The notes beneath the pieces are model-generated. The model saw nothing but the letters and a program-made list of their open reading frames with translations, made no database searches and was not told where the DNA came from. Position numbers and translations under genes: made by a program. From Thiomicrorhabdus sp. Kp2 (lineage in GTDB: Bacteria; Pseudomonadota; Gammaproteobacteria; Thiomicrospirales; Thiomicrospiraceae), in NCBI RefSeq assembly GCF_000478585.1, contig NZ_ARWI01000001.1, forward strand, positions 1,736,001-1,800,000: a DNA stretch of 64,000 nucleotides, written 5' to 3'. Of this stretch, positions 1 to 64,000 are shown one piece after another. Numbering within the stretch: position 1 is the first letter of the stretch; every line of letters begins with the position of its first letter.

Positions 1-2
1 AA

Positions 3-179
3 CAAGCATTAGAACTGGTTGAAAAACGTGGTACTGGAAAACAGTTTTTTCAAGCTATAAACGCCAATAATGACAATGGAAATTACAGTTCAGGTGTCTT
101 GCAAGGCGTGATGCACTATCTTCCTAGGTTCAAACGACACATTCATGCTTTAGGGATTAAATATGAATCAATCAACTGA
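3..179 (+). CDS. C-terminal end of a sucrose-phosphatase-like protein (5' end outside window)
   Basis: An open frame enters from the left edge and ends at TGA 177-179; the last 58 residues are visible. They contain a YSSGVLQG segment followed by a basic stretch, similar to the C-terminal end of HAD-type sucrose-6-phosphate phosphatases or of bifunctional sucrose-phosphate synthase/phosphatase proteins. The main support is context: the next two genes are fructokinase and amylosucrase, and in halotolerant methylotrophs these follow sucrose-phosphate synthase/phosphatase in one operon. The stop lies inside the fructokinase gene (17 nt overlap), which suggests translational coupling. Catalytic residues lie outside the window, so the family call is tentative. 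Confidence 0.55.
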   Translation, partial: QALELVEKRGTGKQFFQAINANNDNGNYSSGVLQGVMHYLPRFKRHIHALGIKYESIN

Positions 180-1071
180 AACACAAATCACCCTATTTGG
201 CGAAGTTTTATTTGACTGTTTTAGTCATCAAGAACAGCAACAGCAAGTTCTTGGTGGAGCTCCTTTTAATATTTGTTGGCACCTGCAAGCTTTGGGCGAT
301 AATCCCGTGTTTATCTCTCGAGTAGGTAAAGATAAACTTGGTGAAAAAATTATTCAGCAAGCCCAAGATTGGGGGATTGCTACAGACAATATTCAAATAG
401 ATGAACAGCATCCAACAGGCCAGGTACAAGTGACTTTTAAGGATGATGAACCACATTACGATATCAAAATTAACAGTGCTTACGATTTCATTAATCAGTC
501 TGAAACACAGTTGAACAATCCAAAAGGCATTCTTTACCATGGTTCACTGGCTTTAAGAAGTAACTATGCGAAAGATCAGTTTCAAAAACTCGTTCACTCT
601 GGAGAGTGGGATATTTTTTTAGATGTCAATTTAAGAGCGCCTTGGTGGGAACAGGAAACCTTAATTTATTGGCTTAAACAAGCAAAATGGGTCAAACTGA
701 ATTTAGATGAATTGCGTGAACTTGGGTTTCAGCAATCCAATCTTGAAACCGCAATAAAAGCATTTCAAACGACGTTTGGTAATGAGCAAGTGATTGTGAC
801 TCAAGGTGCTGATGGCGTTACCGTACTGACAGCAGATGGTTTTTTTAAAGAAACGCCTGACAAAATAGAGCAATTTGTCGATACCGTTGGCGCGGGCGAT
901 GCTTTTACCGCCGTTTATATACACGGTTTAATAAAAAAATGGTCAACTCAACAAACGATCGCAACAGCACAAAGGCTAGCCAGTAAAATCATTGGTATTC
1001 GCGGTGCAACACCCAATCAAAAATCTTTTTATCAGTCATTACTACTAGCTGATTCAATACAAAATAGTTAA
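163..1071 (+). CDS. Fructokinase, PfkB/ribokinase family
   Basis: A 302-residue cytoplasmic sugar kinase expected to phosphorylate fructose to fructose-6-phosphate with ATP. The N-terminal GGAPFNICWHLQALG segment matches the sugar-binding glycine-rich region of PfkB kinases, and the C-terminal DTVGAGDAF motif carries the catalytic Asp near residue 246. The length is normal for the family. A GGGA-type ribosome-binding site precedes the ATG. The gene overlaps the preceding sucrose-phosphatase-like gene by 17 nt and is 16 nt upstream of amylosucrase, so it should recycle fructose released when sucrose is split. Substrate specificity (fructose rather than another sugar) comes from the neighbours, not from residues I can read. 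Confidence 0.88.
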   Translation: MNQSTETQITLFGEVLFDCFSHQEQQQQVLGGAPFNICWHLQALGDNPVFISRVGKDKLGEKIIQQAQDWGIATDNIQIDEQHPTGQVQVTFKDDEPHYDIKINSAYDFINQSETQLNNPKGILYHGSLALRSNYAKDQFQKLVHSGEWDIFLDVNLRAPWWEQETLIYWLKQAKWVKLNLDELRELGFQQSNLETAIKAFQTTFGNEQVIVTQGADGVTVLTADGFFKETPDKIEQFVDTVGAGDAFTAVYIHGLIKKWSTQQTIATAQRLASKIIGIRGATPNQKSFYQSLLLADSIQNS

Positions 1072-1087
1072 GAGCAGTTAAAAGCCT

Positions 1088-3043
1088 ATGTACGAAGAAA
1101 TCTCCCATTCATTATTGAACGATATCCTCAACCAAATCAAACCAGATATTTACCAAAAAGATTTACGCCATTTCTATACACGGCTTGGTGCAAACTTTTA
1201 TGCCATTCATGGTTTGTTTTCTAAGCTGTATGGTAATCGCCCAGATTTTGAACAACAGGCTTTAAAACTAGTTGAAACCATGGCTCGAAAATACATTAAT
1301 CGTTTAGATGATTTAAAACAGCTAGACATTGATCGTGAACGAGACCATAACTGGTTTTTACATCAAAAATGGGTGGGAATGGCGCTCTATGCGAATGGTT
1401 TTGCTAAAGACTTAAATGATATGCAAAGCCATTTAAGCTATCTGCAAGAGCTTGGTGTCAATCTGGCTCACATTATGCCCATTATGAAATGTCCAGAAGG
1501 GCAGAGTGATGGCGGCTATGCCGTCAGTGATTTTAGAGAGGTGGATAGTCGTGCTGGAACCCTAGAAGACTTACAGAATCTCTCTACAGAGATGCGTGAA
1601 CGAGATATGTTGCTGGCGTTAGATGTGGTTTTAAACCACACCTCGGACGAACACGAATGGGCCGAAAAAGCCCGTGAAGGTGACCCCGTTTACCGTGATT
1701 ACTATTACACCTTTGAATCTCGTAATATCCCCGATATGTTTGAGCAAAGCATGTTGGAAGTTTTTCCAGAAACCGCACCAGGAAACTTTACCTGGGATGA
1801 CAAAATGCAACGTTGGGTCATGACGGTATTCAATAATTACCAATGGGATTTAAATTACAATAATCCAGCCGTTTTTATTGAAATGCTTGATGTCATTCTC
1901 TACTGGGCAAATCAAGGGGCTGATATCCTGCGTTTGGATGCCGTTGCATTCCTTTGGAAAAAACTTGGCAGTACCTGTCAAAATGAACATGAAGCTCACT
2001 TGATATTACAATTGCTTAAAGATTGTTGCCAAGTGGTTGCGCCAGGTGTTCTGTTTATTGCTGAAGCCATTGTTGCTCCCTCAGAAGTCACCAAGTATTT
2101 TGGTGAAGATGCGGTCATTGCTAAAGAGTGTGAAATCGCCTATAACGCAACTTATATGGCTTTACTTTGGGATGCCGTGGCAACTAAAAATGCCAAATTG
2201 TTAACCCAAGGTATTAAAAGCTTACCCGTTAAATTAGAGCGTGCAACCTGGTTAAACTACATTCGCTGTCACGACGATATTGGTCTAGGCTTTGATGACA
2301 AAGACATTATTCAAGCGGGTTATAATCCGCAATCGCACCGTCGTTTTTTAATTGACTATCTTACTGGACGTTATGATGACTCTCACGCTCGTGGTCTGCC
2401 TTTCGCGGAGAACTTTAAAACAGGTGACTCGCGGATTTCAGGTTCGCTTGCTTCATTAGCAGGCCTGCAATATGCGTTCTATACTGGCGACTTGGCCGCA
2501 CAAGAAGATGCTGTTAAACAGATTTTGCTGCTAAATAGCATGATTTTATCTTTTGGTGGTATTCCACTACTCTACTATGGGGACGAAATTGGCACTTTAA
2601 ATGATGATTCCTACCTCGATGATCCTCATAAAGTCGATGATAATCGCTGGGTTCATCGCCCCTGCATCAATTGGGAAAAAGCAGAACTTCGACATGTTAC
2701 AGGAACCATTGAATATGAAATATTTAACGGAATTAAAAAGATGATTTCTGTGCGTAAAGAAGTCAATGTGTTTGCTGATTTCAATAACCGTGAATTAATC
2801 GATGTAGGAAACCCAAATTTATTTGTTTTTAGCCGATTTAATCCACAGCAGTCTAGTGACCGAGTGTTGGTTGTGGCCAACTTTAACAACCAACCACAAA
2901 AGTTAGATCTAGAAGACGTCGGTAGTTGGGGAAGTTATGATCAAGGGCAACTGTTTGACTTACAAAGCCGCCAACAACCAGAAATCTATAACAACGCCTT
3001 AGTGATTCCAGGTTTTGGCTTCTACTGGCTAAGAGAGATGTAA
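1088..3043 (+). CDS. ams: Amylosucrase, GH13 family
   Basis: A 651-residue glycoside hydrolase family 13 enzyme. Amylosucrases transfer glucose from sucrose to an alpha-1,4-glucan and release fructose. Readable GH13 motifs are DVVLNHTSDEH (~residue 180), LRLDAVAF with the nucleophile Asp at 284, FIAEAIV with the acid/base Glu at 326, and RCHDDIG with the transition-state Asp at about 396. The spacing and length closely match Neisseria amylosucrase (636 aa), including its long helical N-terminal domain. There is no signal peptide, so the enzyme is probably intracellular. With the upstream kinase it links sucrose, probably an osmolyte here, to glycogen-like storage. Sucrose hydrolase is a close alternative that sequence alone does not exclude. 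Confidence 0.9.
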   Translation: MYEEISHSLLNDILNQIKPDIYQKDLRHFYTRLGANFYAIHGLFSKLYGNRPDFEQQALKLVETMARKYINRLDDLKQLDIDRERDHNWFLHQKWVGMALYANGFAKDLNDMQSHLSYLQELGVNLAHIMPIMKCPEGQSDGGYAVSDFREVDSRAGTLEDLQNLSTEMRERDMLLALDVVLNHTSDEHEWAEKAREGDPVYRDYYYTFESRNIPDMFEQSMLEVFPETAPGNFTWDDKMQRWVMTVFNNYQWDLNYNNPAVFIEMLDVILYWANQGADILRLDAVAFLWKKLGSTCQNEHEAHLILQLLKDCCQVVAPGVLFIAEAIVAPSEVTKYFGEDAVIAKECEIAYNATYMALLWDAVATKNAKLLTQGIKSLPVKLERATWLNYIRCHDDIGLGFDDKDIIQAGYNPQSHRRFLIDYLTGRYDDSHARGLPFAENFKTGDSRISGSLASLAGLQYAFYTGDLAAQEDAVKQILLLNSMILSFGGIPLLYYGDEIGTLNDDSYLDDPHKVDDNRWVHRPCINWEKAELRHVTGTIEYEIFNGIKKMISVRKEVNVFADFNNRELIDVGNPNLFVFSRFNPQQSSDRVLVVANFNNQPQKLDLEDVGSWGSYDQGQLFDLQSRQQPEIYNNALVIPGFGFYWLREM

Positions 3044-3623
3044 ATAGCGCTAAAAATGATTATCGCTCATTGCGTTTTTATAACCATCGCTACTTATCTT
3101 CTGAAAGTAGCGGAAAATCGACTTTATTATCTTCACTGCGCTTAATTCTTAAGAGTCCAAACACAATAAACGGCATTACAACTTTTACCAGGCCTGGTGA
3201 ATTCTTTTTGCAAACGTAATAACAGCGGTTTTTGTCTTAATTTGCTGTATTTATTTTGAATTTTTATGTTTGGGAGAATATATGCACGTTTTTACAGTTG
3301 TTAGATCTCGTTTTTTCCTAAATTTACCTAATTTGATGGTGACGGCCTATTTAACCCGCTATAAGATTAATGTACTTAGGTTGTTATATTTGCCAGGACA
3401 TTTATTAATTTTGATATGGATATTAATATGTTTTATATGCATTTATTTGAGCAACTTATATTGTTTCAAAATAAGTTTTTTGCAAAAAAAGATAGGAATT
3501 GATTGAAATTATTTGACTACATAACTTAAGTTAAAGTTAAGTATTCTTATACACGTCTTTAAGTGCAATTCATTAGCAAATACTTATGAGTATCGTGTTT
3601 TTTTATAAATTTTGGGAATAGAG
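3044..3623. other. Intergenic region after the sucrose operon
   Basis: About 580 bp with no convincing gene. An open frame of 78 codons at 3270-3506 has no recognisable domain and a low-complexity hydrophobic composition, and I do not call it. The stretch contains a perfect copy of the palindrome ACCAGGCCTGGT at 3187-3198 and AT-rich DNA from about 3500 to 3610 that probably holds the promoter of the export locus. No clear terminator was seen after amylosucrase. Confidence 0.5.
3187..3198. repeat. Palindrome ACCAGGCCTGGT, copy 1
   Basis: Perfect 12 bp palindrome in intergenic DNA. It is identical to copies at 18355, 28595 and 54662, and its core CAGGCCTG occurs eleven times in the window. 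Confidence 0.8.
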
Positions 3624-5594
3624 ATGATAAAGATGTCCAAACAATTCAAAGTAAAAAATTTAATACTACTAAGCGGTATTTTTGCAGTGTTAACGGGCTG
3701 TTCGGTTTATCCCGAAAAATTCTCTCAATCTCAAATTTCTGATAAAGCAAACGAAAACTTAAATATTTTAATAAAACAAAGCCCTCCTATTATTTCCAAA
3801 ATTGATTTGTCTGACGCAATTGCTCGAGCCATTAAACATAATAGAGAACATCGGCTCAAAGTGCTTGAGTCTGTATTGTCTCAAGGTCAGCTTGATATTA
3901 ATAATTTCGACATGTTACCTAGTTTGGTAGCAAAAGCAGGTTATTCTGAAAGAAATAATTATGCGGCTTCTGCAAGCACGACCTTTGTGGATGGTAAACC
4001 TCAACCGTTACCGAGTCCGCCATCCTATTCAGTCTCTCAAGACAAAGCTAGCAGTACCCAAAATATTGGTTTTACCTGGGATGTTTTAGATTTTGGACTC
4101 TCTTATATTCGTGCAAAACAACAGGCAGACAGATATTTAATTGCTAAAGAGCGTGAGCGTAAGGTTGTACATAACATTGTTCAAGATGTGCGTAAGTCAT
4201 ATTTTCGTGCAGTTTCTGCAGAAAAGCTTCTACAAAAGATAGAACCGCTTATGAAAGAAGCATCTTCGGCATTAGCAGATGCAGAGAAGATAGAACAAGT
4301 TAGAGCGCAGTCACCCATGGAAGCGCTCTCATATCAGCGAAACCTCCTAGAGGTTTTGAGAACTTTGCAATCTCTCCGTCAGGACCTATTAACCGCTAAG
4401 ACGGACTTGTCACGTTTAATGGGGGTGAAGCCAGGCCAAGCTTTTAAATTGGCAGGTTTTGACGAGTTTGCATACAAAGATATGAGTATTCCGTTTGATT
4501 TAGAGTTCATGGAAAAGGTGGCTATAGAGCAACGTCCAGAGTTGATTGAGGCGAACTATCGTGAGCGAATCACTCTTGAAGAAACAAAAGCCGCTATGGT
4601 TCGCTTATTGCCTGGAATCTCTTTGAACGCAGGTGCTTATTATGATGATAACGCCTATCTACTAAACAACGACTGGCAAGGAATTGGTGCTCAAGTTAGT
4701 TGGAATTTATTGAATGTTTTCAATGTGAACAATGTGGATAAAGTTAATGAACTTAATAAAGCCCTGGTTAAAGAGCAAGCTATTGCCAGCTCAATGGCCG
4801 TAATCTCACAGGTGCATATCTCAAATATTCGTTTTTATGAGTCTAAGAAAAATTTCAAAATTGCAGATCAATATTATGAGGTATCCAAACGCATAGGTGA
4901 ACAAGCGGTAATTTCTAACCAGATGCAAAACATGGGTGAATTAGGGCTGATTCGTGAAAAAATGAATGAATTACTTGCTGAGTTACGCCGTGATGTTGCA
5001 TATTCAGATATGCAAAATAGCTTTGGTGAGATATTTACCTCTATTGGCTTAGACTTAATTGATTCTGGCTATAAAAACAAAGATCTTAATATGCTTTCCA
5101 GCGAAATTGACAGCAAGATGCAAGCTTGGAAAACTGGAACCTTTACTTTTGAAGGTAGTTTAGCAGGAGAGATGACGGAATCTAAAGCAAGAGTTGCGCA
5201 AAAAAATAAGCCTGCTGTTAAAAAAGTCTCTATTGAAGAAACGGCTGGACAAAGTCAAACTGAACTTGCCGAGCCAGAAGATAAAATGGGTATAGCAGTA
5301 ATCGGTTTTGATTTAGATTCGATGCAAGTGACGCAAACCGAAGAGTTAGAGCAGTACCTTAAAAAAGCAGTTGAATTAGGGTACAAGAAGGTGATTATTA
5401 CGCCTTATGCTTCTAAGGATACGGACAAAGTTGATCTTCCAGAATCTTATAACCGCCGCCTTGTTATGCGTAGAGGAATGGCGGTTAAAAGATATATAGA
5501 ATCCGTTGGAGTGCCGCTTTTTGTTGATATAAATATCTTGGAGGGTGACGCGATTTACAAAGAAAGAATTGCCGAAATTAAAGCAGAAAAATAA
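3624..5594 (+). CDS. TolC-like outer membrane lipoprotein with C-terminal OmpA-like domain
   Basis: A 656-residue outer membrane channel component. The start is put at ATG 3624 (ATG 3633 is also possible) because of GGGAATAG upstream; an earlier in-frame TTG at 3612 is unlikely. The N-terminus is a lipoprotein signal ending in LTGC. Residues ~60-500 have the long helical repeats of the TolC/OEP family. After a charged linker, residues ~560-656 resemble an OmpA/MotB peptidoglycan-binding fold: a FDLDS strand, helix, TPYASKDTD turn, then a YNRRL..RR helix. Such a fusion is unusual; TolC proteins normally lack a wall-binding domain. The gene ends 2 nt before an HlyD-like adaptor and heads a five-gene cluster. 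The TolC call is firm, the OmpA-like call less so. Confidence 0.8.
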   Translation: MIKMSKQFKVKNLILLSGIFAVLTGCSVYPEKFSQSQISDKANENLNILIKQSPPIISKIDLSDAIARAIKHNREHRLKVLESVLSQGQLDINNFDMLPSLVAKAGYSERNNYAASASTTFVDGKPQPLPSPPSYSVSQDKASSTQNIGFTWDVLDFGLSYIRAKQQADRYLIAKERERKVVHNIVQDVRKSYFRAVSAEKLLQKIEPLMKEASSALADAEKIEQVRAQSPMEALSYQRNLLEVLRTLQSLRQDLLTAKTDLSRLMGVKPGQAFKLAGFDEFAYKDMSIPFDLEFMEKVAIEQRPELIEANYRERITLEETKAAMVRLLPGISLNAGAYYDDNAYLLNNDWQGIGAQVSWNLLNVFNVNNVDKVNELNKALVKEQAIASSMAVISQVHISNIRFYESKKNFKIADQYYEVSKRIGEQAVISNQMQNMGELGLIREKMNELLAELRRDVAYSDMQNSFGEIFTSIGLDLIDSGYKNKDLNMLSSEIDSKMQAWKTGTFTFEGSLAGEMTESKARVAQKNKPAVKKVSIEETAGQSQTELAEPEDKMGIAVIGFDLDSMQVTQTEELEQYLKKAVELGYKKVIITPYASKDTDKVDLPESYNRRLVMRRGMAVKRYIESVGVPLFVDINILEGDAIYKERIAEIKAEK

Positions 5595-5596
5595 CA

Positions 5597-6340
5597 ATGA
5601 TGCACATCAAAAACAAGGTTTCTGGTTTTCTATGTCTTGGTTTATGTTTGTTTCCTTGTGTGTTGTTTGCTCAATCTATGGAAGCAAGAGCTGTGGTAAA
5701 GGCGGTGGATCGAGCAGTGTTATCTGGCGAGTTAGTGTCAACGGTTGTTTCGGTACCAAAAAAAATGGGCGATTCATTTCGTAAAGGGCAAACCTTGGTC
5801 AGGCTCGATTGCCGAGTCTTTGAGGCTCAGCTCTCCAAAGTACAGTCTGAAGTTAAACTTGCAGACTTAAAACTCAAAAATGCAAAAAAATTAAATGAGT
5901 TGCGATCAATTGGTGCGCTCGACGTTGCATTGTCTGAAGCCGAGCTTGAAAAAGCGCGTGCCGAAATGCAGATTGCTAGAATTAACGCTCAACGATGTTA
6001 TATCAAGGCGCCTTATGATGGAAAAGTCGTGAAAGTTTTAGTCAATGAACAAGAGCGGGCTGGTCAAGAACCTCTTATTGAAGTTATTGGTACTAAGAGG
6101 CTCCAGGCTGAAATCATTATTCCAGGAAAGTGGGTGAAAAATATCAAGCTTAATCAAAAAGTGAATTTAAGCATTGATGAAACAGGTGAAATTGTTGAGG
6201 CAAAAGTAACTGGTTTAAATCCCACAATTGATGGCGTAAGCCAAACCTTAGAGGTGAGAGCTGAACTCTTACAGACAAAGGGTATTGTAGCTGGCATGAG
6301 TGCGACTGCGGTGTTTGATGCTCCAAAAAGCATGCCGTAA
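5597..6340 (+). CDS. Periplasmic adaptor (HlyD/RND membrane-fusion family), short form
   Basis: A 247-residue secreted adaptor with a signal peptide that probably ends at FAQS. The layout is a lipoyl-like half (GELVSTVVSVPKKMGDSFRKGQ, ~35-60), a short coiled-coil hairpin (~70-110), the second lipoyl half (CYIKAPYDGKVVKVLV, ~120-140) and a beta-barrel. It is shorter than typical HlyD or AcrA because the C-terminal membrane-proximal domain is reduced. Adaptors of this type connect an inner membrane transporter to a TolC channel. It follows the TolC-OmpA gene by 2 nt, and the giant surface protein gene comes next. It is one of three adaptor-like proteins in the locus; the other two are membrane-anchored fusions. 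Confidence 0.82.
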   Translation: MMHIKNKVSGFLCLGLCLFPCVLFAQSMEARAVVKAVDRAVLSGELVSTVVSVPKKMGDSFRKGQTLVRLDCRVFEAQLSKVQSEVKLADLKLKNAKKLNELRSIGALDVALSEAELEKARAEMQIARINAQRCYIKAPYDGKVVKVLVNEQERAGQEPLIEVIGTKRLQAEIIIPGKWVKNIKLNQKVNLSIDETGEIVEAKVTGLNPTIDGVSQTLEVRAELLQTKGIVAGMSATAVFDAPKSMP

Positions 6341-6454
6341 GTAGCCAAAATGTTAGTGCTAAAAAATAAAAGTCATTTCGGTAATAGATAAATCCATGAA
6401 AGTTATTAGTATTTATTTGACCGAAATAATTAAAGGTCTTTGAGGAGATATTCC

Positions 6455-9400
6455 ATGTCAGACATTCGTTCAAAAAATCAAGCAAGTTTTTACGCTAAAC
6501 GTAAACCTCTTATTGCAGCACTTGAAGCAAGGGTTTTGTTGGATGGTGCAGCTGTAGCCACAGCAGCAGATGCCATTGTTTCGGATGTTGATTTACAAGA
6601 CCAACAGGCCACAGAGCAAGCTGATACTTCTGCATCGGTTGCGCCTACACGACCAGAAGCTCCAGCCCCTACCCAATATAGAGCGGCTGATCCAGCGGCC
6701 AATAATGGCAGAAAAGAGGTGGTATTTATTGATACAGGGTTAGACAATTACCAAACCCTTATTGACAGCACTCATGCAGGGGTAGAAATTCAGTTGCTTG
6801 GAGGCGATTATGATGGCCTAACACAGCTGGAAATGTGGGCTGAAACAGCTCAAGATTATGATGCCATTCATATTTTATCTCACGGGGATGTTGGTGAGTT
6901 TACTCTCGGTGCGCAGACACTAAATCGCGACAATCTTAGTGATTATTCAAATTTACTTTCCCGCGTTGGCGGCACTTTAACTGAGAGCGGTGATGTCATG
7001 CTCTATGGTTGTTATGTTGGAGCCGATGGTAACGGGCGTGACTTTGTCGATTCGTTAGCGAATTTGACAGGTGCAGACATTGCCGCATCGGATGACCTCA
7101 CTGGTGCGAATACGCTTGGCGGAGATTGGGATTTAGAGTTGAATATAGGCGCTATTGAAACTCAGACCATAAATTACTCGGCTTATGCTGGACAGTTAGG
7201 TGCGCCTTCGGTGAGTAACCTTAGTCCGATTGTTATAGATGAAGGTGACCCTGCTATAACCGTTGATAGTGATATCTCCTTTTCAGGTTCAAGTGAGTTG
7301 GGTGGTGGTTATATCGAATTTCGCGTTGATAGCTCAAACAGTGGCGATCAGTTTACGTTAGATAGTGGCGGAAATATCACGGTTGTGGGTGATAATGTTT
7401 ACCACTCTGGTACATTTATTGGTGTGATTGACAGCGTTTATAATGGCCAAGATGGTAATAACTTGAGAGTTAATTTTGAGTCCAATTTTGCTAACCCTTC
7501 GTTTGAGGATAGTTTGAATAGTTGGACTATCGGTGAGAACCGAGTCATTCTTGGTACAACCGTAATCAATGGTCACACCACACCTGATGATTTAACTGAT
7601 CCACCAAATTCAGGCGATGATGCAGGTTCAGTGAACAGCATGACGTACTCTTCTCAGTGGTCATCAGACCAAAAGACAGATGGCCAATATTCTCTGCGTT
7701 TGTACAATTCAGGCCAAACAACAAATGGTTATGATGTTGTTCATGGCCCTTACGCTTTCTCAAGTACATTTGAAGCAAATGCGGGTGATACCCTTTATTT
7801 TGACTGGAGAGCGGCGGCTGGTGGAGATGCTTTTGATGCCTATGGATATATGATGAAATCGGATGGCTCTGAGTATGTAACGGTTTTAGATGCAACGGGT
7901 GCAAATGATTCTGGGCAGACTAACTGGGCTACACAGTCTGTGGTCGTGCCAACTTCTGGAGACTGGTACTTTGTTTTTGTAGCAGGAACTTATGACTTTA
8001 CAGGCGGTAGAGCGGTTGGTGGCTCTCTGTACATTGATAATTTTCAGGTTTTTGGTGACACGGTAAACGATACGGTACTGAATGACCTGGCAAGACAGGT
8101 TGAGTACCAAAATACGGGTGTGGACTCTCTTGAAACACGCAATTTAACGGTAAGTGTGGTTGATAAGTCTGGCAATACTGGCTCTCAAACAACGTCTTTG
8201 ACGATTAATCAATTGAATAACGCTCCCTCTTTTAGTGGGGATGGCTCTCTGGCTGCGGTAGCGGAAGATAGCTTGAATCCGTCTGGTGCAACGATTAGTT
8301 CGCTTTTTGATTCTCTGCTGAGTGATCCCGATACATCCTATACACCCGCTGATAGTCTGTCTGGAATTATCATTACGGCGGATTCTTCTTCTGTCGCTGA
8401 AGGTGAATGGCAATATTCGACAGATGGTAGTAACTGGTATTCTGTTGGTAGCGTTTCGACGACAGATGGCTTGTTGCTATCGAGTTCATCCAGTCTGCGT
8501 TTTGTTCCAGCCGCTGAATATAGCGGTACCCCTGGTAGCTTGAGTGTTCATGCCGTAGATAGTTCTGATAATACCATCACATTTACCAGCGGGACGACGC
8601 GCGAAACTTATGATACCGTCAATGGTGACACAGGAGCTGATTCTGCTGTATCAGCAAGTTCGGCGAATTTAAACACTTCTGTGACTGCGGTAGATGATGC
8701 GCCTGTATTAACCATAGGATCGCTTAATGTTGTAAACGATAATTCAGCAACGGTAATTGCCCCTAATTTAACCATTACCGACATTGATTCAACCACAATA
8801 TCTGGTGCCCTTGTACAGCTGAATAACCTTGTTTCGGGTGATCAACTCGGCTTTATCAATCAAAATGGGATTTCGGGTTCCTATAATGCAAGTACAGGTG
8901 TTTTAACGTTAACGGGTACAGCAACGGTTTCTCAGTATCAAGAGGCTTTAAGAAGTGTAACTTTAGCCGCTTCAGCTACGGATGGTACAGACCGCTCAAT
9001 CAGTTTTACTATTGGTTCGGCGATTCCATTTGAAGATAATGGACACTTTTATGAAGCCGTTGCTTTGCCTAATGGCCAACAGACCTGGGCAGCAGCTAAA
9101 GTTTATGCTGAAAGTTTAACTTTGTATGGCATGCAAGGTTATTTGGCAACAATAACTTCACAAGAAGAAAATGATTTTATTTTATCTAAACTCCCAGAAG
9201 ATGGCTGGGCGGGTGGTTCAGACTCGGAAACAGAGGGAACTTGGAAGTGGGTAACTGGGCCTGAAGCTGGAACGATATTTTCAATAGGAAATGATAACCC
9301 AGTAACTCAAACTTACTCCAATTGGAATAGTGGGGAGCCAAATGACTCAGGAGGTAATGAAGACGCTCTGCAATTTTATGCAAGTGGTGCAGTTCCTGGG

Positions 9401-12400
9401 CAGTGGAACGACTTGCCCTCTGCAAGTAGCAATTTAACGTATGCGATTGTGGAATACGGCGGCATGCCAGGTGAGTCATCTGTGCAAATTTCTCAAAATG
9501 CCACCATGACGGTTAATGATAAACCTGTGGTTACGGTTTCTGATACGCCGAGCTATACGGAAAATGCAAGTGCTGTGGTCTTAGCTCCTGGGCTAAGTAT
9601 TTCAGATGATGGTGTAACATTATCAACGGCAACCATCTCAATTACAGGTAATTTTGACACAAGTCATGACGAGTTGCTGTTTGTGAACGACAGTATTTCA
9701 ATGGGAAATATTCAAGGGAGCTATGACTCTGTTAATGGTCTGTTAACACTTTCATCAGCAGGTGATACAGCAACGGTCGCAGAATGGCAATCTGCTTTAA
9801 GAAGCGTAACTTTCCAATCGAGTGATGAAGCCTTAACCGATGCGAGTAAAACAATCTCTTGGCAGGTAAATGATGGTTATTTAGATAGCTCAGTAGTGAC
9901 CGCGACATTGACTACTGTTGCCGTTAACGATGCTCCAGTTGTTTCAGCTCCAAGTGCACTCGCCATTGTTGATGGCAAAGGTGCCGATATTTATGGTGAT
10001 ATAACAGGAACTATTTCGGCCAGTGATGTTGATAGTGGCAGTTTAAATTATCAGATTGATGACAATGGCAGTGGTGTTCAGAGCATTCAAGGTCTTTATG
10101 GCACTTTAACCATTGATGCGTCAACGGGTGACTATACCTACACCCCTGATAATAGCGCTATTAATGCTCTAGATGCGGATACATCTGAAAGCTTTACTAT
10201 CAATGTTTCGGACGGGGATTTGTCTGATAGCGTGCAATTAAATATTAATGTTACGGCTACACCTGAAGTTGCTGCTCAATATGTTGAGCAAGCAAACCCT
10301 ATCTTGCCATTAACCGATACGGTCATTGATACAGCTGAAGATTATAGTGGCGGCTATATTGACTTTGAAATCGACTCAGTAACAACCACAGAGATTCTTG
10401 GGCTTGAAGATGATGGTTCTGCCTCAACGGTAGATGGTGAGGTCAGCGTGGTTGGTAATACCGTTTACTTAGGTGACGGTAGTAGTGCAAAAGTGATTGG
10501 CCAAATTGATGGTACATTCAATGGTCAAAATGGCCAAAAGTTAAGAATTAACTTTAGCGTGGACTTTACGAATGGTGATTTCAACCTCTCAACAGCAGGC
10601 CTGCTAAGTTCAAAAACAGGTGACATCATCAATATTGATGGATGGACAATCGTCAATGACCGAGTCATATTTGGTCAGGATACGATTGACGGTTTACCAA
10701 CTCCAGTAGATACAGATTGGCCTAGAACAACCAATGGGCTTGATGACACGGGAACTCTAAGTTCTTCAACATATAAAACTTATGTACACCAAGATGGAAA
10801 TGGAGATAACTCCATTCAGATGTACTCCACTATGTGGTCGAACACGGGATTTGAAGTGATTCGTGGCCCTTATATCTATTCTGATGCTTCTGTTGCGCTA
10901 GAGGCTGGAGATTCAGTTCAGTTTGATTGGAAAGCTCAAGGTGGCGGAGATGCATATGATGTTTTTGGTTATATCATTGATGTTAATGACCCAATAAACT
11001 ATCAAATTATCTTAAATGAGACAGCAAGTTCAGCGAGTGTCACAACAAATTGGGCAACAGAATCCATAGCGGTGAGTCAGTCTGGACAATACCAGTTTGT
11101 ATTTGTCTCTGGTACCTGGGATGCGACAGGCGGTACGCTTTTAGGTGCGCAGCTCTTTATTGATGACGTTAAAGTCACGCAGGCCAACGCAGCTGGTGGT
11201 TTGGAATCTTCTGTTTTAGAAGCTTTGTCCCATAAAGTGACATACCAAGATAGTGCTGATTTGAGTGCGTTGAATAGCACGGTTAATAAAAATATTATCA
11301 TTACTACAGCTTCAGGCGATGACACTCCTATAACGCATACGAGCTCTAAAGGTTTGGTGATTACTGAGGTAAATGATTCAGTGTCGTTAGACCCTGTAGA
11401 TACCATTTATCTTACCGATACCGATGGACAAGACAGTTTCAACACCATAACGAATCAGCTTAATGCAACAGACCCAGATAGTAATACCACTTTTGAGTAC
11501 AGTATTGATAACGGAACCGATATGGGTTCTTCTTTCTCAAAGGCGGGCACTTTTGGAACTCTAGAAATTAATAAAAGCACAGGTGTGTATCAATATACGC
11601 CTGACGAAAATGCGATTAATGCATTAACCAGTTCTACAACAGAAACGTTTACATTTACAGTAACGGATGGAAACGGTTCATACGATTCAAAAACACTCAC
11701 AATTGATTTGCAAGCGGTAAATGACGCTCCTATTTTAGGCGGCGGTGCAAGTCAGGTTACATTCTTTGAAAATGGCAGCCCTGTGATTGTCGATGGATCT
11801 ATTACTCTAGAAGACCCAGAAGGATTGTCTTATCAAGGCGGAAGTCTTGTCTTTAAAACGACCCTTAATGGAGAGCTTGCGGATCAGTTTAGCATTATTG
11901 AAACTAACGGTATCACCTTGAATGGTAGTAATGTCTATTCATCTGGAGCCCTGATAGGAAGCATTGATAGTCAGCAAAATGGCCAAGCGGGACAACCGCT
12001 GCGCATTAACTTGAATCAAAATGCTTACTCACTTCAGGTTGAGGCTTTGGCTCGTTCGATAGGCTTTAGTAATCCCACAGATGATTTGAGTGAGCAGTCT
12101 CGTACAGTGGTTATTGAGGTGAATGACGGTGGTAATAATGGACAGACCACAGCGAGATTCAGTTCAAAAGAAGCGACGGTAGAGATTGAAACGCTGAACG
12201 ATTTACCTGAAATTAGTATTAGTTCAGGTAGCTATATTGTCGAGAAAGTTGTGCAAACGAACCCGGATGGTACGGTTGTTTTACCTGGCATTGAAATGAG
12301 TGATCTTGATCATAATGAGCTTACCGTGGAGTTATCTACAAGCTTATATGGTGAGTTAACTGTGGATACAAGTGTTCCAAACGGTTTGACTGGTGCAAAT

Positions 12401-14812
12401 ATTACAAATAACGGAACAGGCAATGTAACCATTACAGGCACGATTGAGCAGATTAATAATACTTTATTGGCTAATGGAGGGCTGATTTATCAAGCTGGCA
12501 GTGGCAATGACATTGTCACTCCTGGGCCTGATATCTTAACCATTACGGCAACAGATGGAGCTGGAGGCGAGTTCCAGTATAGTCGCCAAGTGACGGTTCT
12601 ACCTGCTATTCCAAATGCAAACAGTGATAATGTAACCGTTTCAGAAGATGGTGTTGTCTTGGTTGATATGAGCGGTTTAGTGGCTGATATTAACGACAAC
12701 TCAGGAACTTATACTATCGGTACGGGCTCACCAGACATAACGGATCAAAGCGGTAATGTGACGCAAGCTGGAACTATTACACCGTTTGACAACAGTAAGA
12801 TTATTACTGCAGATATTGATGATGATGGCAATCCAGAAGAGATTGGTTATCAGCTAGAGCACGGTAAGCTGATTTTAAATAATGACCAAGTATTAGGTAC
12901 TGACTTTGCAAGCTTCAGTTATATTCCAGATGGAGATTTCAATGGCATTGAAACTTTTGTTTATCAATATAATTCTGGGGATGGCAAATCAAGTCATATC
13001 GCTCAAATACTGCTTGTTACTACCCCTGTTAACGATGCACCAGAAGTGCAGGCAAACAATTCGGCCTCAATTGCCGAAGATTCTGCACTCGTATTCAGTA
13101 GTGGTAATGGTAATCAAATTACCTTAAATGATGTTGACAGTGCAAATGGAGAGATGACTCTTACACTGAGTGTTAATCATGGTGCTGTAACTTTAGGTTC
13201 AAATAGCAACTTGGAGCTACTTGAAGGCGCAGATCAGTCTGCCCATATTAAGGTAAAAGGAACACTTACTGAGCTTCAAAATGCAATCAATGGTCTGAGT
13301 TATACAGCAAACCAAGACTTTAACGGTAGTGATCAATTGACTGTTCTTGTAAATGACCTTGGAAACTCTGGAGATGGAGTTGCGCAAACAGCAAGTCAAA
13401 CAATCAATTTGACGATTAGTGAGGTTAATGACACACCAACCGTTACCGTTCAGCAAGGGTCTGGTTTTGGTACGGTTGATGATAGTTCTGCTGTCGATTT
13501 ATCGGATTCTGGTGCAGTCACCTTTAATGATGTTGACGAAGGGGACACCCTTGATATTAGCTTCACCAAGGACATAAACTGGAGTCATGGGACTTTAGAC
13601 CCAAGCATCAAACAGACTCTATTAGATGGTTTCCAAGTTGTTGGAGAGGACTTGTCTCCTGGCAGCATAAACTGGAATTATGACGTTTCTGGCGTTGATT
13701 TGGATTTCTTATCTGAAGGTGAAACCATTGCCTTAACTTATACGGTAACGGTAACAGACTCAGAGAATGCAACGGCAAGTGATACGGTAATCCTTACAAT
13801 CAATGGCACAAATGATGCACCTATCATTATCAATGATAATTACGATTCAGTGGTATTAGGTTTTTCTGAACCTTATTCTCTTGATGTCACAGGCTGGTTT
13901 GGCGATGTTGATGTCAATGACCAACATACCTATGCAGTTAATGGCTTGCCAGACGGTGTTGTGTACGACCAAAACACTGGAAAGCTTTCTGGACAACCGT
14001 TAGTTCCAGGTATATTTTCCATAGAAGTTACCGCTATCGATAAAGAAGGAGCCACAGTTTCAAGAACTTTTGAGATGACGGTTACCGCACCTCCCGAACC
14101 AGCTGCTCCAACAACGCCACCAAGTTCTCCTACCTCTCCAGTGAATTTAGGTGATGATACTGCGCCTATTGTTGAGGTTGGTGTAGGTGACTTACCAGAT
14201 GGTTTAGTTGATTCAACCGCTGGACAAGAAGGTTTTGTTAGTGAACCTCTAGTTGTGAGTGGGGAAGGTTTTGAAGGTTCAGGTTTAAATGTTCCAGACC
14301 CTGTTACCAACACAACCCCACAGGGTGATCAAACAACTAAGATAGCCGTTAACGTTGGTACGGATGGTAACGTGAGTTTTGATCGCGAACGTTCAGAAAC
14401 CATTAAAAATACAGGTTTAGCCGTTGCTGAAGTCATTAAATCGGGAGACACTGTCGAGGTGTCAATTTTTGATACCGAAACCGCTCAATCTTATACCGCA
14501 ACTTTGAGTGATGGTACAGAGTTGCCAGCTTGGGTAAGTGTGGATAAGACAACGGGTTCAATTAAAGCATCACCACCAGAAGGTGTAAAAACACTTTCAA
14601 TCAGAATTAACGCGGTTGGAACATCTGGAGAAGTTAGGGTTCTTGAAATTGAACTGAGTTTTGAAGAAGAAGAGGAAGAGCTTGAACAGTTGGCTGACCC
14701 AGCATTAGTGCAAGCGGCATTATCTCCTATAGGCTTGAGTGAGCAATTATCAAATGAGATGAGTATTCAAAATAGTTATGGAGATAAATTAACGGCGTTA
14801 TTGGCAAGTTAA
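6455..14812 (+). CDS. Giant surface/secreted protein: DUF4347, cadherin-like repeats, C-type lectin
   Basis: A 2785-residue protein. The start is ATG 6455, 8 nt after GAGGAG; an in-frame TTG at 6440 lies upstream of that site. Near residue 25 is LIAALEARVLLDGAA, a variant of the LEPR-XLL N-terminal motif of very large bacterial surface proteins. DUF4347 follows (~87-235), then an Ig/cadherin-like array with many VNDAPV-type linkers. Two similar modules at ~350-540 and ~1365-1575 (each with GWTI/SWTI..RVI.G and GGDA.D..GY) look like jelly-roll or carbohydrate-binding domains. A C-type lectin-like domain (~857-1006: WNSGEPND, QWNDLP) lies between them. A putative-Ig cadherin-like domain (~2465-2545), a Pro-rich linker and an acidic C-terminal domain end the protein. 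There is no Sec signal and no RTX calcium repeats. Probably the exported substrate of the flanking genes; adhesion is inferred. Confidence 0.85.
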   Translation: MSDIRSKNQASFYAKRKPLIAALEARVLLDGAAVATAADAIVSDVDLQDQQATEQADTSASVAPTRPEAPAPTQYRAADPAANNGRKEVVFIDTGLDNYQTLIDSTHAGVEIQLLGGDYDGLTQLEMWAETAQDYDAIHILSHGDVGEFTLGAQTLNRDNLSDYSNLLSRVGGTLTESGDVMLYGCYVGADGNGRDFVDSLANLTGADIAASDDLTGANTLGGDWDLELNIGAIETQTINYSAYAGQLGAPSVSNLSPIVIDEGDPAITVDSDISFSGSSELGGGYIEFRVDSSNSGDQFTLDSGGNITVVGDNVYHSGTFIGVIDSVYNGQDGNNLRVNFESNFANPSFEDSLNSWTIGENRVILGTTVINGHTTPDDLTDPPNSGDDAGSVNSMTYSSQWSSDQKTDGQYSLRLYNSGQTTNGYDVVHGPYAFSSTFEANAGDTLYFDWRAAAGGDAFDAYGYMMKSDGSEYVTVLDATGANDSGQTNWATQSVVVPTSGDWYFVFVAGTYDFTGGRAVGGSLYIDNFQVFGDTVNDTVLNDLARQVEYQNTGVDSLETRNLTVSVVDKSGNTGSQTTSLTINQLNNAPSFSGDGSLAAVAEDSLNPSGATISSLFDSLLSDPDTSYTPADSLSGIIITADSSSVAEGEWQYSTDGSNWYSVGSVSTTDGLLLSSSSSLRFVPAAEYSGTPGSLSVHAVDSSDNTITFTSGTTRETYDTVNGDTGADSAVSASSANLNTSVTAVDDAPVLTIGSLNVVNDNSATVIAPNLTITDIDSTTISGALVQLNNLVSGDQLGFINQNGISGSYNASTGVLTLTGTATVSQYQEALRSVTLAASATDGTDRSISFTIGSAIPFEDNGHFYEAVALPNGQQTWAAAKVYAESLTLYGMQGYLATITSQEENDFILSKLPEDGWAGGSDSETEGTWKWVTGPEAGTIFSIGNDNPVTQTYSNWNSGEPNDSGGNEDALQFYASGAVPGQWNDLPSASSNLTYAIVEYGGMPGESSVQISQNATMTVNDKPVVTVSDTPSYTENASAVVLAPGLSISDDGVTLSTATISITGNFDTSHDELLFVNDSISMGNIQGSYDSVNGLLTLSSAGDTATVAEWQSALRSVTFQSSDEALTDASKTISWQVNDGYLDSSVVTATLTTVAVNDAPVVSAPSALAIVDGKGADIYGDITGTISASDVDSGSLNYQIDDNGSGVQSIQGLYGTLTIDASTGDYTYTPDNSAINALDADTSESFTINVSDGDLSDSVQLNINVTATPEVAAQYVEQANPILPLTDTVIDTAEDYSGGYIDFEIDSVTTTEILGLEDDGSASTVDGEVSVVGNTVYLGDGSSAKVIGQIDGTFNGQNGQKLRINFSVDFTNGDFNLSTAGLLSSKTGDIINIDGWTIVNDRVIFGQDTIDGLPTPVDTDWPRTTNGLDDTGTLSSSTYKTYVHQDGNGDNSIQMYSTMWSNTGFEVIRGPYIYSDASVALEAGDSVQFDWKAQGGGDAYDVFGYIIDVNDPINYQIILNETASSASVTTNWATESIAVSQSGQYQFVFVSGTWDATGGTLLGAQLFIDDVKVTQANAAGGLESSVLEALSHKVTYQDSADLSALNSTVNKNIIITTASGDDTPITHTSSKGLVITEVNDSVSLDPVDTIYLTDTDGQDSFNTITNQLNATDPDSNTTFEYSIDNGTDMGSSFSKAGTFGTLEINKSTGVYQYTPDENAINALTSSTTETFTFTVTDGNGSYDSKTLTIDLQAVNDAPILGGGASQVTFFENGSPVIVDGSITLEDPEGLSYQGGSLVFKTTLNGELADQFSIIETNGITLNGSNVYSSGALIGSIDSQQNGQAGQPLRINLNQNAYSLQVEALARSIGFSNPTDDLSEQSRTVVIEVNDGGNNGQTTARFSSKEATVEIETLNDLPEISISSGSYIVEKVVQTNPDGTVVLPGIEMSDLDHNELTVELSTSLYGELTVDTSVPNGLTGANITNNGTGNVTITGTIEQINNTLLANGGLIYQAGSGNDIVTPGPDILTITATDGAGGEFQYSRQVTVLPAIPNANSDNVTVSEDGVVLVDMSGLVADINDNSGTYTIGTGSPDITDQSGNVTQAGTITPFDNSKIITADIDDDGNPEEIGYQLEHGKLILNNDQVLGTDFASFSYIPDGDFNGIETFVYQYNSGDGKSSHIAQILLVTTPVNDAPEVQANNSASIAEDSALVFSSGNGNQITLNDVDSANGEMTLTLSVNHGAVTLGSNSNLELLEGADQSAHIKVKGTLTELQNAINGLSYTANQDFNGSDQLTVLVNDLGNSGDGVAQTASQTINLTISEVNDTPTVTVQQGSGFGTVDDSSAVDLSDSGAVTFNDVDEGDTLDISFTKDINWSHGTLDPSIKQTLLDGFQVVGEDLSPGSINWNYDVSGVDLDFLSEGETIALTYTVTVTDSENATASDTVILTINGTNDAPIIINDNYDSVVLGFSEPYSLDVTGWFGDVDVNDQHTYAVNGLPDGVVYDQNTGKLSGQPLVPGIFSIEVTAIDKEGATVSRTFEMTVTAPPEPAAPTTPPSSPTSPVNLGDDTAPIVEVGVGDLPDGLVDSTAGQEGFVSEPLVVSGEGFEGSGLNVPDPVTNTTPQGDQTTKIAVNVGTDGNVSFDRERSETIKNTGLAVAEVIKSGDTVEVSIFDTETAQSYTATLSDGTELPAWVSVDKTTGSIKASPPEGVKTLSIRINAVGTSGEVRVLEIELSFEEEEEELEQLADPALVQAALSPIGLSEQLSNEMSIQNSYGDKLTALLAS

Positions 14813-16167
14813 TGAGCAATATCGTTGCCTCATTTTCAGCTCTTATTCAAATAGAGCATCATTTAAGAAAAAGCGACTCTCTGGCGGAGTTTGGTTTTAT
14901 AATAACAAATGAACTCCGTCAGTTAATCGACTATGATTTGGCGGTGTTGCTTGAAGGTAATGGTGAGGCTCGATTCAAAGTCGTTACAATCAGTGATCAT
15001 GCTTCCGTTGATTCTACCGCACCCTTTGTCAATTGGTTAGAGAACCAGCTCTCTAAGAAAACAGAGTGCTGTACTTCACAAGAGCCTATTGTTTTAAATT
15101 CAGCATTATGGTCACAAGAAGATGTTAAAGATCTTCAAGACTTTTTTCTTGGTCATTTACTCTGGATTCCCCTCGTTTTACCGTCAGGTTCGGGAGCGCT
15201 TCAAGGGGGAGTGCTACTGTCCAGAAGCACTCCATTTTCAAATAAAGACACCGAGCTACTTTCACATATCTCTAAAACCGCTGCTCATGCGATGAACTGT
15301 CTTTCTAGAAAAGGCTGTGCAGGCCGTTGGCTCTCAACGGGGATCAAAAAGCGTAAGGTTTGGTTTTATGCTTTTTTGTTTTTAGTAGTGCTCAGTTTAT
15401 TGCCTGTTCAGTTAAGTGTCATTGCTCCTGCAGAAGTGGTTTCAAAATCTCCTATTCAAATGACATCTCAGCTACAAGGTGCAATTAGAAACATAGAAGT
15501 GATTCCTGGGCAAAGTGTTGATAAAGGGGATTTGCTGGTCGTTTTTGATGATACCCAGCAGTCAAGTCGTTATGCCATAGCCAAAAAAGCTTGGTTGAAA
15601 GCCAAGGCAGAGTTAACAACTGCTCAAAGAGGAGGATTTCTTAATAAAAATGACAAATCCAAGCTAGCAGAGTTGCAGGCCAATGTCGATTTAAAAGCAA
15701 CCGAAATGGCTTATGCCAAAGAGCTTTTACAAAAAACACAGCTTACCGCGCCAGATGCAGGCATTGTGATTATGAATGATCCCAAGGAGTGGGAAGGAAG
15801 GCCTGTTCAAATTGGTGAAAAAATTCTTTCAATTGCTAACCCTAAACGTTTTGAGTTAAAGGTGCAGTTACCAGTTAAGGATTTTATTGTTTTAAATCAT
15901 CAAACGCCTGTAAGGCTCTTTTTAGACAGTGATCCTCTTAACCCTTTAGATGTGAATATTCTTTACATGACGTATATGCCAGAAGTAACACCTCAAGGCA
16001 TTCTCGCTTATAAGTTGGTTGCCCGTTTTCAGAATGATGAGACAGCGTTAAAATCTGTACGTATCGGTATGCGAGGTACGGCAAAACTTTATGGTGAATC
16101 AGTTACGTTATTTTATTATCTATTCCGTCGGCCTATTACTTCGGTAAGGCAGTGGCTGGGTTGGTAG
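14812..16167 (+). CDS. GAF-domain / HlyD-type inner membrane adaptor fusion
   Basis: A 451-residue protein whose ATG overlaps the giant protein's stop by one base, so the two are translationally coupled. Residues ~1-170 look like a cytoplasmic GAF sensor-type domain. One membrane segment follows at ~184-204 (FYAFLFLVVLSLLPV), then an HlyD-like periplasmic part with the two lipoyl halves (AIRNIEVIPGQSVDKGDLLV ~217-236; TAPDAGIVIM ~310), a coiled coil and a barrel (to ~430). A GAF domain on an export adaptor suggests ligand or redox control of secretion, but no ligand can be read from the sequence. The next gene starts 4 nt downstream. The HlyD call is firm; the GAF call rests on overall pattern and position. 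Confidence 0.78.
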   Translation: MSNIVASFSALIQIEHHLRKSDSLAEFGFIITNELRQLIDYDLAVLLEGNGEARFKVVTISDHASVDSTAPFVNWLENQLSKKTECCTSQEPIVLNSALWSQEDVKDLQDFFLGHLLWIPLVLPSGSGALQGGVLLSRSTPFSNKDTELLSHISKTAAHAMNCLSRKGCAGRWLSTGIKKRKVWFYAFLFLVVLSLLPVQLSVIAPAEVVSKSPIQMTSQLQGAIRNIEVIPGQSVDKGDLLVVFDDTQQSSRYAIAKKAWLKAKAELTTAQRGGFLNKNDKSKLAELQANVDLKATEMAYAKELLQKTQLTAPDAGIVIMNDPKEWEGRPVQIGEKILSIANPKRFELKVQLPVKDFIVLNHQTPVRLFLDSDPLNPLDVNILYMTYMPEVTPQGILAYKLVARFQNDETALKSVRIGMRGTAKLYGESVTLFYYLFRRPITSVRQWLGW

Positions 16168-16171
16168 TAGC

Positions 16172-18301
16172 ATGTTTTCACAAGCGCAACAAGAAAAGTC
16201 TTTTTTACCCACCATTCGTCAAAACTTAAAGTTATTACAAGGAACCTCAGATGAAAGCGGTTCACCACGCTGGTTATTGTTTGATCCTATGGTCAACAAA
16301 TATTACACCCTTAGTCAAACCGCAGTTGCATTAATGTCCGCTTGGCGTAACGGTCAAGAAACAACCACATTTCTTGTAGAGTTACAAAACCAAGGTACAG
16401 AGGTTGATGAGTCAGAGCTTAACGCATTTTGTGAGTTTTTGACTGTGAATGGGCTTACCGTTCATCGTAATAGTGAAGATGTTGCTCGATTAAGCCAACG
16501 TGAAAAAGCATCAAAACACAGTCTATTCAAGTGGTTAATTCACAACTACCTTTTTATACGCTTATCATTATTTAGGCCTGACGGCTTTTTAGAAAAAACT
16601 TATCCCTACGTAAAATGGCTTTTTAAGCCACAAATCAAATGGATTATCTTGATGTTTGGTGGACTTGGAATCTTATTAACCCTGCGTCAATGGGATGAGT
16701 TCACAAATGCCTTTTCTTATTTTTGGTCATGGGAAGGTCTGGCTTTTTACATTATTACGCTGATTATCGTAAAAGTATTTCATGAGCTGGGCCATGCTTA
16801 CGTTGCTAAAAAATATCGTTGTCGTGTCAGTTCAATGGGAATTGCATTTATGGTTTTATTTCCCTTTCTATATACCGATACAACCGACGCTTGGAAACTA
16901 CAATCACGTTACCAAAAACTAGATATTGTTACGGCTGGGGTTAGGGTTGAACTATATATCGCCATGCTGGCTACTTTCTTTTGGAGCTTTTTACCTGACG
17001 GTATGTTAAAAAGTGCAGCTTTTGTATTGGCAACAACAACCTGGGTAAGTACCTTAATTATTAACGCCAGCCCTTTCTTACGTTTTGATGGCTATTACGC
17101 ATTTTCAGACTGGCTGGGTGTTGAAAACCTACAGTCGCGCTCATTTGCTTTAGGTCGTTGGGCTTTACGTAAAACATTATTTGGAATAGACCTACCTGCA
17201 CCAGAACCCTTGCCGAAAAAGTTACAAAGAACTCTTATTTTCTATGCGTGGTTTACCTGGATATATCGGTTTTTTCTTTTTCTCGGTATTGCGTTATTAG
17301 TCTATTTCTTTGCTTTCAAAGTATTAGGCATTATCTTATTTATAATAGAAATTGTTTGGTTCATTTTGCTTCCAATACAAAAAGAACTTATTGAGTGGTG
17401 GAAGATGAGAAAAGAGATAACGCTAAATCGTAAATCAATAACTTCCGCAAGCATGATTATTGGCTTAATTGTCTTACTGGTTATTCCATGGCAAAGACAG
17501 ATCACTCTAGATGCCGTCTATAAGTCTAGTAGCTATATTCGATTGTATAGCCCTGAACCCGCCACACTAGTTGCCATCTATGTAGAGTCTAGGAAAACGG
17601 TGCAAGAGGGTGAAAAGCTCGCTCAGTTGACCTCACCAGAACTTGATTTTCGTATAAAAGTGACAAAACTCAATATTGCCAAAATACAGTCAAAATTAGA
17701 CCGTATCGCTACTTTTTCCGAAGATAGATACCAAGTTGACGTGTTGCAAGAAGCACTCCAACAAGAACAAGAAGCGCTCGTGGGGCTTAAAAAAAGACAG
17801 AAGCTCTTACAAATAACATCACCCATAGATGGTGTTGTCACAGACCTTAAAACAATGACAATAGGGCAAAGTGTAGGTGTTAATCAACACCTTATCGGTG
17901 TGGTAGCACCAACTGACATTGAGTTGGTTGCCTTTTTACCTGAAAATCAAATAAGTGCCGTTTCTGCTGGTGCCAAAGGTACTTTTATTGCCAATCATGG
18001 CGAAGAGCTACAAGCAGATTTAATGGTTACTTCAATAGAAAAAATGGGAATACAGCAATTGGAATATGAAATTTTAAGCTCCGTTTACGGCGGAAGTTTA
18101 GGAGTCAGAGAAAACCAAGAAGGTAAAATGGTGCCTGAAACCCCCTATTTTTTAATCAAACTCCAAACCACAAATCTTCCAGAAAAACAGTGGATGCAAC
18201 AGACCGCAGGCAAAGTTATTGTGGAAGCAGACCCAAAAAGTGGTTTAAGCATTCTATGGGACAAAATTATGGCCGTGTTAATTAGGGAGTCAGGGTTTTA
18301 A
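16172..18301 (+). CDS. PqqD-like / M50 site-2-protease-like / HlyD membrane fusion protein
   Basis: A 709-residue polytopic protein. Residues ~15-105 resemble the PqqD winged-helix fold that binds peptide substrates (WLLFDPMVNKYYTLS). A membrane domain has FHELGHAYVAKKY with HELGH at 204-208 and NASPFLRFDGYY near 297, the two zinc-binding motifs of M50 (site-2 protease) metalloproteases. After more membrane segments (~365-440), residues ~450-690 form an HlyD-like adaptor (LYSPEPATLVAIYV, coiled coil, ITSPIDGVVTDL). Related PqqD/M50/HlyD proteins occur in peptide export loci. It may be the inner membrane engine or a processing protease for the giant protein. It closes the cluster; the AT-rich DNA after the stop holds a palindrome copy at 18355. 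Confidence 0.82.
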   Translation: MFSQAQQEKSFLPTIRQNLKLLQGTSDESGSPRWLLFDPMVNKYYTLSQTAVALMSAWRNGQETTTFLVELQNQGTEVDESELNAFCEFLTVNGLTVHRNSEDVARLSQREKASKHSLFKWLIHNYLFIRLSLFRPDGFLEKTYPYVKWLFKPQIKWIILMFGGLGILLTLRQWDEFTNAFSYFWSWEGLAFYIITLIIVKVFHELGHAYVAKKYRCRVSSMGIAFMVLFPFLYTDTTDAWKLQSRYQKLDIVTAGVRVELYIAMLATFFWSFLPDGMLKSAAFVLATTTWVSTLIINASPFLRFDGYYAFSDWLGVENLQSRSFALGRWALRKTLFGIDLPAPEPLPKKLQRTLIFYAWFTWIYRFFLFLGIALLVYFFAFKVLGIILFIIEIVWFILLPIQKELIEWWKMRKEITLNRKSITSASMIIGLIVLLVIPWQRQITLDAVYKSSSYIRLYSPEPATLVAIYVESRKTVQEGEKLAQLTSPELDFRIKVTKLNIAKIQSKLDRIATFSEDRYQVDVLQEALQQEQEALVGLKKRQKLLQITSPIDGVVTDLKTMTIGQSVGVNQHLIGVVAPTDIELVAFLPENQISAVSAGAKGTFIANHGEELQADLMVTSIEKMGIQQLEYEILSSVYGGSLGVRENQEGKMVPETPYFLIKLQTTNLPEKQWMQQTAGKVIVEADPKSGLSILWDKIMAVLIRESGF

Positions 18302-18354
18302 CCACTCTAATAAACCCGAATATAATGGTGCGAAATTAAGGACAATTCATTTTT

Positions 18355-18366
18355 ACCAGGCCTGGT
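18355..18366. repeat. Palindrome ACCAGGCCTGGT, copy 2
   Basis: Perfect 12 bp palindrome in the gap between the export locus and the tRNA genes, flanked by the same TTTT on its left as copy 1. Confidence 0.8.
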
Positions 18367-18403
18367 AAGTCTATTTATTGATTAAACATTAAATTTTAGA
18401 TAT

Positions 18404-18439
18404 AAAAAAACCCCGATTGACGAATCAATCGAGGTTTTT
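18404..18439 (-). terminator. Rho-independent terminator of the tRNA operon
   Basis: Read leftward, a strong stem AACCTCGATTGA / TCAATCGGGGTT with a TTCG loop is followed by seven T residues, 5 nt past the 3' end of tRNA-Leu. It has A-rich DNA on its other side and may also stop rightward transcription from the export locus. Confidence 0.85.
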
Positions 18440-18443
18440 GAAT

Positions 18444-18527
<84 letters not shown>

Positions 18528-18569
18528 GAATAAGTCATCTAAACTAAAGCTTAAACAACTTATAAAATA

Positions 18570-18645
18570 TGGTGGCCACACCTGGAATCGAACCAGGGAC
18601 ACAGGGATTTTCAATCCCTTGCTCTACCGACTGAGCTATGTGGCC
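18570..18645 (-). tRNA. tRNA-Phe, anticodon GAA (island integration site)
   Basis: A 76 nt gene read leftward, starting GGCCACATAG and ending with an encoded CCA. Anticodon loop TGAAAAT gives GAA. The gene is intact. Its 5' portion plus upstream DNA (18620-18664) is repeated perfectly at 53852-53896, which marks it as the attachment site of the 35 kb island. The crossover lies between the anticodon loop and the 5' end, so the 5' half of this copy and its promoter come from the island side. Confidence 0.95.
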
Positions 18646-18664
18646 AAAATAGAATGGGCGTATT
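18620..18664. repeat. Left attachment repeat (attL)
   Basis: 45 bp identical to 53852-53896. It contains the D arm and acceptor 5' strand of tRNA-Phe plus 19 bp of upstream DNA. Beyond 18664 the two sites diverge but remain clearly related through the promoter, which suggests the island copy came from a related species' tRNA locus. Confidence 0.9.
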
Positions 18665-18690
18665 ATATGGACGGGCTTCGCGGCTGTCAA
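18662..18690 (-). promoter_or_regulatory. Consensus sigma-70 promoter of tRNA-Phe, supplied by the island
   Basis: Read leftward: TTGACA (18690-18685), 17 bp spacer, TATAAT (18667-18662), both perfect consensus, with the tRNA 5' end 16 bp further on. It lies on the island side of the crossover, so it replaced the native promoter, which now sits at 53894-53922. Confidence 0.85.
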
Positions 18691-18788
18691 ACTTTATTTT
18701 GAAAAAATCTTAAATAAGACCCAGGGACAAATTAGAGACAAATTAGAGACAAAACATTTCTGATTGCTTGGACATTGACTAAAAGACT

Positions 18789-18998
18789 CTATTTGTCTTC
18801 ATTTGTAAAATTTAGTATGTCATTTGGCGTGCAATCTAAAAACTTACATAATTTGTCTAGTGTTTCCAAATCAATTCTTTTCGCTTGATTGTTGTAAAGC
18901 TTATCAATGGAACTCCGGTTAACTTCAATTTCTCTTGCCACATCAATCACTTTTAATCGTTTACTTCCCATCAGTGTAGATAGTTTGGAATCAATCAT
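18789..18998 (-). CDS. XRE-family helix-turn-helix regulator
   Basis: A 69-residue Cro/CI-type DNA-binding protein. The five-helix fold is readable: VIDVAREIEVNRSSIDKLYN forms the helix-turn-helix, then LETLDKLCKFLDCTPNDIL, the usual C-terminal part of short YozG-like regulators. AGGAGGG precedes the ATG. It is divergent from an excisionase-like gene with a 168 bp gap holding two inverted repeats, the classical layout of an element's repressor. It probably controls excision genes; whether it also senses metals is unknown. It is the only transcription regulator recognised in the island apart from the excisionase-like protein. Confidence 0.85.
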   Translation of the reverse strand: MIDSKLSTLMGSKRLKVIDVAREIEVNRSSIDKLYNNQAKRIDLETLDKLCKFLDCTPNDILNFTNEDK

Positions 18999-19166
18999 TA
19001 TCTACCCTCCTTTATAAGCTTTAAATGAATGTAGAATATATTTTGTTTACATTAAATAAACAGAAATGCTTGTAAATATATTTTAAGTGTGTAAAATTTA
19101 TTCTAAATAGATTTTATGGGAATAAAATCTGTTTTATATACTTAATATTAATAAGAGGATTTTAGC
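18999..19166. promoter_or_regulatory. Divergent control region with two inverted repeats
   Basis: An AT-rich gap between the XRE gene and the excisionase-like gene. Two inverted repeats are visible: TGTTTA (19044-19049) with TAAACA (19057-19062), and AGATTTTAT (19109-19117) with ATAAAATCT (19122-19130). These are plausible operators for the XRE protein; binding is inferred. Confidence 0.5.
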
Positions 19167-19409
19167 ATGGATTTTACATACTTAACCACAGAAGAATTAT
19201 CAGAACGTATCAAGTACAACCCTAGAACAATTCGAAACGAACTAAAGGATAGCGTTTTACTTGAAGGACGCCATTACATCAGGCCTTTTGGACAGCGTAA
19301 AATTTTGTTTATTTGGGAGCATATTGAAACGGATATGTATAAGGCTTCAGAGGCTTCTGATTTTAGTATTCCAATGGCAAATGGTGGTTCTTGTTTAGGG
19401 CTGCATTAG
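19167..19409 (+). CDS. Excisionase/AlpA-like small DNA-binding protein
   Basis: An 80-residue protein with AGAGGA upstream of its ATG. The N-terminal half (YLTTEELSERIKYNPRTIRN, then RHYIRPFGQRKILFIWEHIE) has the winged-helix pattern of AlpA/Xis proteins: a helix choosing rows of a DNA site, then a basic wing. The last ~25 residues look unstructured. It lies 49 bp before the integrase and is divergent from the XRE regulator, the usual place for an excision-direction factor. The family assignment is by pattern only. Confidence 0.6.
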   Translation: MDFTYLTTEELSERIKYNPRTIRNELKDSVLLEGRHYIRPFGQRKILFIWEHIETDMYKASEASDFSIPMANGGSCLGLH

Positions 19410-19458
19410 TTAAGTTATAAAGTTATTCAAGATAGTTTTTTATATTAGGAGGCTTTAT

Positions 19459-20769
19459 ATGGCCACGATTAGAGTCAAAAAGAGTACTGGAAACCTATAT
19501 TTTGATTTTCAGTTTTTAAAAATTAGATGTAGAGAATACACATCTTTACCTGACACAAAAACCAACCGCAAAAGGCTGGAAGCCATATTGGCACGTATTG
19601 AAGCCGAGATTACTTTGGGAACGTTTGAGTACGGTAAGTATTTTCCAAACAGTTCAATGGTAAACAAGATTGACGAGATTCAAGCAAAGCAACAACCAGG
19701 TTATACCAAAACACCTTTGTTTAAAGCGTTTGCAATCGAGTGGTATTCAGAGATGGAACCAACATGGCGAACTTCAACAGCCGAAACTTATCAGCGTTAT
19801 ATCGATAAGCGACTTATTCCCCATTTTGGAGAAATGGAAGTCAGCCAAATCACCAAAGCTCACATTTTAAAGTACCGTTCTAACGTCGCCAAACAATCGG
19901 ACGGTAAATTAAAGCCAAAGACGATAAACAAGTTTATCAAGTGTCTCAATATGATTATGAATGAAGCAGCTGACCGATACAATTTTACGCCACCTCATTT
20001 AAATATCAAGCCTCTTAAAGAAGAGAAGGTGCATATCGAACCGCTCTCTATTCAAGAAGTGAACTTGATATTGGTCAACGTCCGATCGGATTGGCGTGAT
20101 TATTTGCTCGTGAGGTTTTTTACAGGCATGCGTACAGGAGAGATTGACGGTCTTAAATGGGACAACGTTGATTTTGAACGACGTGAGATTCTCGTGCGAG
20201 AAACCTTCTCAATGGGGCGTTGGGAATACACCAAAAACGAGGGTTCTCAACGAGAAATTGAGATGTCGACCTTGGTTTATAACACCTTATTGGAGCGCTA
20301 TAAAAATCGTGATGTATCCTGTGAGATGGTGTTTCACGCCAATAACGGCTCACCGGTGCATACGCCTAACTTTTTAAGACGCGTCTGGACGCCACTACTG
20401 GCTTATCTCAAGATTAAGTACCGTAAGCCTTATCAAACCCGTCACACAGCCGCCACGCTCTGGTTGGCGGCAGGAGAAAACCCCAACTGGATTGCCAAAC
20501 AGATGGGCCACAGTACCACCACTATGCTGTTCAGCGTCTATGCACGTTATGTTCCCAACCTCACTCGTCAAGACGGTTCGGCAATGGAGCGATTATTGGC
20601 TTCCAATATTGACGGTTTTCATGAGCCAGTAAACGATGCTGAAAAACAAGCTGATGAAGAATTAAGCGTATCGGTTAATCAAGCACAACAAAGCGAAGCC
20701 GAAGAAGTGGCTTTTTGGGATCAGTTCTTAACACCCAATCAAACTTCTTCAATGGGAGGACGTTACTAA
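19459..20769 (+). CDS. int: Tyrosine-type site-specific integrase
   Basis: A 436-residue phage-type integrase. Residues 1-65 look like the Arm-DNA-binding domain (DUF3596) found in many island integrases, then a SAM-like core-binding domain (~85-180) and the catalytic domain (~195-385). Active-site boxes: TGMRTGEIDGL (Arg near 224), YQTRHTAAT, KQMGHSTTT and the nucleophile in SVYARY. A perfect AGGAGG lies before the ATG. The gene is about 800 bp from attL, the usual position for the enzyme that inserted the island into tRNA-Phe. Its stop overlaps the start of the next gene by one base, so downstream small genes are co-translated. Confidence 0.92.
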   Translation: MATIRVKKSTGNLYFDFQFLKIRCREYTSLPDTKTNRKRLEAILARIEAEITLGTFEYGKYFPNSSMVNKIDEIQAKQQPGYTKTPLFKAFAIEWYSEMEPTWRTSTAETYQRYIDKRLIPHFGEMEVSQITKAHILKYRSNVAKQSDGKLKPKTINKFIKCLNMIMNEAADRYNFTPPHLNIKPLKEEKVHIEPLSIQEVNLILVNVRSDWRDYLLVRFFTGMRTGEIDGLKWDNVDFERREILVRETFSMGRWEYTKNEGSQREIEMSTLVYNTLLERYKNRDVSCEMVFHANNGSPVHTPNFLRRVWTPLLAYLKIKYRKPYQTRHTAATLWLAAGENPNWIAKQMGHSTTTMLFSVYARYVPNLTRQDGSAMERLLASNIDGFHEPVNDAEKQADEELSVSVNQAQQSEAEEVAFWDQFLTPNQTSSMGGRY

Positions 20770-21113
20770 TGAATTTACATCAAACTACACCACAAGCAAC
20801 ATCAAATCAACATATCCCGCCTTTTTTAAAAAGGCAACATCCATCGATGACTTCAACCATCGAAGTACCAATTGCTATTGAAGACCCAAGGGTCCTAAAT
20901 CGCCTGGTAAATAATCTTATGTACCTGTTTAACATTCAAGAGGGTGATTACCTAACTTTCGTATTAGGACAAGGTCAATGCGCTAATAACAGGGATGCTA
21001 TTAAGTATTGGGTGTTAGCGACCCTAGCAGTAACGCCAGTAAGCCAAGACGATGTACTTGAACACCTTGTCAGTCAGCTTAAAGAAAAGATTATGATGGA
21101 GGTCTACCAATGA
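20769..21113 (+). CDS. Unknown small island protein, coupled to integrase
   Basis: 114 residues; not recognised. The start is placed at ATG 20769, which overlaps the integrase stop TAA by one base and follows GGAGG. An N-terminal polar, Pro/Gln-rich tail (~1-30) precedes a compact region with a predicted amphipathic helix (RVLNRLVNNLMYLFNI). No signal peptide or membrane segment. It overlaps the HD-domain gene by 4 nt (ATGA), so integrase, this gene and the HD gene form one translational unit, and a role in element maintenance or transfer is likely but unproven. Confidence 0.7.
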   Translation: MNLHQTTPQATSNQHIPPFLKRQHPSMTSTIEVPIAIEDPRVLNRLVNNLMYLFNIQEGDYLTFVLGQGQCANNRDAIKYWVLATLAVTPVSQDDVLEHLVSQLKEKIMMEVYQ

Positions 21114-22057
21114 ACCCAATTATGCTTTACAACCAACAAAAACGTCTGCAAGTCGGCAACGGTAAACAGCTCATCGGTTATGCTGGTATTTTTGGTCAAG
21201 AGTTAGGCTGTACAGATTTCGGTTGGTGTCAGGTGAGTCTTGTTGACCAAAACTTCATCACTCACTACATACAGGTCGATAGCCAAGATTACGCCGACAT
21301 CAATCAGCGGTATGAAAGCCTGAATCTGCAAAACTCCGAAACACTTTATCTCTGGTTAGAACAAGGTAGTGATGGGTCTGTTCTGAACTGGCGACTATTC
21401 AAAAGCACTTTAACACTGGAACAGCTCTTTCCAATTTACCAGGCCTGTTATGATTTTGATTCACTGTATCAGTTGTTTGAATTAATAGAGAGCTTAAAGG
21501 TTATTCCCTTAAGAATGTTTGCAAGAGAAGTGTTGATGGATAAATCACTGATAACCGCTTTTGTCAGTATTCCAGCCAGTAAACGTCATCATCATAGTTT
21601 TCCAGGAGGGTTGCTGATGCATTCTTTAGAGTGTGCCTTGATGACCGAGCAAACAGTTGAGTCACTTATTGATGTCTCGACCAAAGAAAAAGAGGTCGCC
21701 GTTATTGCGGCACTTTTTCATGATATTGGTAAGGTTAAAACTATTGGGCCAACTCAGCATACCTCAACAGGCCGACTAATCGATCATGAGCAGTTCTCTC
21801 TCATGCTCCTAGCAGATCCTCTCAATACCTTGCAAGAATATTGGGAACAGGGTGCTGAGACGCTGCAATATCTATTAACTTGGAAGGAACCACAAGGCGT
21901 CTGTCGTTTTGTGTCAGGCAATGCAATTAAGATGGCGGATCGCCTAAGTACTTCAGCTTCATTAAGAAGCATGGCGTTTAAGGATAAGCCAGAATACTTT
22001 CACTTTGCAGAACTAAATATTGGAGCCAACAAGCATTACCTTAACCGTTTGAATTAA
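21110..22057 (+). CDS. HD-domain phosphohydrolase-like protein (TraI_2-like)
   Basis: 315 residues. The C-terminal half holds a metal-dependent HD domain: HHHSFPGGLLMHSLE (~160-175) and AALFHDIGKVKTIG (~200-213), with conserved His and His-Asp metal ligands. The HSFPGGLLMHS pattern resembles HD proteins of the TraI_2 group in integrating conjugative elements, where the domain sits with relaxases, but no relaxase domain or transfer genes are present here. The N-terminal ~130 residues are unassigned. It starts within the stop of the previous gene. Possible roles are nucleotide hydrolysis or DNA processing in the element's life cycle. Confidence 0.72.
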   Translation: MNPIMLYNQQKRLQVGNGKQLIGYAGIFGQELGCTDFGWCQVSLVDQNFITHYIQVDSQDYADINQRYESLNLQNSETLYLWLEQGSDGSVLNWRLFKSTLTLEQLFPIYQACYDFDSLYQLFELIESLKVIPLRMFAREVLMDKSLITAFVSIPASKRHHHSFPGGLLMHSLECALMTEQTVESLIDVSTKEKEVAVIAALFHDIGKVKTIGPTQHTSTGRLIDHEQFSLMLLADPLNTLQEYWEQGAETLQYLLTWKEPQGVCRFVSGNAIKMADRLSTSASLRSMAFKDKPEYFHFAELNIGANKHYLNRLN

Positions 22058-22184
22058 TGACCTCTTTAAAAATAAGCAACATACCTTTCTTAAAATTCTC
22101 GAAGACGTTCAAAATTTGACGGAATTGAGAAATACGATATCTTCATAGAGAAAGGTGTTATTTAATCATGTAAAGGAGAGCTCT

Positions 22185-22616
22185 ATGGCTTATCAAAACA
22201 CACAAGAAATCATTTGGATAGAGAGGGTATTAAAGACCGTTTTGGTCGGAATATTTATTTGGTCTATTTGGGCGATATCACAATACGCACCAAGCTATTA
22301 TCAAGAGCAAAAACAAATTGAAGTTAAGCTTGCTGAAACTTACGGAATCTCTCAAGACGTCGTTAGCACTGTTCAATGTTATCACGGTTATCTGCATTAC
22401 CCTAACTCAGAGATGTTTTCAGGTCTGTTAGCCGTGTCGCCAAGTATACAGTGCGATTCAGCCACTCTTAAACAGCAAAAGGAAAACCGATATTCACTGG
22501 AGTATTTTGCATCTATTTTTATTTCTGTGGTTTCAGTTTTGTTACTATTTGCATTTCAAGTTAAAAGTGAAGACTCGCGTCAATCAGTCAATAAATCAGA
22601 ACGTATCAATCAATAA
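22185..22616 (+). CDS. Unknown membrane protein with two predicted membrane segments
   Basis: 143 residues; family not recognised. The start is ATG 22185, which has AAGGAG 7 nt upstream; a GTG 30 nt earlier would bury that site. Membrane segments at ~16-36 (VLKTVLVGIFIWSIWAI) and ~105-125 (FASIFISVVSVLLLFAF) bracket a ~70-residue loop with two Cys, probably periplasmic. Tail residues are polar. It lies between the recombination genes and the metal cargo. Confidence 0.65.
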   Translation: MAYQNTQEIIWIERVLKTVLVGIFIWSIWAISQYAPSYYQEQKQIEVKLAETYGISQDVVSTVQCYHGYLHYPNSEMFSGLLAVSPSIQCDSATLKQQKENRYSLEYFASIFISVVSVLLLFAFQVKSEDSRQSVNKSERINQ

Positions 22617-22729
22617 ACCTTAAGGGGAATTGAAAACATCTCATTTTTACGCTAATTATATAGCTATGAAGTGTCTAGTGTTTTAGGGTCATTACTAATG
22701 AGCGTTTACAGTTTAATTTACAGAGTCGA

Positions 22730-22752
22730 AGCCACCATAAAAGAAGGTGGCT
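22730..22752 (-). terminator. Probable terminator after the Spy/CpxP-like gene
   Basis: Inverted repeat AGCCACC / GGTGGCT with a 9 nt loop, 22 nt past the stop of the leftward metal-resistance operon. It lacks a good T run, so it may be an inefficient or factor-assisted terminator. Confidence 0.45.
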
Positions 22753-22773
22753 CCCCATCACTTTCTCTACATT

Positions 22774-23142
22774 TTAATGGTTATGTCCGTGCTCTTGGGT
22801 GTCATGCATGTTTTTATCCATCATGCCTTTATCCATGAGATGTCCTTGACTTGGAGGCATTTTTCTTAATGGCACCCCTCTTTCCTTTGCACGTTTTTGC
22901 ATTTTTTCATGATTTTCTTTTAACAACTGTTCTCGCATTTTAGGCGTGCGCGCATTTTTCATTTTTTCTCTGAATTCTTTGCGTTCTTCCGAAGTCATTA
23001 AATGACCACCAATAATATGATTTCCTTCCATACTCTGAATTGCATGAGTTTGTGGGTATGAATGATCAGATGCATATACCATTGACCCTCCAGTCATTAC
23101 AGCCCCACTCAAAATAATTGACATTAAATTTAGTTTTTTCAT
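22774..23142 (-). CDS. Periplasmic His/Met-rich Spy/CpxP-like protein
   Basis: 122 residues with a signal peptide (to about VYA). The middle has the EERKEFREKMKNARTP repeat pattern of Spy/CpxP LTXXQ-type chaperones, and the tail from ~95 is Met- and His-rich (GMMDKNM, HGHNH), suited to binding copper. GAGGAT precedes the ATG. It is the last gene after copA and probably acts as a periplasmic metal sponge or stress chaperone. No regulatory partner (CpxR/A) is nearby. Confidence 0.7.
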   Translation of the reverse strand: MKKLNLMSIILSGAVMTGGSMVYASDHSYPQTHAIQSMEGNHIIGGHLMTSEERKEFREKMKNARTPKMREQLLKENHEKMQKRAKERGVPLRKMPPSQGHLMDKGMMDKNMHDTQEHGHNH

Positions 23143-23247
23143 AACAATATCCTCTATAAAATTAAAAACTTCGTTATCAAATCAGGTTGTAAAACTCAAA
23201 AGAATGGTCAAGACAACCCAACTTGACCACTCAAAGTTAAGAACAGG

Positions 23248-25581
23248 TTATAATTTTAGTTTTTTTAGCCTTAAGGCATTTCCAATCACCGATACAGAGC
23301 TAAAACTCATTGCGGCTGCTGCAATCATTGGAGACAATAACAAGCCAAAGACTGGATAAAAAACACCAGCTGCAATAGGTACGCCAAGCGAGTTATAACT
23401 AAATGCAAAAAATAAATTTTGCCTAATATTCCGCATGGTCGCTTTACTTAATTTACGAGCTCTAACGATACCGTTTAAATCGCCTTTCACTAGAGTGACA
23501 TCAGCACTTTCCATTGCCACATCGGTTCCCGTTCCCATGGCGATACCGACATGTGCTTGGGCTAGCGCAGGTGCGTCGTTCACACCATCACCCGCCATAG
23601 CAACCACATAACCTTCATCTTGAAAGCGCTTGACCCAATTAGCCTTATCTTCAGGAAGAACTTCAGCCTCTATTTGGTCAATATTGAGGAGGCTACCAAC
23701 CGCATTAGCGGTGACTTTATTGTCTCCTGTCAGCATCACCACCTTTATGCCTTCTTGATGCAATGCTTCAATCGCTTCTTTAGTGGTCTTTTTAATCGGA
23801 TCAGCCACAATCAATAAACCTGCAAAAGCTTTATCAATGGACACAAACATAACGGTTTGCCCCTGTAAAAGGTAACTCTGAATGCTCTCATCTAGGTGGC
23901 TTAACTCAATACTCAGTGAACCCATCAGCTTTTGATTACCTATGGCCACTGAATGGTCATCCACCATTCCAACAACCCCTTTGCCCGTCACAGAGTTAAA
24001 GTCAGTGAGCTTGCTCAATGTCACTCCATCATCCACAGCAGAACTAACAATCGCTTTAGCGAGGGGATGCTCACTTCCTCTTTCGAGGCTAGCGACAAGA
24101 CGTAAAACCTCCATTTTTTCAAAACTTGGCTGAGCTTCTATAGATACCAGTTTGGGCTTTCCTTCTGTCAAGGTTCCAGTTTTATCAACAACCAGCAGAT
24201 CGACTTTTTCCATAATTTCCAGTGCTTCTGCATTTTTGATCAATACACCGTGTTGAGCACCACGCCCAGTCCCCACCATAATGGAAATTGGTGTGGCTAA
24301 ACCTAGAGCGCAGGGACATGCAATAATCAATACAGCGACTGCACTGATTAATGCATATGCCAAGCTAGGTTCGGGACCAAACGCCCACCATACCAAAAAT
24401 GAGATGAATGCAATTACCACCACAGCTGGTACAAAATAAGATGAAACGATATCAGCCAACTTTTGGATAGGGGCTCTTGATCTTTGAGCTTGAGCTACCA
24501 TATCGACAATCTGTGACAGCAGAGTATCCTTACCTACCTTTTCAGCCTTCATTAATAGACTGCCTGATACGTTAATCGTGGCACCAATCAAATGATCACC
24601 AGTAGCCTTATCAACTGGAACTGGTTCACCCGTCACCATTGACTCATCAACGTAACTTTGCCCTTGAATCACCGAGCCATCTACTGGCACCTTATCTCCC
24701 GGTCTAACTCTTAAAACATCTCCTTCGTGTACATCGGTTAACGAAACCTCTTTTTCGTTGCCATCTTCCTCAAGTCGCCATGTCGTATTGGGTGCTAAGC
24801 CCAATAACAATTGAATGGCTTGGTTCGTTTTAGAACGGGCTTGTAACTCTAACACTTGTCCAAGTAAAACTAATGTCGTAATGACGGCAGCAGCTTCAAA
24901 ATAGACATGCACCAGCCCCGTTTCTGTTTGCATAGCAGGTGGAAAGATTTGAGGCGAAAATAAAGCAAACACGCTATAGCTCCATGCAACACCAGTACCA
25001 ATCGCAATCAGTGTGAACATGTTTAGATTCCAAGTTTTAATCGATTGCCAGCCACGAATAAAAAATGGTAACCCTCCCCACAAAACAACGGGGGTAGCTA
25101 AAATAAATTCAACCCACTGGATGTGATAAAAACTCAACATTTCTGGAAGGCTTTCAGGCAACAAGTCCATCCACATTGCCAATACAAATACTGGAATGGA
25201 AAATACAGCACCTACCCAAAAACGAAGCTGCATATCTTTAAGCTCTGTATCATCACTTGAGCTTTCACCCATATCAATAAGGACAGGCTCTAATGCCATA
25301 CCACAGATTGGACAATTTCCACGATGGTCTTGTACGATTTCAGGGTGCATAGGACAAGTATATTGACCCGCTTCCTGAGGTGGGTTGGCTAATTGTTTAT
25401 CCTCTGAGGGGTGTAGATAAACAGCAGAGTTTTGTTCAAATTTATGCTGGCAGTGTTCACTACAAAAATAGAAAGTCCGGTCTTTATATTGATAGATATA
25501 AGAAGTGTCTTCGGAAACCTCCATATGACAAACAGGATCAATCATAGCCTTAGACGAACCTTCTGAAAACTTCTCATTCAT
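23248..25581 (-). CDS. copA: Copper-translocating P-type ATPase
   Basis: A 777-residue P1B-type ATPase expected to export Cu(I) from the cytoplasm. N-terminal order: YHS domain (~14-55, DPVCHMEV), then a [20 protein letters not shown] heavy-metal-binding motif (~75-95). Ferredoxin-like HMA domains are absent. The core has the actuator TGEP, the membrane CPC in [13 protein letters not shown] (~421), phosphorylated Asp in DKTGTLTEG (~464), HP in SEHPLAKAI, and the [10 protein letters not shown] hinge, plus membrane Asn and Met residues typical of Cu(I) pumps. AGGAGAG lies before the ATG. The DUF302, SHOCT and DsrE-like genes are upstream on the same strand. Silver transport is also possible. 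Confidence 0.93.
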
Positions 25582-25626
25582 GTCTCTCTCCTGTCAGCGT
25601 TCCAATTCGAACGTTTTTGCTAAAAA

Positions 25627-26010
25627 CTATCTAGCATCATTAATCATTTGCATGGTTTTCTGCTCCACTTCCTTTGCCACCTCAGTTAATGCTTCATCCT
25701 GAGATAGAAATCCCAGCATTTTTGCCGGTTCAATCATGCCAATTTTAGTTTGACCTTTCTCAGTGTAAACAGAGATGCGACAGGGTAAAGCCATATTCAA
25801 ACGCATATCAGTAGACAATACTTGTGCAGCTTTAACAGGGTTGCAAACTTCAAAAACCTTACAGTCTTCAGAAAATTCGACCCCCTTACTGCGAAGAGTG
25901 CCGCCTAAATCATGAATATGTAGAACGCCAAACCCATGCTCTTTCACTGATGCCTCTAGATCCGTAGCAGCTTGATCAAATGATTTTTCACTTTCTACTT
26001 GGTAATACAT
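25627..26010 (-). CDS. DUF302-family protein
   Basis: 127 residues, cytoplasmic, no signal peptide. The sequence fits the DUF302 fold (FDQAATDLEASVKEHGFGVLHIHDLGGTLRSKG..., CKVFEVCNP, MALPCRISVYTE), with Cys residues at conserved positions. DUF302 proteins are common beside heavy-metal and sulfur-oxidation genes; their biochemical role is not settled. AAAGGAG precedes the ATG. It lies between a SHOCT protein and copA, so it probably helps in copper handling. Confidence 0.82.
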   Translation of the reverse strand: MYYQVESEKSFDQAATDLEASVKEHGFGVLHIHDLGGTLRSKGVEFSEDCKVFEVCNPVKAAQVLSTDMRLNMALPCRISVYTEKGQTKIGMIEPAKMLGFLSQDEALTEVAKEVEQKTMQMINDAR

Positions 26011-26063
26011 TGTGTGCTCCTTTTTCTTTAACGAAATCGTCTTCTTATATAGTTAAAATCCAA

Positions 26064-26276
26064 TTACGATTGAAGATCCTTTTTCTTCTCTTCAAATTCT
26101 TGTTTATCAATCTCTCCTTTGGCATAACGTTTCTTCAATACTTCTAAAGCAGTTTCTTTGTCAGATAAAGGGGTGAATTGTCTTAGCAATACAAATATAA
26201 CTACTAAAACCACTAACCAAAATAACCACATACCACCACCCATATAACCTCCCATTGATTCAAAATGCCAATCCAT
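26064..26276 (-). CDS. Small membrane protein with SHOCT domain
   Basis: 70 residues: a Gly/Met-rich N-terminus (ESMGGYMGGGMW), one membrane segment (LFWLVVLVVIFVLL, ~18-32) and a C-terminal SHOCT motif (ALEVLKKRYAKGEIDKQEFE). AGGAG is upstream of the ATG. Short SHOCT proteins of this shape commonly sit in copper-resistance operons; function unknown. Confidence 0.82.
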   Translation of the reverse strand: MDWHFESMGGYMGGGMWLFWLVVLVVIFVLLRQFTPLSDKETALEVLKKRYAKGEIDKQEFEEKKKDLQS

Positions 26277-26317
26277 TACAATTTCTCCTGTACTTCAATA
26301 ATTAATCAAATCGCTAT

Positions 26318-26770
26318 TTAAGGACGCCAATACTTATATCCTTTCATCTGTAGGCGGACGACTTCCGGCGCTCCCGATGGCACATACTCGACTTCCAAAG
26401 GAAATTGTTCATCCTTTAACCCCCACGATCGCATACTGATACGACACGCTTTAAAAGTCACTCCACGGTTAGCCAGCTTGGTTAACAATTGTGAAGTCTT
26501 AGGATTATCTGCCAGTAATGCTTTAATTCCATCCTCATAAGCAACCACAGTTATCGCCAATTTGTCTTCTCCAATCTCATCGAGCACTTTATCGATTTGC
26601 AGGAAAACTCTTCTGTGCCCATAATTTTCATCACTCCTTGTTAACTGAACAACAAACGGAACTGCATCAACCTGTTCTGCCTGTTGTGCTTGGCTTTCCA
26701 TTGGGGGGAGCCAAGCTAAACAAATCAATAAAAAACTAACCAGTTTTGGCGATTTAAAATTTTTCAACAC
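26318..26770 (-). CDS. Exported DsrE-like protein
   Basis: 150 residues starting at GTG 26770, chosen for the AAGGAG 9 nt upstream. Signal peptide to about SQAQQ. The body has a DsrE/DsrF-like alternating fold, including VVAYEDGIKALL and the FKACRISMRSWGL segment with a Cys near the expected active-site position. Periplasmic DsrE-like proteins occur beside metal and sulfur genes, and a thiol role has been proposed for the family. The C-terminus ends in KGYKYWRP. It is first in the block that continues to copA. Confidence 0.7.
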   Translation of the reverse strand: MLKNFKSPKLVSFLLICLAWLPPMESQAQQAEQVDAVPFVVQLTRSDENYGHRRVFLQIDKVLDEIGEDKLAITVVAYEDGIKALLADNPKTSQLLTKLANRGVTFKACRISMRSWGLKDEQFPLEVEYVPSGAPEVVRLQMKGYKYWRP

Positions 26771-26999
26771 GAATATATCTCCTTCTTAACTATTTTATTG
26801 AATCGTTGTCATTTGATTGGCTTTACCCAAAGGCGCATATACAAACGGGTGTGCAATCGCGTTCTGTATAAAAAGTATGCTCAGTAAAGGGCCTATATCT
26901 ATTAAGTTAATTTTTTCATCATGCTTACCTAAATTTAGTATGTAATTTTTATTGGAACGTAGGTTTAATCCTCAAAATACAACCTCAAGAATGTTCTTG

Positions 27000-28508
27000 C
27001 TAAGTAACAGTAAATTGACCCATCATCCCCGCATCTTCGTGTTCTAAAATATGGCAGTGATACATGTAAGGAATCTTGCTGTCTTTATAAGGCCCTGTTG
27101 GAAATAGAATTCTGACTTTTTCATCAGCATGCACGGTTACCGTATCTTTAAAACCGTTTTCCCAGGGATAAGGCGCTTTACCGTCGCGATCTAATACTCT
27201 AAATTGGGTATTATGTACGTGGAATGGATGATGCATCATGGAGGGGTTCTGCAGTTCCCATACCTCGAAGGTATTCGCATGAGTTACTTCATTGATGACA
27301 TCCATATCCATGGCTTGGCCATTAATCGTAAAGCCTCCAGAACCAAACATCATTCTTGGGCCCATTTGCATCTCTAAACTCATTCGCCTAGTTTGAGCCA
27401 CCTGTACTTTAGACCAATCGGGCAAGGTTATCAGCTGAGTAGTTTTAAACGCAGACGATCGTTCAGACTGACTCGAATCAATATGCAATAAATCAAAGTT
27501 TTGATCCAGATAACGGGCGTTACCTCCACCCATCATGCCCATTGAAAGATTGCCATAGCCTTTGATGCTTCTGAGAGTAATAGGATTTCGGTCAGAAAGA
27601 TCCACTAATATCTCGGCTCGTTCTGCAGGTGCTAAACGAATTTGGCGTAAGGTTGTCGGTTTTTCCAGTAGGCCGCCATCGGAGGCAATTAGCTGAAAAG
27701 GCCGGTTATCTGAAAATGCTAAATGATAAAAACGGGCATTTGATGCATTATGTAACCGCAATCTAACCAGTGTTTTTTTCGGTTTAAGCACCGAGTTTGC
27801 AACGCCATTCACCAACATGACATCGCCATGCATGCCTCGCATTTTATTCATACGGGTATTGTTGTAATAGAATTCGCCCGATTCATCAAACGCTCTGTCC
27901 ATTAAAATGACAGGGTAATCATCTATGCCATATTGATGCGGGATACCTAAGTCGGCATCTCGATCCTCATCCACAATCTGCATTTGACCGCCAAGGCCAC
28001 GCCAAACTTGCTGGCCCGTTTGATTATGGGTGTGGGAATGATAAAACAGGGTTGAGGGCTCATTGAGTATTTTCCATTCCGCTACCCAGGTTTTACCGGG
28101 TTGAATAGCTTGGTGTGGCCCACCATCTTCCGTTGCAGGTAACACCATGCCGTGCCAGTGAAGCGCGGCGGTTTCATTTAGATTATTCGTCACCTCCATT
28201 TTGACAGTTTGGCCTTTTTTCATTCTTAACACGGGGGCTAAAAAGTCTTGGTTAATGCCAATGGTCTCGGTAGTCGTATCGGCTAATATTCGAGTTTGAC
28301 CTTGCTGTAGTCTCAGTTTAAAAACTTGTTTACCCTGAATGGTTTGTCCTTCCTCAATTGTGGGCAAGTTAAAGTCGTTAAGGTTAAAAATAGGTTTTGA
28401 AAATCCCGTTTGCGATATTGTTTGAGCAAGTGTCAAAGGGGAATGAGTTGCGGCTATTAAGCCGGAGGTCATGCCTAATCCTTGTCGTAAAAAGTCACGT
28501 CTCTTCAT
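27000..28508 (-). CDS. Multicopper oxidase (CueO/SufI-like), Tat-exported
   Basis: 502 residues. Twin-arginine signal MKRRDFLRQ. Three cupredoxin domains with the four copper-ligand motifs HWHGM (~118), HSHTH (~158), HPFHVHNTQF (~427) and YHCHILEHEDAGMM (~483), so both the trinuclear and type 1 sites are intact. The expected role is oxidation of Cu(I) to less toxic Cu(II) in the periplasm. Met-rich patches (MGMMGGGN, MQMGPRMM) may bind Cu(I). AAGGAA precedes the ATG. It lies 64 bp downstream of a cytochrome c gene, so electrons could pass between them. A second multicopper oxidase is 1.3 kb further right. Confidence 0.9.
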   Translation of the reverse strand: MKRRDFLRQGLGMTSGLIAATHSPLTLAQTISQTGFSKPIFNLNDFNLPTIEEGQTIQGKQVFKLRLQQGQTRILADTTTETIGINQDFLAPVLRMKKGQTVKMEVTNNLNETAALHWHGMVLPATEDGGPHQAIQPGKTWVAEWKILNEPSTLFYHSHTHNQTGQQVWRGLGGQMQIVDEDRDADLGIPHQYGIDDYPVILMDRAFDESGEFYYNNTRMNKMRGMHGDVMLVNGVANSVLKPKKTLVRLRLHNASNARFYHLAFSDNRPFQLIASDGGLLEKPTTLRQIRLAPAERAEILVDLSDRNPITLRSIKGYGNLSMGMMGGGNARYLDQNFDLLHIDSSQSERSSAFKTTQLITLPDWSKVQVAQTRRMSLEMQMGPRMMFGSGGFTINGQAMDMDVINEVTHANTFEVWELQNPSMMHHPFHVHNTQFRVLDRDGKAPYPWENGFKDTVTVHADEKVRILFPTGPYKDSKIPYMYHCHILEHEDAGMMGQFTVT

Positions 28509-28571
28509 TTGAATTCCTTTTTAGAACGCTGGGTAAGCAATGAGTAGCGCTCTTGTAATGTAATACATAAT

Positions 28572-29003
28572 TTATTTCAGACCACCACGTTCTAACCAGG
28601 CCTGGTAGATGTTGTCTGACCAAAGACTTTGAAAATAGGCGATTGCAGCCAATTGCTCGGTCTGGGTTAACTTATCTTTAAACCCTGGCATGGTTCCTCC
28701 TAACGGAATTCCGCCATTTTGTGTCGTTCTTAAGAGGATTTTTAGCGGGTGATGCCATGCATGCGCTGAGCCATTTAAAGGTGGAGCCGGATAACTTCCA
28801 TCCGCTAAAGTCTTTTTCCAGTCTTTCGTGAGCCCCTGTGCCTTATCGCCGTGACAAACGGCGCAATTGTTGGTAAATGTTTTTTTTCCAATCTGAACAT
28901 CAGCATTTGAATACCATCTTTCAGAGGTATCCAATTTTGCTACCTGCTCATCTGAACAGGCGCTCAGTAGCAATAAAAACGGAATAATTAATAAAACTCT
29001 CAT
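28572..29003 (-). CDS. Cytochrome c lipoprotein
   Basis: 143 residues. The signal ends in a lipobox (LLSAC). One haem-binding CAVCH (~50) and a distal Met in LGGTMPGFKDKL (~102) mark a class I cytochrome c. It lies between copB and a multicopper oxidase in the same orientation, which suggests it carries electrons from copper oxidation. A copy of the ACCAGGCCTGGT palindrome lies in its coding sequence near the C-terminus. Confidence 0.85.
   Translation of the reverse strand: MRVLLIIPFLLLLSACSDEQVAKLDTSERWYSNADVQIGKKTFTNNCAVCHGDKAQGLTKDWKKTLADGSYPAPPLNGSAHAWHHPLKILLRTTQNGGIPLGGTMPGFKDKLTQTEQLAAIAYFQSLWSDNIYQAWLERGGLK
28595..28606. repeat. Palindrome ACCAGGCCTGGT, copy 3 (inside the cytochrome c gene)
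   Basis: Perfect 12 bp palindrome within coding DNA, the only full-length copy inside the island. Confidence 0.8.
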
Positions 29004-29066
29004 GGTGATTTCCTATCTGTATGGTCAGACTTAATGGTGAATAAGTCCGACCGTTATAGTGTTTAA

Positions 29067-29774
29067 TTAAAACCAGAATCTTAAACCGGCCACTAGACTG
29101 GTTTCTGACTCTTTTCCACCTTCGGCCTTAACATAGTCGGCTGTTTTGCCAAAGGCCTGGTTAAATTTAAGACCGATATAGGGTGCAAATTTTCGTGAAA
29201 ATTCATAACGAAAACGTAGTCCAAGTTCGGCAGATGACAGTCCAGATCCAATCCCCATGGATTCATCATCAGAGGAATAGGCACTAAGTTTTAGGCTGGG
29301 AGTTAATATCAGTTTTTGGGTAAATAAAGCCTCGTATTCTGTATCTAATCTAAAGCCAATATTTTTGTCGTTTGCCAGTATGACCGCATTGGTTTCAAAG
29401 AAGTAAGGGGCAAGGCCTTGTAACCCGATTATTCCCCAATTTTGGGTTTTTTCAGGAGTCGTGTCGTAACCTAAACCCATTTGAAGATCCCAAAATTTTT
29501 CAATGGGACGGCTGTAGAGCAGCTGGTTCTCAGACTCGATTTGGCCATTCACACTTTCACCTTCTGTTTTAAGGTAAAGCTTGTGCCAGTCCTTACCGAT
29601 CCATGCGGATGCATCCCAAGCGGTAGGGTTCCCTGTTTGGTTACTGACCTCTAAGGTGTCCATTAACAAGGATGCTAATAAAGGGTCTCTTTCCCCGCCT
29701 GCGTGCACTTGCGATGTTATTAGCATCGACGAGGTAAGTGCGGCACTTAAAATTGTTTTGAGTGAATTTTTCAT
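29067..29774 (-). CDS. copB: Outer membrane copper resistance protein CopB
   Basis: 235 residues from ATG 29774, chosen because AGGAG lies 8 nt upstream; an in-frame upstream start at 29804 would remove that logic. Signal peptide to QVHAGG. The rest is a beta-barrel typical of CopB: KDWHKLYLKTEGE, SRPIEKFWDLQMGLGYD, RLDTEYEALFTQKLILTPS, GLRFRYEFSRKFAPYIG and a final aromatic Phe. The Met/His-rich N-terminal extension seen in many CopB proteins is missing, while the preceding CopA-type oxidase has such repeats. It follows that gene with almost no gap. Confidence 0.85.
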   Translation of the reverse strand: MKNSLKTILSAALTSSMLITSQVHAGGERDPLLASLLMDTLEVSNQTGNPTAWDASAWIGKDWHKLYLKTEGESVNGQIESENQLLYSRPIEKFWDLQMGLGYDTTPEKTQNWGIIGLQGLAPYFFETNAVILANDKNIGFRLDTEYEALFTQKLILTPSLKLSAYSSDDESMGIGSGLSSAELGLRFRYEFSRKFAPYIGLKFNQAFGKTADYVKAEGGKESETSLVAGLRFWF

Positions 29775-29803
29775 CTTTATATCTCCTAAATCACGAATCA
29801 TCA

Positions 29804-31960
29804 TTATCGAATTTGCACACGTCTAAACATGCCCATCATGTGGTAAAGCATGTGGCAGTGATAAGCCCAATCACCACGAGCATCCATGGTGACTCGATAA
29901 CTGATTTTGGCGCCTGGTTGCACAACAATGGTGTGTTTTCTAGGAATATGATTTTCATCTCCCGTTTCTAAATCACTCCATACACCGTGTAAGTGCATAG
30001 GATGATTCATCATGGTGTCATTAATAAATGTCACGCGAATGCGCTCACCGTAATTAAACTTCAATGGTGGTGCTTCATCAAATGGAATACCGTCAATTGA
30101 CCACATATAACGCTCCATATTGCCCGTTAAGTGCAATAGCAATTCTTTAGTAGGCTTTGGCTCATGGCGTGTTGGATAAAGGTTTTTTAAGTCGGCATAG
30201 GTTAAGACCTTGCGTCCATTATTGCGTAAGCCAACGCCTGGATCATCTAAACGATATTTTGCGCCAGTAGCACGCATGTCGATTTGCGGGCCTTCTTTTT
30301 TAGGCACATCAATTAGAGGGAGTTTTGGGTTCATATCCATTGGAATTTGTACGTCATCTAAATTGACATTCATGTTAGACGCAGTGTGTGCGTGCTTTGA
30401 ATGATCAACATCACTGACATCCTGGCCCATTTTCATTTTTTCCATGGTTAAGGCGTGCGTATAATCAGGAGATGTCATGCCATCCATTTGCATGCCGCCA
30501 AGCATATCGTGACCGCTATGGTCCATGCTCTGCATTTGCGAACCTCCAGACATATCGTGTCCAGTGTGATCCATACCATTCATTTGTGAACCACCAGGCA
30601 TATCGTGACCGCTATGGTCCATGCTCTGCATTTGCGAACCGCCAGACATATCGTGTCCAGTGTGATCCATACCATTCATTTGTGAACCGCCAGACATATC
30701 GTGACCACTCTGGTTCATGCCAGACATTTGTGAGCTACCCGATATGTCATGGCCGCTATGGTCCATGCCTGGCATAGAGTGGTCCATTCCCATGTCTGTC
30801 ATGCTTAAAATAGGTAATGGATCCATTTCAGGAGTAGTCGCTAATTTTGAAGCATCGGAGGTAATGGAGCCTATCGCATAACCTGAACGGTCAATGGCTT
30901 GAGCAAAGATGGCATAAGCTTGTTTACTGGTGTCTGCTTCCACCATGACATCATAGGTTTCTGCGACACCTATACGGAATTCATCTACTTGAACAGGTTG
31001 TACTAAGTTACCGTCGGATGCAATCACCGTCATTTTTAGTCCAGGGATGCGAACATCAAAGAAAGTCATTGCCGAGCTATTAATAAAACGTAAACGGACT
31101 TTTTTGCCTGACTCCACCACGGCACGCCAATGTGCATTTGGTGCTAGTCCGTTCATTAAATAGGTGTAGGTAGCACCAGAAATATCTGATAAATCACGGT
31201 CTGTCATTTTCATATTGTTCCACATAGAACGATCTGACCAGGCTTTTGAAAAACCTTTTTCTTTTACTTCACTAAAAAAATCACCGACCGTTCTTTGGCT
31301 AAAGTTGTAATAGTCTCCCATTTTTTTGAGATTCGCATAAAGTTGTTCTGGAGCAGTATCTGACCAATCTGATAGTTGAATGACATGGTCATAATCGGCT
31401 TGAACATGCTTAGGTTCTTCTTTTTTAGGAAGAATGACAATTGCTCCGTATACACCTGTTTGCTCTTGGTATGCAGAGTGACTGTGATACCAATAGGTAC
31501 CATTTTGGGTTAGGGTAAATTGATAGGTGTAGGTTTCACCGGGCTTAATTCCATCAAAACTAAAGCCGGGCACACCATCCATATTGGTTGGTAATATAAT
31601 GCCGTGCCAGTGAATTGAGCTATCTACGGACAGTTCATTTTTAACGCGTAGCGTAACCGTGTCGCCTTCACGCCAAACCAGTGTAGGCGCTGGCAATGAA
31701 CCATTCACTAGAGTAGCTATATTAGGTGTGCCGGTTACATTGACCATTTTTTCTGAAATGGTTAAATCGAACTCTGTACCTGACAAGACTGGTTGCTTTG
31801 GGTTATAAGTCGTTGCATCGTGAGAAAGTGTATCTTCGTATGCAAAAGCAGCGGGTATATGGGCTGCAACTGCGGCTGCAACCGTTGTTAAAGCAAATCC
31901 GCGTACAAACTGACGACGGTTCATTGTTGTTGGGTGTGTGTTTTTAGTAGAAGAGGTCAT
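29804..31960 (-). CDS. CopA-type multicopper oxidase with Met/His repeat array
   Basis: 718 residues of the periplasmic copper-resistance CopA family (not the P-type ATPase). Twin-arginine signal MNRRQFVRGFALTT. Cupredoxin motifs HWHGI (~118), WYHSHS (~158), HPMHLHG (~650) and YHCHMLYHMMGMF (~700) complete the copper sites. Between domains 2 and 3 (~395-490) is an array of 16-residue units of the form MDHSGHDMSGGSQM, a likely copper-binding region. AAGGAG precedes the ATG. It is the first gene of the copA-copB-cytochrome-oxidase block and is transcribed leftward, probably the main periplasmic copper oxidase and sequestration protein. Confidence 0.92.
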   Translation of the reverse strand: MTSSTKNTHPTTMNRRQFVRGFALTTVAAAVAAHIPAAFAYEDTLSHDATTYNPKQPVLSGTEFDLTISEKMVNVTGTPNIATLVNGSLPAPTLVWREGDTVTLRVKNELSVDSSIHWHGIILPTNMDGVPGFSFDGIKPGETYTYQFTLTQNGTYWYHSHSAYQEQTGVYGAIVILPKKEEPKHVQADYDHVIQLSDWSDTAPEQLYANLKKMGDYYNFSQRTVGDFFSEVKEKGFSKAWSDRSMWNNMKMTDRDLSDISGATYTYLMNGLAPNAHWRAVVESGKKVRLRFINSSAMTFFDVRIPGLKMTVIASDGNLVQPVQVDEFRIGVAETYDVMVEADTSKQAYAIFAQAIDRSGYAIGSITSDASKLATTPEMDPLPILSMTDMGMDHSMPGMDHSGHDISGSSQMSGMNQSGHDMSGGSQMNGMDHTGHDMSGGSQMQSMDHSGHDMPGGSQMNGMDHTGHDMSGGSQMQSMDHSGHDMLGGMQMDGMTSPDYTHALTMEKMKMGQDVSDVDHSKHAHTASNMNVNLDDVQIPMDMNPKLPLIDVPKKEGPQIDMRATGAKYRLDDPGVGLRNNGRKVLTYADLKNLYPTRHEPKPTKELLLHLTGNMERYMWSIDGIPFDEAPPLKFNYGERIRVTFINDTMMNHPMHLHGVWSDLETGDENHIPRKHTIVVQPGAKISYRVTMDARGDWAYHCHMLYHMMGMFRRVQIR
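30480..30780 (-). repeat. 48 bp tandem repeats encoding a Met/His-rich array
   Basis: About six direct 48 bp units (16 codons) in frame within the multicopper oxidase. Alternate units are the most alike, giving a higher-order 96 bp period (MQSMDHSGHDM / MNGMDHTGHDM), a sign of recent duplication of a two-unit block. Confidence 0.85.
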
Positions 31961-32092
31961 CTCTAACTCCTTAAAAAATAATCAATAAAGGGATTAAGTT
32001 TTAAGGCGAAAGCGTTAAATTACGGAACGGATTTCTTTTTTCTAAAAAGAATCAGACTCTGTCAGTATATATTTGAACGCATTTCGCCTGAG

Positions 32093-32488
32093 TTAGATGG
32101 CAGGAGGAGGTGTTTCTGGCTGAGAATTAGAGTATTGAACTGAAATTGCTAAAGTCGGCGTTAGATGTCCGACCAATAATATTCCTGATAGAATCATCTC
32201 TATTTGTGCATAAAATGGCGTTGCTGCATGAATAGAGATGCACATCAAATCGTGACAGTTTGAATTTTGATCACATTGATTGCAATCCATCATAGCGTGC
32301 ATTTGAGAATTTGCGTTTGATTCACTTGAAAAAGGCATTGTTTGTACCTCGTTCATGTTCATCGAGTGGTGCATGATTTGCATTTGAGATTTTTCCGCTT
32401 GATTAAATTGAGACATATCCATCCCTGCCCACGCAGTTGTCGCGAAGCTTTGAAGAATGAAAATGACTAAAAACAATCGTTTTAACAT
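32093..32488 (-). CDS. Unknown exported Met/Cys-rich small protein
   Basis: 131 residues from ATG 32488, which has AGGA 8 nt upstream. Signal peptide to TTAWAG, then Met/His-rich sequence (QIMHHSMNM) and a Cys cluster (CNQCDQNSNCHDLMC), a hydrophobic segment (~85-105) and a Pro-rich end (PETPPPAI). It sits upstream of the CopA-type oxidase on the same strand. The architecture (signal, metal-binding Cys/His, hydrophobic segment, PP tail) recurs at 39982 and 40719. A role in periplasmic copper binding is inferred. Confidence 0.65.
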   Translation of the reverse strand: MLKRLFLVIFILQSFATTAWAGMDMSQFNQAEKSQMQIMHHSMNMNEVQTMPFSSESNANSQMHAMMDCNQCDQNSNCHDLMCISIHAATPFYAQIEMILSGILLVGHLTPTLAISVQYSNSQPETPPPAI

Positions 32489-32524
32489 CTGGGTATTCCT
32501 AACGGATGTATAGGGAAGTCTCAT

Positions 32525-32834
32525 TATGCCTATTTAATTTTGAGACAAAATGCATGATTTCATTGTAAACCAATTATTTACTCGAATGCAATTGTTTGTT
32601 TTAGTTTTCAAAAAATGGAAGTTAATGAAAAAATGGGAAGAGGAACAAGCTGGATGTCATGTGACTCAAGTGATGGGTGAGTACAGAATTGAAAAACTAA
32701 AATAATTACGACGGGTTTGAAGTTGAGCCTCTAAAGCTTAGATTTAAATGATGTTAAAGCGTACTTTCGCACGCTTTTTAAACGTTGTAGTTACATGGGT
32801 TTATAAATATAAACCCATGACGTGACTAAATTTA
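32525..32834. other. Intergenic region between the copper and Czc-type operons
   Basis: No gene seen. It holds two hairpins: 32756-32780 (AAAGCGT/ACGCTTT followed by TTTT rightward) and 32795-32818 (ATGGGTTTA/TAAACCCAT). The AT-rich left part probably contains the promoter of the leftward copA block. Confidence 0.55.
32756..32818. terminator. Tandem hairpin terminators after the Czc-type operon
   Basis: Two perfect stems, AAAGCGT/ACGCTTT and ATGGGTTTA/TAAACCCAT, 17 to 79 nt past the stop of the leftward RND pump gene. The first also has a T run for rightward reading. Confidence 0.6.
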
Positions 32835-35800
32835 CTATACGGCTTGATTCTTACTATGCAATATTCGATAGAGCGCAGGTAGAACAAACAGCGTTAGTAT
32901 TGTTGATGAAATTATTCCACCTATAACCACGGTTGCTAAAGGGCGTTGTACTTCTGAGCCTATCCCGGTATTTAATGCCATTGGGATAAAGCCAAGAGCA
33001 GCTACAAGTGCTGTAGTGATAACAGGGCGTAAACGGCCTAAGGCGCCATCAATGATAGCGTCTTCAAGTGCCACCCCTTTCCTTCTCAAGTCTTTAATAA
33101 ATGAAATCATCACCAGACCATTCAATATTGCGATACCAGAAAGGGCAATGAATCCGACGGCGGCTGAGATTGAAAATGGAATGCCAGTAAGGTGTAGAGC
33201 CATAACACCTCCTGTTAACGCCAGAGGTACGCCAGTAAAGATTATCGCGGCATCTTTAATTGAGCTTAAAGCCCAAAGCAAAAGAGCCATAATCATTACT
33301 AAGGTAATAGGTACAACAATGGCTAGCCTTTCAGATGCCGATTGAAGCTTCTGATAAGTTCCACCGTATTCAACCCAATACCCTGAAGGTATATCAACAG
33401 ATTGATTTATCGTTGCTTGAACATCTTGAACAAATGAACCTAAATCACGCCCTCGAACGTTTGCAGTAACAACAACGCTTCGTTTACCATCTTCTCTTTT
33501 TATTTGATTGTATCCCTCGACAAGTTCGATGCTAGCCAGTTCTTGTAGAGGAATAACATCTTTATTCAATAATTGGATTGGAAGATAGGAAAGTCCATCA
33601 ACGTCTGTTCTTAGGTGTTCTGGTAATCGGACAACGATGTCGGAGTTACGATCACCTTCATAGAATTGACCAGCCTGTTGACCGCCAAGAGCTACGGCAA
33701 GTTGGTCTTGGAGGTGTTTCGTACTGATACCATATTGAGCCAGTTTTTCAATCTTAGGGTTGATGGTTAAAATCGGTAACCCTGTCGTTTTTTCGGATTG
33801 CAGATCGGCAATGCCAGAAACACCACTAATCGCCTTTTCAATCTCTTTACCTAGCTCGCCTAATTTGTCAAAATCATCACCAAATACTTTAATGGCGAGT
33901 TCTGACCTTACACCTGATAAGAGTTCATTAAAGCGCATTTGAATAGGTTGAAGAAATTCATAGCGGTTTCCTGGTATAGGTTCGACTAGCTCGGCAAGCT
34001 CATTGACAACTTGTTGTTTTTCTTTAGTCGGATCTGGCCATTCATCACGCGGCTTAAGGATAATAAAGTTGTCAGCAACACTTGGAGGAACGGCATCTGT
34101 TGCGACATCAGGCGTTCCTATTTTTGCAAAGATTCTTTCTACTTCAGGTAACTCTTTTACTTTTTCTTCAAGCACCTTTTGCATGTCTATGGACTGTGAA
34201 AGAGACGTTCCAGGAATACGTAGAGCATGCATAGCAATATCGCCTTCATCTAAATTAGGCACAAACTCACTTCCAAGCTTAGTGGCTTGGTAACCTGAAA
34301 ATGAGACTAATCCAATTGCCACGGCTAGTACCAACCATCTTGCTTTAATCGCAAAATTTAATAAAGGCTCATAAGCTTTCATTGCTGAACTCATGATGAT
34401 GTTATGTTTGATAACAACTGGTTTTTTAAAGAACAGTGCAACACAAGCGGGAACAAATGTAATGGAAAGAAGCATTGCTGATGCTAAAGCCATGACAACT
34501 GTAATCGCCATAGGGTGAAACATTTTGCCTTCAACGCCAGTTAATGCAAATATCGGGAAATAGACGGCGGTGATGATAAACACCCCAAAAAGAGCGGGTC
34601 TTATCACTTCTTGAGTAGCACTGAATACAATTTCTAAACGTTCTTTTAAGTCTAGGGTTTTCTTTTGTACGCTCGCCATACTTAAACGTCTTAAACAGTT
34701 TTCTACAATGATGATTGCACCATCGACAAGTAGACCAAAATCTAGGGCACCAAGACTCATTAGATTGGCGCTAACTTTTGTTTGTACCATTCCCGTAATG
34801 GTCATTAACATAGCAATAGGGATAACGGCTGCCGTAATGATGGCTGCACGAATGTTTCCAAGTAGTAAAAATAGAATGACGATGACTAAAATAGCCCCTT
34901 CAAACAGGTTTTTCTTTACTGTATCTAACGTTTTATTGACTAGATTAATGCGGTTGTAGGTTTCTGTTAAGGTGACGCCGTGAGGTAAAGTCGGCTTAAT
35001 GACTTCAAGTTGTTTTGAAACGGCCTCTGCAACGGTAAGGCTATTTTCACCAATCAACATAAATACCGTACTCATTACGACTTCACGACCATTTTGAGTC
35101 GCCGCTCCCGTTCTAAGTTCTTTGCCTTCAGTCACATTCGCAACATGTTTGACTTGAATGTTTATCCCAGAATCATTACTTACAACAATATTGGATAGGC
35201 CTTCAAGACTGTTTTGTTGGCCTGGTACTCGCATTAACCATTGAGCACCATTTTTTTCAATAAAACCTACGCCACGATTTTCATTATTCATTTCAATGGC
35301 GTTAATGACTTGAGCCTGACTTAGGCCGTAGGCAAGTAATTTGTCTGGAATGATTTCAACAACGATTTCTTTTTTGTAACCTCCAATCGGGTTTACTTCA
35401 ACGACACCAGGCACTTTAAGTAACTGTGGACGTACAATCCAGTCATGAACTGTACGTAAGTCCATAGGTGTAATCTCTGAGCCGTCGGCATTTTTCGCTC
35501 CAGGTTCAGCATCCACTGTAAACATGACAATTTCACCTAACCCAGTTGATATAGGGCCTAACTCAGGCACTAAATTGCTAGGTATCTTAGATTTTACGTT
35601 AGATAGTTTTTCGTTGATTAGCTGGCGCGCAAAGTATATGTCGGTACCATCCTCAAAAATAGCGGTAATTTGAGATAAGCCATAACGAGAAACCGATCTT
35701 GTTTTAATCATATTTGGTGTGCCAGAGAGCGCGGTTTCAATAGGGAATGAAATTCTTTGTTCAACTTCTAAAGGTGTATATCCAGGTGCTTCGGTATTGA

Positions 35801-35945
35801 TGACAACTTGTACATTGGTTATATCGGGTACCGCATCAACAGGAAGTTTTGTGGCATTCCAAATTCCAAGTGCGATAAGCAGCAGTACAGCACCCAGAAT
35901 CACCCCACTTCGTTTTATGGAAAATTGTAAAATAAAATTTAGCAT
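32835..35945 (-). CDS. czcA: Heavy-metal RND efflux pump, CzcA type
   Basis: 1036 residues, the usual size of an HME-RND pump, with twelve membrane segments and two large periplasmic loops. In membrane segment 4, DFGLLVDGAIIIVEN matches the DFGxxxDGAxxxVEN signature given for the divalent-cation (Co/Zn/Cd or Ni) subfamily, unlike the copper/silver signature of the pump at 42524. It is expected to export divalent cations across the envelope using the proton gradient. AAGGAA lies before the ATG, 9 bp downstream of the adaptor gene. Exact metal not determinable. Confidence 0.9.
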   Translation of the reverse strand: MLNFILQFSIKRSGVILGAVLLLIALGIWNATKLPVDAVPDITNVQVVINTEAPGYTPLEVEQRISFPIETALSGTPNMIKTRSVSRYGLSQITAIFEDGTDIYFARQLINEKLSNVKSKIPSNLVPELGPISTGLGEIVMFTVDAEPGAKNADGSEITPMDLRTVHDWIVRPQLLKVPGVVEVNPIGGYKKEIVVEIIPDKLLAYGLSQAQVINAIEMNNENRGVGFIEKNGAQWLMRVPGQQNSLEGLSNIVVSNDSGINIQVKHVANVTEGKELRTGAATQNGREVVMSTVFMLIGENSLTVAEAVSKQLEVIKPTLPHGVTLTETYNRINLVNKTLDTVKKNLFEGAILVIVILFLLLGNIRAAIITAAVIPIAMLMTITGMVQTKVSANLMSLGALDFGLLVDGAIIIVENCLRRLSMASVQKKTLDLKERLEIVFSATQEVIRPALFGVFIITAVYFPIFALTGVEGKMFHPMAITVVMALASAMLLSITFVPACVALFFKKPVVIKHNIIMSSAMKAYEPLLNFAIKARWLVLAVAIGLVSFSGYQATKLGSEFVPNLDEGDIAMHALRIPGTSLSQSIDMQKVLEEKVKELPEVERIFAKIGTPDVATDAVPPSVADNFIILKPRDEWPDPTKEKQQVVNELAELVEPIPGNRYEFLQPIQMRFNELLSGVRSELAIKVFGDDFDKLGELGKEIEKAISGVSGIADLQSEKTTGLPILTINPKIEKLAQYGISTKHLQDQLAVALGGQQAGQFYEGDRNSDIVVRLPEHLRTDVDGLSYLPIQLLNKDVIPLQELASIELVEGYNQIKREDGKRSVVVTANVRGRDLGSFVQDVQATINQSVDIPSGYWVEYGGTYQKLQSASERLAIVVPITLVMIMALLLWALSSIKDAAIIFTGVPLALTGGVMALHLTGIPFSISAAVGFIALSGIAILNGLVMISFIKDLRRKGVALEDAIIDGALGRLRPVITTALVAALGFIPMALNTGIGSEVQRPLATVVIGGIISSTILTLFVLPALYRILHSKNQAV

Positions 35946-35954
35946 GTCTTTTCC

Positions 35955-37196
35955 TTAATGGTCATGTGATGCGCCGGACTTTTCAATGTCGGCTTTAATA
36001 ATGTAGCTGTTATCAGTGACATATTCGGTGCCTGATTTCAATCCTCCAAGCACTTCTATCCATTCACCTGATACACGTCCTAGTTCAAGCATGCGAACCT
36101 CATACTCATCACCAATTTTGGCGTAGACAACGGTAAAGTCTCTAAAGCTTTGCAGAGCCTTACGTTTTACTGCTAATGGTACGGTAAATTCGGATACTTC
36201 GATCTCGCCTTTGACAAACATTCCTGGTGAAAGGGAGCCTGATTGATTGTCAACTCGCACTCGAACAACGCTAGATTGGTTGTCCTGCATGTGTCGATCT
36301 ATCTGAGTAACAGTACCTTTGAACCCTTCATTTATATCATTCATCGATAAATTGACGTTTAAACCTGCCTTGATTGCGGCCCTTTGAAAAGGGAAAACTA
36401 AAAGTTCAGCCGTGAGTTCGTCATGGTTTTCAATTTGAAGTAAGATCTTGCCTTGAGTGTGCTCGCCCAGACTAGCATTTCGCTGAATCACGTATCCATC
36501 CATTGGAGCAGTGATGTTATAAGGCTTCAGGCTTTCATCACTTTCAACAACAATTAAACGTTGGCCTTTTTTTACTTTTTGTCCCAGGTTAACAAATACA
36601 TTTTTGATGATTCCATCAAAGCGGGCTGAGATATTAGCGGTTTTTTGAGGAAGAACGGCCAGTTTTCCATAGGATTTAATGGTTTGATTTAACAAGGCTT
36701 CAGTAGCTATCTCGGTTTTGATTTCCATCGCTTTAGCAATTTCAGGTTGAATCTTCACTCGGCCTTCAAAGTTGTCATAGCGCCACTCATAATCTTTACC
36801 CTGATGTTTGGCTTGAATAGTGACCACAAAAGAGTGGGGTTCATAGATTTCCATATCGCCACGCAAAAAATCATCTTGTGGCATAAAATTGATGTGGTCT
36901 TCAACGCCTCCAAGTCGGGTCAAAATAACTTTTAATGAGACTTTTTTGGGATCAATAGGTTGCCCATTGTGAGTAACCCAAGTTCTAAACTCAGGCGGAA
37001 CACCTGTTTCAAAAATAGAAAGCTCTACAACAAAACCGTTATCTTTCAATAGGCGGCCACCATGGATACCTTTTTCAGGTTCGGCTTGTTCTAAGGACAT
37101 TTGAGGGTTACTTTCAGCAATGGCACTATTGGATACACCTAATACCAGCAGGCCCGCAATTAACCCATTACGTAATTTATAAAAAATGTTGTTCAT
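35955..37196 (-). CDS. czcB: Periplasmic adaptor of the Czc-type pump
   Basis: 413 residues with signal peptide (to AIAES). The N-terminal ~130 residues (GGRLLKDNGFVVELSIFETGVPPEF) form the CzcB-specific extra domain, followed by the usual adaptor order: lipoyl halves (ISARFDGIIKNVFVNLGQKVKKGQ; ITAPMDGYVIQR), a short hairpin, and barrel domains (SPGMFVKGEIEV). A C-terminal GASHDH may bind metal. It is 2 nt from the outer membrane gene and 9 nt from the pump, so the three form one operon. Confidence 0.88.
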   Translation of the reverse strand: MNNIFYKLRNGLIAGLLVLGVSNSAIAESNPQMSLEQAEPEKGIHGGRLLKDNGFVVELSIFETGVPPEFRTWVTHNGQPIDPKKVSLKVILTRLGGVEDHINFMPQDDFLRGDMEIYEPHSFVVTIQAKHQGKDYEWRYDNFEGRVKIQPEIAKAMEIKTEIATEALLNQTIKSYGKLAVLPQKTANISARFDGIIKNVFVNLGQKVKKGQRLIVVESDESLKPYNITAPMDGYVIQRNASLGEHTQGKILLQIENHDELTAELLVFPFQRAAIKAGLNVNLSMNDINEGFKGTVTQIDRHMQDNQSSVVRVRVDNQSGSLSPGMFVKGEIEVSEFTVPLAVKRKALQSFRDFTVVYAKIGDEYEVRMLELGRVSGEWIEVLGGLKSGTEYVTDNSYIIKADIEKSGASHDH

Positions 37197-37198
37197 AA

Positions 37199-38506
37199 CT
37201 ATTTTCTCTCTTCAAATCTGGTTAATTGCATACCTGTTAACTTTTCAAGTTCGATCATTTTTAAATGCATCATCAAATTGGCGTCTATCAATTTAGCCTT
37301 GGCTTGTAATAAATCTCGCTGTACAGAAGTGAGTTCCATATAGCTGTATTTTCCTTGTAAGTAGACACGAGTCGCTTCATTTAGAGCCTTGTTTAAGCTT
37401 GGAATGATTTTTTCTTGAAGTGCTTCTTTGACATGTTGTGCATGTTTGAATTCTTGATAAAGAACAAATAGCTGAGTTCCAACATGTTTTTGCAATGCAT
37501 TAAACTCTGATTGCTGTTGATTTTGTTCTGCCGTTAATGCGGCAATCAACCCTTGGTTTCTATTGGCTTGCATAATCGGAACCGTTACACCAGCTGTTAA
37601 GCCAAAATCTCCCGATGTTTCATAGCGTTTGAGGCCAGCCGACACTTTCCATAACGCTTTTGATTCCGCTTGAGCTAAATCTATTTTTGTTTGAGCGATG
37701 CCCTTTAAGACCATAAATCTTTTTAAAGCTGGGGTTGTCGTCAATTTCTGCTCTAGTTCGTTTAGGGTGATAAGGTTCGGCTCAGTCTGTAGTGAACCGT
37801 TTATTCTGAGCGATTGCTGGTTTTTCTCACCCCATTGAGCCACAAGCATTCTCATGGCAGACTTTATTTCATGAAGAATGTCTTCCTGTTGCAATAAAGC
37901 GGTTTCTAATTCCGCTTCGGCTCTTAATAAGTCTGTTTCGGATGTCTTGCCTGCTCGAACACGTTTCTTGATTTGCGTTTTTGTCTTATTTAATTGTTGA
38001 ACAGACTGGTGAGCGATTTTTAACTTTTCTTGTAAGGCGAGAGTACTGAGAAAATATCGAGCAGTTTGTGCAGCCACGTCAATTTTATTTATCTGTTGCT
38101 CAATCTCAATGATCTCTTTTTTTGAACTTTCGACACTGACACGTTTACTTATAACATCGTTATCGAGCACCCAACTAATACTTAGGGAGGACTGTGCATT
38201 TGTAATGCCTTGCAAATCCCCTGTGCCTAGTACATCTTCCACAGAGAGCGAAACCTCTGTAGGCATTGAAACACCTGCTTGCGTTTCAAATCCTTTTTGA
38301 GCATCAAGTTGGTATTGATACTGATTTAACGCTGGGTGGTGAGCAATGCTTTTTTTGATGGCCGTCGTTAAATCGATAGATTCAACCGCATGAGTTTGAG
38401 AAAAACTTGTAAAGGATGTTAATGACAAAGAGAGTAGTGTTGCTACACCAAAAAGTCGATTAACAGTTGTTGTTTTTTTTGAAATATATAGGTTATGAAA
38501 TAACAT
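37199..38506 (-). CDS. czcC: Outer membrane channel of the Czc-type pump
   Basis: 435 residues of the TolC/OEP family with a signal peptide (to SQTHA). Two helical repeats are readable: ESIDLTTAIKKSIAHHPALNQYQYQ and QQSEFNALQKHVGTQLFVLYQEFKHA, ending with ARVYLQGKYSYMELTSVQRDLLQA, the usual end of CzcC. No lipobox was found. It is the first gene of the RND trio and completes the channel. Confidence 0.85.
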   Translation of the reverse strand: MLFHNLYISKKTTTVNRLFGVATLLSLSLTSFTSFSQTHAVESIDLTTAIKKSIAHHPALNQYQYQLDAQKGFETQAGVSMPTEVSLSVEDVLGTGDLQGITNAQSSLSISWVLDNDVISKRVSVESSKKEIIEIEQQINKIDVAAQTARYFLSTLALQEKLKIAHQSVQQLNKTKTQIKKRVRAGKTSETDLLRAEAELETALLQQEDILHEIKSAMRMLVAQWGEKNQQSLRINGSLQTEPNLITLNELEQKLTTTPALKRFMVLKGIAQTKIDLAQAESKALWKVSAGLKRYETSGDFGLTAGVTVPIMQANRNQGLIAALTAEQNQQQSEFNALQKHVGTQLFVLYQEFKHAQHVKEALQEKIIPSLNKALNEATRVYLQGKYSYMELTSVQRDLLQAKAKLIDANLMMHLKMIELEKLTGMQLTRFEERK

Positions 38507-38585
38507 AGATACAATCCATTTAATGAGAGCTCTTTGTCAATAAAACAAAGAGTTCAAGTTTTAAAACCGTTCTTACAACAGAGTG

Positions 38586-38945
38586 TTACTTACCTGAATA
38601 ATTAGCCGCGATGTAATGGCCATCCAAACTAAAGAATAAATATAAGCTTTGTTTTTTTGAGTCTTTTACCTTGTCGTTTTTAAAGGTAATAACCCACTCA
38701 GTGCCTTTTGAAAACTGCTTTTGAGTGGCGCTATGAGCTTTTACGTCTTTCCAAGTCACATCAATTACACCCTTAATCGCTAATTGATTTACTTTTTTCG
38801 ATGCTCTATTAATCGCTTCTTCACTGGATACGGCTGCCTGTGAATGATTATGACCGCCATCTGGACCATGTGCATGTCCTCCACTAGCCATTGCAGGAGC
38901 GGTAATAAAGAGTGATAAAAACAGTGTTGTGATTAAATTTTTCAT
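38586..38945 (-). CDS. Small His-rich exported protein (DUF6488-like)
   Basis: 119 residues with signal peptide (to AMASG), then HAHGPDGGHNH, and a folded ~80-residue domain (KVNQLAIKGVIDVTWKDVKAH, WVITFKNDKVKDSKKQSLYLFFSLDGHYIAANYSG). The pattern recalls DUF6488 proteins seen next to RND metal pumps. AAAGGAA precedes the ATG. It lies upstream of the czc trio; metal delivery is inferred. Confidence 0.7.
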   Translation of the reverse strand: MKNLITTLFLSLFITAPAMASGGHAHGPDGGHNHSQAAVSSEEAINRASKKVNQLAIKGVIDVTWKDVKAHSATQKQFSKGTEWVITFKNDKVKDSKKQSLYLFFSLDGHYIAANYSGK

Positions 38946-38962
38946 AAAATGATTCCTTTCTA

Positions 38963-39091
38963 TTATTCAATTGTTTCGTGATGTTCTTGTTCATCGTGGG
39001 AGTGCGAACCATTACCGTGCGAATGATCAGAACAGGCTGACAGAGTCATAAAAATCAAGCTTGCTAAAAAAGTTAAAAATAATTTAGACAT
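38963..39091 (-). CDS. Tiny His-rich lipoprotein
   Basis: 42 residues from ATG 39091, with AAGGAAAT upstream. A lipoprotein signal ends in TLSAC, followed by SDHSHGNGSHSHDEQEHHE, almost entirely metal-binding. A longer frame from further upstream lacks a matching ribosome-binding site. It sits between the HupE-like and DUF6488-like genes and probably acts as a surface metal buffer. Confidence 0.75.
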   Translation of the reverse strand: MSKLFLTFLASLIFMTLSACSDHSHGNGSHSHDEQEHHETIE

Positions 39092-39104
39092 ATTCAATTT
39101 CCTT

Positions 39105-39905
39105 TTATTCAATGCTGTCATGTTGGGTATTTTTAATGACTTGAGCGGCTCGCTCTTCATCCATCTTGATATGCTCATGAATGTGATTGTCTGAGCTAAA
39201 ACCAAATTCATCAGGGTGTGAGGTGTGCGAATAACCGTGCATTTGCTGCATAAATAGAAACAGGCCGGCAAATATCAGTCCATAATTGGAGATAAGGCTA
39301 AAAGTTTTGAATGAAGCTGACTTGCGTAATAAAACCATGACAAATAGCATGGCGGTTAAGGCTAGGACTTGACCGACTTCAATACCAATATTAAAAGAGA
39401 TGATATTCATGAGTAAGTCATCTTGATTTAAAGGTAACTGTTGAAGGCGTGTAGACAAGCCTAAGCCATGAATTAGGCCGAGCCCAGTAATCATTACCAG
39501 CAAGTTAGGTGCTTTGATATCTAAATACTTTTTAAAGCCATTTAGGTTTGCAAAGGCGATATAGCAAATACTCAAAGCGATGATGGCATCAATCAAAAAG
39601 TAATTAATTTGAATGCCATTAAACGTCGCATAAATAAGTGTGACGCTGTGTCCGAGCGTAAAGGCGGTGATGTATTTAACAATGTCTTTGAACTTTGTTA
39701 AAAGAAAGATAATACCGAAGATGAACAATAAATGATCATAGCCCGAGAGCATGTGAGTTGTACCAATCAATAGATAGCTTAGATTGCCTCCATCGATAAT
39801 CGTTTGTTTTTCAGCTTCAGACATACCATGTCCAAAAGCTTGGCTGACGGCCAGCATGGTAAATGCCGCCAACAACCAACGTGACGTCTTAATAAAAGAT
39901 AACAT
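39105..39905 (-). CDS. HupE/UreJ-like membrane protein
   Basis: 266 residues from ATG 39905 (an in-frame TTG further up has poorer support). Signal-like N-terminus to AFGHG, then six to seven membrane segments with the HupE/UreJ_2 hallmarks: THMLSGYDHLLFIFGI (~55), FTLGHSVTLI and TGLGLIHGLG. A His-rich tail ends the protein (YSHTSHPDEFGFSSDNHIHEHIKMDEE). HupE/UreJ proteins are nickel or metal transporters; the metal-pump context suggests a matching role, possibly uptake or regulation of the same ion. The metal is unknown. Confidence 0.8.
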   Translation of the reverse strand: MLSFIKTSRWLLAAFTMLAVSQAFGHGMSEAEKQTIIDGGNLSYLLIGTTHMLSGYDHLLFIFGIIFLLTKFKDIVKYITAFTLGHSVTLIYATFNGIQINYFLIDAIIALSICYIAFANLNGFKKYLDIKAPNLLVMITGLGLIHGLGLSTRLQQLPLNQDDLLMNIISFNIGIEVGQVLALTAMLFVMVLLRKSASFKTFSLISNYGLIFAGLFLFMQQMHGYSHTSHPDEFGFSSDNHIHEHIKMDEERAAQVIKNTQHDSIE

Positions 39906-39981
39906 AATTTTTCTCAATAACAGTTTATTCAAGATGCTATACGATCTTGAAATTATTAAATTTGTTTAAATATGTGAGATG

Positions 39982-40455
39982 TTATGAGAAATAAGGAGGT
40001 GCGCGAGGATTGGCTGTTGATTGATCGAGAAGATGGTAAAAGAGGTTGTTTGTAAAGGGAGGTTCAATCCTGACGGTTTGCACATAGGTGTATTGTTGAG
40101 AACAATATTCAATAGCAATTAAATCAGGTGACTGGTTCTTGCCTGAAGGTACATTGCATTGGTTATCTAAGTCAACAGTGTTTGAAGCATCTGCTAGATG
40201 AGATGAATCTACTGTATCGGAATAGTGTGTTGTTAAATTATGTGCGTGACTTTCTGCTTTATGGTGATGAATTCCGTCATGATTATGATTTTCTGCTAAA
40301 TGAACATGTGCAGAAGCCCATTGCATGCTGATAAAAGCAACAATAAGGATAAATAGCAGTGGATAGTGCAGCCGTAATTTGGTCACGTATGATTTCGTTA
40401 ATTTTGTATTTAGTTCAAAAGTATACCAAAGTTGATAGATATGTACGAGATTCAT
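39982..40455 (-). CDS. Unknown exported His-rich small protein
   Basis: 157 residues. A hydrophobic signal/anchor at ~30-48 (LLFILIVAFISMQWASA) is followed by HVHLAENHNHDGIHHHKAESHAHN, then a Cys-containing region and a final RAPPYFS. The exact start is uncertain: the ATG at 40455 has a weak ribosome site, and the signal begins about 27 residues later. It is first in the leftward HupE/czc operon and divergent from the Cus-type operon, a probable periplasmic metal-binding protein. Confidence 0.62.
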   Translation of the reverse strand: MNLVHIYQLWYTFELNTKLTKSYVTKLRLHYPLLFILIVAFISMQWASAHVHLAENHNHDGIHHHKAESHAHNLTTHYSDTVDSSHLADASNTVDLDNQCNVPSGKNQSPDLIAIEYCSQQYTYVQTVRIEPPFTNNLFYHLLDQSTANPRAPPYFS

Positions 40456-40718
40456 ATGGTATGTGTCATTGTTTCTAAGGGAGTCCTATAAAATGAATTA
40501 GATTTTAATTCTTAGTTTATTAAGTATTCATATCATTACAAAATAGAAAATAGTGGTCAGTATTTTTGAACACACCTTTATAGCCCTAAAGTAAATTAGG
40601 TATATTGATATCTACCATCGTCAATAACCTTTGTTTTTTAGTATCAAATTGAATATCTATTGAGCCTATAAAATATTTTGGATTTCTCATTCAGTTAAAA
40701 ACTTGTATAATTGAAAAA
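40456..40718. promoter_or_regulatory. Divergent promoter region between the Czc-type and Cus-type operons
   Basis: 263 bp, AT-rich, no gene. It must hold promoters for both directions. A TATAAT at 40706-40711 lies only 7 nt before the first ATG of the rightward gene, which would give an almost leaderless message; a start further upstream is equally possible. No clear CueR or CusR box was recognised. Confidence 0.4.
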
Positions 40719-41138
40719 ATGAAAAACTATTTAATGATATTTATATTCCTATTTAGCTCACTGTCTTCACAGTGGGTAGGTGCGATATCGTCAAATAAAA
40801 GTGTAGCTGAATCAGGAATGGTTACGACAAAGTTTTCTTCTTCATCGTATGCACAGCTTCATCATGGTTCTAGCCATTCTATTGCTAACAATGCAAAGAT
40901 ATCACATGACTGCTGCCCTTCTATGCAAACAATAGAAAAGACGGTTGCCCAGTGTGCCCATTGCGGCGATAACTGCCAGTGTGCCAGTGGTCAAACGTGT
41001 CAGCATACTTCACCTGTTGTGAATCTAGAACAAGCATCTATTTCAGTAGGCCTGTTCATTTCGGCTTATATCGCTTCTTATTCACCTTTATTGGTGTCTA
41101 TCGCCATCTCTCCAGAATATAAACCTCCCCAAGCTTAA
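40719..41138 (+). CDS. Unknown exported Cys-rich small protein
   Basis: 139 residues with a signal peptide (to VGAIS), then a Cys/His cluster (DCCPSM, QCAHCGDNCQCASGQTCQH), a hydrophobic segment (~103-125) and a final YKPPQA. The layout mirrors the proteins at 32093 and 39982, suggesting a family of periplasmic metal-binding accessories placed first in metal operons. No clear ribosome-binding site at the ATG. It lies 79 bp before cusB. Confidence 0.65.
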   Translation: MKNYLMIFIFLFSSLSSQWVGAISSNKSVAESGMVTTKFSSSSYAQLHHGSSHSIANNAKISHDCCPSMQTIEKTVAQCAHCGDNCQCASGQTCQHTSPVVNLEQASISVGLFISAYIASYSPLLVSIAISPEYKPPQA

Positions 41139-41217
41139 TCCCTATTTAAAATTTTCATGATGTTTGCTTAATGCGTTTAAGCAGCATAGTATCTGATTTC
41201 TAAAAAAGGGTTTAACC

Positions 41218-42513
41218 ATGAGACGTTTTGTTTCTGTATTTTTTATCACGCTATTCTCATCAATGATGCTCAATTCTGCCTATGCAGAAGAGGAAATGCA
41301 TCATGACTCGCACACACACGATGCTCATGATTCGAGTGAACTGCCTGAAATTGGTTCTTCAAGTGGTGCCGATCTCGTTAAGTACGTATGTCCAATGCAT
41401 CCACAAATTGTGAGAGACCACGAAGGCATTTGCCCGCTCTGTGGTATGGATTTGGTCAAACAAATTTTTAAGCAGAATGTCTCTACCCCTAAAATATCAG
41501 TGTCGGGTGAGTCCGCGAATGGCCTGCAACAAGGTTTGGCAATTCGTACCTCAAAAGTGGAGCGCGTGACCCTTTGGAAGTACATCCCCACCTTTGGAAA
41601 AGTGGTCGCTGACGATGCAAATGTCATTCATATTCATCCACGTGCCTCGGGATGGATTAGTGATTTAAGCGTTCGAAGCAACGGTGAATCGGTGGAAAAA
41701 GGCCAGATGCTCTATCGTTTGTACTCGCCCGAAATTGTCTCTGCCCAGCAAGATTTACTGCTCGCTCGCCAAAACCAAAAACGTTTGGGCAATCAGGCCA
41801 ATACCGTTCTAGAATCGGCCAAAACACGTCTAGAACTGTTGGGCGTTAGTAAAGACGATATCGCACGTATTATTCAAAAGCGTCGTGTGATTCATAAAAT
41901 TCCAGTTTATGCTTCGCAAGCTGGTGTGGCGGGCAATTTGATTGTACAAGATGGCATGTATGTTGAGCCGCAAACCGAATTAATGAGTTTGACCGATTTA
42001 AGTCGAGTTTGGGTCGAAGCGGAAGTGTTGCCTTTACAGCAGAACTGGATTCGTGACGGCTTAACCGCCAGCCTTTCATCAGAGGCCTTTCCGAAGAGTG
42101 AGTGGGAGAGTTTTATTGAATATATCTACCCAGTCACTGATGTGAAAACCCAAGCCTTGAAAGTACGTTTACCAGTTGAAAACTCCGCTAATAAGCTCAA
42201 ATCCAATATGTTTATGGATGTTGCTATTTACGGAGGTCCTAAACGTAATGTGTTAGCAATTCCTTTAGAGGCGGTGGTTGATGATGGCAAGACAAAAAGA
42301 GTGGTAAAGGCCTTGCAGAATGGCCAATTTGAAGTGTCAGAACTGACTACAGGCATGCAAAGTGAAGGCTTTGTTGAGGTCCTTTCTGGGTTATCTGAAG
42401 GCGAGACCATTGTCACTTCGGGTCAGTTTTTAATCGATTCAGAGAGTCAAATTCAGTCGAACTTACAACGGTTAATTTCTGGATCTACTTCATCTAACGA
42501 TTCAAACGAGTAG
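41218..42513 (+). CDS. cusB: Cu/Ag efflux adaptor CusB with N-terminal metal-binding domain
   Basis: 431 residues with a signal peptide (to AYAEE) and a His-rich start (MHHDSHTHDAHD). The heavy-metal-binding motif YVCPMHPQIVRDHEGICPLCGMDL (~58-80) is nearly the same as the one in the P-type ATPase at 23248. The CusB adaptor core follows: lipoyl halves (HPRASGWISDLSV; IPVYASQAGVAGNLI), helical hairpin, and barrel (LKSNMFMDVAIYGG). AAGGG precedes the ATG, 10 nt before cusA. Expected to hand periplasmic Cu(I)/Ag(I) to CusA. Confidence 0.92.
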   Translation: MRRFVSVFFITLFSSMMLNSAYAEEEMHHDSHTHDAHDSSELPEIGSSSGADLVKYVCPMHPQIVRDHEGICPLCGMDLVKQIFKQNVSTPKISVSGESANGLQQGLAIRTSKVERVTLWKYIPTFGKVVADDANVIHIHPRASGWISDLSVRSNGESVEKGQMLYRLYSPEIVSAQQDLLLARQNQKRLGNQANTVLESAKTRLELLGVSKDDIARIIQKRRVIHKIPVYASQAGVAGNLIVQDGMYVEPQTELMSLTDLSRVWVEAEVLPLQQNWIRDGLTASLSSEAFPKSEWESFIEYIYPVTDVKTQALKVRLPVENSANKLKSNMFMDVAIYGGPKRNVLAIPLEAVVDDGKTKRVVKALQNGQFEVSELTTGMQSEGFVEVLSGLSEGETIVTSGQFLIDSESQIQSNLQRLISGSTSSNDSNE

Positions 42514-42523
42514 GGGGGCTAGC

Positions 42524-45500
42524 ATGATTAATAGACTCATCTCTTACTCTATCCAGAACCGAATTTTGGTGCTGTTACTCAGTCTGACCATCGCCGCATG
42601 GGGGTGGATGGCTTTAAATAAAACCGCACTTGACGCGATTCCAGATCTGTCTGATGTTCAGGTTATTATTAAAACCCCGTTTGCGGGTCAAACCCCACAG
42701 GTGGTAGAAGATCAAATTACCTATCCGGTTTCAAGTTTAATGATGTCGGTGCCCAAGGCTAAAGTCGTAAGGGGTTACTCATTCTTTGGGGACTCTTATG
42801 TCTATGTCTTGTTTGAAGATGGCACAGACCCTTACTGGGCAAGAAGCCGAGTTTTGGAGTATTTGAACCAAGTTAAAGGGCAATTACCGCCGTCAGCGCA
42901 ACCCGTTTTAGGGCCGGATGCATCAGGGGTGGGGTGGATCTATCAATATGTTTTGGTGGATAGAAGCCTTAACACCGACCTTGCTCAGCTGCGCAGTTTG
43001 CAGGACTGGTTTTTAAAGTTTGAACTGCAATCCATTGCGGGCGTATCCGAAGTGGCCTCAGTTGGCGGCATGATTAAACAGTATCAGGTGGTGGTCAGTC
43101 CCAACAAACTGCGCGCCTATCAAATCCCCTTAAAACAAGTTCAAGAAGCCATTCGTAAAAGCACCGTTCAAATGGGTGCCTCGGTCATTGAACAGGGTGA
43201 AGCAGAATACATGGTCGCTGTGAAAGGCTATGTGGACAAAGTGAGCGATTTAGAGTCGATTCCATTAGGCATGACTTCGAGCAATGGTTCACCGCTTTTA
43301 TTAAAAGACATCGCCCAAATTAAGTTAGGTACTGAGTCACGTCGTGGCATTGCCGATTTAGATGGCGAAGGCGAAGTGGTTGGCGGCATTGTAGTGATGC
43401 GTGCGGGTGAAAATGCATCGCAAGTCATTGCGGCGGTTAAAGATAAAATTTCAGAACTGAAAAAAAGCTTACCTGAAGGCGTTGAGTTGGTCGAGGTTTA
43501 CGACCGCTCTGGATTGATTGACCGTGCAGTGGACACCTTAACCAATAAGCTTTTGTTAGAAATGTTAATTGTCGCGTTGGTATCTATCGTCTTTTTAATG
43601 CATTTGCGGTCTGCTTTAGTGGCCGTTATATCCTTGCCGTTAGGTATTTTAGGCGCGTTTATTATCATTGAAGCGATGGGCGTTTCTGCCAATATTATGA
43701 GTTTAGGCGGTATTGCCATTGCCATCGGGACAATGGTGGATGCCACCATTGTCATGATTGAAAACGCACACAAACACCTTGAAGCACATTACCAAAAAAC
43801 GGGCGAGGTCGCCAAAGGCGGTAAACACTGGCAAATTGTTTTAGCGTCCGCAAAAGAGGTCGGTTTACCGCTGTTTTTATCGCTGTTGATTATCGCCTTA
43901 AGTTTTGTGCCTATTTTTGCTCTGCAAGAACAAGCGGGTCGATTGTTTACACCGCTGGCTTTAACTAAAACCTTGGCTATGGCAGTTGCGGCGGCATTGG
44001 CGATTACGCTCGTGCCGGTTTTAATCGGCTACTTTGTGCGCGGACGATTGCCTAAAGAGAGCAAAAACCCAATTAACCGCGTGTTAATTTATCTTTATCG
44101 ACCTACCTTAAAGTCATTATTGGCTTGGCCAAAAACCGTTATTGTCGCCTCTCTGTTGGTATTGGCTTCGATAGTCTACCCTTGGCAACAACTAGGCTCG
44201 GAGTTTATGCCCGAACTTGAAGAGGGCGATTTACTCTACATGCCAACCACCTTACCAGGCCTGTCGATTGGTGAGGCACAAGCGTTATTGCAAAAAACCG
44301 ATGCCATCATTAAGTCGTTTCCAGAGGTTAAAACGGTATTCGGTAAAATCGGCCGTGCCGATACCGCGACCGATCCTGCACCCTTAACGATGATTGAAAC
44401 CACTATTCAGTTGCATGACAAATCGGAATGGCGAGCCGGCATGACTTTACCGAAGCTAATTGACGAGCTAAACAACAAGGTGAAATTTCCAGGATTAACC
44501 AATGCTTGGGTGCAACCCATTAAAACCCGAATCGATATGCTCTCCACCGGGATTAAAACCCCGATTGGGGTTAAAGTGTCGGGGGAGGACTTGGCTGAAA
44601 TAGAGAGCATAGGTCAAGAAATTGAAGCTGCAATTAGTGAACTGCCCGGTACTTTATCGGCTTTTTCAGATCGCGCACAAGGCGGGCGCTATATTGATAT
44701 TTTGCCAAATAGAACCAATATGGCTCGGTATGGTTTAAATATGGAAGGTTTGGCGGATATTCTCTCAACGGCAGTAGGAGGAAAGGCGTTACAAACCACC
44801 ATTGAGGGTCGAGAACGCTATTCGATGAACCTTCGTTATCCGCAAGTTTGGCGAGATTCAGTACAAAAACTGCAACTGTTACCGATTGTTTCGCCAACAG
44901 GTCAACAACTGCAACTCGGTCAAGTCGCCGATGTGGTCATTCAATTAGGGCCGCCAATGATTAAGTCTGAAAACGCGCGCTTAAATGGCTGGACGTTTGT
45001 AGACATTGAAAGCGGTACCGATTTAGCCGGTTACGTTGAGCAAGCCAAGCAAGTTGTGGCCGACAAGGTTACCTTGCCCGCGGGTTACAGTATCGCCTGG
45101 ACGGGGCAATATGAGTATCTGTTGAAAGCGCAAAAAACCCTTGAAACGATTGTGCCGTTTACCATTCTCATTATTTTTATGCTGCTCTACCTTATCTTTA
45201 AAAATGGCGTAGAAGCCTTAATGATTTTAATTGTGGTGCCGTTTGCTTTGCTTGGCTCTGTTTGGACAATTTGGTGGCTCGGTTACGACTATTCGGTTGC
45301 GGTAGCTGTGGGGATGATTGCCCTTGCGGGGGTGGCCGCTGAGTTTGGGGTGATTATGTTGTTATATCTCAAGCAGGCCATTGAAGGCGCTCAGCAAGCG
45401 CAACGTTTAAATAATACCGACGATTTGATTCAAGCCATTATGAAAGGTGCAGTACAGCGTATTCGTCCTAAAGCGATGACTGTGATTGTGATTGTGGCCG

Positions 45501-45694
45501 GCTTAATGCCCATTATGTATGGCAGTGGCACAGGCTCAGAAGTTATGCAACGGATTGCCGCACCGATGATTGGAGGCATGATTTCCGCCCCAATTGTCTC
45601 GATGATATTGATTCCCATACTGACCTTTCTTCTTTATAAAAAGCGTCTCTTTTCGAAAGAGGAAGGTCAATTCGTGTTAAAGGAAAAATCATGA
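42524..45694 (+). CDS. cusA: Cu/Ag RND efflux pump CusA
   Basis: 1056 residues. Membrane segment 4 reads IAIAIGTMVDATIVMIENAHKH, matching the AIGxMVDAxIVMIENxHK signature of the monovalent copper/silver subfamily. It starts MINRLISYSIQNRILV and has the FADG-type and GSEFMPELEEGDLLYMP regions; the latter includes Met residues of the copper path in CusA. GGGGGG lies 7 nt before the ATG. The stop overlaps the next gene (ATGA). Expected proton-driven export of Cu(I)/Ag(I) from periplasm or cytoplasm. Confidence 0.94.
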   Translation: MINRLISYSIQNRILVLLLSLTIAAWGWMALNKTALDAIPDLSDVQVIIKTPFAGQTPQVVEDQITYPVSSLMMSVPKAKVVRGYSFFGDSYVYVLFEDGTDPYWARSRVLEYLNQVKGQLPPSAQPVLGPDASGVGWIYQYVLVDRSLNTDLAQLRSLQDWFLKFELQSIAGVSEVASVGGMIKQYQVVVSPNKLRAYQIPLKQVQEAIRKSTVQMGASVIEQGEAEYMVAVKGYVDKVSDLESIPLGMTSSNGSPLLLKDIAQIKLGTESRRGIADLDGEGEVVGGIVVMRAGENASQVIAAVKDKISELKKSLPEGVELVEVYDRSGLIDRAVDTLTNKLLLEMLIVALVSIVFLMHLRSALVAVISLPLGILGAFIIIEAMGVSANIMSLGGIAIAIGTMVDATIVMIENAHKHLEAHYQKTGEVAKGGKHWQIVLASAKEVGLPLFLSLLIIALSFVPIFALQEQAGRLFTPLALTKTLAMAVAAALAITLVPVLIGYFVRGRLPKESKNPINRVLIYLYRPTLKSLLAWPKTVIVASLLVLASIVYPWQQLGSEFMPELEEGDLLYMPTTLPGLSIGEAQALLQKTDAIIKSFPEVKTVFGKIGRADTATDPAPLTMIETTIQLHDKSEWRAGMTLPKLIDELNNKVKFPGLTNAWVQPIKTRIDMLSTGIKTPIGVKVSGEDLAEIESIGQEIEAAISELPGTLSAFSDRAQGGRYIDILPNRTNMARYGLNMEGLADILSTAVGGKALQTTIEGRERYSMNLRYPQVWRDSVQKLQLLPIVSPTGQQLQLGQVADVVIQLGPPMIKSENARLNGWTFVDIESGTDLAGYVEQAKQVVADKVTLPAGYSIAWTGQYEYLLKAQKTLETIVPFTILIIFMLLYLIFKNGVEALMILIVVPFALLGSVWTIWWLGYDYSVAVAVGMIALAGVAAEFGVIMLLYLKQAIEGAQQAQRLNNTDDLIQAIMKGAVQRIRPKAMTVIVIVAGLMPIMYGSGTGSEVMQRIAAPMIGGMISAPIVSMILIPILTFLLYKKRLFSKEEGQFVLKEKS

Positions 45695-46992
45695 TGAACC
45701 GATTAATAGTCTTATTATTTTCAGGGGCAGCGTTTTTTAGCGCTGCATTGACGACGTTGCCTGTTTTTGCAAATCAGGCGGTTGAGCCGATTGTGTTTAA
45801 AGCTTCGCCATTAAAAGCACTTTTTAATCAGGCGCTGGCCAACAATCCTAGTCTGTTCTTGGCGCAAGCGATGGAGCAGACCGCTAGTAGCTATCAGCAA
45901 GAAACCCAAAGTTTGTTAGAGCCTAAAGTCGGCTTTCAGTCCGAGTTGAGTTATGCGTGGATGAAAAACAAGGATTTTGCGCGAACCAGTAACCAATTAC
46001 AGGCCACTATTCCGCTTTATCAACCAGATAAATCAAATTTAATTGAGATGGCTGATCATGAATATAAAGCGTCGACCTATCAGCGAGAAGCGGAAGAGCA
46101 ACGGCTATTTTTGAATATTGCTGAGCTATACTTTGACTATTGGCAAAAAGAAGCCGAATTTGAATTTTTGCAAAAGGAGAAGGCCTCCATTTATGAAATT
46201 CTGCAGCAACTTAATCGACGTTTTCAAATTGGTTATCAAGATCTGAACGACATAGTTGAAATTCAAGCGCGATTGGATACCAATCAGTCGGATTTAATTA
46301 ATGCAAAATTAGCAATGGGGATTGCAAAGACCAATTTAGAGGAGTTGGTTGGCACGGCGATTACTTTAACCGACCAAGTTTTTCCAGAAAATTTGCCTGA
46401 GAGTTTATTAAATCAAACCCAGCTTACCGATGAGTCCGACTGGTTCCCCTTGGTAAATAGCCACCCAGAAATACAACTCATCAAAGCCCAGCAAACTGCC
46501 ATTCGTGAATCGATTAGTTACGCAAAAAATCGGGACGGCCTTCAAATAGAAGCCTTTAGTGCTTTGGTATACAACGATAGTAATGGTAATTTTTACGATG
46601 ATATGCAGGGCGTTCGAGCGGGAGTACGTTTAGAACTGCCTCTTTATACAGGTGGGGGAACAGACGCTGCAATTGCTAAAGCTAGGGGAATGCTGTCTCA
46701 AGCTAAAGCCAAGGAGCAACAAAAAATACTCATGTTAAGAACGCAAGCAAAGCAATCATTTATAAAATATCAAGCACTAAATGATGCATTACAATCGCTT
46801 AATGCATCTTTAAGTTCAACTCGTTTAGCAAAGGAAGCCACTGAAAATGGTCTAGTTACTGGTAGTCGTAACTTATTAGATTTATTAAATGCGCAAAGGC
46901 AAACGCATAAGATAGAAAGAGACATTCCAGTTGTAAAAGCACAAATCTGGAAGAGTTGGCATGAACTGCGTTGGGCTTTAGGTTTGTTATAG
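45691..46992 (+). CDS. cusC: Outer membrane channel of the Cus-type pump
   Basis: 433 residues, TolC/OEP family, with signal peptide (to FANQA). Two OEP repeats are visible (PLKALFNQALANNPSLFLAQA; ARGMLSQAKAKEQQKILMLRTQAKQSF), with the VTGSRNLLDLLNAQRQTHKIE end typical of copper-pump channels. It overlaps cusA by 4 nt. No lipobox. No CusF-like metallochaperone follows. Confidence 0.85.
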   Translation: MMNRLIVLLFSGAAFFSAALTTLPVFANQAVEPIVFKASPLKALFNQALANNPSLFLAQAMEQTASSYQQETQSLLEPKVGFQSELSYAWMKNKDFARTSNQLQATIPLYQPDKSNLIEMADHEYKASTYQREAEEQRLFLNIAELYFDYWQKEAEFEFLQKEKASIYEILQQLNRRFQIGYQDLNDIVEIQARLDTNQSDLINAKLAMGIAKTNLEELVGTAITLTDQVFPENLPESLLNQTQLTDESDWFPLVNSHPEIQLIKAQQTAIRESISYAKNRDGLQIEAFSALVYNDSNGNFYDDMQGVRAGVRLELPLYTGGGTDAAIAKARGMLSQAKAKEQQKILMLRTQAKQSFIKYQALNDALQSLNASLSSTRLAKEATENGLVTGSRNLLDLLNAQRQTHKIERDIPVVKAQIWKSWHELRWALGLL

Positions 46993-47428
46993 AAAAATGG
47001 GACGTTATCATTTAATTAATTACCTAACCGAAATAGAACAAAAAATTGACCAGGTCAACCTTCGAACAAACTGATGCCTTCAATTAGAAAAGAGGTTTAT
47101 GTAAACGTATGGAAGATATTGTTTATAAATATATGCCGTTTAGGAAGCATTTCTTTGAATTTACTTGACCCGATTGGATGATTTACTTTATTATTTATGA
47201 GATGAGTGTGACCCACATGAAGATTCATGACACCCGATTACCTAATTCATTAGGTCGTGGCTAAGCCGGTAAAGATTATGGGATTTCTGTTAGTCTAGAA
47301 ATAGCTATCAGACGAACCCGCTTAGAGTTTACTTACTCTTTGCGGGTTTAGTTTTTTATGGGCGACCTAAACTGTCTCTCGATATTGAATATGTGTTCTT
47401 AATTTTTAACTGACTTGACTAGCTCTCT
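46993..47428. other. Intergenic region between the Cus-type operon and the giant recombinase genes
   Basis: 436 bp with no convincing gene. It contains a strong terminator-like hairpin (47315-47357). The ~90 bp before it contains short complementary segments (such as TTTCTGTTAGTCTAGAAA) and might be a small RNA ending at that terminator; this is only a possibility. Confidence 0.45.
47315..47357 (+). terminator. Strong rho-independent terminator
   Basis: Stem AACCCGC/GCGGGTT with a second inner stem AGAGT/ACTCT, followed by TTAGTTTTTT on the + strand. It fits the end of the cus operon or of a small RNA, and faces the 3' end of the recombinase gene. Confidence 0.75.
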
Positions 47429-50400
47429 TCAAGCAGTTCTTGAAGTTTGCTGTGATTTAAGTTGACGCCATTTACAGTAACTATCTAATATAGACAGCAA
47501 TAGATAGACCTCAAGATTCTTTGATTTTGTTTGATTGATTCTCTGAATCCTGAGGGTTAGTCGACCATTTGTGTTATTAATTCGACTGCCTGTAACGGCT
47601 GTGTTTATTAGTTGCTCTTCGCTTAACTCTAGGCTTTGTGCCCAATCCTCTATAGTTACTTTTCCGGACTTAGGAGGGCTAAATTTAAAACTACACTGCA
47701 AATCTAATGCATTGCATAAAGTTAGTACTGGTTTTGCTTCTTTAAACTGATGAAAAATGACATCAAACTCCCGAATGCTTGATAGAGAATCTTTGGCACT
47801 TTCCATTTTCGTTGTCATGCGTTCTATAAATTGACTTACTTGGTCTCGAAAGTCAGAGTAATTTTCATCAATCCATAGCGAATCATCTAATAGAGCGGTT
47901 TGAAGTTCTTGTGGCAGGCCTGTAATTAAGTTCAGTAAATTTGAATTTCCTTGAGATGTGTTAATCTCTTTGAAACGATAAGCAGGATTCATCTCAAAAT
48001 GCTTAGAGATAGCTGAGAGCTCTTCTTTATCCAACCTCAGTAGTTTGGCATAGACCGCTTGTTGTTCATTATCTCGTTGAGCATATAGTTGAAAGAAGCA
48101 AAACGGCTTTAGTTTATTCAACTCATTCAAAGGTGTTAGGCTCTTTTTTTCTAGTGAGCTAAGGGATGAATTTTTTACACTTTCGTCTGGCTCTGAAGAA
48201 AACTCCTTTGATCTGGTTTTGGTAGGCAGAATGTTTGACCAAGGATAGACTGATTCGAGAATAACTTGAATCATGTCTTCGTTTTTAGATTTTTCATAGA
48301 GTGAACTTTTTGATCGTACACTTAAATTGCTTGCCCATACAATTGTCATGATCTCTTTGGCTCGTCGTCTTAGTAACCCTGCCACACTGATGTCCATAAA
48401 GTGGATGTAATGTTTTAAGGTTGTTAGAAGGTTTGAGTGCCCCATTGCTTTATGCAAGTAATAAGGGGCTTTGTGATAGCTTTCAGGAGTATGTACTGCC
48501 TGTGCCCAACGTTCCTTTGCCGTTTGTAAAAAGAGTTGAGTGCGCGGGCTGTGTGAAAAAAATTGCGTTTCTAGTTCAAGATTAAATTGGGCATTGATAA
48601 TTGAGAGCATATCCCATGAGGCTTTTGAATGTCTTAGGTTGTGAAATTTAAATTTTTCATCCTCCGTAATCCCATGAAGTACTTGGAGTAGGGGATTAAC
48701 TATTTTAAATGACTCTTGAGGTTTGGTTTTTTTCCCGGCAAGGAGATGGGTCGGATTTTTTTCAAAACACTTAGTCAAGCTTTCCAGGTAAGTCTTAATA
48801 ATATTGAGTTCAAATTTTGAGAGATGTTCTTCTAAATGAAATTGTCTCTGTGAGTTTTGTGTCTTCAATTGATGTCCTTCATGGGGACGAATCAATAAAT
48901 CGGGTTGTTCAGAATCAAAGATATAGTCTTTGTGATGAAGATTGATTGCCTCTCCTCGTCTTAGATCTAGTCGAAATCCAAAAATTAATAGTACGGCACT
49001 TTGGAGGAACTTCATTTTAGGTTCAGCAACGTTTTGCTGAGAGTCTATATCAGCCTGTAAGAGCTTTCTTAGGGCATCGTCGTACTCTTCAAAACTCAAT
49101 ACATTGGCATCGATATTAAATCTAGGCTTCTTTGCTCCACCAAAAAGTTCTTCATAATCAGGAATGAGGACTTGCTGGTTTTTGGAGATGGAACGCTGGA
49201 ACCAATCTTCAAAACGCTTAAGATAATAACGCACGCGGTCGACCTGAATATCTTCAAGCTCAAGAACTTCTATGTATAAGTTTTGTCTTTCTAATGGAGA
49301 GAGTGATCGGATGACCCTTTGACTTGCCGTTAAAATTAGAGGTAAACCCACTGCATCGATATTTTCTAGAGCGATAGAGGGGGATAAGTTTTTTTGACCG
49401 TAGCTGTAATCAATTAACTCTTTTGCATACAATGCCATTAACTGTTCATTAATCGTTATCGAATGGCCATTCATCAGATCGATAAGTTGAAGCTGTATTC
49501 CCTTTATGATTCTGTAGTTATCTTTTTTAGAGATGTGATGTACATTTAAAACTCGTCTTATGGCTACCCATACTGAAGAGCGTGGGCGTCGCGGGTTTCC
49601 TGGTAGGTTCTGTGGGCTAAGATTGTGGTCGTTGTTTAAATACTGTTGCTGTTGATTATCAATTTTAAACAAGCGTTCGAATGCTTGAGGTGTCAGTGAA
49701 CTGTTATCTATTGAACCTTCAATGTATTCAACCAACATTCCACTTAGGTTCGAATCAAGATGTAAGTAAGCCAGTGCTGAGTGTTTCCAGCTTTTAAAGG
49801 TTTCAAGTTTCAAGGTATGTTGAGAATACCCCAGCTGCCGATAGAACCTTGAGTTAGGTAGTTCCGGTTTTAGGTTGGCTGGCTGGCCGTGTTTTTTACA
49901 AAGAGCCAAATACTGACGGTAATACAGTTCTGTTAGCGGAGATAGAAAAATATTACGCGGTGCTTTAGTTTTAGGATGTGTTAGCCGTAGAAGAATTTGT
50001 CCACCACATCGTTCTAGTTTTTCAGGAGTGTTAAGCTTTTCTATGGCTTCCCTAAATATTGTTTCATTCAGTACATAGCTGTCGATTAGCAGGCTAATAC
50101 TTAAAATGTCTTCAATAAAGCCCATATCATTAAAGTGGGTTGGAAGGATTTTCTGAACGAGCCCAGAAACTTTCTCAACTCTTAAAGCTCTTTTCCATTC
50201 ATTCTCATCGGCAAAAGGGTTTTCCTCTCTAAAAGGTACTACGACGGAGTTAATAAAGCAAAGCTTCCAAAGTCCTTGGTGGTTACCAAATTCAATTAAT
50301 AAATTGAGTGTCGTAAAAAGTGTTTCGATTTGAGTAAAATTTAACTTAAAGTCCTCAAGTGCACTTTTTAATAAAGACTCCCCTAGAGCATCACTAAATT

Positions 50401-50971
50401 CAGTTTTCGTAGATTGTCTTGCTTTCTGAATCACTTTTTCTAATTGAGCTTTTTTTAGGTTTTTTGAGTCAATATCAGGAATGTATTTATCTAGTTTTAT
50501 CGTTGCAAATATTTTTGTATTTTTTGCTTTGTTCTTAGTATATGTAGGACCTAGAGCTACAATTACCCAATCGTAAAACAAGTTGGCCAGTGCGGGTTTG
50601 TCAGTCTCTTTAGGTGGAGTCTTCCTTTTAAACAATTCTATGTTTTGATCAAGTCTCATCGTTAAAAACTGCCTTAAGGTTTTTAGTGAGGCGGGATTAA
50701 TAAGCATGGCTTCATTCCAGTCGCCTCGCCAGAAGGTTTCAATAGCAGGTTTTTCAATTTTGAAATGCTGCCTTAAACTCTGGATAGAATCGCTTCCAGT
50801 TTTTAGAGCCTTATATTTTGATTGAAATGAGCTGTGTGCTCTAATCTGGAGTAATCTGAGAGACGGTGAACGATTTTTTTGATTCAATCGTGCTGTTCTT
50901 TCTAACGTTTTGAAGAGTTCCTTGCGTTGTTCAAGAGGAGAAGAGTGCTTGCGAGGTGAGTTAACTTTCAT
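47429..50971 (-). CDS. Giant tyrosine-recombinase-like protein A
   Basis: 1180 residues from ATG 50971 (AAAGG upstream; an upstream TTG at 50989 is less likely). A tyrosine recombinase domain lies in the middle, not at the C-terminus: FRLDLRRGEAINL (~664, Arg I), HNLRHSKAS (~773, HxxR box), KAMGHSNLLTTLKHYIHFMD (~842-860, His and the nucleophile Tyr). About 640 residues of unknown fold precede it and ~310 follow, the latter ending in a basic tail with a possible DNA-binding region (TIEDWAQSLELSEEQLINTAV). Typical integrases have 300-450 residues. It overlaps gene B by 11 nt, so the two are co-translated, and probably act together. Family not recognised beyond the fold. Confidence 0.8.
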   Translation of the reverse strand: MKVNSPRKHSSPLEQRKELFKTLERTARLNQKNRSPSLRLLQIRAHSSFQSKYKALKTGSDSIQSLRQHFKIEKPAIETFWRGDWNEAMLINPASLKTLRQFLTMRLDQNIELFKRKTPPKETDKPALANLFYDWVIVALGPTYTKNKAKNTKIFATIKLDKYIPDIDSKNLKKAQLEKVIQKARQSTKTEFSDALGESLLKSALEDFKLNFTQIETLFTTLNLLIEFGNHQGLWKLCFINSVVVPFREENPFADENEWKRALRVEKVSGLVQKILPTHFNDMGFIEDILSISLLIDSYVLNETIFREAIEKLNTPEKLERCGGQILLRLTHPKTKAPRNIFLSPLTELYYRQYLALCKKHGQPANLKPELPNSRFYRQLGYSQHTLKLETFKSWKHSALAYLHLDSNLSGMLVEYIEGSIDNSSLTPQAFERLFKIDNQQQQYLNNDHNLSPQNLPGNPRRPRSSVWVAIRRVLNVHHISKKDNYRIIKGIQLQLIDLMNGHSITINEQLMALYAKELIDYSYGQKNLSPSIALENIDAVGLPLILTASQRVIRSLSPLERQNLYIEVLELEDIQVDRVRYYLKRFEDWFQRSISKNQQVLIPDYEELFGGAKKPRFNIDANVLSFEEYDDALRKLLQADIDSQQNVAEPKMKFLQSAVLLIFGFRLDLRRGEAINLHHKDYIFDSEQPDLLIRPHEGHQLKTQNSQRQFHLEEHLSKFELNIIKTYLESLTKCFEKNPTHLLAGKKTKPQESFKIVNPLLQVLHGITEDEKFKFHNLRHSKASWDMLSIINAQFNLELETQFFSHSPRTQLFLQTAKERWAQAVHTPESYHKAPYYLHKAMGHSNLLTTLKHYIHFMDISVAGLLRRRAKEIMTIVWASNLSVRSKSSLYEKSKNEDMIQVILESVYPWSNILPTKTRSKEFSSEPDESVKNSSLSSLEKKSLTPLNELNKLKPFCFFQLYAQRDNEQQAVYAKLLRLDKEELSAISKHFEMNPAYRFKEINTSQGNSNLLNLITGLPQELQTALLDDSLWIDENYSDFRDQVSQFIERMTTKMESAKDSLSSIREFDVIFHQFKEAKPVLTLCNALDLQCSFKFSPPKSGKVTIEDWAQSLELSEEQLINTAVTGSRINNTNGRLTLRIQRINQTKSKNLEVYLLLSILDSYCKWRQLKSQQTSRTA

Positions 50972-53633
50972 GCTTAGCCTTTTTTTCAAGAAGAGGCTTA
51001 AACCCTAGTTCCGTTAGAATGTTTGGAATGACTTGCTTCATAGTATTTAGATAACCTTTTTTATCAAATAGGCTCATTCGTCCCCAGGGTTGAGTTCCTG
51101 TATTCCAGTGTCCAAGATAGGCATCAATAAAATATCCAGGAACCGTCATATCAATCATTCGGCCACGCAAATAGTGCCGATTTGCATTTGTCTTATATTC
51201 TTCTAGCAATCTTAAATAACTTAGCTCTTTTTCCCCAAGCCTGAGTGATTTCTTATTTTCAGTTAATAGATAAACCAAATCGCTTTTTGCTACAGAGCGT
51301 GTATAGGGCCTAATGCTTAAATTATCTGCTTTGGGAGCGCAATAAATTAACTTGTTTTGTTGATAGATATCTTGGGATTCAGGAGTGATGAGGTTTCGTC
51401 TTTTAAATTCAGTCAGTACCTTAGCTCGTATCTGGTGAAATTGTGTTAGAAAGAGCCTTAACTCTTCTGGAACGAAAATTATGCGGGTATTGAATCCATT
51501 GAATGTGTTTTTGTCATTTACGATGTAAAGTCCTTCATGACTTACCATTTCAAGCTCTATGATGGGATCGGTAATATCGCGAATTGCTGCTGAAAATGCA
51601 CAATATAAGTCAGTGTAGAGTACAGCTGCGTTGAAGCGAGCACAAAGTTCATCTAGTGAAAGGTTTTTCAATTTGATTGAATAGTGTAAAGGCTTGAATA
51701 TTCTTTTAAGAAGATTGGGAATAACTTTAAAAACTTCGGCTTTTAAAAAGTATGGAGAGCCGATTCGTAGGGGGGGATTAAAAGGGGCGTTGTATTCTAC
51801 AAAATTCAACTTAAAGGCTTCTATACAGTGTCTTTCGAAAATCTGTTGAGTTCTGAGAGCCGTTATTGAAGCGTAGTGCTTTTGAGTGTTTTGCAATCCA
51901 TTTTGTAGACCTGTAAAGAGTGATATGGTCCATAAATCGCCATGGACTAGAAAACTGTATTTTCTTTGAATTGCTTCTTTTATGTGCTTGGTTATGAATG
52001 AATATTTGTGGTTTTTTAAGAATTTATCAAATTGTCTTTTTCCTCGTAGTTTTGTCTGACGACGATCAATATGATTCCTTTTGTAAGATTCCAATAAACA
52101 TACGATAAGCTCCCAAATATCATTGGGTATGTCGAACTCAACCTCCTCAACTTTTGTGGTTTCAAATAATTTTGGATCTGCTAAATGAAGTCTGTTCTTA
52201 TATTGTGGAAAGCTTAATTCGACTTTGTGGTGATCGTGTTGAAGTCGAATTGAATGTATATCCAGAATAGCAGATTCATCCAGTTCAATCTTTACGATTT
52301 CACGGCCAAAAAGTAATAAAAATAAGCCGTATAGATAAGTGTCTGCGAGTTTAAAAAAAGAGCTTTGAACGCCATGTTTCTTAATATCCTGGCAGATGAA
52401 ACTGAACTCAAGGAATAACCGCGTTAACTCATTTTCTGGTATGCGGCGTTTTAGTTGCTGATTACCTAGTGCGATATGAGGCTCTATTTGTTTTCCGGAT
52501 TGAATTGAGCTTAGAGGGTTTACCAATTCACAAGGTTTTACTTTAGGCCAAATAAGTTGCGTGGTCTGTGTCTCTTCATCTAAATCATCTGATCGGTTTT
52601 TTGAGTTAGGTTTGTGGAGGTTGGGGGTAAGTTCTTCTTTAGGTTCATGAAGTACTCTGTAGGCATCTTTTAGGTTAGTATCATCGTTTGTTTTTACTAA
52701 AATGTATTTGTAATGAAGTTTGATATCACTTGTAAGAACAAGCCCCATGCTTCTGCTATAAGCAGATCTTTCAGATGATTTTCTAAGAGGGTCAGAGGTC
52801 ATTCCTTTTGGTTTTATGTAGAATCTTTTGAAGAAATCATTTAGTTTTGTTTTCGCCTTGATTAACCAGTTGTTTTCATCTCTAGTGATGGATTCTAAAT
52901 CTAGTTTATCTTCAAGGTTGTGGGTGTTTTCCTGTCCCTCATCTTCATTGATGGCATGAACTATTTTTTTAGGGTCATCCATATTGAGATAGCCCTCAAT
53001 CAACAGATGTTCATAGGCATCGTCTCGTATTATTTTGATTAACCCATACGAAAAGTCATATAGAGCCTGAGTGCTTAGAGTAGAAATGCTGTTTGCAATG
53101 AGCTTGAAACCTTGGGATTTGATGAAATTGTGTACTTGTGTAACTCGTTGCAGTGAGCCGTCAACGGTTATGGTTTTATCAATGTAGGGAAAGAAAAGAC
53201 AAACGTAAATAGGGTAGCGTTTTTTGTACCCCCATAGAAGTGGATCATGTATGAAGTGCTGTAATTGCGTTTGTGATATTTTTACAACCTGATTTTCCTT
53301 TTTTACCAATTCGAAGAAGTAATCAAATTTAATCGAAGGATATTTATTAGGAGGGAATTTTATTAAGATTTTTTCAAGAGCCCATTTGGCATTTTCAATT
53401 AGGGTTTTGAGTTTTTCATAGGGCTGTATGCCATGGGTGATTTCATTGTCTAGATTTATGAAGTTACTAAGTATATCAACAATGAGATAACCATCATCTG
53501 GAGCCGTAAGAAACTCTTTGAGGTCTTCCATCGCTTTAGTTTTTTCAGGGTAGTCACTATTCAGCGAATGCCAAATATCTAAGTTGGACGGAGCCGGCCT
53601 TTTAAGCTGCTTTTCTTCCATTAATGCTTCCAT
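50961..53633 (-). CDS. Giant tyrosine-recombinase-like protein B
   Basis: 890 residues; the start may be ATG 53633 or ATG 53621, which has GGAAG 5 nt upstream. A divergent recombinase-like domain is at the C-terminus: CAFSAAIRDITDPI (~684, possible Arg I), RHYLRGRMIDMTVPG (~815, HxLR-like), AYLGHWNTGTQPWG (~837, GHW box), with a Tyr shortly after. The N-terminal ~600 residues are unrecognised and rich in Lys/Ile/Asp. A charged patch at ~340-365 (KNRSDDLDEETQ) may be a linker. It is upstream of and overlaps gene A. Transcription probably comes from the displaced tRNA-Phe promoter at 53894-53922. Family not recognised. Confidence 0.75.
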   Translation of the reverse strand: MEALMEEKQLKRPAPSNLDIWHSLNSDYPEKTKAMEDLKEFLTAPDDGYLIVDILSNFINLDNEITHGIQPYEKLKTLIENAKWALEKILIKFPPNKYPSIKFDYFFELVKKENQVVKISQTQLQHFIHDPLLWGYKKRYPIYVCLFFPYIDKTITVDGSLQRVTQVHNFIKSQGFKLIANSISTLSTQALYDFSYGLIKIIRDDAYEHLLIEGYLNMDDPKKIVHAINEDEGQENTHNLEDKLDLESITRDENNWLIKAKTKLNDFFKRFYIKPKGMTSDPLRKSSERSAYSRSMGLVLTSDIKLHYKYILVKTNDDTNLKDAYRVLHEPKEELTPNLHKPNSKNRSDDLDEETQTTQLIWPKVKPCELVNPLSSIQSGKQIEPHIALGNQQLKRRIPENELTRLFLEFSFICQDIKKHGVQSSFFKLADTYLYGLFLLLFGREIVKIELDESAILDIHSIRLQHDHHKVELSFPQYKNRLHLADPKLFETTKVEEVEFDIPNDIWELIVCLLESYKRNHIDRRQTKLRGKRQFDKFLKNHKYSFITKHIKEAIQRKYSFLVHGDLWTISLFTGLQNGLQNTQKHYASITALRTQQIFERHCIEAFKLNFVEYNAPFNPPLRIGSPYFLKAEVFKVIPNLLKRIFKPLHYSIKLKNLSLDELCARFNAAVLYTDLYCAFSAAIRDITDPIIELEMVSHEGLYIVNDKNTFNGFNTRIIFVPEELRLFLTQFHQIRAKVLTEFKRRNLITPESQDIYQQNKLIYCAPKADNLSIRPYTRSVAKSDLVYLLTENKKSLRLGEKELSYLRLLEEYKTNANRHYLRGRMIDMTVPGYFIDAYLGHWNTGTQPWGRMSLFDKKGYLNTMKQVIPNILTELGFKPLLEKKAKHES

Positions 53634-53658
53634 AATGACAGCTCAAAATAGCTGGAGT

Positions 53659-53693
53659 TTTTAGAGCTTAAAGGTCAGCCCTTTGCTCTAAAA
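53659..53693. promoter_or_regulatory. Strong hairpin in the leader of the giant recombinase operon
   Basis: Stem TTTTAGAGC/GCTCTAAAA with an inner stem AAAGG/CCTTT (TT bulge) and loop TCAGC, ending 26 nt before the first ATG of gene B. It could be an attenuator, a transcription terminator without a full T run, or a protein-binding site. Confidence 0.55.
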
Positions 53694-53851
53694 TTCAACT
53701 TAGTTATTCCAAATAAAATCATGATAATGGACTTTAATGTATAGAATATTAAATTGTTTTTAGTTTGATATAGCTATGATTTTATAGGGTAATATAGGTT
53801 TATGCAAGAAGAAGCATGGCTAGGTTTTTGTAGGGAAATAGGTTTTCAATC

Positions 53852-53896
53852 TGCTCTACCGACTGAGCTATGTGGCCAAAATAGAATGGGCGTATT
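53852..53896. repeat. Right attachment repeat (attR) with truncated tRNA-Phe
   Basis: 45 bp identical to 18620-18664. To its left the tRNA homology breaks down within the anticodon arm (only TTTTCAATC survives), so no functional tRNA exists here. To its right is native flank with the original promoter. Confidence 0.9.
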
Positions 53897-53922
53897 GTAT
53901 AGATGGGCTTTGCTAGTGTCAA
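53894..53922 (-). promoter_or_regulatory. Displaced native tRNA-Phe promoter
   Basis: Read leftward: TTGACA (53922-53917), 17 bp spacer, TACAAT (53899-53894). It was separated from the tRNA gene by the insertion and now points to gene B of the giant recombinases, ~260 nt further on, with the tRNA fragment in the leader. Confidence 0.75.
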
Positions 53923-54096
53923 ATTTTATTTGAAGAAATCTTTAAATTTCTTTGTAAAAGAGCTGGAATCAAATATATACATCGTTTGAATGTTTGGCAT
54001 CATGACGAATAACAGATGCATGAAGGGATAAAGCTTTTGGTAAAAGTAAAAAATCCATGCAACTACCGTTATATTTGCGTTATGTGAGTCATGTTT

Positions 54097-55482
54097 TTAA
54101 CGCCCGTAAATATCATCTACACGCACAATGTCATCTTCACCTGTGTATTCACCCACTTGGACTTCTACCATGACCAAATCGATTTTACCTTGGTTTTCTA
54201 AGCGATGAAGTTGTCCCATTTGAATATAGGTGGATTCATTTGGACGAACTAAAAAAGTTTCATTTTCAACGGTCACGGTAGCGGTGCCAGATACTACAAT
54301 CCAATGTTCATTACGGTGAAAGTGTTTTTGTAATGATAGGCGTTCACCAGGTTTGACAACAATACGTTTTACTTTGTATTGTTCTGAAGCTTGCAATACC
54401 TCATAAGTTCCCCAAGGACGGTGAGCAAGTCGATGTATCTCGGCTAATTCAGGTGCTTGTTTTTTAATTTGTGCGACAACTTCTTTCACTTTTTGTGAAC
54501 TGCCTTTTTTAGAGATTAAAAGGGCATCACTGGTGTCCACCACCAATAAATCATCGACATCAATTAAGGCAACTTGGCGTTCACCCGTTACAATTAAATT
54601 ATGGTTGGCATTCACACAAATGGGTTTGGGTGAATCTTTTAATCTTGGCAAGATTGAGTTTACCAGGCCTGGTTGTTTAACTTCATCGTATAAGGCATCA
54701 AAACTGCCTAAATCAGACCAACCCATGTCGCAAGGCACTACTTTGACTTTGTTTGATTGTTCCATTACCGCATAATCAATGCTGTCTTCAGGAATGGCTT
54801 GCATGGCAGCAAGGTCAATATTAATTTCGTCACCATTGTTGTCTTGCGGCATGGCTTTTTTACAGGCCTGGTAGATTTCTGGAGCATGTTTTTCAAGTTC
54901 TGCTAAAAATACGCCTGCTTTAAAACAGAACATGCCAGAGTTCCAATAGTAGTTACCTTGTTCGATATAAGATTGGGCCACTTCAGCCGTTGGCTTTTCT
55001 TTAAATGACAAAACATCATTTCCATTAGATTCAATATAGCCAAACCCTGTTTCAGGGTAAGTCGGTTTTATGCCAAAGGTGACTAGATAATCTTGTTTGG
55101 CAATCGCTTTGGCTTCTTGAACGGCTTTTTCATAAGCGGCTTGGTCTTTTACTAAATGGTCTGAGGTGGTTACAAAAACGATTTCATCGGCATTTAAAGC
55201 CATGCAAGCTAAAGCAATCGCTGGAGCAGTGTTACGCCCAGCGGGTTCCAGTAAAAATTGATTAGAGTGGGAGTCTATTTGCTCTAACTGATCTACCGCC
55301 AAAAAATACTGGTCACGGTTAGAGACAATCATCGATTTTGAACATAAAGAGGCATTACGCAAAACAGTATCTTGAAACAGTGATTTACCTTCAAATAAGC
55401 GTACAAATTGTTTTGGTAACATGGTACGACTTAAAGGCCATAAGCGAGTGCCAGAGCCTCCGCATAGAATAATATTAATCAC
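54097..55482 (-). CDS. manC: Mannose-1-phosphate guanylyltransferase / mannose-6-phosphate isomerase
   Basis: 461 residues starting at GTG 55482 (AAGGAAC upstream). N-terminal nucleotidyltransferase signature LCGGSGTRLWPLSR (~6-20), FKEKP (~155), and a C-terminal cupin isomerase half with RPWGTYE (~358) and VKPGERLSLQKHFHRNEHW (~375). Makes GDP-mannose for surface polysaccharides. It is a single leftward gene right of the island; the AT-rich DNA upstream is shared with the divergent gspC. Two CAGGCCTG sites (54664, 54863) lie within it. Confidence 0.92.
   Translation of the reverse strand: MINIILCGGSGTRLWPLSRTMLPKQFVRLFEGKSLFQDTVLRNASLCSKSMIVSNRDQYFLAVDQLEQIDSHSNQFLLEPAGRNTAPAIALACMALNADEIVFVTTSDHLVKDQAAYEKAVQEAKAIAKQDYLVTFGIKPTYPETGFGYIESNGNDVLSFKEKPTAEVAQSYIEQGNYYWNSGMFCFKAGVFLAELEKHAPEIYQACKKAMPQDNNGDEINIDLAAMQAIPEDSIDYAVMEQSNKVKVVPCDMGWSDLGSFDALYDEVKQPGLVNSILPRLKDSPKPICVNANHNLIVTGERQVALIDVDDLLVVDTSDALLISKKGSSQKVKEVVAQIKKQAPELAEIHRLAHRPWGTYEVLQASEQYKVKRIVVKPGERLSLQKHFHRNEHWIVVSGTATVTVENETFLVRPNESTYIQMGQLHRLENQGKIDLVMVEVQVGEYTGEDDIVRVDDIYGR
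54662..54673. repeat. Palindrome ACCAGGCCTGGT, copy 4 (inside manC)
   Basis: Perfect 12 bp palindrome in coding DNA. A second, one-base-shorter relative ACAGGCCTGGT lies 200 bp away at 54862-54872. Confidence 0.8.
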
Positions 55483-55807
55483 TTGTTGTTCCTTACTGTT
55501 TTGGTGGTAAATCAGGTATAGATTTTTTGGTTATTATGCCAAAATAGTCTATAAGTTTGTTTTCTTTTAAAGAAGTTGTATCTCTTAGGCTGACTTTATT
55601 GGTGGATAATGCGTTTGATGGTTTTTTGAATTGTTCAATTGGTCTAATGAATTGATTTAGAATAATTAGATGTTCAGTCTTGATGACGTGCTTTTAAAAT
55701 GTCTATATTATGTAATTAAAGCCAATTAAATTATGGTGATAATGCCTTTTTAATGCTAAGGATAATGCATAATAAAGTAGAAATAATAAAATTACTTCGG
55801 AGTTCTT
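55483..55807. other. Divergent intergenic region, manC / gspC
   Basis: 325 bp, AT-rich, with poly-A/T patches. It must carry both promoters; I see no clear operator, RNA gene or repeat. Confidence 0.45.
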
Positions 55808-56620
55808 TTGGATACCTTAACTAGAAGCAGAATGATTAATGGATTATTGATTCTATTACTTATACTCGTTGCATGGCTGTCAGGTAAGTTGTTTTGGACT
55901 TTTACGGACAGCCCCAATCAAGTATTAGTTGTTCCCGCTCTTCAAGAGAGTTTGTCTGTTAATCAGCAAAAAGGGGGGATTGCGCCTGTTTATCTCTTTG
56001 GGCGAGTTGAATACGCGGCTGACGAACCGCCCATTATTTCACAAGAAAACGTCAAAAAAACCAGCTTAAATCTCAAGTTACTGGGTGTACTTGTTGCACC
56101 AGGATTTGGTGTGGCCATTATTGAAAACAGTGGTAAATCAGAGAGCTATAGTCTTGAAGAAACCATTCAAAATGGTGTGGTTCTAAAAGAGGTTTACCCT
56201 TCTTATGTTGTACTTAATCACAATGGGCTTTTAGAAAAGCTACAAATGGTTGAGGAAGAGGATGTCTTTACTCAAAGTACGGATGCTCCTGAGTTAAATC
56301 AAAGACAGCTTACCATTTTAAAACATGTTAAAGAAAATGCTTTGAAGAACCCAATTACCATTATGCGCTATGTTCGTTTTGAAATGGTGCAACAAAATGG
56401 CAAGGTGGATTCGGTAAAGGTCTGGCCTCAAAAAGAGAAGGAGATTTTTCTCTCTCTCGGCTTTAAAGCTGGCGATGAGTTGAAGTCTGTAAACGGTTAT
56501 TCGGTGGCTGAGTTGACTAAATCACCTGCTTTATGGCAAGAGCTTTTGAAACAAACAAATTTAGATTTAACCGTGATAAGAGATGGCCAAACACAAAATT
56601 TGTTGGTGCAACTAGATTAA
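55808..56620 (+). CDS. gspC: Type II secretion system protein GspC
   Basis: 270 residues starting at TTG 55808, chosen because CGGAG lies 6-7 nt upstream. One membrane segment (~10-32, GLLILLLILVAWLSGKLFW), a homology region (~80-160: LNLKLLGVLVAPGFGVAIIEN..., YPSYVVLNHNGLLEKLQM) and a C-terminal PDZ-like domain (~190-270: KVWPQKEKEIFLSLGFKAGDELKSVNGY). GspC links the inner membrane platform to the GspD secretin. It normally precedes gspD, but here a hairpin and leftward genes follow. Confidence 0.85.
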   Translation: MDTLTRSRMINGLLILLLILVAWLSGKLFWTFTDSPNQVLVVPALQESLSVNQQKGGIAPVYLFGRVEYAADEPPIISQENVKKTSLNLKLLGVLVAPGFGVAIIENSGKSESYSLEETIQNGVVLKEVYPSYVVLNHNGLLEKLQMVEEEDVFTQSTDAPELNQRQLTILKHVKENALKNPITIMRYVRFEMVQQNGKVDSVKVWPQKEKEIFLSLGFKAGDELKSVNGYSVAELTKSPALWQELLKQTNLDLTVIRDGQTQNLLVQLD

Positions 56621-56678
56621 GTCAATAGTCATTGGTATCCCTGAGTAAACAAATTCTCTAGCTTGCATGAGGGAGCTT

Positions 56679-56718
56679 ACCGTAATATTAGCTTTATTAA
56701 TAAAGGCAATATTACGGT
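56679..56718. terminator. Perfect-ended hairpin between gspC and the cytochrome gene
   Basis: Inverted repeat ACCGTAATATT / AATATTACGGT with an inner A/T-rich stem. It lies between two converging genes, so it may stop transcription from both sides; a long T run is absent, so a mobile-element end is another possibility. Confidence 0.5.
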
Positions 56719-56736
56719 CAGTAAAAACCTGCCACC

Positions 56737-58344
56737 TTAGGGCAGAATCCAAGTCGCATTTTTAGTATCTACATGCCCTTCCACAATCGGTAACAAGTAA
56801 CCCCCCTTGGTAAGGAACCGTTGGTTGGGTCCAAGAGTCGCTCTAGGATGGATTGGAACATACACCGCTAACCCTTGGGCATGATCGAGTGAATCAAGCA
56901 TGTAATCCCGCAGTAAATAACGACGTATGTGATTGAGTGCATCATTAGTGGCCAAACTGGCAAAAAATGCCTCAGACTGAATTCGAGGGTAGTTAATTTC
57001 GATTCCTCGTGTTCGAGCCCAAGCGTTAAAACGCTCCATTGCGGAGTCAGGTTGACCTGGTAAATAGTAGGGGTGGGCTACAAATATATGTTTGGGGGTT
57101 GATAGAGGTAGATTATCAAGATTACGATTTAGTAGTGTTGATGAGAGGTAGATACGCTCAACTGGAAGTGGGTGCTTGAAATTTGCAAGTTGCTCACTAT
57201 TTAGCCAAAGTATGGTTGCAACATCCGATTTTTCAGACAGAGCTTTAGTCAATTCGGCTATAGGAGGGGAGTCTGAGCAAGAAAAACGAAGGTTTTCTAC
57301 ACTAAATTTATTTTCCAATAACTCTGAACGTAGGTTGTTTGCTACTTGTTCAGACGCCTCTCTACAGTATATTTGGATAACTTTTGAAACAGGGTGTGTT
57401 GTGAGGTGGTTAGCGATTAGATTTGCTTCAAGGTCGAGACCCTGTGAAAAATGTAGCGTATAAAAGCCTGTCGAATCAGCGTCAGCTAAATCGGTGGACG
57501 GGAATAGACAAGGTATTTCATGCCGCTCGCAAAAGCGACCAATAGGCTTCCAGGAGCCTGCGCTTAATCCCCCCATCATGGCAAATACGGGATTACTTTT
57601 GTATTGGTTTTCGAGCTGTTTGTCCCAGCTTGAGCGTGGACCACTGAGATTCCAAATATCTAAAACCCAGTCGCGATATAACGTCGGTAGTTTGCTTGCT
57701 GGTGTCTTTCCTCGGTTCCAGCGCAAACTCTCGAGACGAGTTTGCCTATTTTTCTCATTAACATAGGTTTGTAGAACGGATAGAAATGCATCGCGTTTAT
57801 GTTCGTCAATCTCGTCAGTGATTACCGTAGCTAATCGAATGACCTTGTCATTCACTCCTGGCGCTGGAGCGCTAGATAATTTCTTTAGGTAAGATGTCAG
57901 AGCTGTTATTTCGTTATCGGAAAATTGATATCGAGGCATCAGAGGATCAAGTTTGCGACCCGCAGGATTCACTCCTGTACGAAGTGCACGTGCAAGACTT
58001 TGTTGATTATAAGCTGGGCGTGGCGGAAGGGTGGAATCAGAGAAGAGAAAGGGACCTGCAATTGGCAGAACTTGGTAAGTACCCTCAGAAGTACCCATGC
58101 CACTACGACCATGGCAGTTATGACAACTGAATTGATTCCCTGATATGCTAACATCGCCAGTAACAATTGCCGTTATAGGTTCTCCCGAGGGGCGAATGCC
58201 TTGTCTATAAATTCTTTGTCCAGAATCTATTTTTTCTGCATCGGCCGCTGTGGTCAAAGAAGGTGCAAAAAAAACACTGCTTCCAAGAAGAACAGCCGAA
58301 ATGAATACGCTGTAACTCAATGTTGAACTCAGAGAGCGATTCAA
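56737..58344 (-). CDS. Cytochrome c fused to periplasmic-binding-protein-like domain
   Basis: 535 residues with signal peptide (to TTAAD). Residues ~40-150 are a mono-haem cytochrome c: CHNCH (~72) and a Met in LDPLMPRYQFSDNEI (~132). Residues ~165-535 resemble a type I periplasmic ligand-binding protein of the amino-acid/branched-chain type (VIRLATVITDEIDEHKRDAFLS, NPVFAMMGGLSAGSWKPIGRFCE, DVATILWLNSEQL). Fusion of the two is uncommon and suggests a redox-coupled sensor or electron carrier. Its ATG overlaps the SCO1 gene's stop, so it is co-translated with it. Substrate unknown. Confidence 0.75.
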   Translation of the reverse strand: MNRSLSSTLSYSVFISAVLLGSSVFFAPSLTTAADAEKIDSGQRIYRQGIRPSGEPITAIVTGDVSISGNQFSCHNCHGRSGMGTSEGTYQVLPIAGPFLFSDSTLPPRPAYNQQSLARALRTGVNPAGRKLDPLMPRYQFSDNEITALTSYLKKLSSAPAPGVNDKVIRLATVITDEIDEHKRDAFLSVLQTYVNEKNRQTRLESLRWNRGKTPASKLPTLYRDWVLDIWNLSGPRSSWDKQLENQYKSNPVFAMMGGLSAGSWKPIGRFCERHEIPCLFPSTDLADADSTGFYTLHFSQGLDLEANLIANHLTTHPVSKVIQIYCREASEQVANNLRSELLENKFSVENLRFSCSDSPPIAELTKALSEKSDVATILWLNSEQLANFKHPLPVERIYLSSTLLNRNLDNLPLSTPKHIFVAHPYYLPGQPDSAMERFNAWARTRGIEINYPRIQSEAFFASLATNDALNHIRRYLLRDYMLDSLDHAQGLAVYVPIHPRATLGPNQRFLTKGGYLLPIVEGHVDTKNATWILP

Positions 58345-59081
58345 TTTAGTAGCCTTGTGGTTACTTCCCGAGTCAAGTCTGTACTACTGGCAAGACCGTC
58401 TATGCGAATCCATTCAGTACTGTTAGGCTGTTTCAGCAGGGTTAATGGCCTATGATTCATTTTTGAACCACTGAGGGCATTAAAGCGGGTTAGAACTTGA
58501 GAAATATCTTTGCTGTCACCTGTGAGGAAAGTCCAATCAGAATCCGCTTCGAAGAGTTTAGCGTATTTGCTGAGAACGGGTGGTCTGTCATACTCTGGAT
58601 CAATTGAAATAGAGATTAACTTCATATTTGATCCTGCTTTACCGAGCTGTTTTCGCATCTGTGCAAAGGTCGCAGTCATCACAGGGCATATTGTATTACA
58701 TGTTGTAAAAATAAAGTTTAGGGCTATTGGTTGGTCAGAATTGAGCAAGCTCTTTAATGACACATTAGTACCAGTTTTATCGATTAACGTTACTTCAGGC
58801 ACGTCATATTGCCGTGTTGTAACTGAGTATTTTGGATTTTCCATTGCTGCTCGGTGCATGGCATGTTCGTCCATTTCCATGTGATTGCCATGATTCATGT
58901 GGTTACTATGATCCATGTGTAGCTGATGGTGTGAATGTTCAGATTTCTCAGAATCTTCACTGCTCCATGCAGGATTATTGCTTGTAAATAGCAATATTAG
59001 ACTTGCTCCTAGAATGCTACCCCAACGCGATGATACTAGGGTTTTACGGCTAGATTTTTGCTGTGAATATAGGTTACTCAT
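58341..59081 (-). CDS. SCO1/SenC-family copper/thioredoxin-fold protein
   Basis: 246 residues. N-terminal anchor or signal (~18-38), a His/Met-rich segment (HHQLHMDHSNHMNHGNHMEMD), and a thioredoxin-like domain with CNTICPVM (CxxxC copper motif, ~130) and MNHRPL supplying the conserved His (~217). SCO proteins assemble or oxidise copper centres such as CuA. It overlaps the cytochrome gene by 4 nt. The extra His/Met segment fits a copper role here. Confidence 0.88.
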   Translation of the reverse strand: MSNLYSQQKSSRKTLVSSRWGSILGASLILLFTSNNPAWSSEDSEKSEHSHHQLHMDHSNHMNHGNHMEMDEHAMHRAAMENPKYSVTTRQYDVPEVTLIDKTGTNVSLKSLLNSDQPIALNFIFTTCNTICPVMTATFAQMRKQLGKAGSNMKLISISIDPEYDRPPVLSKYAKLFEADSDWTFLTGDSKDISQVLTRFNALSGSKMNHRPLTLLKQPNSTEWIRIDGLASSTDLTREVTTRLLN

Positions 59082-59217
59082 GTTGTCATCCTCTATCTTT
59101 AATACTCAATTTTTCCATCACTAATACATCAAATAGATGGATAGCGATAACCTCTCGGTTGGAATCTTGTCAACACTATCGTGATAGCTTTATGGAATTC
59201 GATTTTTGCTATATTTT

Positions 59218-60012
59218 TTATTTTCCTTGTCTGGCAACAGCCATGCCTAGGGATGGCATTGTGAAACGATTGTTGTCAATCTTTGGGTTAATCTCTACAC
59301 TTTCAATGGTGAGAAAATGTGATTTTTTATCACCTTCAGTCTGGGTTTCCTGTCGACTTGCAATCAATAATCCATTTGTATCTTGCCAGTCGTGGTAAAA
59401 GGTCTCAACTCGTAGCTTTCTTCCCGCCAGATTTCGTAAGGCTTCGACTTTAACTTCAAGAGCCGTTTCTTTGTCAAGATACACCCAGCGCACGTCACCA
59501 CTAGGAAGGCTTACTTTGAGTTTAAAGGTTTCTCTACCAGCAACGGTTTCCAGGCCTAGAATCTCTATGGCATGTCCTCGTTCTTTGTATTTGTAGAGCA
59601 GGCCATATAGATCAGCGGAGTCTGCCGCCATGTGAAATTCATTTTCAGTCATCGGTTCAGGATGTCTACGACCAAGAAATGGCAACAGCTTCCAGCCTGT
59701 TTTACCGTCAATGGCCTGTATGGATGATTCCCCATCGAAGACGAATTCAAGTCGCATTTTGTTAGGACGTTTTTGTTCAAGTGTGTAGGGTAGATTCATT
59801 CCCTGGCCAACATCGATGCGTCCTTTGAGTTGAATTGAGGAGACTTCTTTCCACTTATCAGCGCCACCGCGAGCTTCAATATTACGATCAACAAGGTTGG
59901 TCACAGCGCGAGCGGCCTTTTGCTCAGGAGAGAAATAATAAACGGGTGAGAAATAAATTGCCGTCAACCCTAGAATGAGCACGATTGTAACTAAGCTTAG
60001 TTTTTTTGACAT
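59218..60012 (-). CDS. LolA-like exported protein
   Basis: 264 residues with one N-terminal hydrophobic anchor (~5-25). The remainder reads as a LolA/LolB-like half-barrel (IQLKGRIDVGQGMNLPYTLEQKRPNKMRLEFVFDG, AIDGKTGWKLLPFLG, VYLDKETALEVKVEAL). Such proteins bind lipids or lipoproteins in the periplasm; the function is uncertain. It lies in the cluster with SCO1 and the small exported protein. Confidence 0.65.
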   Translation of the reverse strand: MSKKLSLVTIVLILGLTAIYFSPVYYFSPEQKAARAVTNLVDRNIEARGGADKWKEVSSIQLKGRIDVGQGMNLPYTLEQKRPNKMRLEFVFDGESSIQAIDGKTGWKLLPFLGRRHPEPMTENEFHMAADSADLYGLLYKYKERGHAIEILGLETVAGRETFKLKVSLPSGDVRWVYLDKETALEVKVEALRNLAGRKLRVETFYHDWQDTNGLLIASRQETQTEGDKKSHFLTIESVEINPKIDNNRFTMPSLGMAVARQGK

Positions 60013-60032
60013 GGTCGTTCTCCTGAAGAATC

Positions 60033-60557
60033 TTATTGAACAATGAGCCGCTCAGCGAGGAAGTCGCCAATCTTGATGGTAACGTGTTCTCCTGGTTTGA
60101 CTAACTTGCCAGGGTTGGCAAAGAACATCCAATAAGTGTGGTTGGCCAATGGAGGATTGGAATTTCGTAATGCGCCTGTCTTGGCTGGCGTAGGCACGAT
60201 GAGTTTTGTACTACTCTCATTGTGGGTTAACTGTGGTTTGCTCTGTCGTTCAAATAGTGCTTTTGCTTTTTCTGGATCGAGTACTTTATATCGAAATTCA
60301 AGCATGTATCCTGCCGCAGAGGTACGTACATATAGAATTTCAACACCCCATTGACGTTTCATGTAAGTTTTTTCACGGGGATGGTGAGCGACTTCTTTTA
60401 TATTGGAATTTTTGAGATTAGGGCTAGTTACATTTGAAAACGTTGCTGCCGAACTCCACTGAGAGAATCCCAATATCGTGATGAGTATGAGCCCGCCAAT
60501 TATTGCTATTAACGACTTGGCATTTGCTGTAATTGTTATTTTCATTACTTGTTGCAT
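60033..60557 (-). CDS. Unknown small exported protein
   Basis: 174 residues from ATG 60557 (an in-frame start further right would overlap the beta-helix gene and is unlikely). One membrane/signal segment (~15-32), then a beta-rich domain (WGVEILYVRTSAAGYMLEFRYKVLDPEKAKALFE) ending in VTIKIGDFLAERLIVQ. Not recognised. It lies between the beta-helix and LolA-like genes, 20 bp from the latter. Confidence 0.62.
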   Translation of the reverse strand: MQQVMKITITANAKSLIAIIGGLILITILGFSQWSSAATFSNVTSPNLKNSNIKEVAHHPREKTYMKRQWGVEILYVRTSAAGYMLEFRYKVLDPEKAKALFERQSKPQLTHNESSTKLIVPTPAKTGALRNSNPPLANHTYWMFFANPGKLVKPGEHVTIKIGDFLAERLIVQ

Positions 60558-60657
60558 ACTGCTAGGCCCTTTATCTAATAATATCTTTTGAAGTGATTTT
60601 AAAGTAGTGAAGCTTGCGGATATTCCGCAAGCTGTATAGCGTTTTAATCCCTCATCG

Positions 60658-63600
60658 TTATAATCGACGCTCATCTGCACCACGGTCGAACCTTGCTCCC
60701 TGAGGTCTAACATCGTTGTCAATATCAAGTGCCGAACGAGGATTGGTTGCATTCAAGTTACGAATGGTTCTACCGTTATTTAACCCAGCTGAAGCCGCTC
60801 CTATGTGATAATTCCAAGGTCCAGTTTCAGCCGCCCAGGGTACGGCTGGCTCAGGGGTTAGCGGGCCAAAACGAATATCTAACATATTGCCGCCTTCACC
60901 AAAGGCTGGCGTTACCCGCATTGGTCCTGGAGTGCTCAGGCTCCGAGAACCGTTGCAGTACTCAGAGATGAAGTCTGGGTTTCCAGTAAGATTGGTTGAA
61001 TGATAGCCTCCCGCAAGAGAGGTGAGTATTGAGTGTCTTGGATTGAGCTTGAGACTGCCTGACAAAGGTATTTGTGGTTCGCCTAGAACACCTAGATCCC
61101 AATAGTTTGCTCCAGCTGAACACTGCCCGGGGCTGGCTGGAGATAGAGCTGGCTGTAATGTTGAGCCGTCGAAAGAGAATGCTCGATTGTGCCAAATAAT
61201 GTTGTTAAGCAACTGTAGTGGGTTCGAGAATCCATTTGGTTCATTTAGAGCTGAGGCCAAAGCGAGGCTGTAACGCTCTGCAGAAATACCAGCTGGTTGT
61301 GGTGTTGTGGTGTTACCAATAATAAGCCCACCCATGGTTGCAGTACTGTCATTATTAGCAATGGTATTGTTGTTGATAACAGCTCTTACAGTGTCCTGTA
61401 GAGAGATACCAGCACCAGAATAACCCGCTACATTATTAACAATCACGTTATTGATGAATCGCAATAACCACGGTTTTCTTGCTTTATTATTTCTTTGTTG
61501 GAACCCAATCTCGCTACCATTAACAAACTGGGTACGGATACCTCCACCGTGTCCACTACCAGCCTGGTTACCCTGAATAAGGTTAGCATTCACTTCTACT
61601 GAACCAGTTCCGAGAGTAAGAGCTGGTGGTTCAGGTTGCTCACCTCCTATAAAGATACCACCACCAGATGGGGTCGCAGTCGGATCGAAAGATTGGTTGA
61701 ACATAATACGGTTATGATCAATCATTCCTGAATGGCTTTGACCCAGATGCGCAATACCAGCACCATTACCACTTGCATAGTTACCGCAGATGAAGTTATT
61801 TGACACTGTGTAATTAAAGGTACCTGTTGCGAGAGCAAGCCCACCACCGATACTTTGTTCGCCAATAGCACCATTGATTGTGATTGCGTTATTATGGATA
61901 TTTAAGTTCTTATTGAACACAATGTAACCATTCGCGTTTGCTTGCTGATTCACGTCTGGTAAGAATGGATGGCCTACGCGGATACCTCCATGTAGGAATC
62001 CTGAATTGCCTGTGATGTTATTATTAGCTACCTCAAGATTATGTGCGTAACCGTTGATGAATATACCGCCCCCACTATTCGCACCAGTAATGGTAAAACC
62101 GTCAATGCGCGAAGGATGGCGAGCGAAGCGGTTTGGCCCATTGCGTTTTGCAAGTACTGTGATACCTGCGCCACGCTCTGTTGGTAGTCCCGCAATTTGT
62201 CCAGGTAGTAAATCAACTGTTCCGCTACTGATTAGGCCGTCAACTTTATCTATCCAGGCCTGTAGTTTTTCTGTAGGGCGCTGATTTGCATCGATAATGG
62301 TATTCGCGCCAGAACCCTGCAGACGAACTGGTTTCGACATAATGACTAGCTCGTTATAATTTCCCGATTCGACTAGAATCAGAGCACCATTGGCTGCACC
62401 ATCAATTGCTACTTGTATCGATTCTCCCGCCGCAACACGGACAGGGGTCTCGTTACTAACTGTTAAAGTCACTGTGTTGACGGATGTTTTTCCACTGTCT
62501 CCACGTGTGACAACGAGTTCACCTGTCATTGCTGAAGCTGGCGCAACAACACGGATTTCATCAGGCGTCCAGGATTGTATCGATAGAGCCTGTTTGATAC
62601 CGTTACTGTCAATCAATTCTACGGTGGCTGTATTTGAGCTGGCACCGAAGCTTAAGTCTCGGACGATGGTTGGTATATTGTAAGGTGCCGTTGCCAATGG
62701 TCCTTCATAGGATGGGTTTGGCACCTCTACTGCCGTTCCAGCGGAATGAATAACAATCGTTTCCCCAGGTGCCACAAGCGGTCCAAAAGTTCCCGCCGTA
62801 GCGTTATCAACCGAAGTGATTACTGGAGTGCCTTTGCTGGCTTTACAGTCAGCTGGGTTGAAACCTCCTGCAAATGCGGCTTGTGGCAACACAGGGGTGT
62901 CTAGATAGGTTGTTGTTCCAGGCATAAACTGCGCCGTATAACATGCAGTACCGTAGTTCTCCAGTTTGAAAGGGTCAGGCTGACCATCTCCTGCATCATT
63001 CATACAGGCAGACATCATTGCTGGTGAGTAACCACTTGGAATTGGAATGTTTGCAGTATAAGTTGAAGGTAAAACACCATTGAACCGACCGAAGGCATCA
63101 CCGTAGGTACGGTATATCTCTCGTCCAGCCCAGTCACGCAATGAAATTGGCAAGTTAGCAGGCCCCCATTTCTCACCGAAGCCTGGCGAAGCAGGGTTAC
63201 TCTCGTTAGAAATGTCGTCGAGTACTAATCCCGTGAACTGTGCCGCAACTGGAGTAGTGGTAAATAGATGGAAGTCTGCTGCAGCTTGTCCTTGATCGGC
63301 AAGTACAACTTGTTTACGATTACATAGCGGACGCAGAGCATTTGCAAAAGGCGCTGGTTCAGCCACGCTGGGGAATAGACTCATGGTGTCAGGTACCTCG
63401 CGTAAATCTCCCACACAAGATGGCTGCGCTATGCCTGGTTCGGGTGCTAACGCAGCGGCTACAGTGGCTGCATCAGGGAAGGTAAACACGCCAGGTCCTC
63501 CAGCAGGTGGTGATACTGATACGGTTGAGAAGATGTCACCAAAACCGACGTTAACGTCTTCTTCTTTGATTAGCTCGTAACCTTCTGGTGGCACGACCTC

Positions 63601-64000
63601 TACAACGTAGGTTCCTGCTGGTATATCGTTAAAGGCATAGCCGCCATCAAATACACCTGGTCTTGCCTGGTTCCAATTACGAAAACCATCGTAACACTTG
63701 TCAATATTGGCAAGGCCTAGCGTTTCAATCGCGAATGCCGAACTCGCATCTTCGCCAGGGCAACCTTCAGGCAGACTGGCATCCCAACTGTCTGTGGTGA
63801 CTTCAGCAACTAAACTTAATGCTTTGTCTGTCAATAACTCAAGACGCACATTGTCAAAAAGAACCCATGCATTTGAAGAGGTGTTTGTTGCTAATAGGCG
63901 AATCACTAATGGTAGGCCTAGACTCGGATCATCAGCACTTGCCGTATAACTTACGGTAGATGTTAGGTATTCTTGGTCTGGGCTCAAGCTATCATTGTCT
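60658..64000 (-). CDS. Very large secreted beta-helix protein (5' end outside window)
   Basis: At least 1113 residues remain, and the frame is still open at the right edge. Visible regions: a jelly-roll end (SNAWVLFDNVRLELL), a Cna-B-like module (NDIPAGTYVVEVVPPEGYEL), an IPT/TIG-like part (~440-520), then a right-handed parallel beta-helix of Asn-rich turns (NNNITGNSGFLHGGIRVG, NNFICGNYASGNGAGIAH, NNVIVNNVAGYSGAGISL) to ~1000, ending in LDIDNDVRPQGARFDRGADE. The last motif is typical of secreted beta-helix proteins. GC looks higher than elsewhere. It may be a surface protein of a redox cluster; no catalytic residues recognised. Confidence 0.75.
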   Translation of the reverse strand, partial: DNDSLSPDQEYLTSTVSYTASADDPSLGLPLVIRLLATNTSSNAWVLFDNVRLELLTDKALSLVAEVTTDSWDASLPEGCPGEDASSAFAIETLGLANIDKCYDGFRNWNQARPGVFDGGYAFNDIPAGTYVVEVVPPEGYELIKEEDVNVGFGDIFSTVSVSPPAGGPGVFTFPDAATVAAALAPEPGIAQPSCVGDLREVPDTMSLFPSVAEPAPFANALRPLCNRKQVVLADQGQAAADFHLFTTTPVAAQFTGLVLDDISNESNPASPGFGEKWGPANLPISLRDWAGREIYRTYGDAFGRFNGVLPSTYTANIPIPSGYSPAMMSACMNDAGDGQPDPFKLENYGTACYTAQFMPGTTTYLDTPVLPQAAFAGGFNPADCKASKGTPVITSVDNATAGTFGPLVAPGETIVIHSAGTAVEVPNPSYEGPLATAPYNIPTIVRDLSFGASSNTATVELIDSNGIKQALSIQSWTPDEIRVVAPASAMTGELVVTRGDSGKTSVNTVTLTVSNETPVRVAAGESIQVAIDGAANGALILVESGNYNELVIMSKPVRLQGSGANTIIDANQRPTEKLQAWIDKVDGLISSGTVDLLPGQIAGLPTERGAGITVLAKRNGPNRFARHPSRIDGFTITGANSGGGIFINGYAHNLEVANNNITGNSGFLHGGIRVGHPFLPDVNQQANANGYIVFNKNLNIHNNAITINGAIGEQSIGGGLALATGTFNYTVSNNFICGNYASGNGAGIAHLGQSHSGMIDHNRIMFNQSFDPTATPSGGGIFIGGEQPEPPALTLGTGSVEVNANLIQGNQAGSGHGGGIRTQFVNGSEIGFQQRNNKARKPWLLRFINNVIVNNVAGYSGAGISLQDTVRAVINNNTIANNDSTATMGGLIIGNTTTPQPAGISAERYSLALASALNEPNGFSNPLQLLNNIIWHNRAFSFDGSTLQPALSPASPGQCSAGANYWDLGVLGEPQIPLSGSLKLNPRHSILTSLAGGYHSTNLTGNPDFISEYCNGSRSLSTPGPMRVTPAFGEGGNMLDIRFGPLTPEPAVPWAAETGPWNYHIGAASAGLNNGRTIRNLNATNPRSALDIDNDVRPQGARFDRGADERRL

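Follow-up and report, generated by a model that had tools for sequence, protein, structure and literature searches.

Described systems and the composition of the locus

The closest described relative of the locus analyzed here is the secondary SecA_DEAD/T1SS-related locus of Kamneva, Poudel and Ward (2015; PMC4452313), which combines GAF-HlyD, M50-HlyD and HlyD genes, sometimes an OEP gene, and a second SecA, with no ABC exporter, and whose M50 protein was suggested to be able to form a pore. The words DUF4347, LEPR, adhesin and giant are all absent from the main text of that paper. The other system of reference is type I secretion (LapBCE or HlyBD-TolC), which has an adaptor, a TolC-type duct and a giant, repeat-rich protein.

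In the window, a stretch of 64,000 nucleotides from Thiomicrorhabdus sp. Kp2, five genes follow one another on the same strand with spacings of 2, 114, -1 and 4 nt, as calculated from the ORF coordinates. The genes and their features are:

3624..5594, + strand: TolC-family outer-membrane lipoprotein with a weak OmpA-like C-terminal part (PF02321, 110.9 bits)
5597..6340, + strand: small periplasmic adaptor of the HlyD/RND-mfp type (HlyD_3, PF13437, 53 bits)
6455..14812, + strand: giant protein of 2785 aa with a LEPR-type motif, DUF4347, VCBS/cadherin/Ig repeats and a C-type lectin domain
6521..6547, + strand: LEPR-type motif of the giant, LEARVLLDG (the 39 aligned N-termini all share its L, E, R and D)
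6719..7171, + strand: DUF4347 of the giant, with a caspase-like predicted fold
6881-6883 and 7010-7012, + strand: His143 and Cys186 of DUF4347 (residues numbered from 6455), invariant in 39 of 39 aligned sequences
14735..14749, + strand: C-terminal motif of the giant, LSEQL, 25 residues from its end
14812..16167, + strand: GAF-HlyD, with a GAF-like domain, a single hydrophobic segment seen by eye and an adaptor domain
16172..18301, + strand: M50-HlyD (Peptidase_M50, 40 bits; HlyD_3, 39 bits)
16229-16447, + strand: putative RRE/PqqD-like N-terminus of M50-HlyD
16781-16795, + strand: HELGH of the intramembrane metalloprotease core of M50-HlyD
17492-18241, + strand: adaptor domain of M50-HlyD

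The ORFs and profile matches confirm the five genes, coordinates and spacings described in an earlier note on this DNA, and a profile search of the five genes agrees with it that none encodes an ABC exporter. Its name for the first gene, a TolC-OmpA lipoprotein, is right for the TolC part, while the OmpA-like end is weak (16 bits with the NCBIfam model OmpABordt, and no Pfam match at 0.01); a lipobox, LTGC, was read by eye in this protein. The small adaptor, whose N-terminus appears signal-like by eye, scores 89.4 bits against TIGR01730 (cut-off 94.9), and GAF-HlyD matches the GAF profile with 18.7 bits, below the cut-off of 22.4, and HlyD_3 with 41 bits. The length of the giant is counted from an ATG; a longer ORF begins with the TTG at 6440. 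An upstream ORF of 651 aa was considered as a second SecA and rejected, as it reads by eye as a GH13 amylosucrase-like enzyme.

As in the published type, GAF-HlyD, M50-HlyD and HlyD occur together in the window locus, and the statement that no known system has such a composition therefore has to be corrected. The M50 proteins of the two types are homologous, with 22-30% identity. In contrast to the published locus and its second SecA, a search with a profile built from three SecA fragments of sister loci found no SecA gene in the stretches of any of 80 relatives of the window locus (0/80). The window locus is a SecA-less, ABC-less branch. Compared to type I secretion, it possesses a periplasmic adaptor and a TolC-type duct, both found by profile search, but it lacks the ABC exporter, and its giant has an N-terminal LEPR motif and DUF4347 and no RTX nonapeptide (0 occurrences of the GGxGxD pattern). 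Such repeats are common, although not universal, in type I substrates. No published account of the export of LEPR/DUF4347 giants by this gene set was found among the open-access papers searched.

The Peptidase_M50 match of M50-HlyD lies over the cut-off of 27.2 bits, and the catalytic positions (HExxH and the distal Asn/Asp) are invariant in 56 of 56 aligned rows. Its core, at residues 98-345, resembles the HExxH intramembrane protease of daptides (NF041824, 140 bits), but the score is under the cut-off of 300, and the adaptor part falls outside that model of 379 positions. For the N-terminus, the PqqD label of the earlier note has weak sequence support (the window protein scores 13.6 bits with PF05402, cut-off 23.4, and of 35 N-termini of homologues 6 match at E<=1, the best 0.0054), although the predicted model has three strands followed by three helices at this place, the order of such domains. 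A search of this domain against PDB sequences gave nothing convincing (best 0.019, a glycoside hydrolase; TfuB1, 0.83), and PqqD is absent among the listed matches of the whole-model fold searches, which barely probe the N-terminal part.

The LEPR motif and the ends of the giants

The window giant scores 15.1 bits with the LEPR-XLL profile NF012209, below the cut-off of 17, and the profile matches 31 of the 39 giant N-termini at E<=1. Two entries were removed from the set of N-termini by hand, L070, whose reading frames are broken, and L134, whose N-terminus lies beyond the stretch (in L211 it reads LEPRFLFDV), and 5'-open copies, scores <150 and repeats were dropped by script. An LE-x-R motif was required, and none was rejected for its absence. 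The alignment used 39 of the 43 references kept; the remaining four (L064, L072, L158 and L161) also show LEPR. DUF4347 (PF14252) is matched with 169.2 bits, over its cut-off of 24.6. Its predicted structure has matches in fold searches and models as a caspase-like fold with invariant His and Cys; the domain may be a clan CD cysteine peptidase with a His-Cys dyad, and its proteolytic activity is putative. The library entries of NF012209 and PF14252, as displayed, name no secretion route. Tce1 (PA0256; PDB 9qpe) differs in being a T6SS effector loaded on Hcp3, and not a giant surface protein.

The C-terminal motif is present in 40 of 44 giants, compared to a shuffle mean of 6.5, for a pattern picked after inspecting the ends; the 44 remain once four ORFs with at least five Cys and one repeated end are dropped. 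In a later set of 15 more window-type ends from other genomes, 8 match strictly and 11 when G is allowed (by eye), and G313, G357, G410 and L071 lack the motif. In that set, L116 is near-identical to L119 of the first one, L130 was omitted (its end looks out of frame), and five stretches did not reach the end of the giant. One of four sister-type ends (G141) has the motif. Some giants have a hydrophobic end with PAWxxxDPLPIL. The open frames of LEPR/DUF4347 giants reach 10,477 aa.

Recurrence of the gene set and its association with the giants

Our scan of genome contigs kept the 80 relatives mentioned above, and GAF-HlyD adjoins M50-HlyD in 72 of them, which bears out the idea of a conserved set centred on M50-HlyD. 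An ABC gene lies within 1.5 kb of the M50 gene in two of the 80 and anywhere in the stretch in 22. The giant's position varies among loci: it precedes TolC, sits between the HlyD and GAF-HlyD genes, follows M50 or is divergent. The ORFs of at least 900 aa in this survey may include shadow frames on GC-rich contigs, and L165 and L166 were unused, the Duganella locus not being on those stretches. The gene set is also found on plasmids of Kosakonia, Azospirillum and E. coli, and 24 of 5426 complete E. coli genomes have the M50 gene. Since it recurs in distant genomes, the arrangement is not due to chance.

The association between giants and machine is observed directly. Among 369 genomes of the class, with three candidates scored per genome, DUF4347 occurs in 36 of the 57 M50-HlyD-positive and 12 of the 312 negative genomes (Fisher p 6e-25), and M50-HlyD is in this way statistically tied to DUF4347 giants. 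The positive genomes other than the window type (n=39) include four window-like or short fragments (G091, G188, G220 and G250). In a separate survey of 64 carriers of the set (15 G-numbered genomes together with 49 of the 80 relatives; L070 and 30 loci lay outside it), ten show no DUF4347, and two of these (G258 and G451) have a LEPR giant beside the set.

A new observation is that the LEPR motif of the giant tracks M50-HlyD. The LEPR-type motif (LE-x-R...D/S) is present in 34 of 35 readable M50-positive genomes, compared to 2 of 11 M50-negative ones (p 5e-7). Where the pattern failed the motif was read by eye (G240, G292, G298, G325, G394, G400 and G299). Regarding assignments, the unreadable G227 is outside the tally; G158, with an M50 fragment at a contig edge, is outside the 11 negatives and counted as window type with D; G091, with a broken M50 of 31-41% identity, is counted as window type; and G103, at 21 bits and under the cut-off, is among the negatives. 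The D or S residue of the motif tracks the machine subtype, being D in 11 window-type genomes and S or A in 24 sister-type ones, with a p-value of 2e-9 that overstates independence if, as may be the case, the difference reflects a single split of co-inherited operons. As exceptions, G112 has M50 and DUF4347 with a hydrophobic N-terminus in place of LEPR, two additional DUF4347 copies in G357 lack the motif, and the drafts G279 and G320 have LEPR-type motifs with no M50 detected. Since five DUF4347 proteins from machine-less genomes have Sec-like signals in its place, LEPR looks like an alternative to such signals.

Proposed export mechanism and competing explanations

We propose that the locus probably encodes machinery dedicated to carrying giant LEPR-DUF4347 proteins across the envelope and displaying them on the cell surface. 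The LEPR segment at the N-terminus of the giant would be its leader, which the putative RRE/PqqD-like domain of M50-HlyD would dock at the inner membrane; M50-HlyD and GAF-HlyD would form the inner-membrane base, to which the small HlyD and the TolC lipoprotein would add the rest of the duct. Trimming or release of the leader would fall to the M50 site and to the caspase-like DUF4347, which possibly acts in cis. The analysis shows the gene association, the tracking of the machine by the motif and the predicted folds, whereas export itself, its direction, the assignment of each cut to a protease and the energy source are inferred. The locus has no dedicated ATPase; because most sister-type genomes have a second SecA, the housekeeping Sec machinery is the most likely energy source, with proton motive force as the alternative.

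The strongest competing explanation, a little short of an even chance, is a two-step route in which the housekeeping SecA/SecYEG translocates the giant through the inner membrane with LEPR serving as an unusual signal. M50-HlyD would then do no more than trim this segment, and passage across the outer membrane would be left to the adaptors and TolC. It is a narrower form of the export reading, and the two overlap. Three observations favor it: a second SecA in 24 of 36 sister-type genomes (by eye, with G095 at 96 bits included, and G091, G188, G220 and G250 left out), the hydrophobicity of the LEPR segment, which exceeds that of every other 19-mer in the window giant (mean 1.48), and the lack of any other ATPase in the locus. 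However, the five machine-less DUF4347 proteins have Sec-like signals and not LEPR, and 62 of the 64 window-type carriers have no second full SecA match; in the other two it reaches 345 and 289 bits. In a further seven the second match is only a short one, of ~67 positions and 25-32 bits, that passes the cut-off in a formal sense, and G269 has no SecA at all. The window genome has one SecA over the cut-off and a second match of 19 bits.

It is unlikely, but worth considering, that M50-HlyD is itself a conducting channel driven by proton motive force in place of the ABC exporter, as suggested by its inner-membrane core fused to an adaptor and by its anchoring every locus found. That M50-HlyD replaces the ABC exporter was the reading of the earlier note, in which GAF-HlyD would in addition be a gate or sensor, and the pore idea appears as well in PMC4452313.

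It is rather improbable that export is driven in trans by a type I ABC exporter whose gene lies elsewhere, the locus being an accessory. The window genome does have one LssB-type exporter (G000:C1:1212395, 947 bits), such exporters are over the cut-off in 23 of 64 carriers and the PrtD type in 11 of 29 tested, and RTX domains stand at the end of a LEPR giant from Vibrio (PMC10868602). But the window giant lacks RTX nonapeptides, and the window exporter has adaptor-like and TolC-like genes of its own after it, with profile scores of 61 and 38 bits. Furthermore, 17 of the 29 carriers tested for both have neither type over the cut-off, and 12 of these 17 have a DUF4347 protein; some of the 17 are drafts or single cells, two of them of 1.3-1.4 Mb. 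The searches scored 14 candidates per genome for LssB and up to 33 for PrtD, and the counts cover these two models and not that of the HlyB family (TIGR01846). A classical type I ABC exporter is therefore not generally needed by the carriers, although the window genome has one, and an LssB- or PrtD-type exporter acting in trans was rejected as a general need.

Least probable is that the proteins serve the efflux and maturation of small molecules or peptides, with the giant as an unrelated neighbour, for which the NCBIfam model nearest to the M50 part, a RiPP (daptide) protease, and the resemblance of the adaptors to drug-efflux adaptors can be cited, but against which stand the linkage of giants in distant genomes and several gene orders and the tracking of the machine by LEPR.

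Returning to dedicated export, we suggest only tentatively that the locus represents a separate secretion pathway, in which a LEPR leader would be read by an RRE-like/protease/adaptor fusion and passed through a TolC duct, without an ABC exporter or dedicated ATPase, and a caspase-like domain of the cargo would finish the release. If true, the locus that was left without a named cargo in 2015 would gain a family of cargo proteins, a motif for their sorting and a mechanism that can be tested, and the exit of LEPR/DUF4347 giants from the cell would be explained. Its presence on E. coli plasmids makes the set accessible to study in a familiar species.

The five-gene locus and its neighbourhood

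The coordinates and spacings that the earlier note gave for the five genes (3624..18301, forward strand) were borne out by an ORF check, and the domains it named were recovered by Pfam as OEP, HlyD, DUF4347, and Peptidase_M50 with HlyD, the GAF match being below its cut-off. In this 2.73 Mb, single-contig genome (G000), fructokinase-like and amylosucrase-like genes (read by eye) lie 5' of the locus and tRNA-Leu and tRNA-Phe genes 3' of it. Past the tRNAs, the ORF at 19459 reads by eye as a tyrosine recombinase and that at 21110 as an HD-domain, relaxase-like protein; the locus seems to be abutted by an integrated element (18444-22057, spanning the tRNAs and the ORFs after them).

The neighbourhood was compared in the best 80 of at least 378 relatives that a 12-row alignment retrieved from named genome contigs. 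The GAF-HlyD gene directly adjoins M50-HlyD in 72 of these 80, the small HlyD gene lies within 10 kb of it in 65, and TolC in 57. A SecA gene was found in none of the 80 loci, and an ABC gene within 1.5 kb of M50-HlyD in 2 (anywhere in the stretch, 22). An upstream ORF of at least 900 aa or a DUF4347 domain, with shadow frames possible, is present in 53 of the 58 loci having at least 8 kb of upstream sequence. Among plasmids, 51 of 72,556 records match the query P0005; those examined from Kosakonia, Azospirillum, and E. coli share the order giant, TolC, HlyD, GAF-HlyD, M50-HlyD, and every giant in them has a LEPR-type motif and DUF4347. The M50 gene occurs in 24 of 5426 complete E. coli genomes, and the IncF-typed E. 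coli plasmid NZ_CP022155.1 (stretches L263, L265) bears the complete set; its giant has ~4457 aa and the motif LESRQLFDG. The locus is real, widespread, and conserved.

Locus types, SecA, and ABC exporters

Searched at the protein level, the window's genome and 57 relatives yielded four distant M50-HlyD homologues (23-27% identity). At three of their loci (L011, L012, L013), GAF-HlyD, M50-HlyD, and SecA_DEAD are consecutive, SecA being confirmed separately, which is the arrangement described in PMC4452313. A window-type match was found in 0 of the 31 other same-genus genomes searched; G016, of the same genus, carries the SecA-type locus. Matches occur in 57 of 369 genomes of the class and, short fragments aside, form two identity bands, ~32-42% (window type) and 22-30% (sister type). 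The window locus is a branch of that 2015 locus type, without SecA and without ABC. A third arrangement (L171, L172, L174, L181) comprises GAF-HlyD, M50, a longer HlyD, and a DUF4347 giant, SecA being absent from the locus; elsewhere in the genome, a second SecA is encoded in G116 and G344 and is missing from G240 and G384.

Of 64 window-type genomes, 2 have a second full SecA match, versus 24 of 36 sister-type genomes. An LssB-type ABC exporter exceeded the cut-off in 23 of the 64 window-type carriers, and a PrtD-type in 11 of 29 tested. Neither type exceeds the cut-off in 17 of the 29, and 12 of these 17 encode a DUF4347 protein. Therefore, no single dedicated ATPase found accounts for all carriers. 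The LssB-type exporter gene of the window's genome is followed by adaptor-like and TolC-like genes; this set (G000:C1:1206455-1217900; L267, L268) lies near a LapD-like protein, by eye, and is a separate classical T1SS.

The giant proteins and their termini

DUF4347 is found in 54 of the 64 genomes with a window-type M50-HlyD. The co-occurrence that the earlier note suggested checking is evident in the class set, with DUF4347 in 36 of 57 M50-positive (window type 10/18; others 26/39) versus 12 of 312 M50-negative genomes (p 6e-25).

The L, E, R, and D of the LEPR-type motif are invariant across 39 aligned N-termini. Among DUF4347 proteins of the class set, the motif is present in 34 of the 35 M50-positive genomes with a readable N-terminus, the exception (G112) having a hydrophobic N-terminus, and in 2 of 11 M50-negative ones, both drafts (Fisher p 5e-7). 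The twelfth DUF4347 genome outside the M50-positive group, G158, carries the motif together with an M50 fragment that lies at the edge of a contig. Among M50-negative genomes, the protein begins with a Sec-like signal in G070, G163, G200 (with an autotransporter-barrel-like C-terminus), G221, and G339, starts nearly at DUF4347 in G252, G283, and G399, and is a weak match in G103. Stretches L202, L203, L204, L206, and L209, from genomes without a detected M50-HlyD, show DUF4347 preceded by a Sec-like signal, with an autotransporter-like C-terminus in L202.

At the position following the hydrophobic triplet, 11 window-type genomes (G158 and G091 included) have D, versus S or A in 24 sister-type genomes (p 2e-9). 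This tracking would fit a leader recognised by the machine, short of proof; since operons are inherited as blocks, the split may represent one co-divergence.

A hydrophobic-x-x-Q-hydrophobic motif, picked after inspecting the ends, lies within the last 70 residues of 40 of 44 giants (shuffle mean 6.5, maximum 14; other windows 71/1064). In a later set read by eye, it is strict in 8 of 15 ends, or 11 if G is permitted. The sister-type giants of G088, G225, and G355, and that of G357, have a different end, which is hydrophobic and includes a PAWxxxDPLPIL-like segment. In the ends at L173, L246, L248, and L249, the hydrophobic stretch precedes such a segment and an acidic tail, and may be a membrane anchor.

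A probable export apparatus for giant proteins

The locus is probably a dedicated export or surface-display apparatus for giant LEPR-DUF4347 proteins, by a mechanism that we infer. That it constitutes a separate LEPR-leader pathway through a TolC duct, without an ABC exporter or dedicated ATPase, is a more tentative proposal, and rather doubtful. A giant protein of Vibrio that combines LEPR-XLL with RTX domains at its C-terminus, mentioned in PMC10868602, counts against a strict LEPR-machine rule and slightly lowers our confidence in both readings. The analysis links a branch of the 2015 locus to a family of cargo proteins and to a candidate leader motif.
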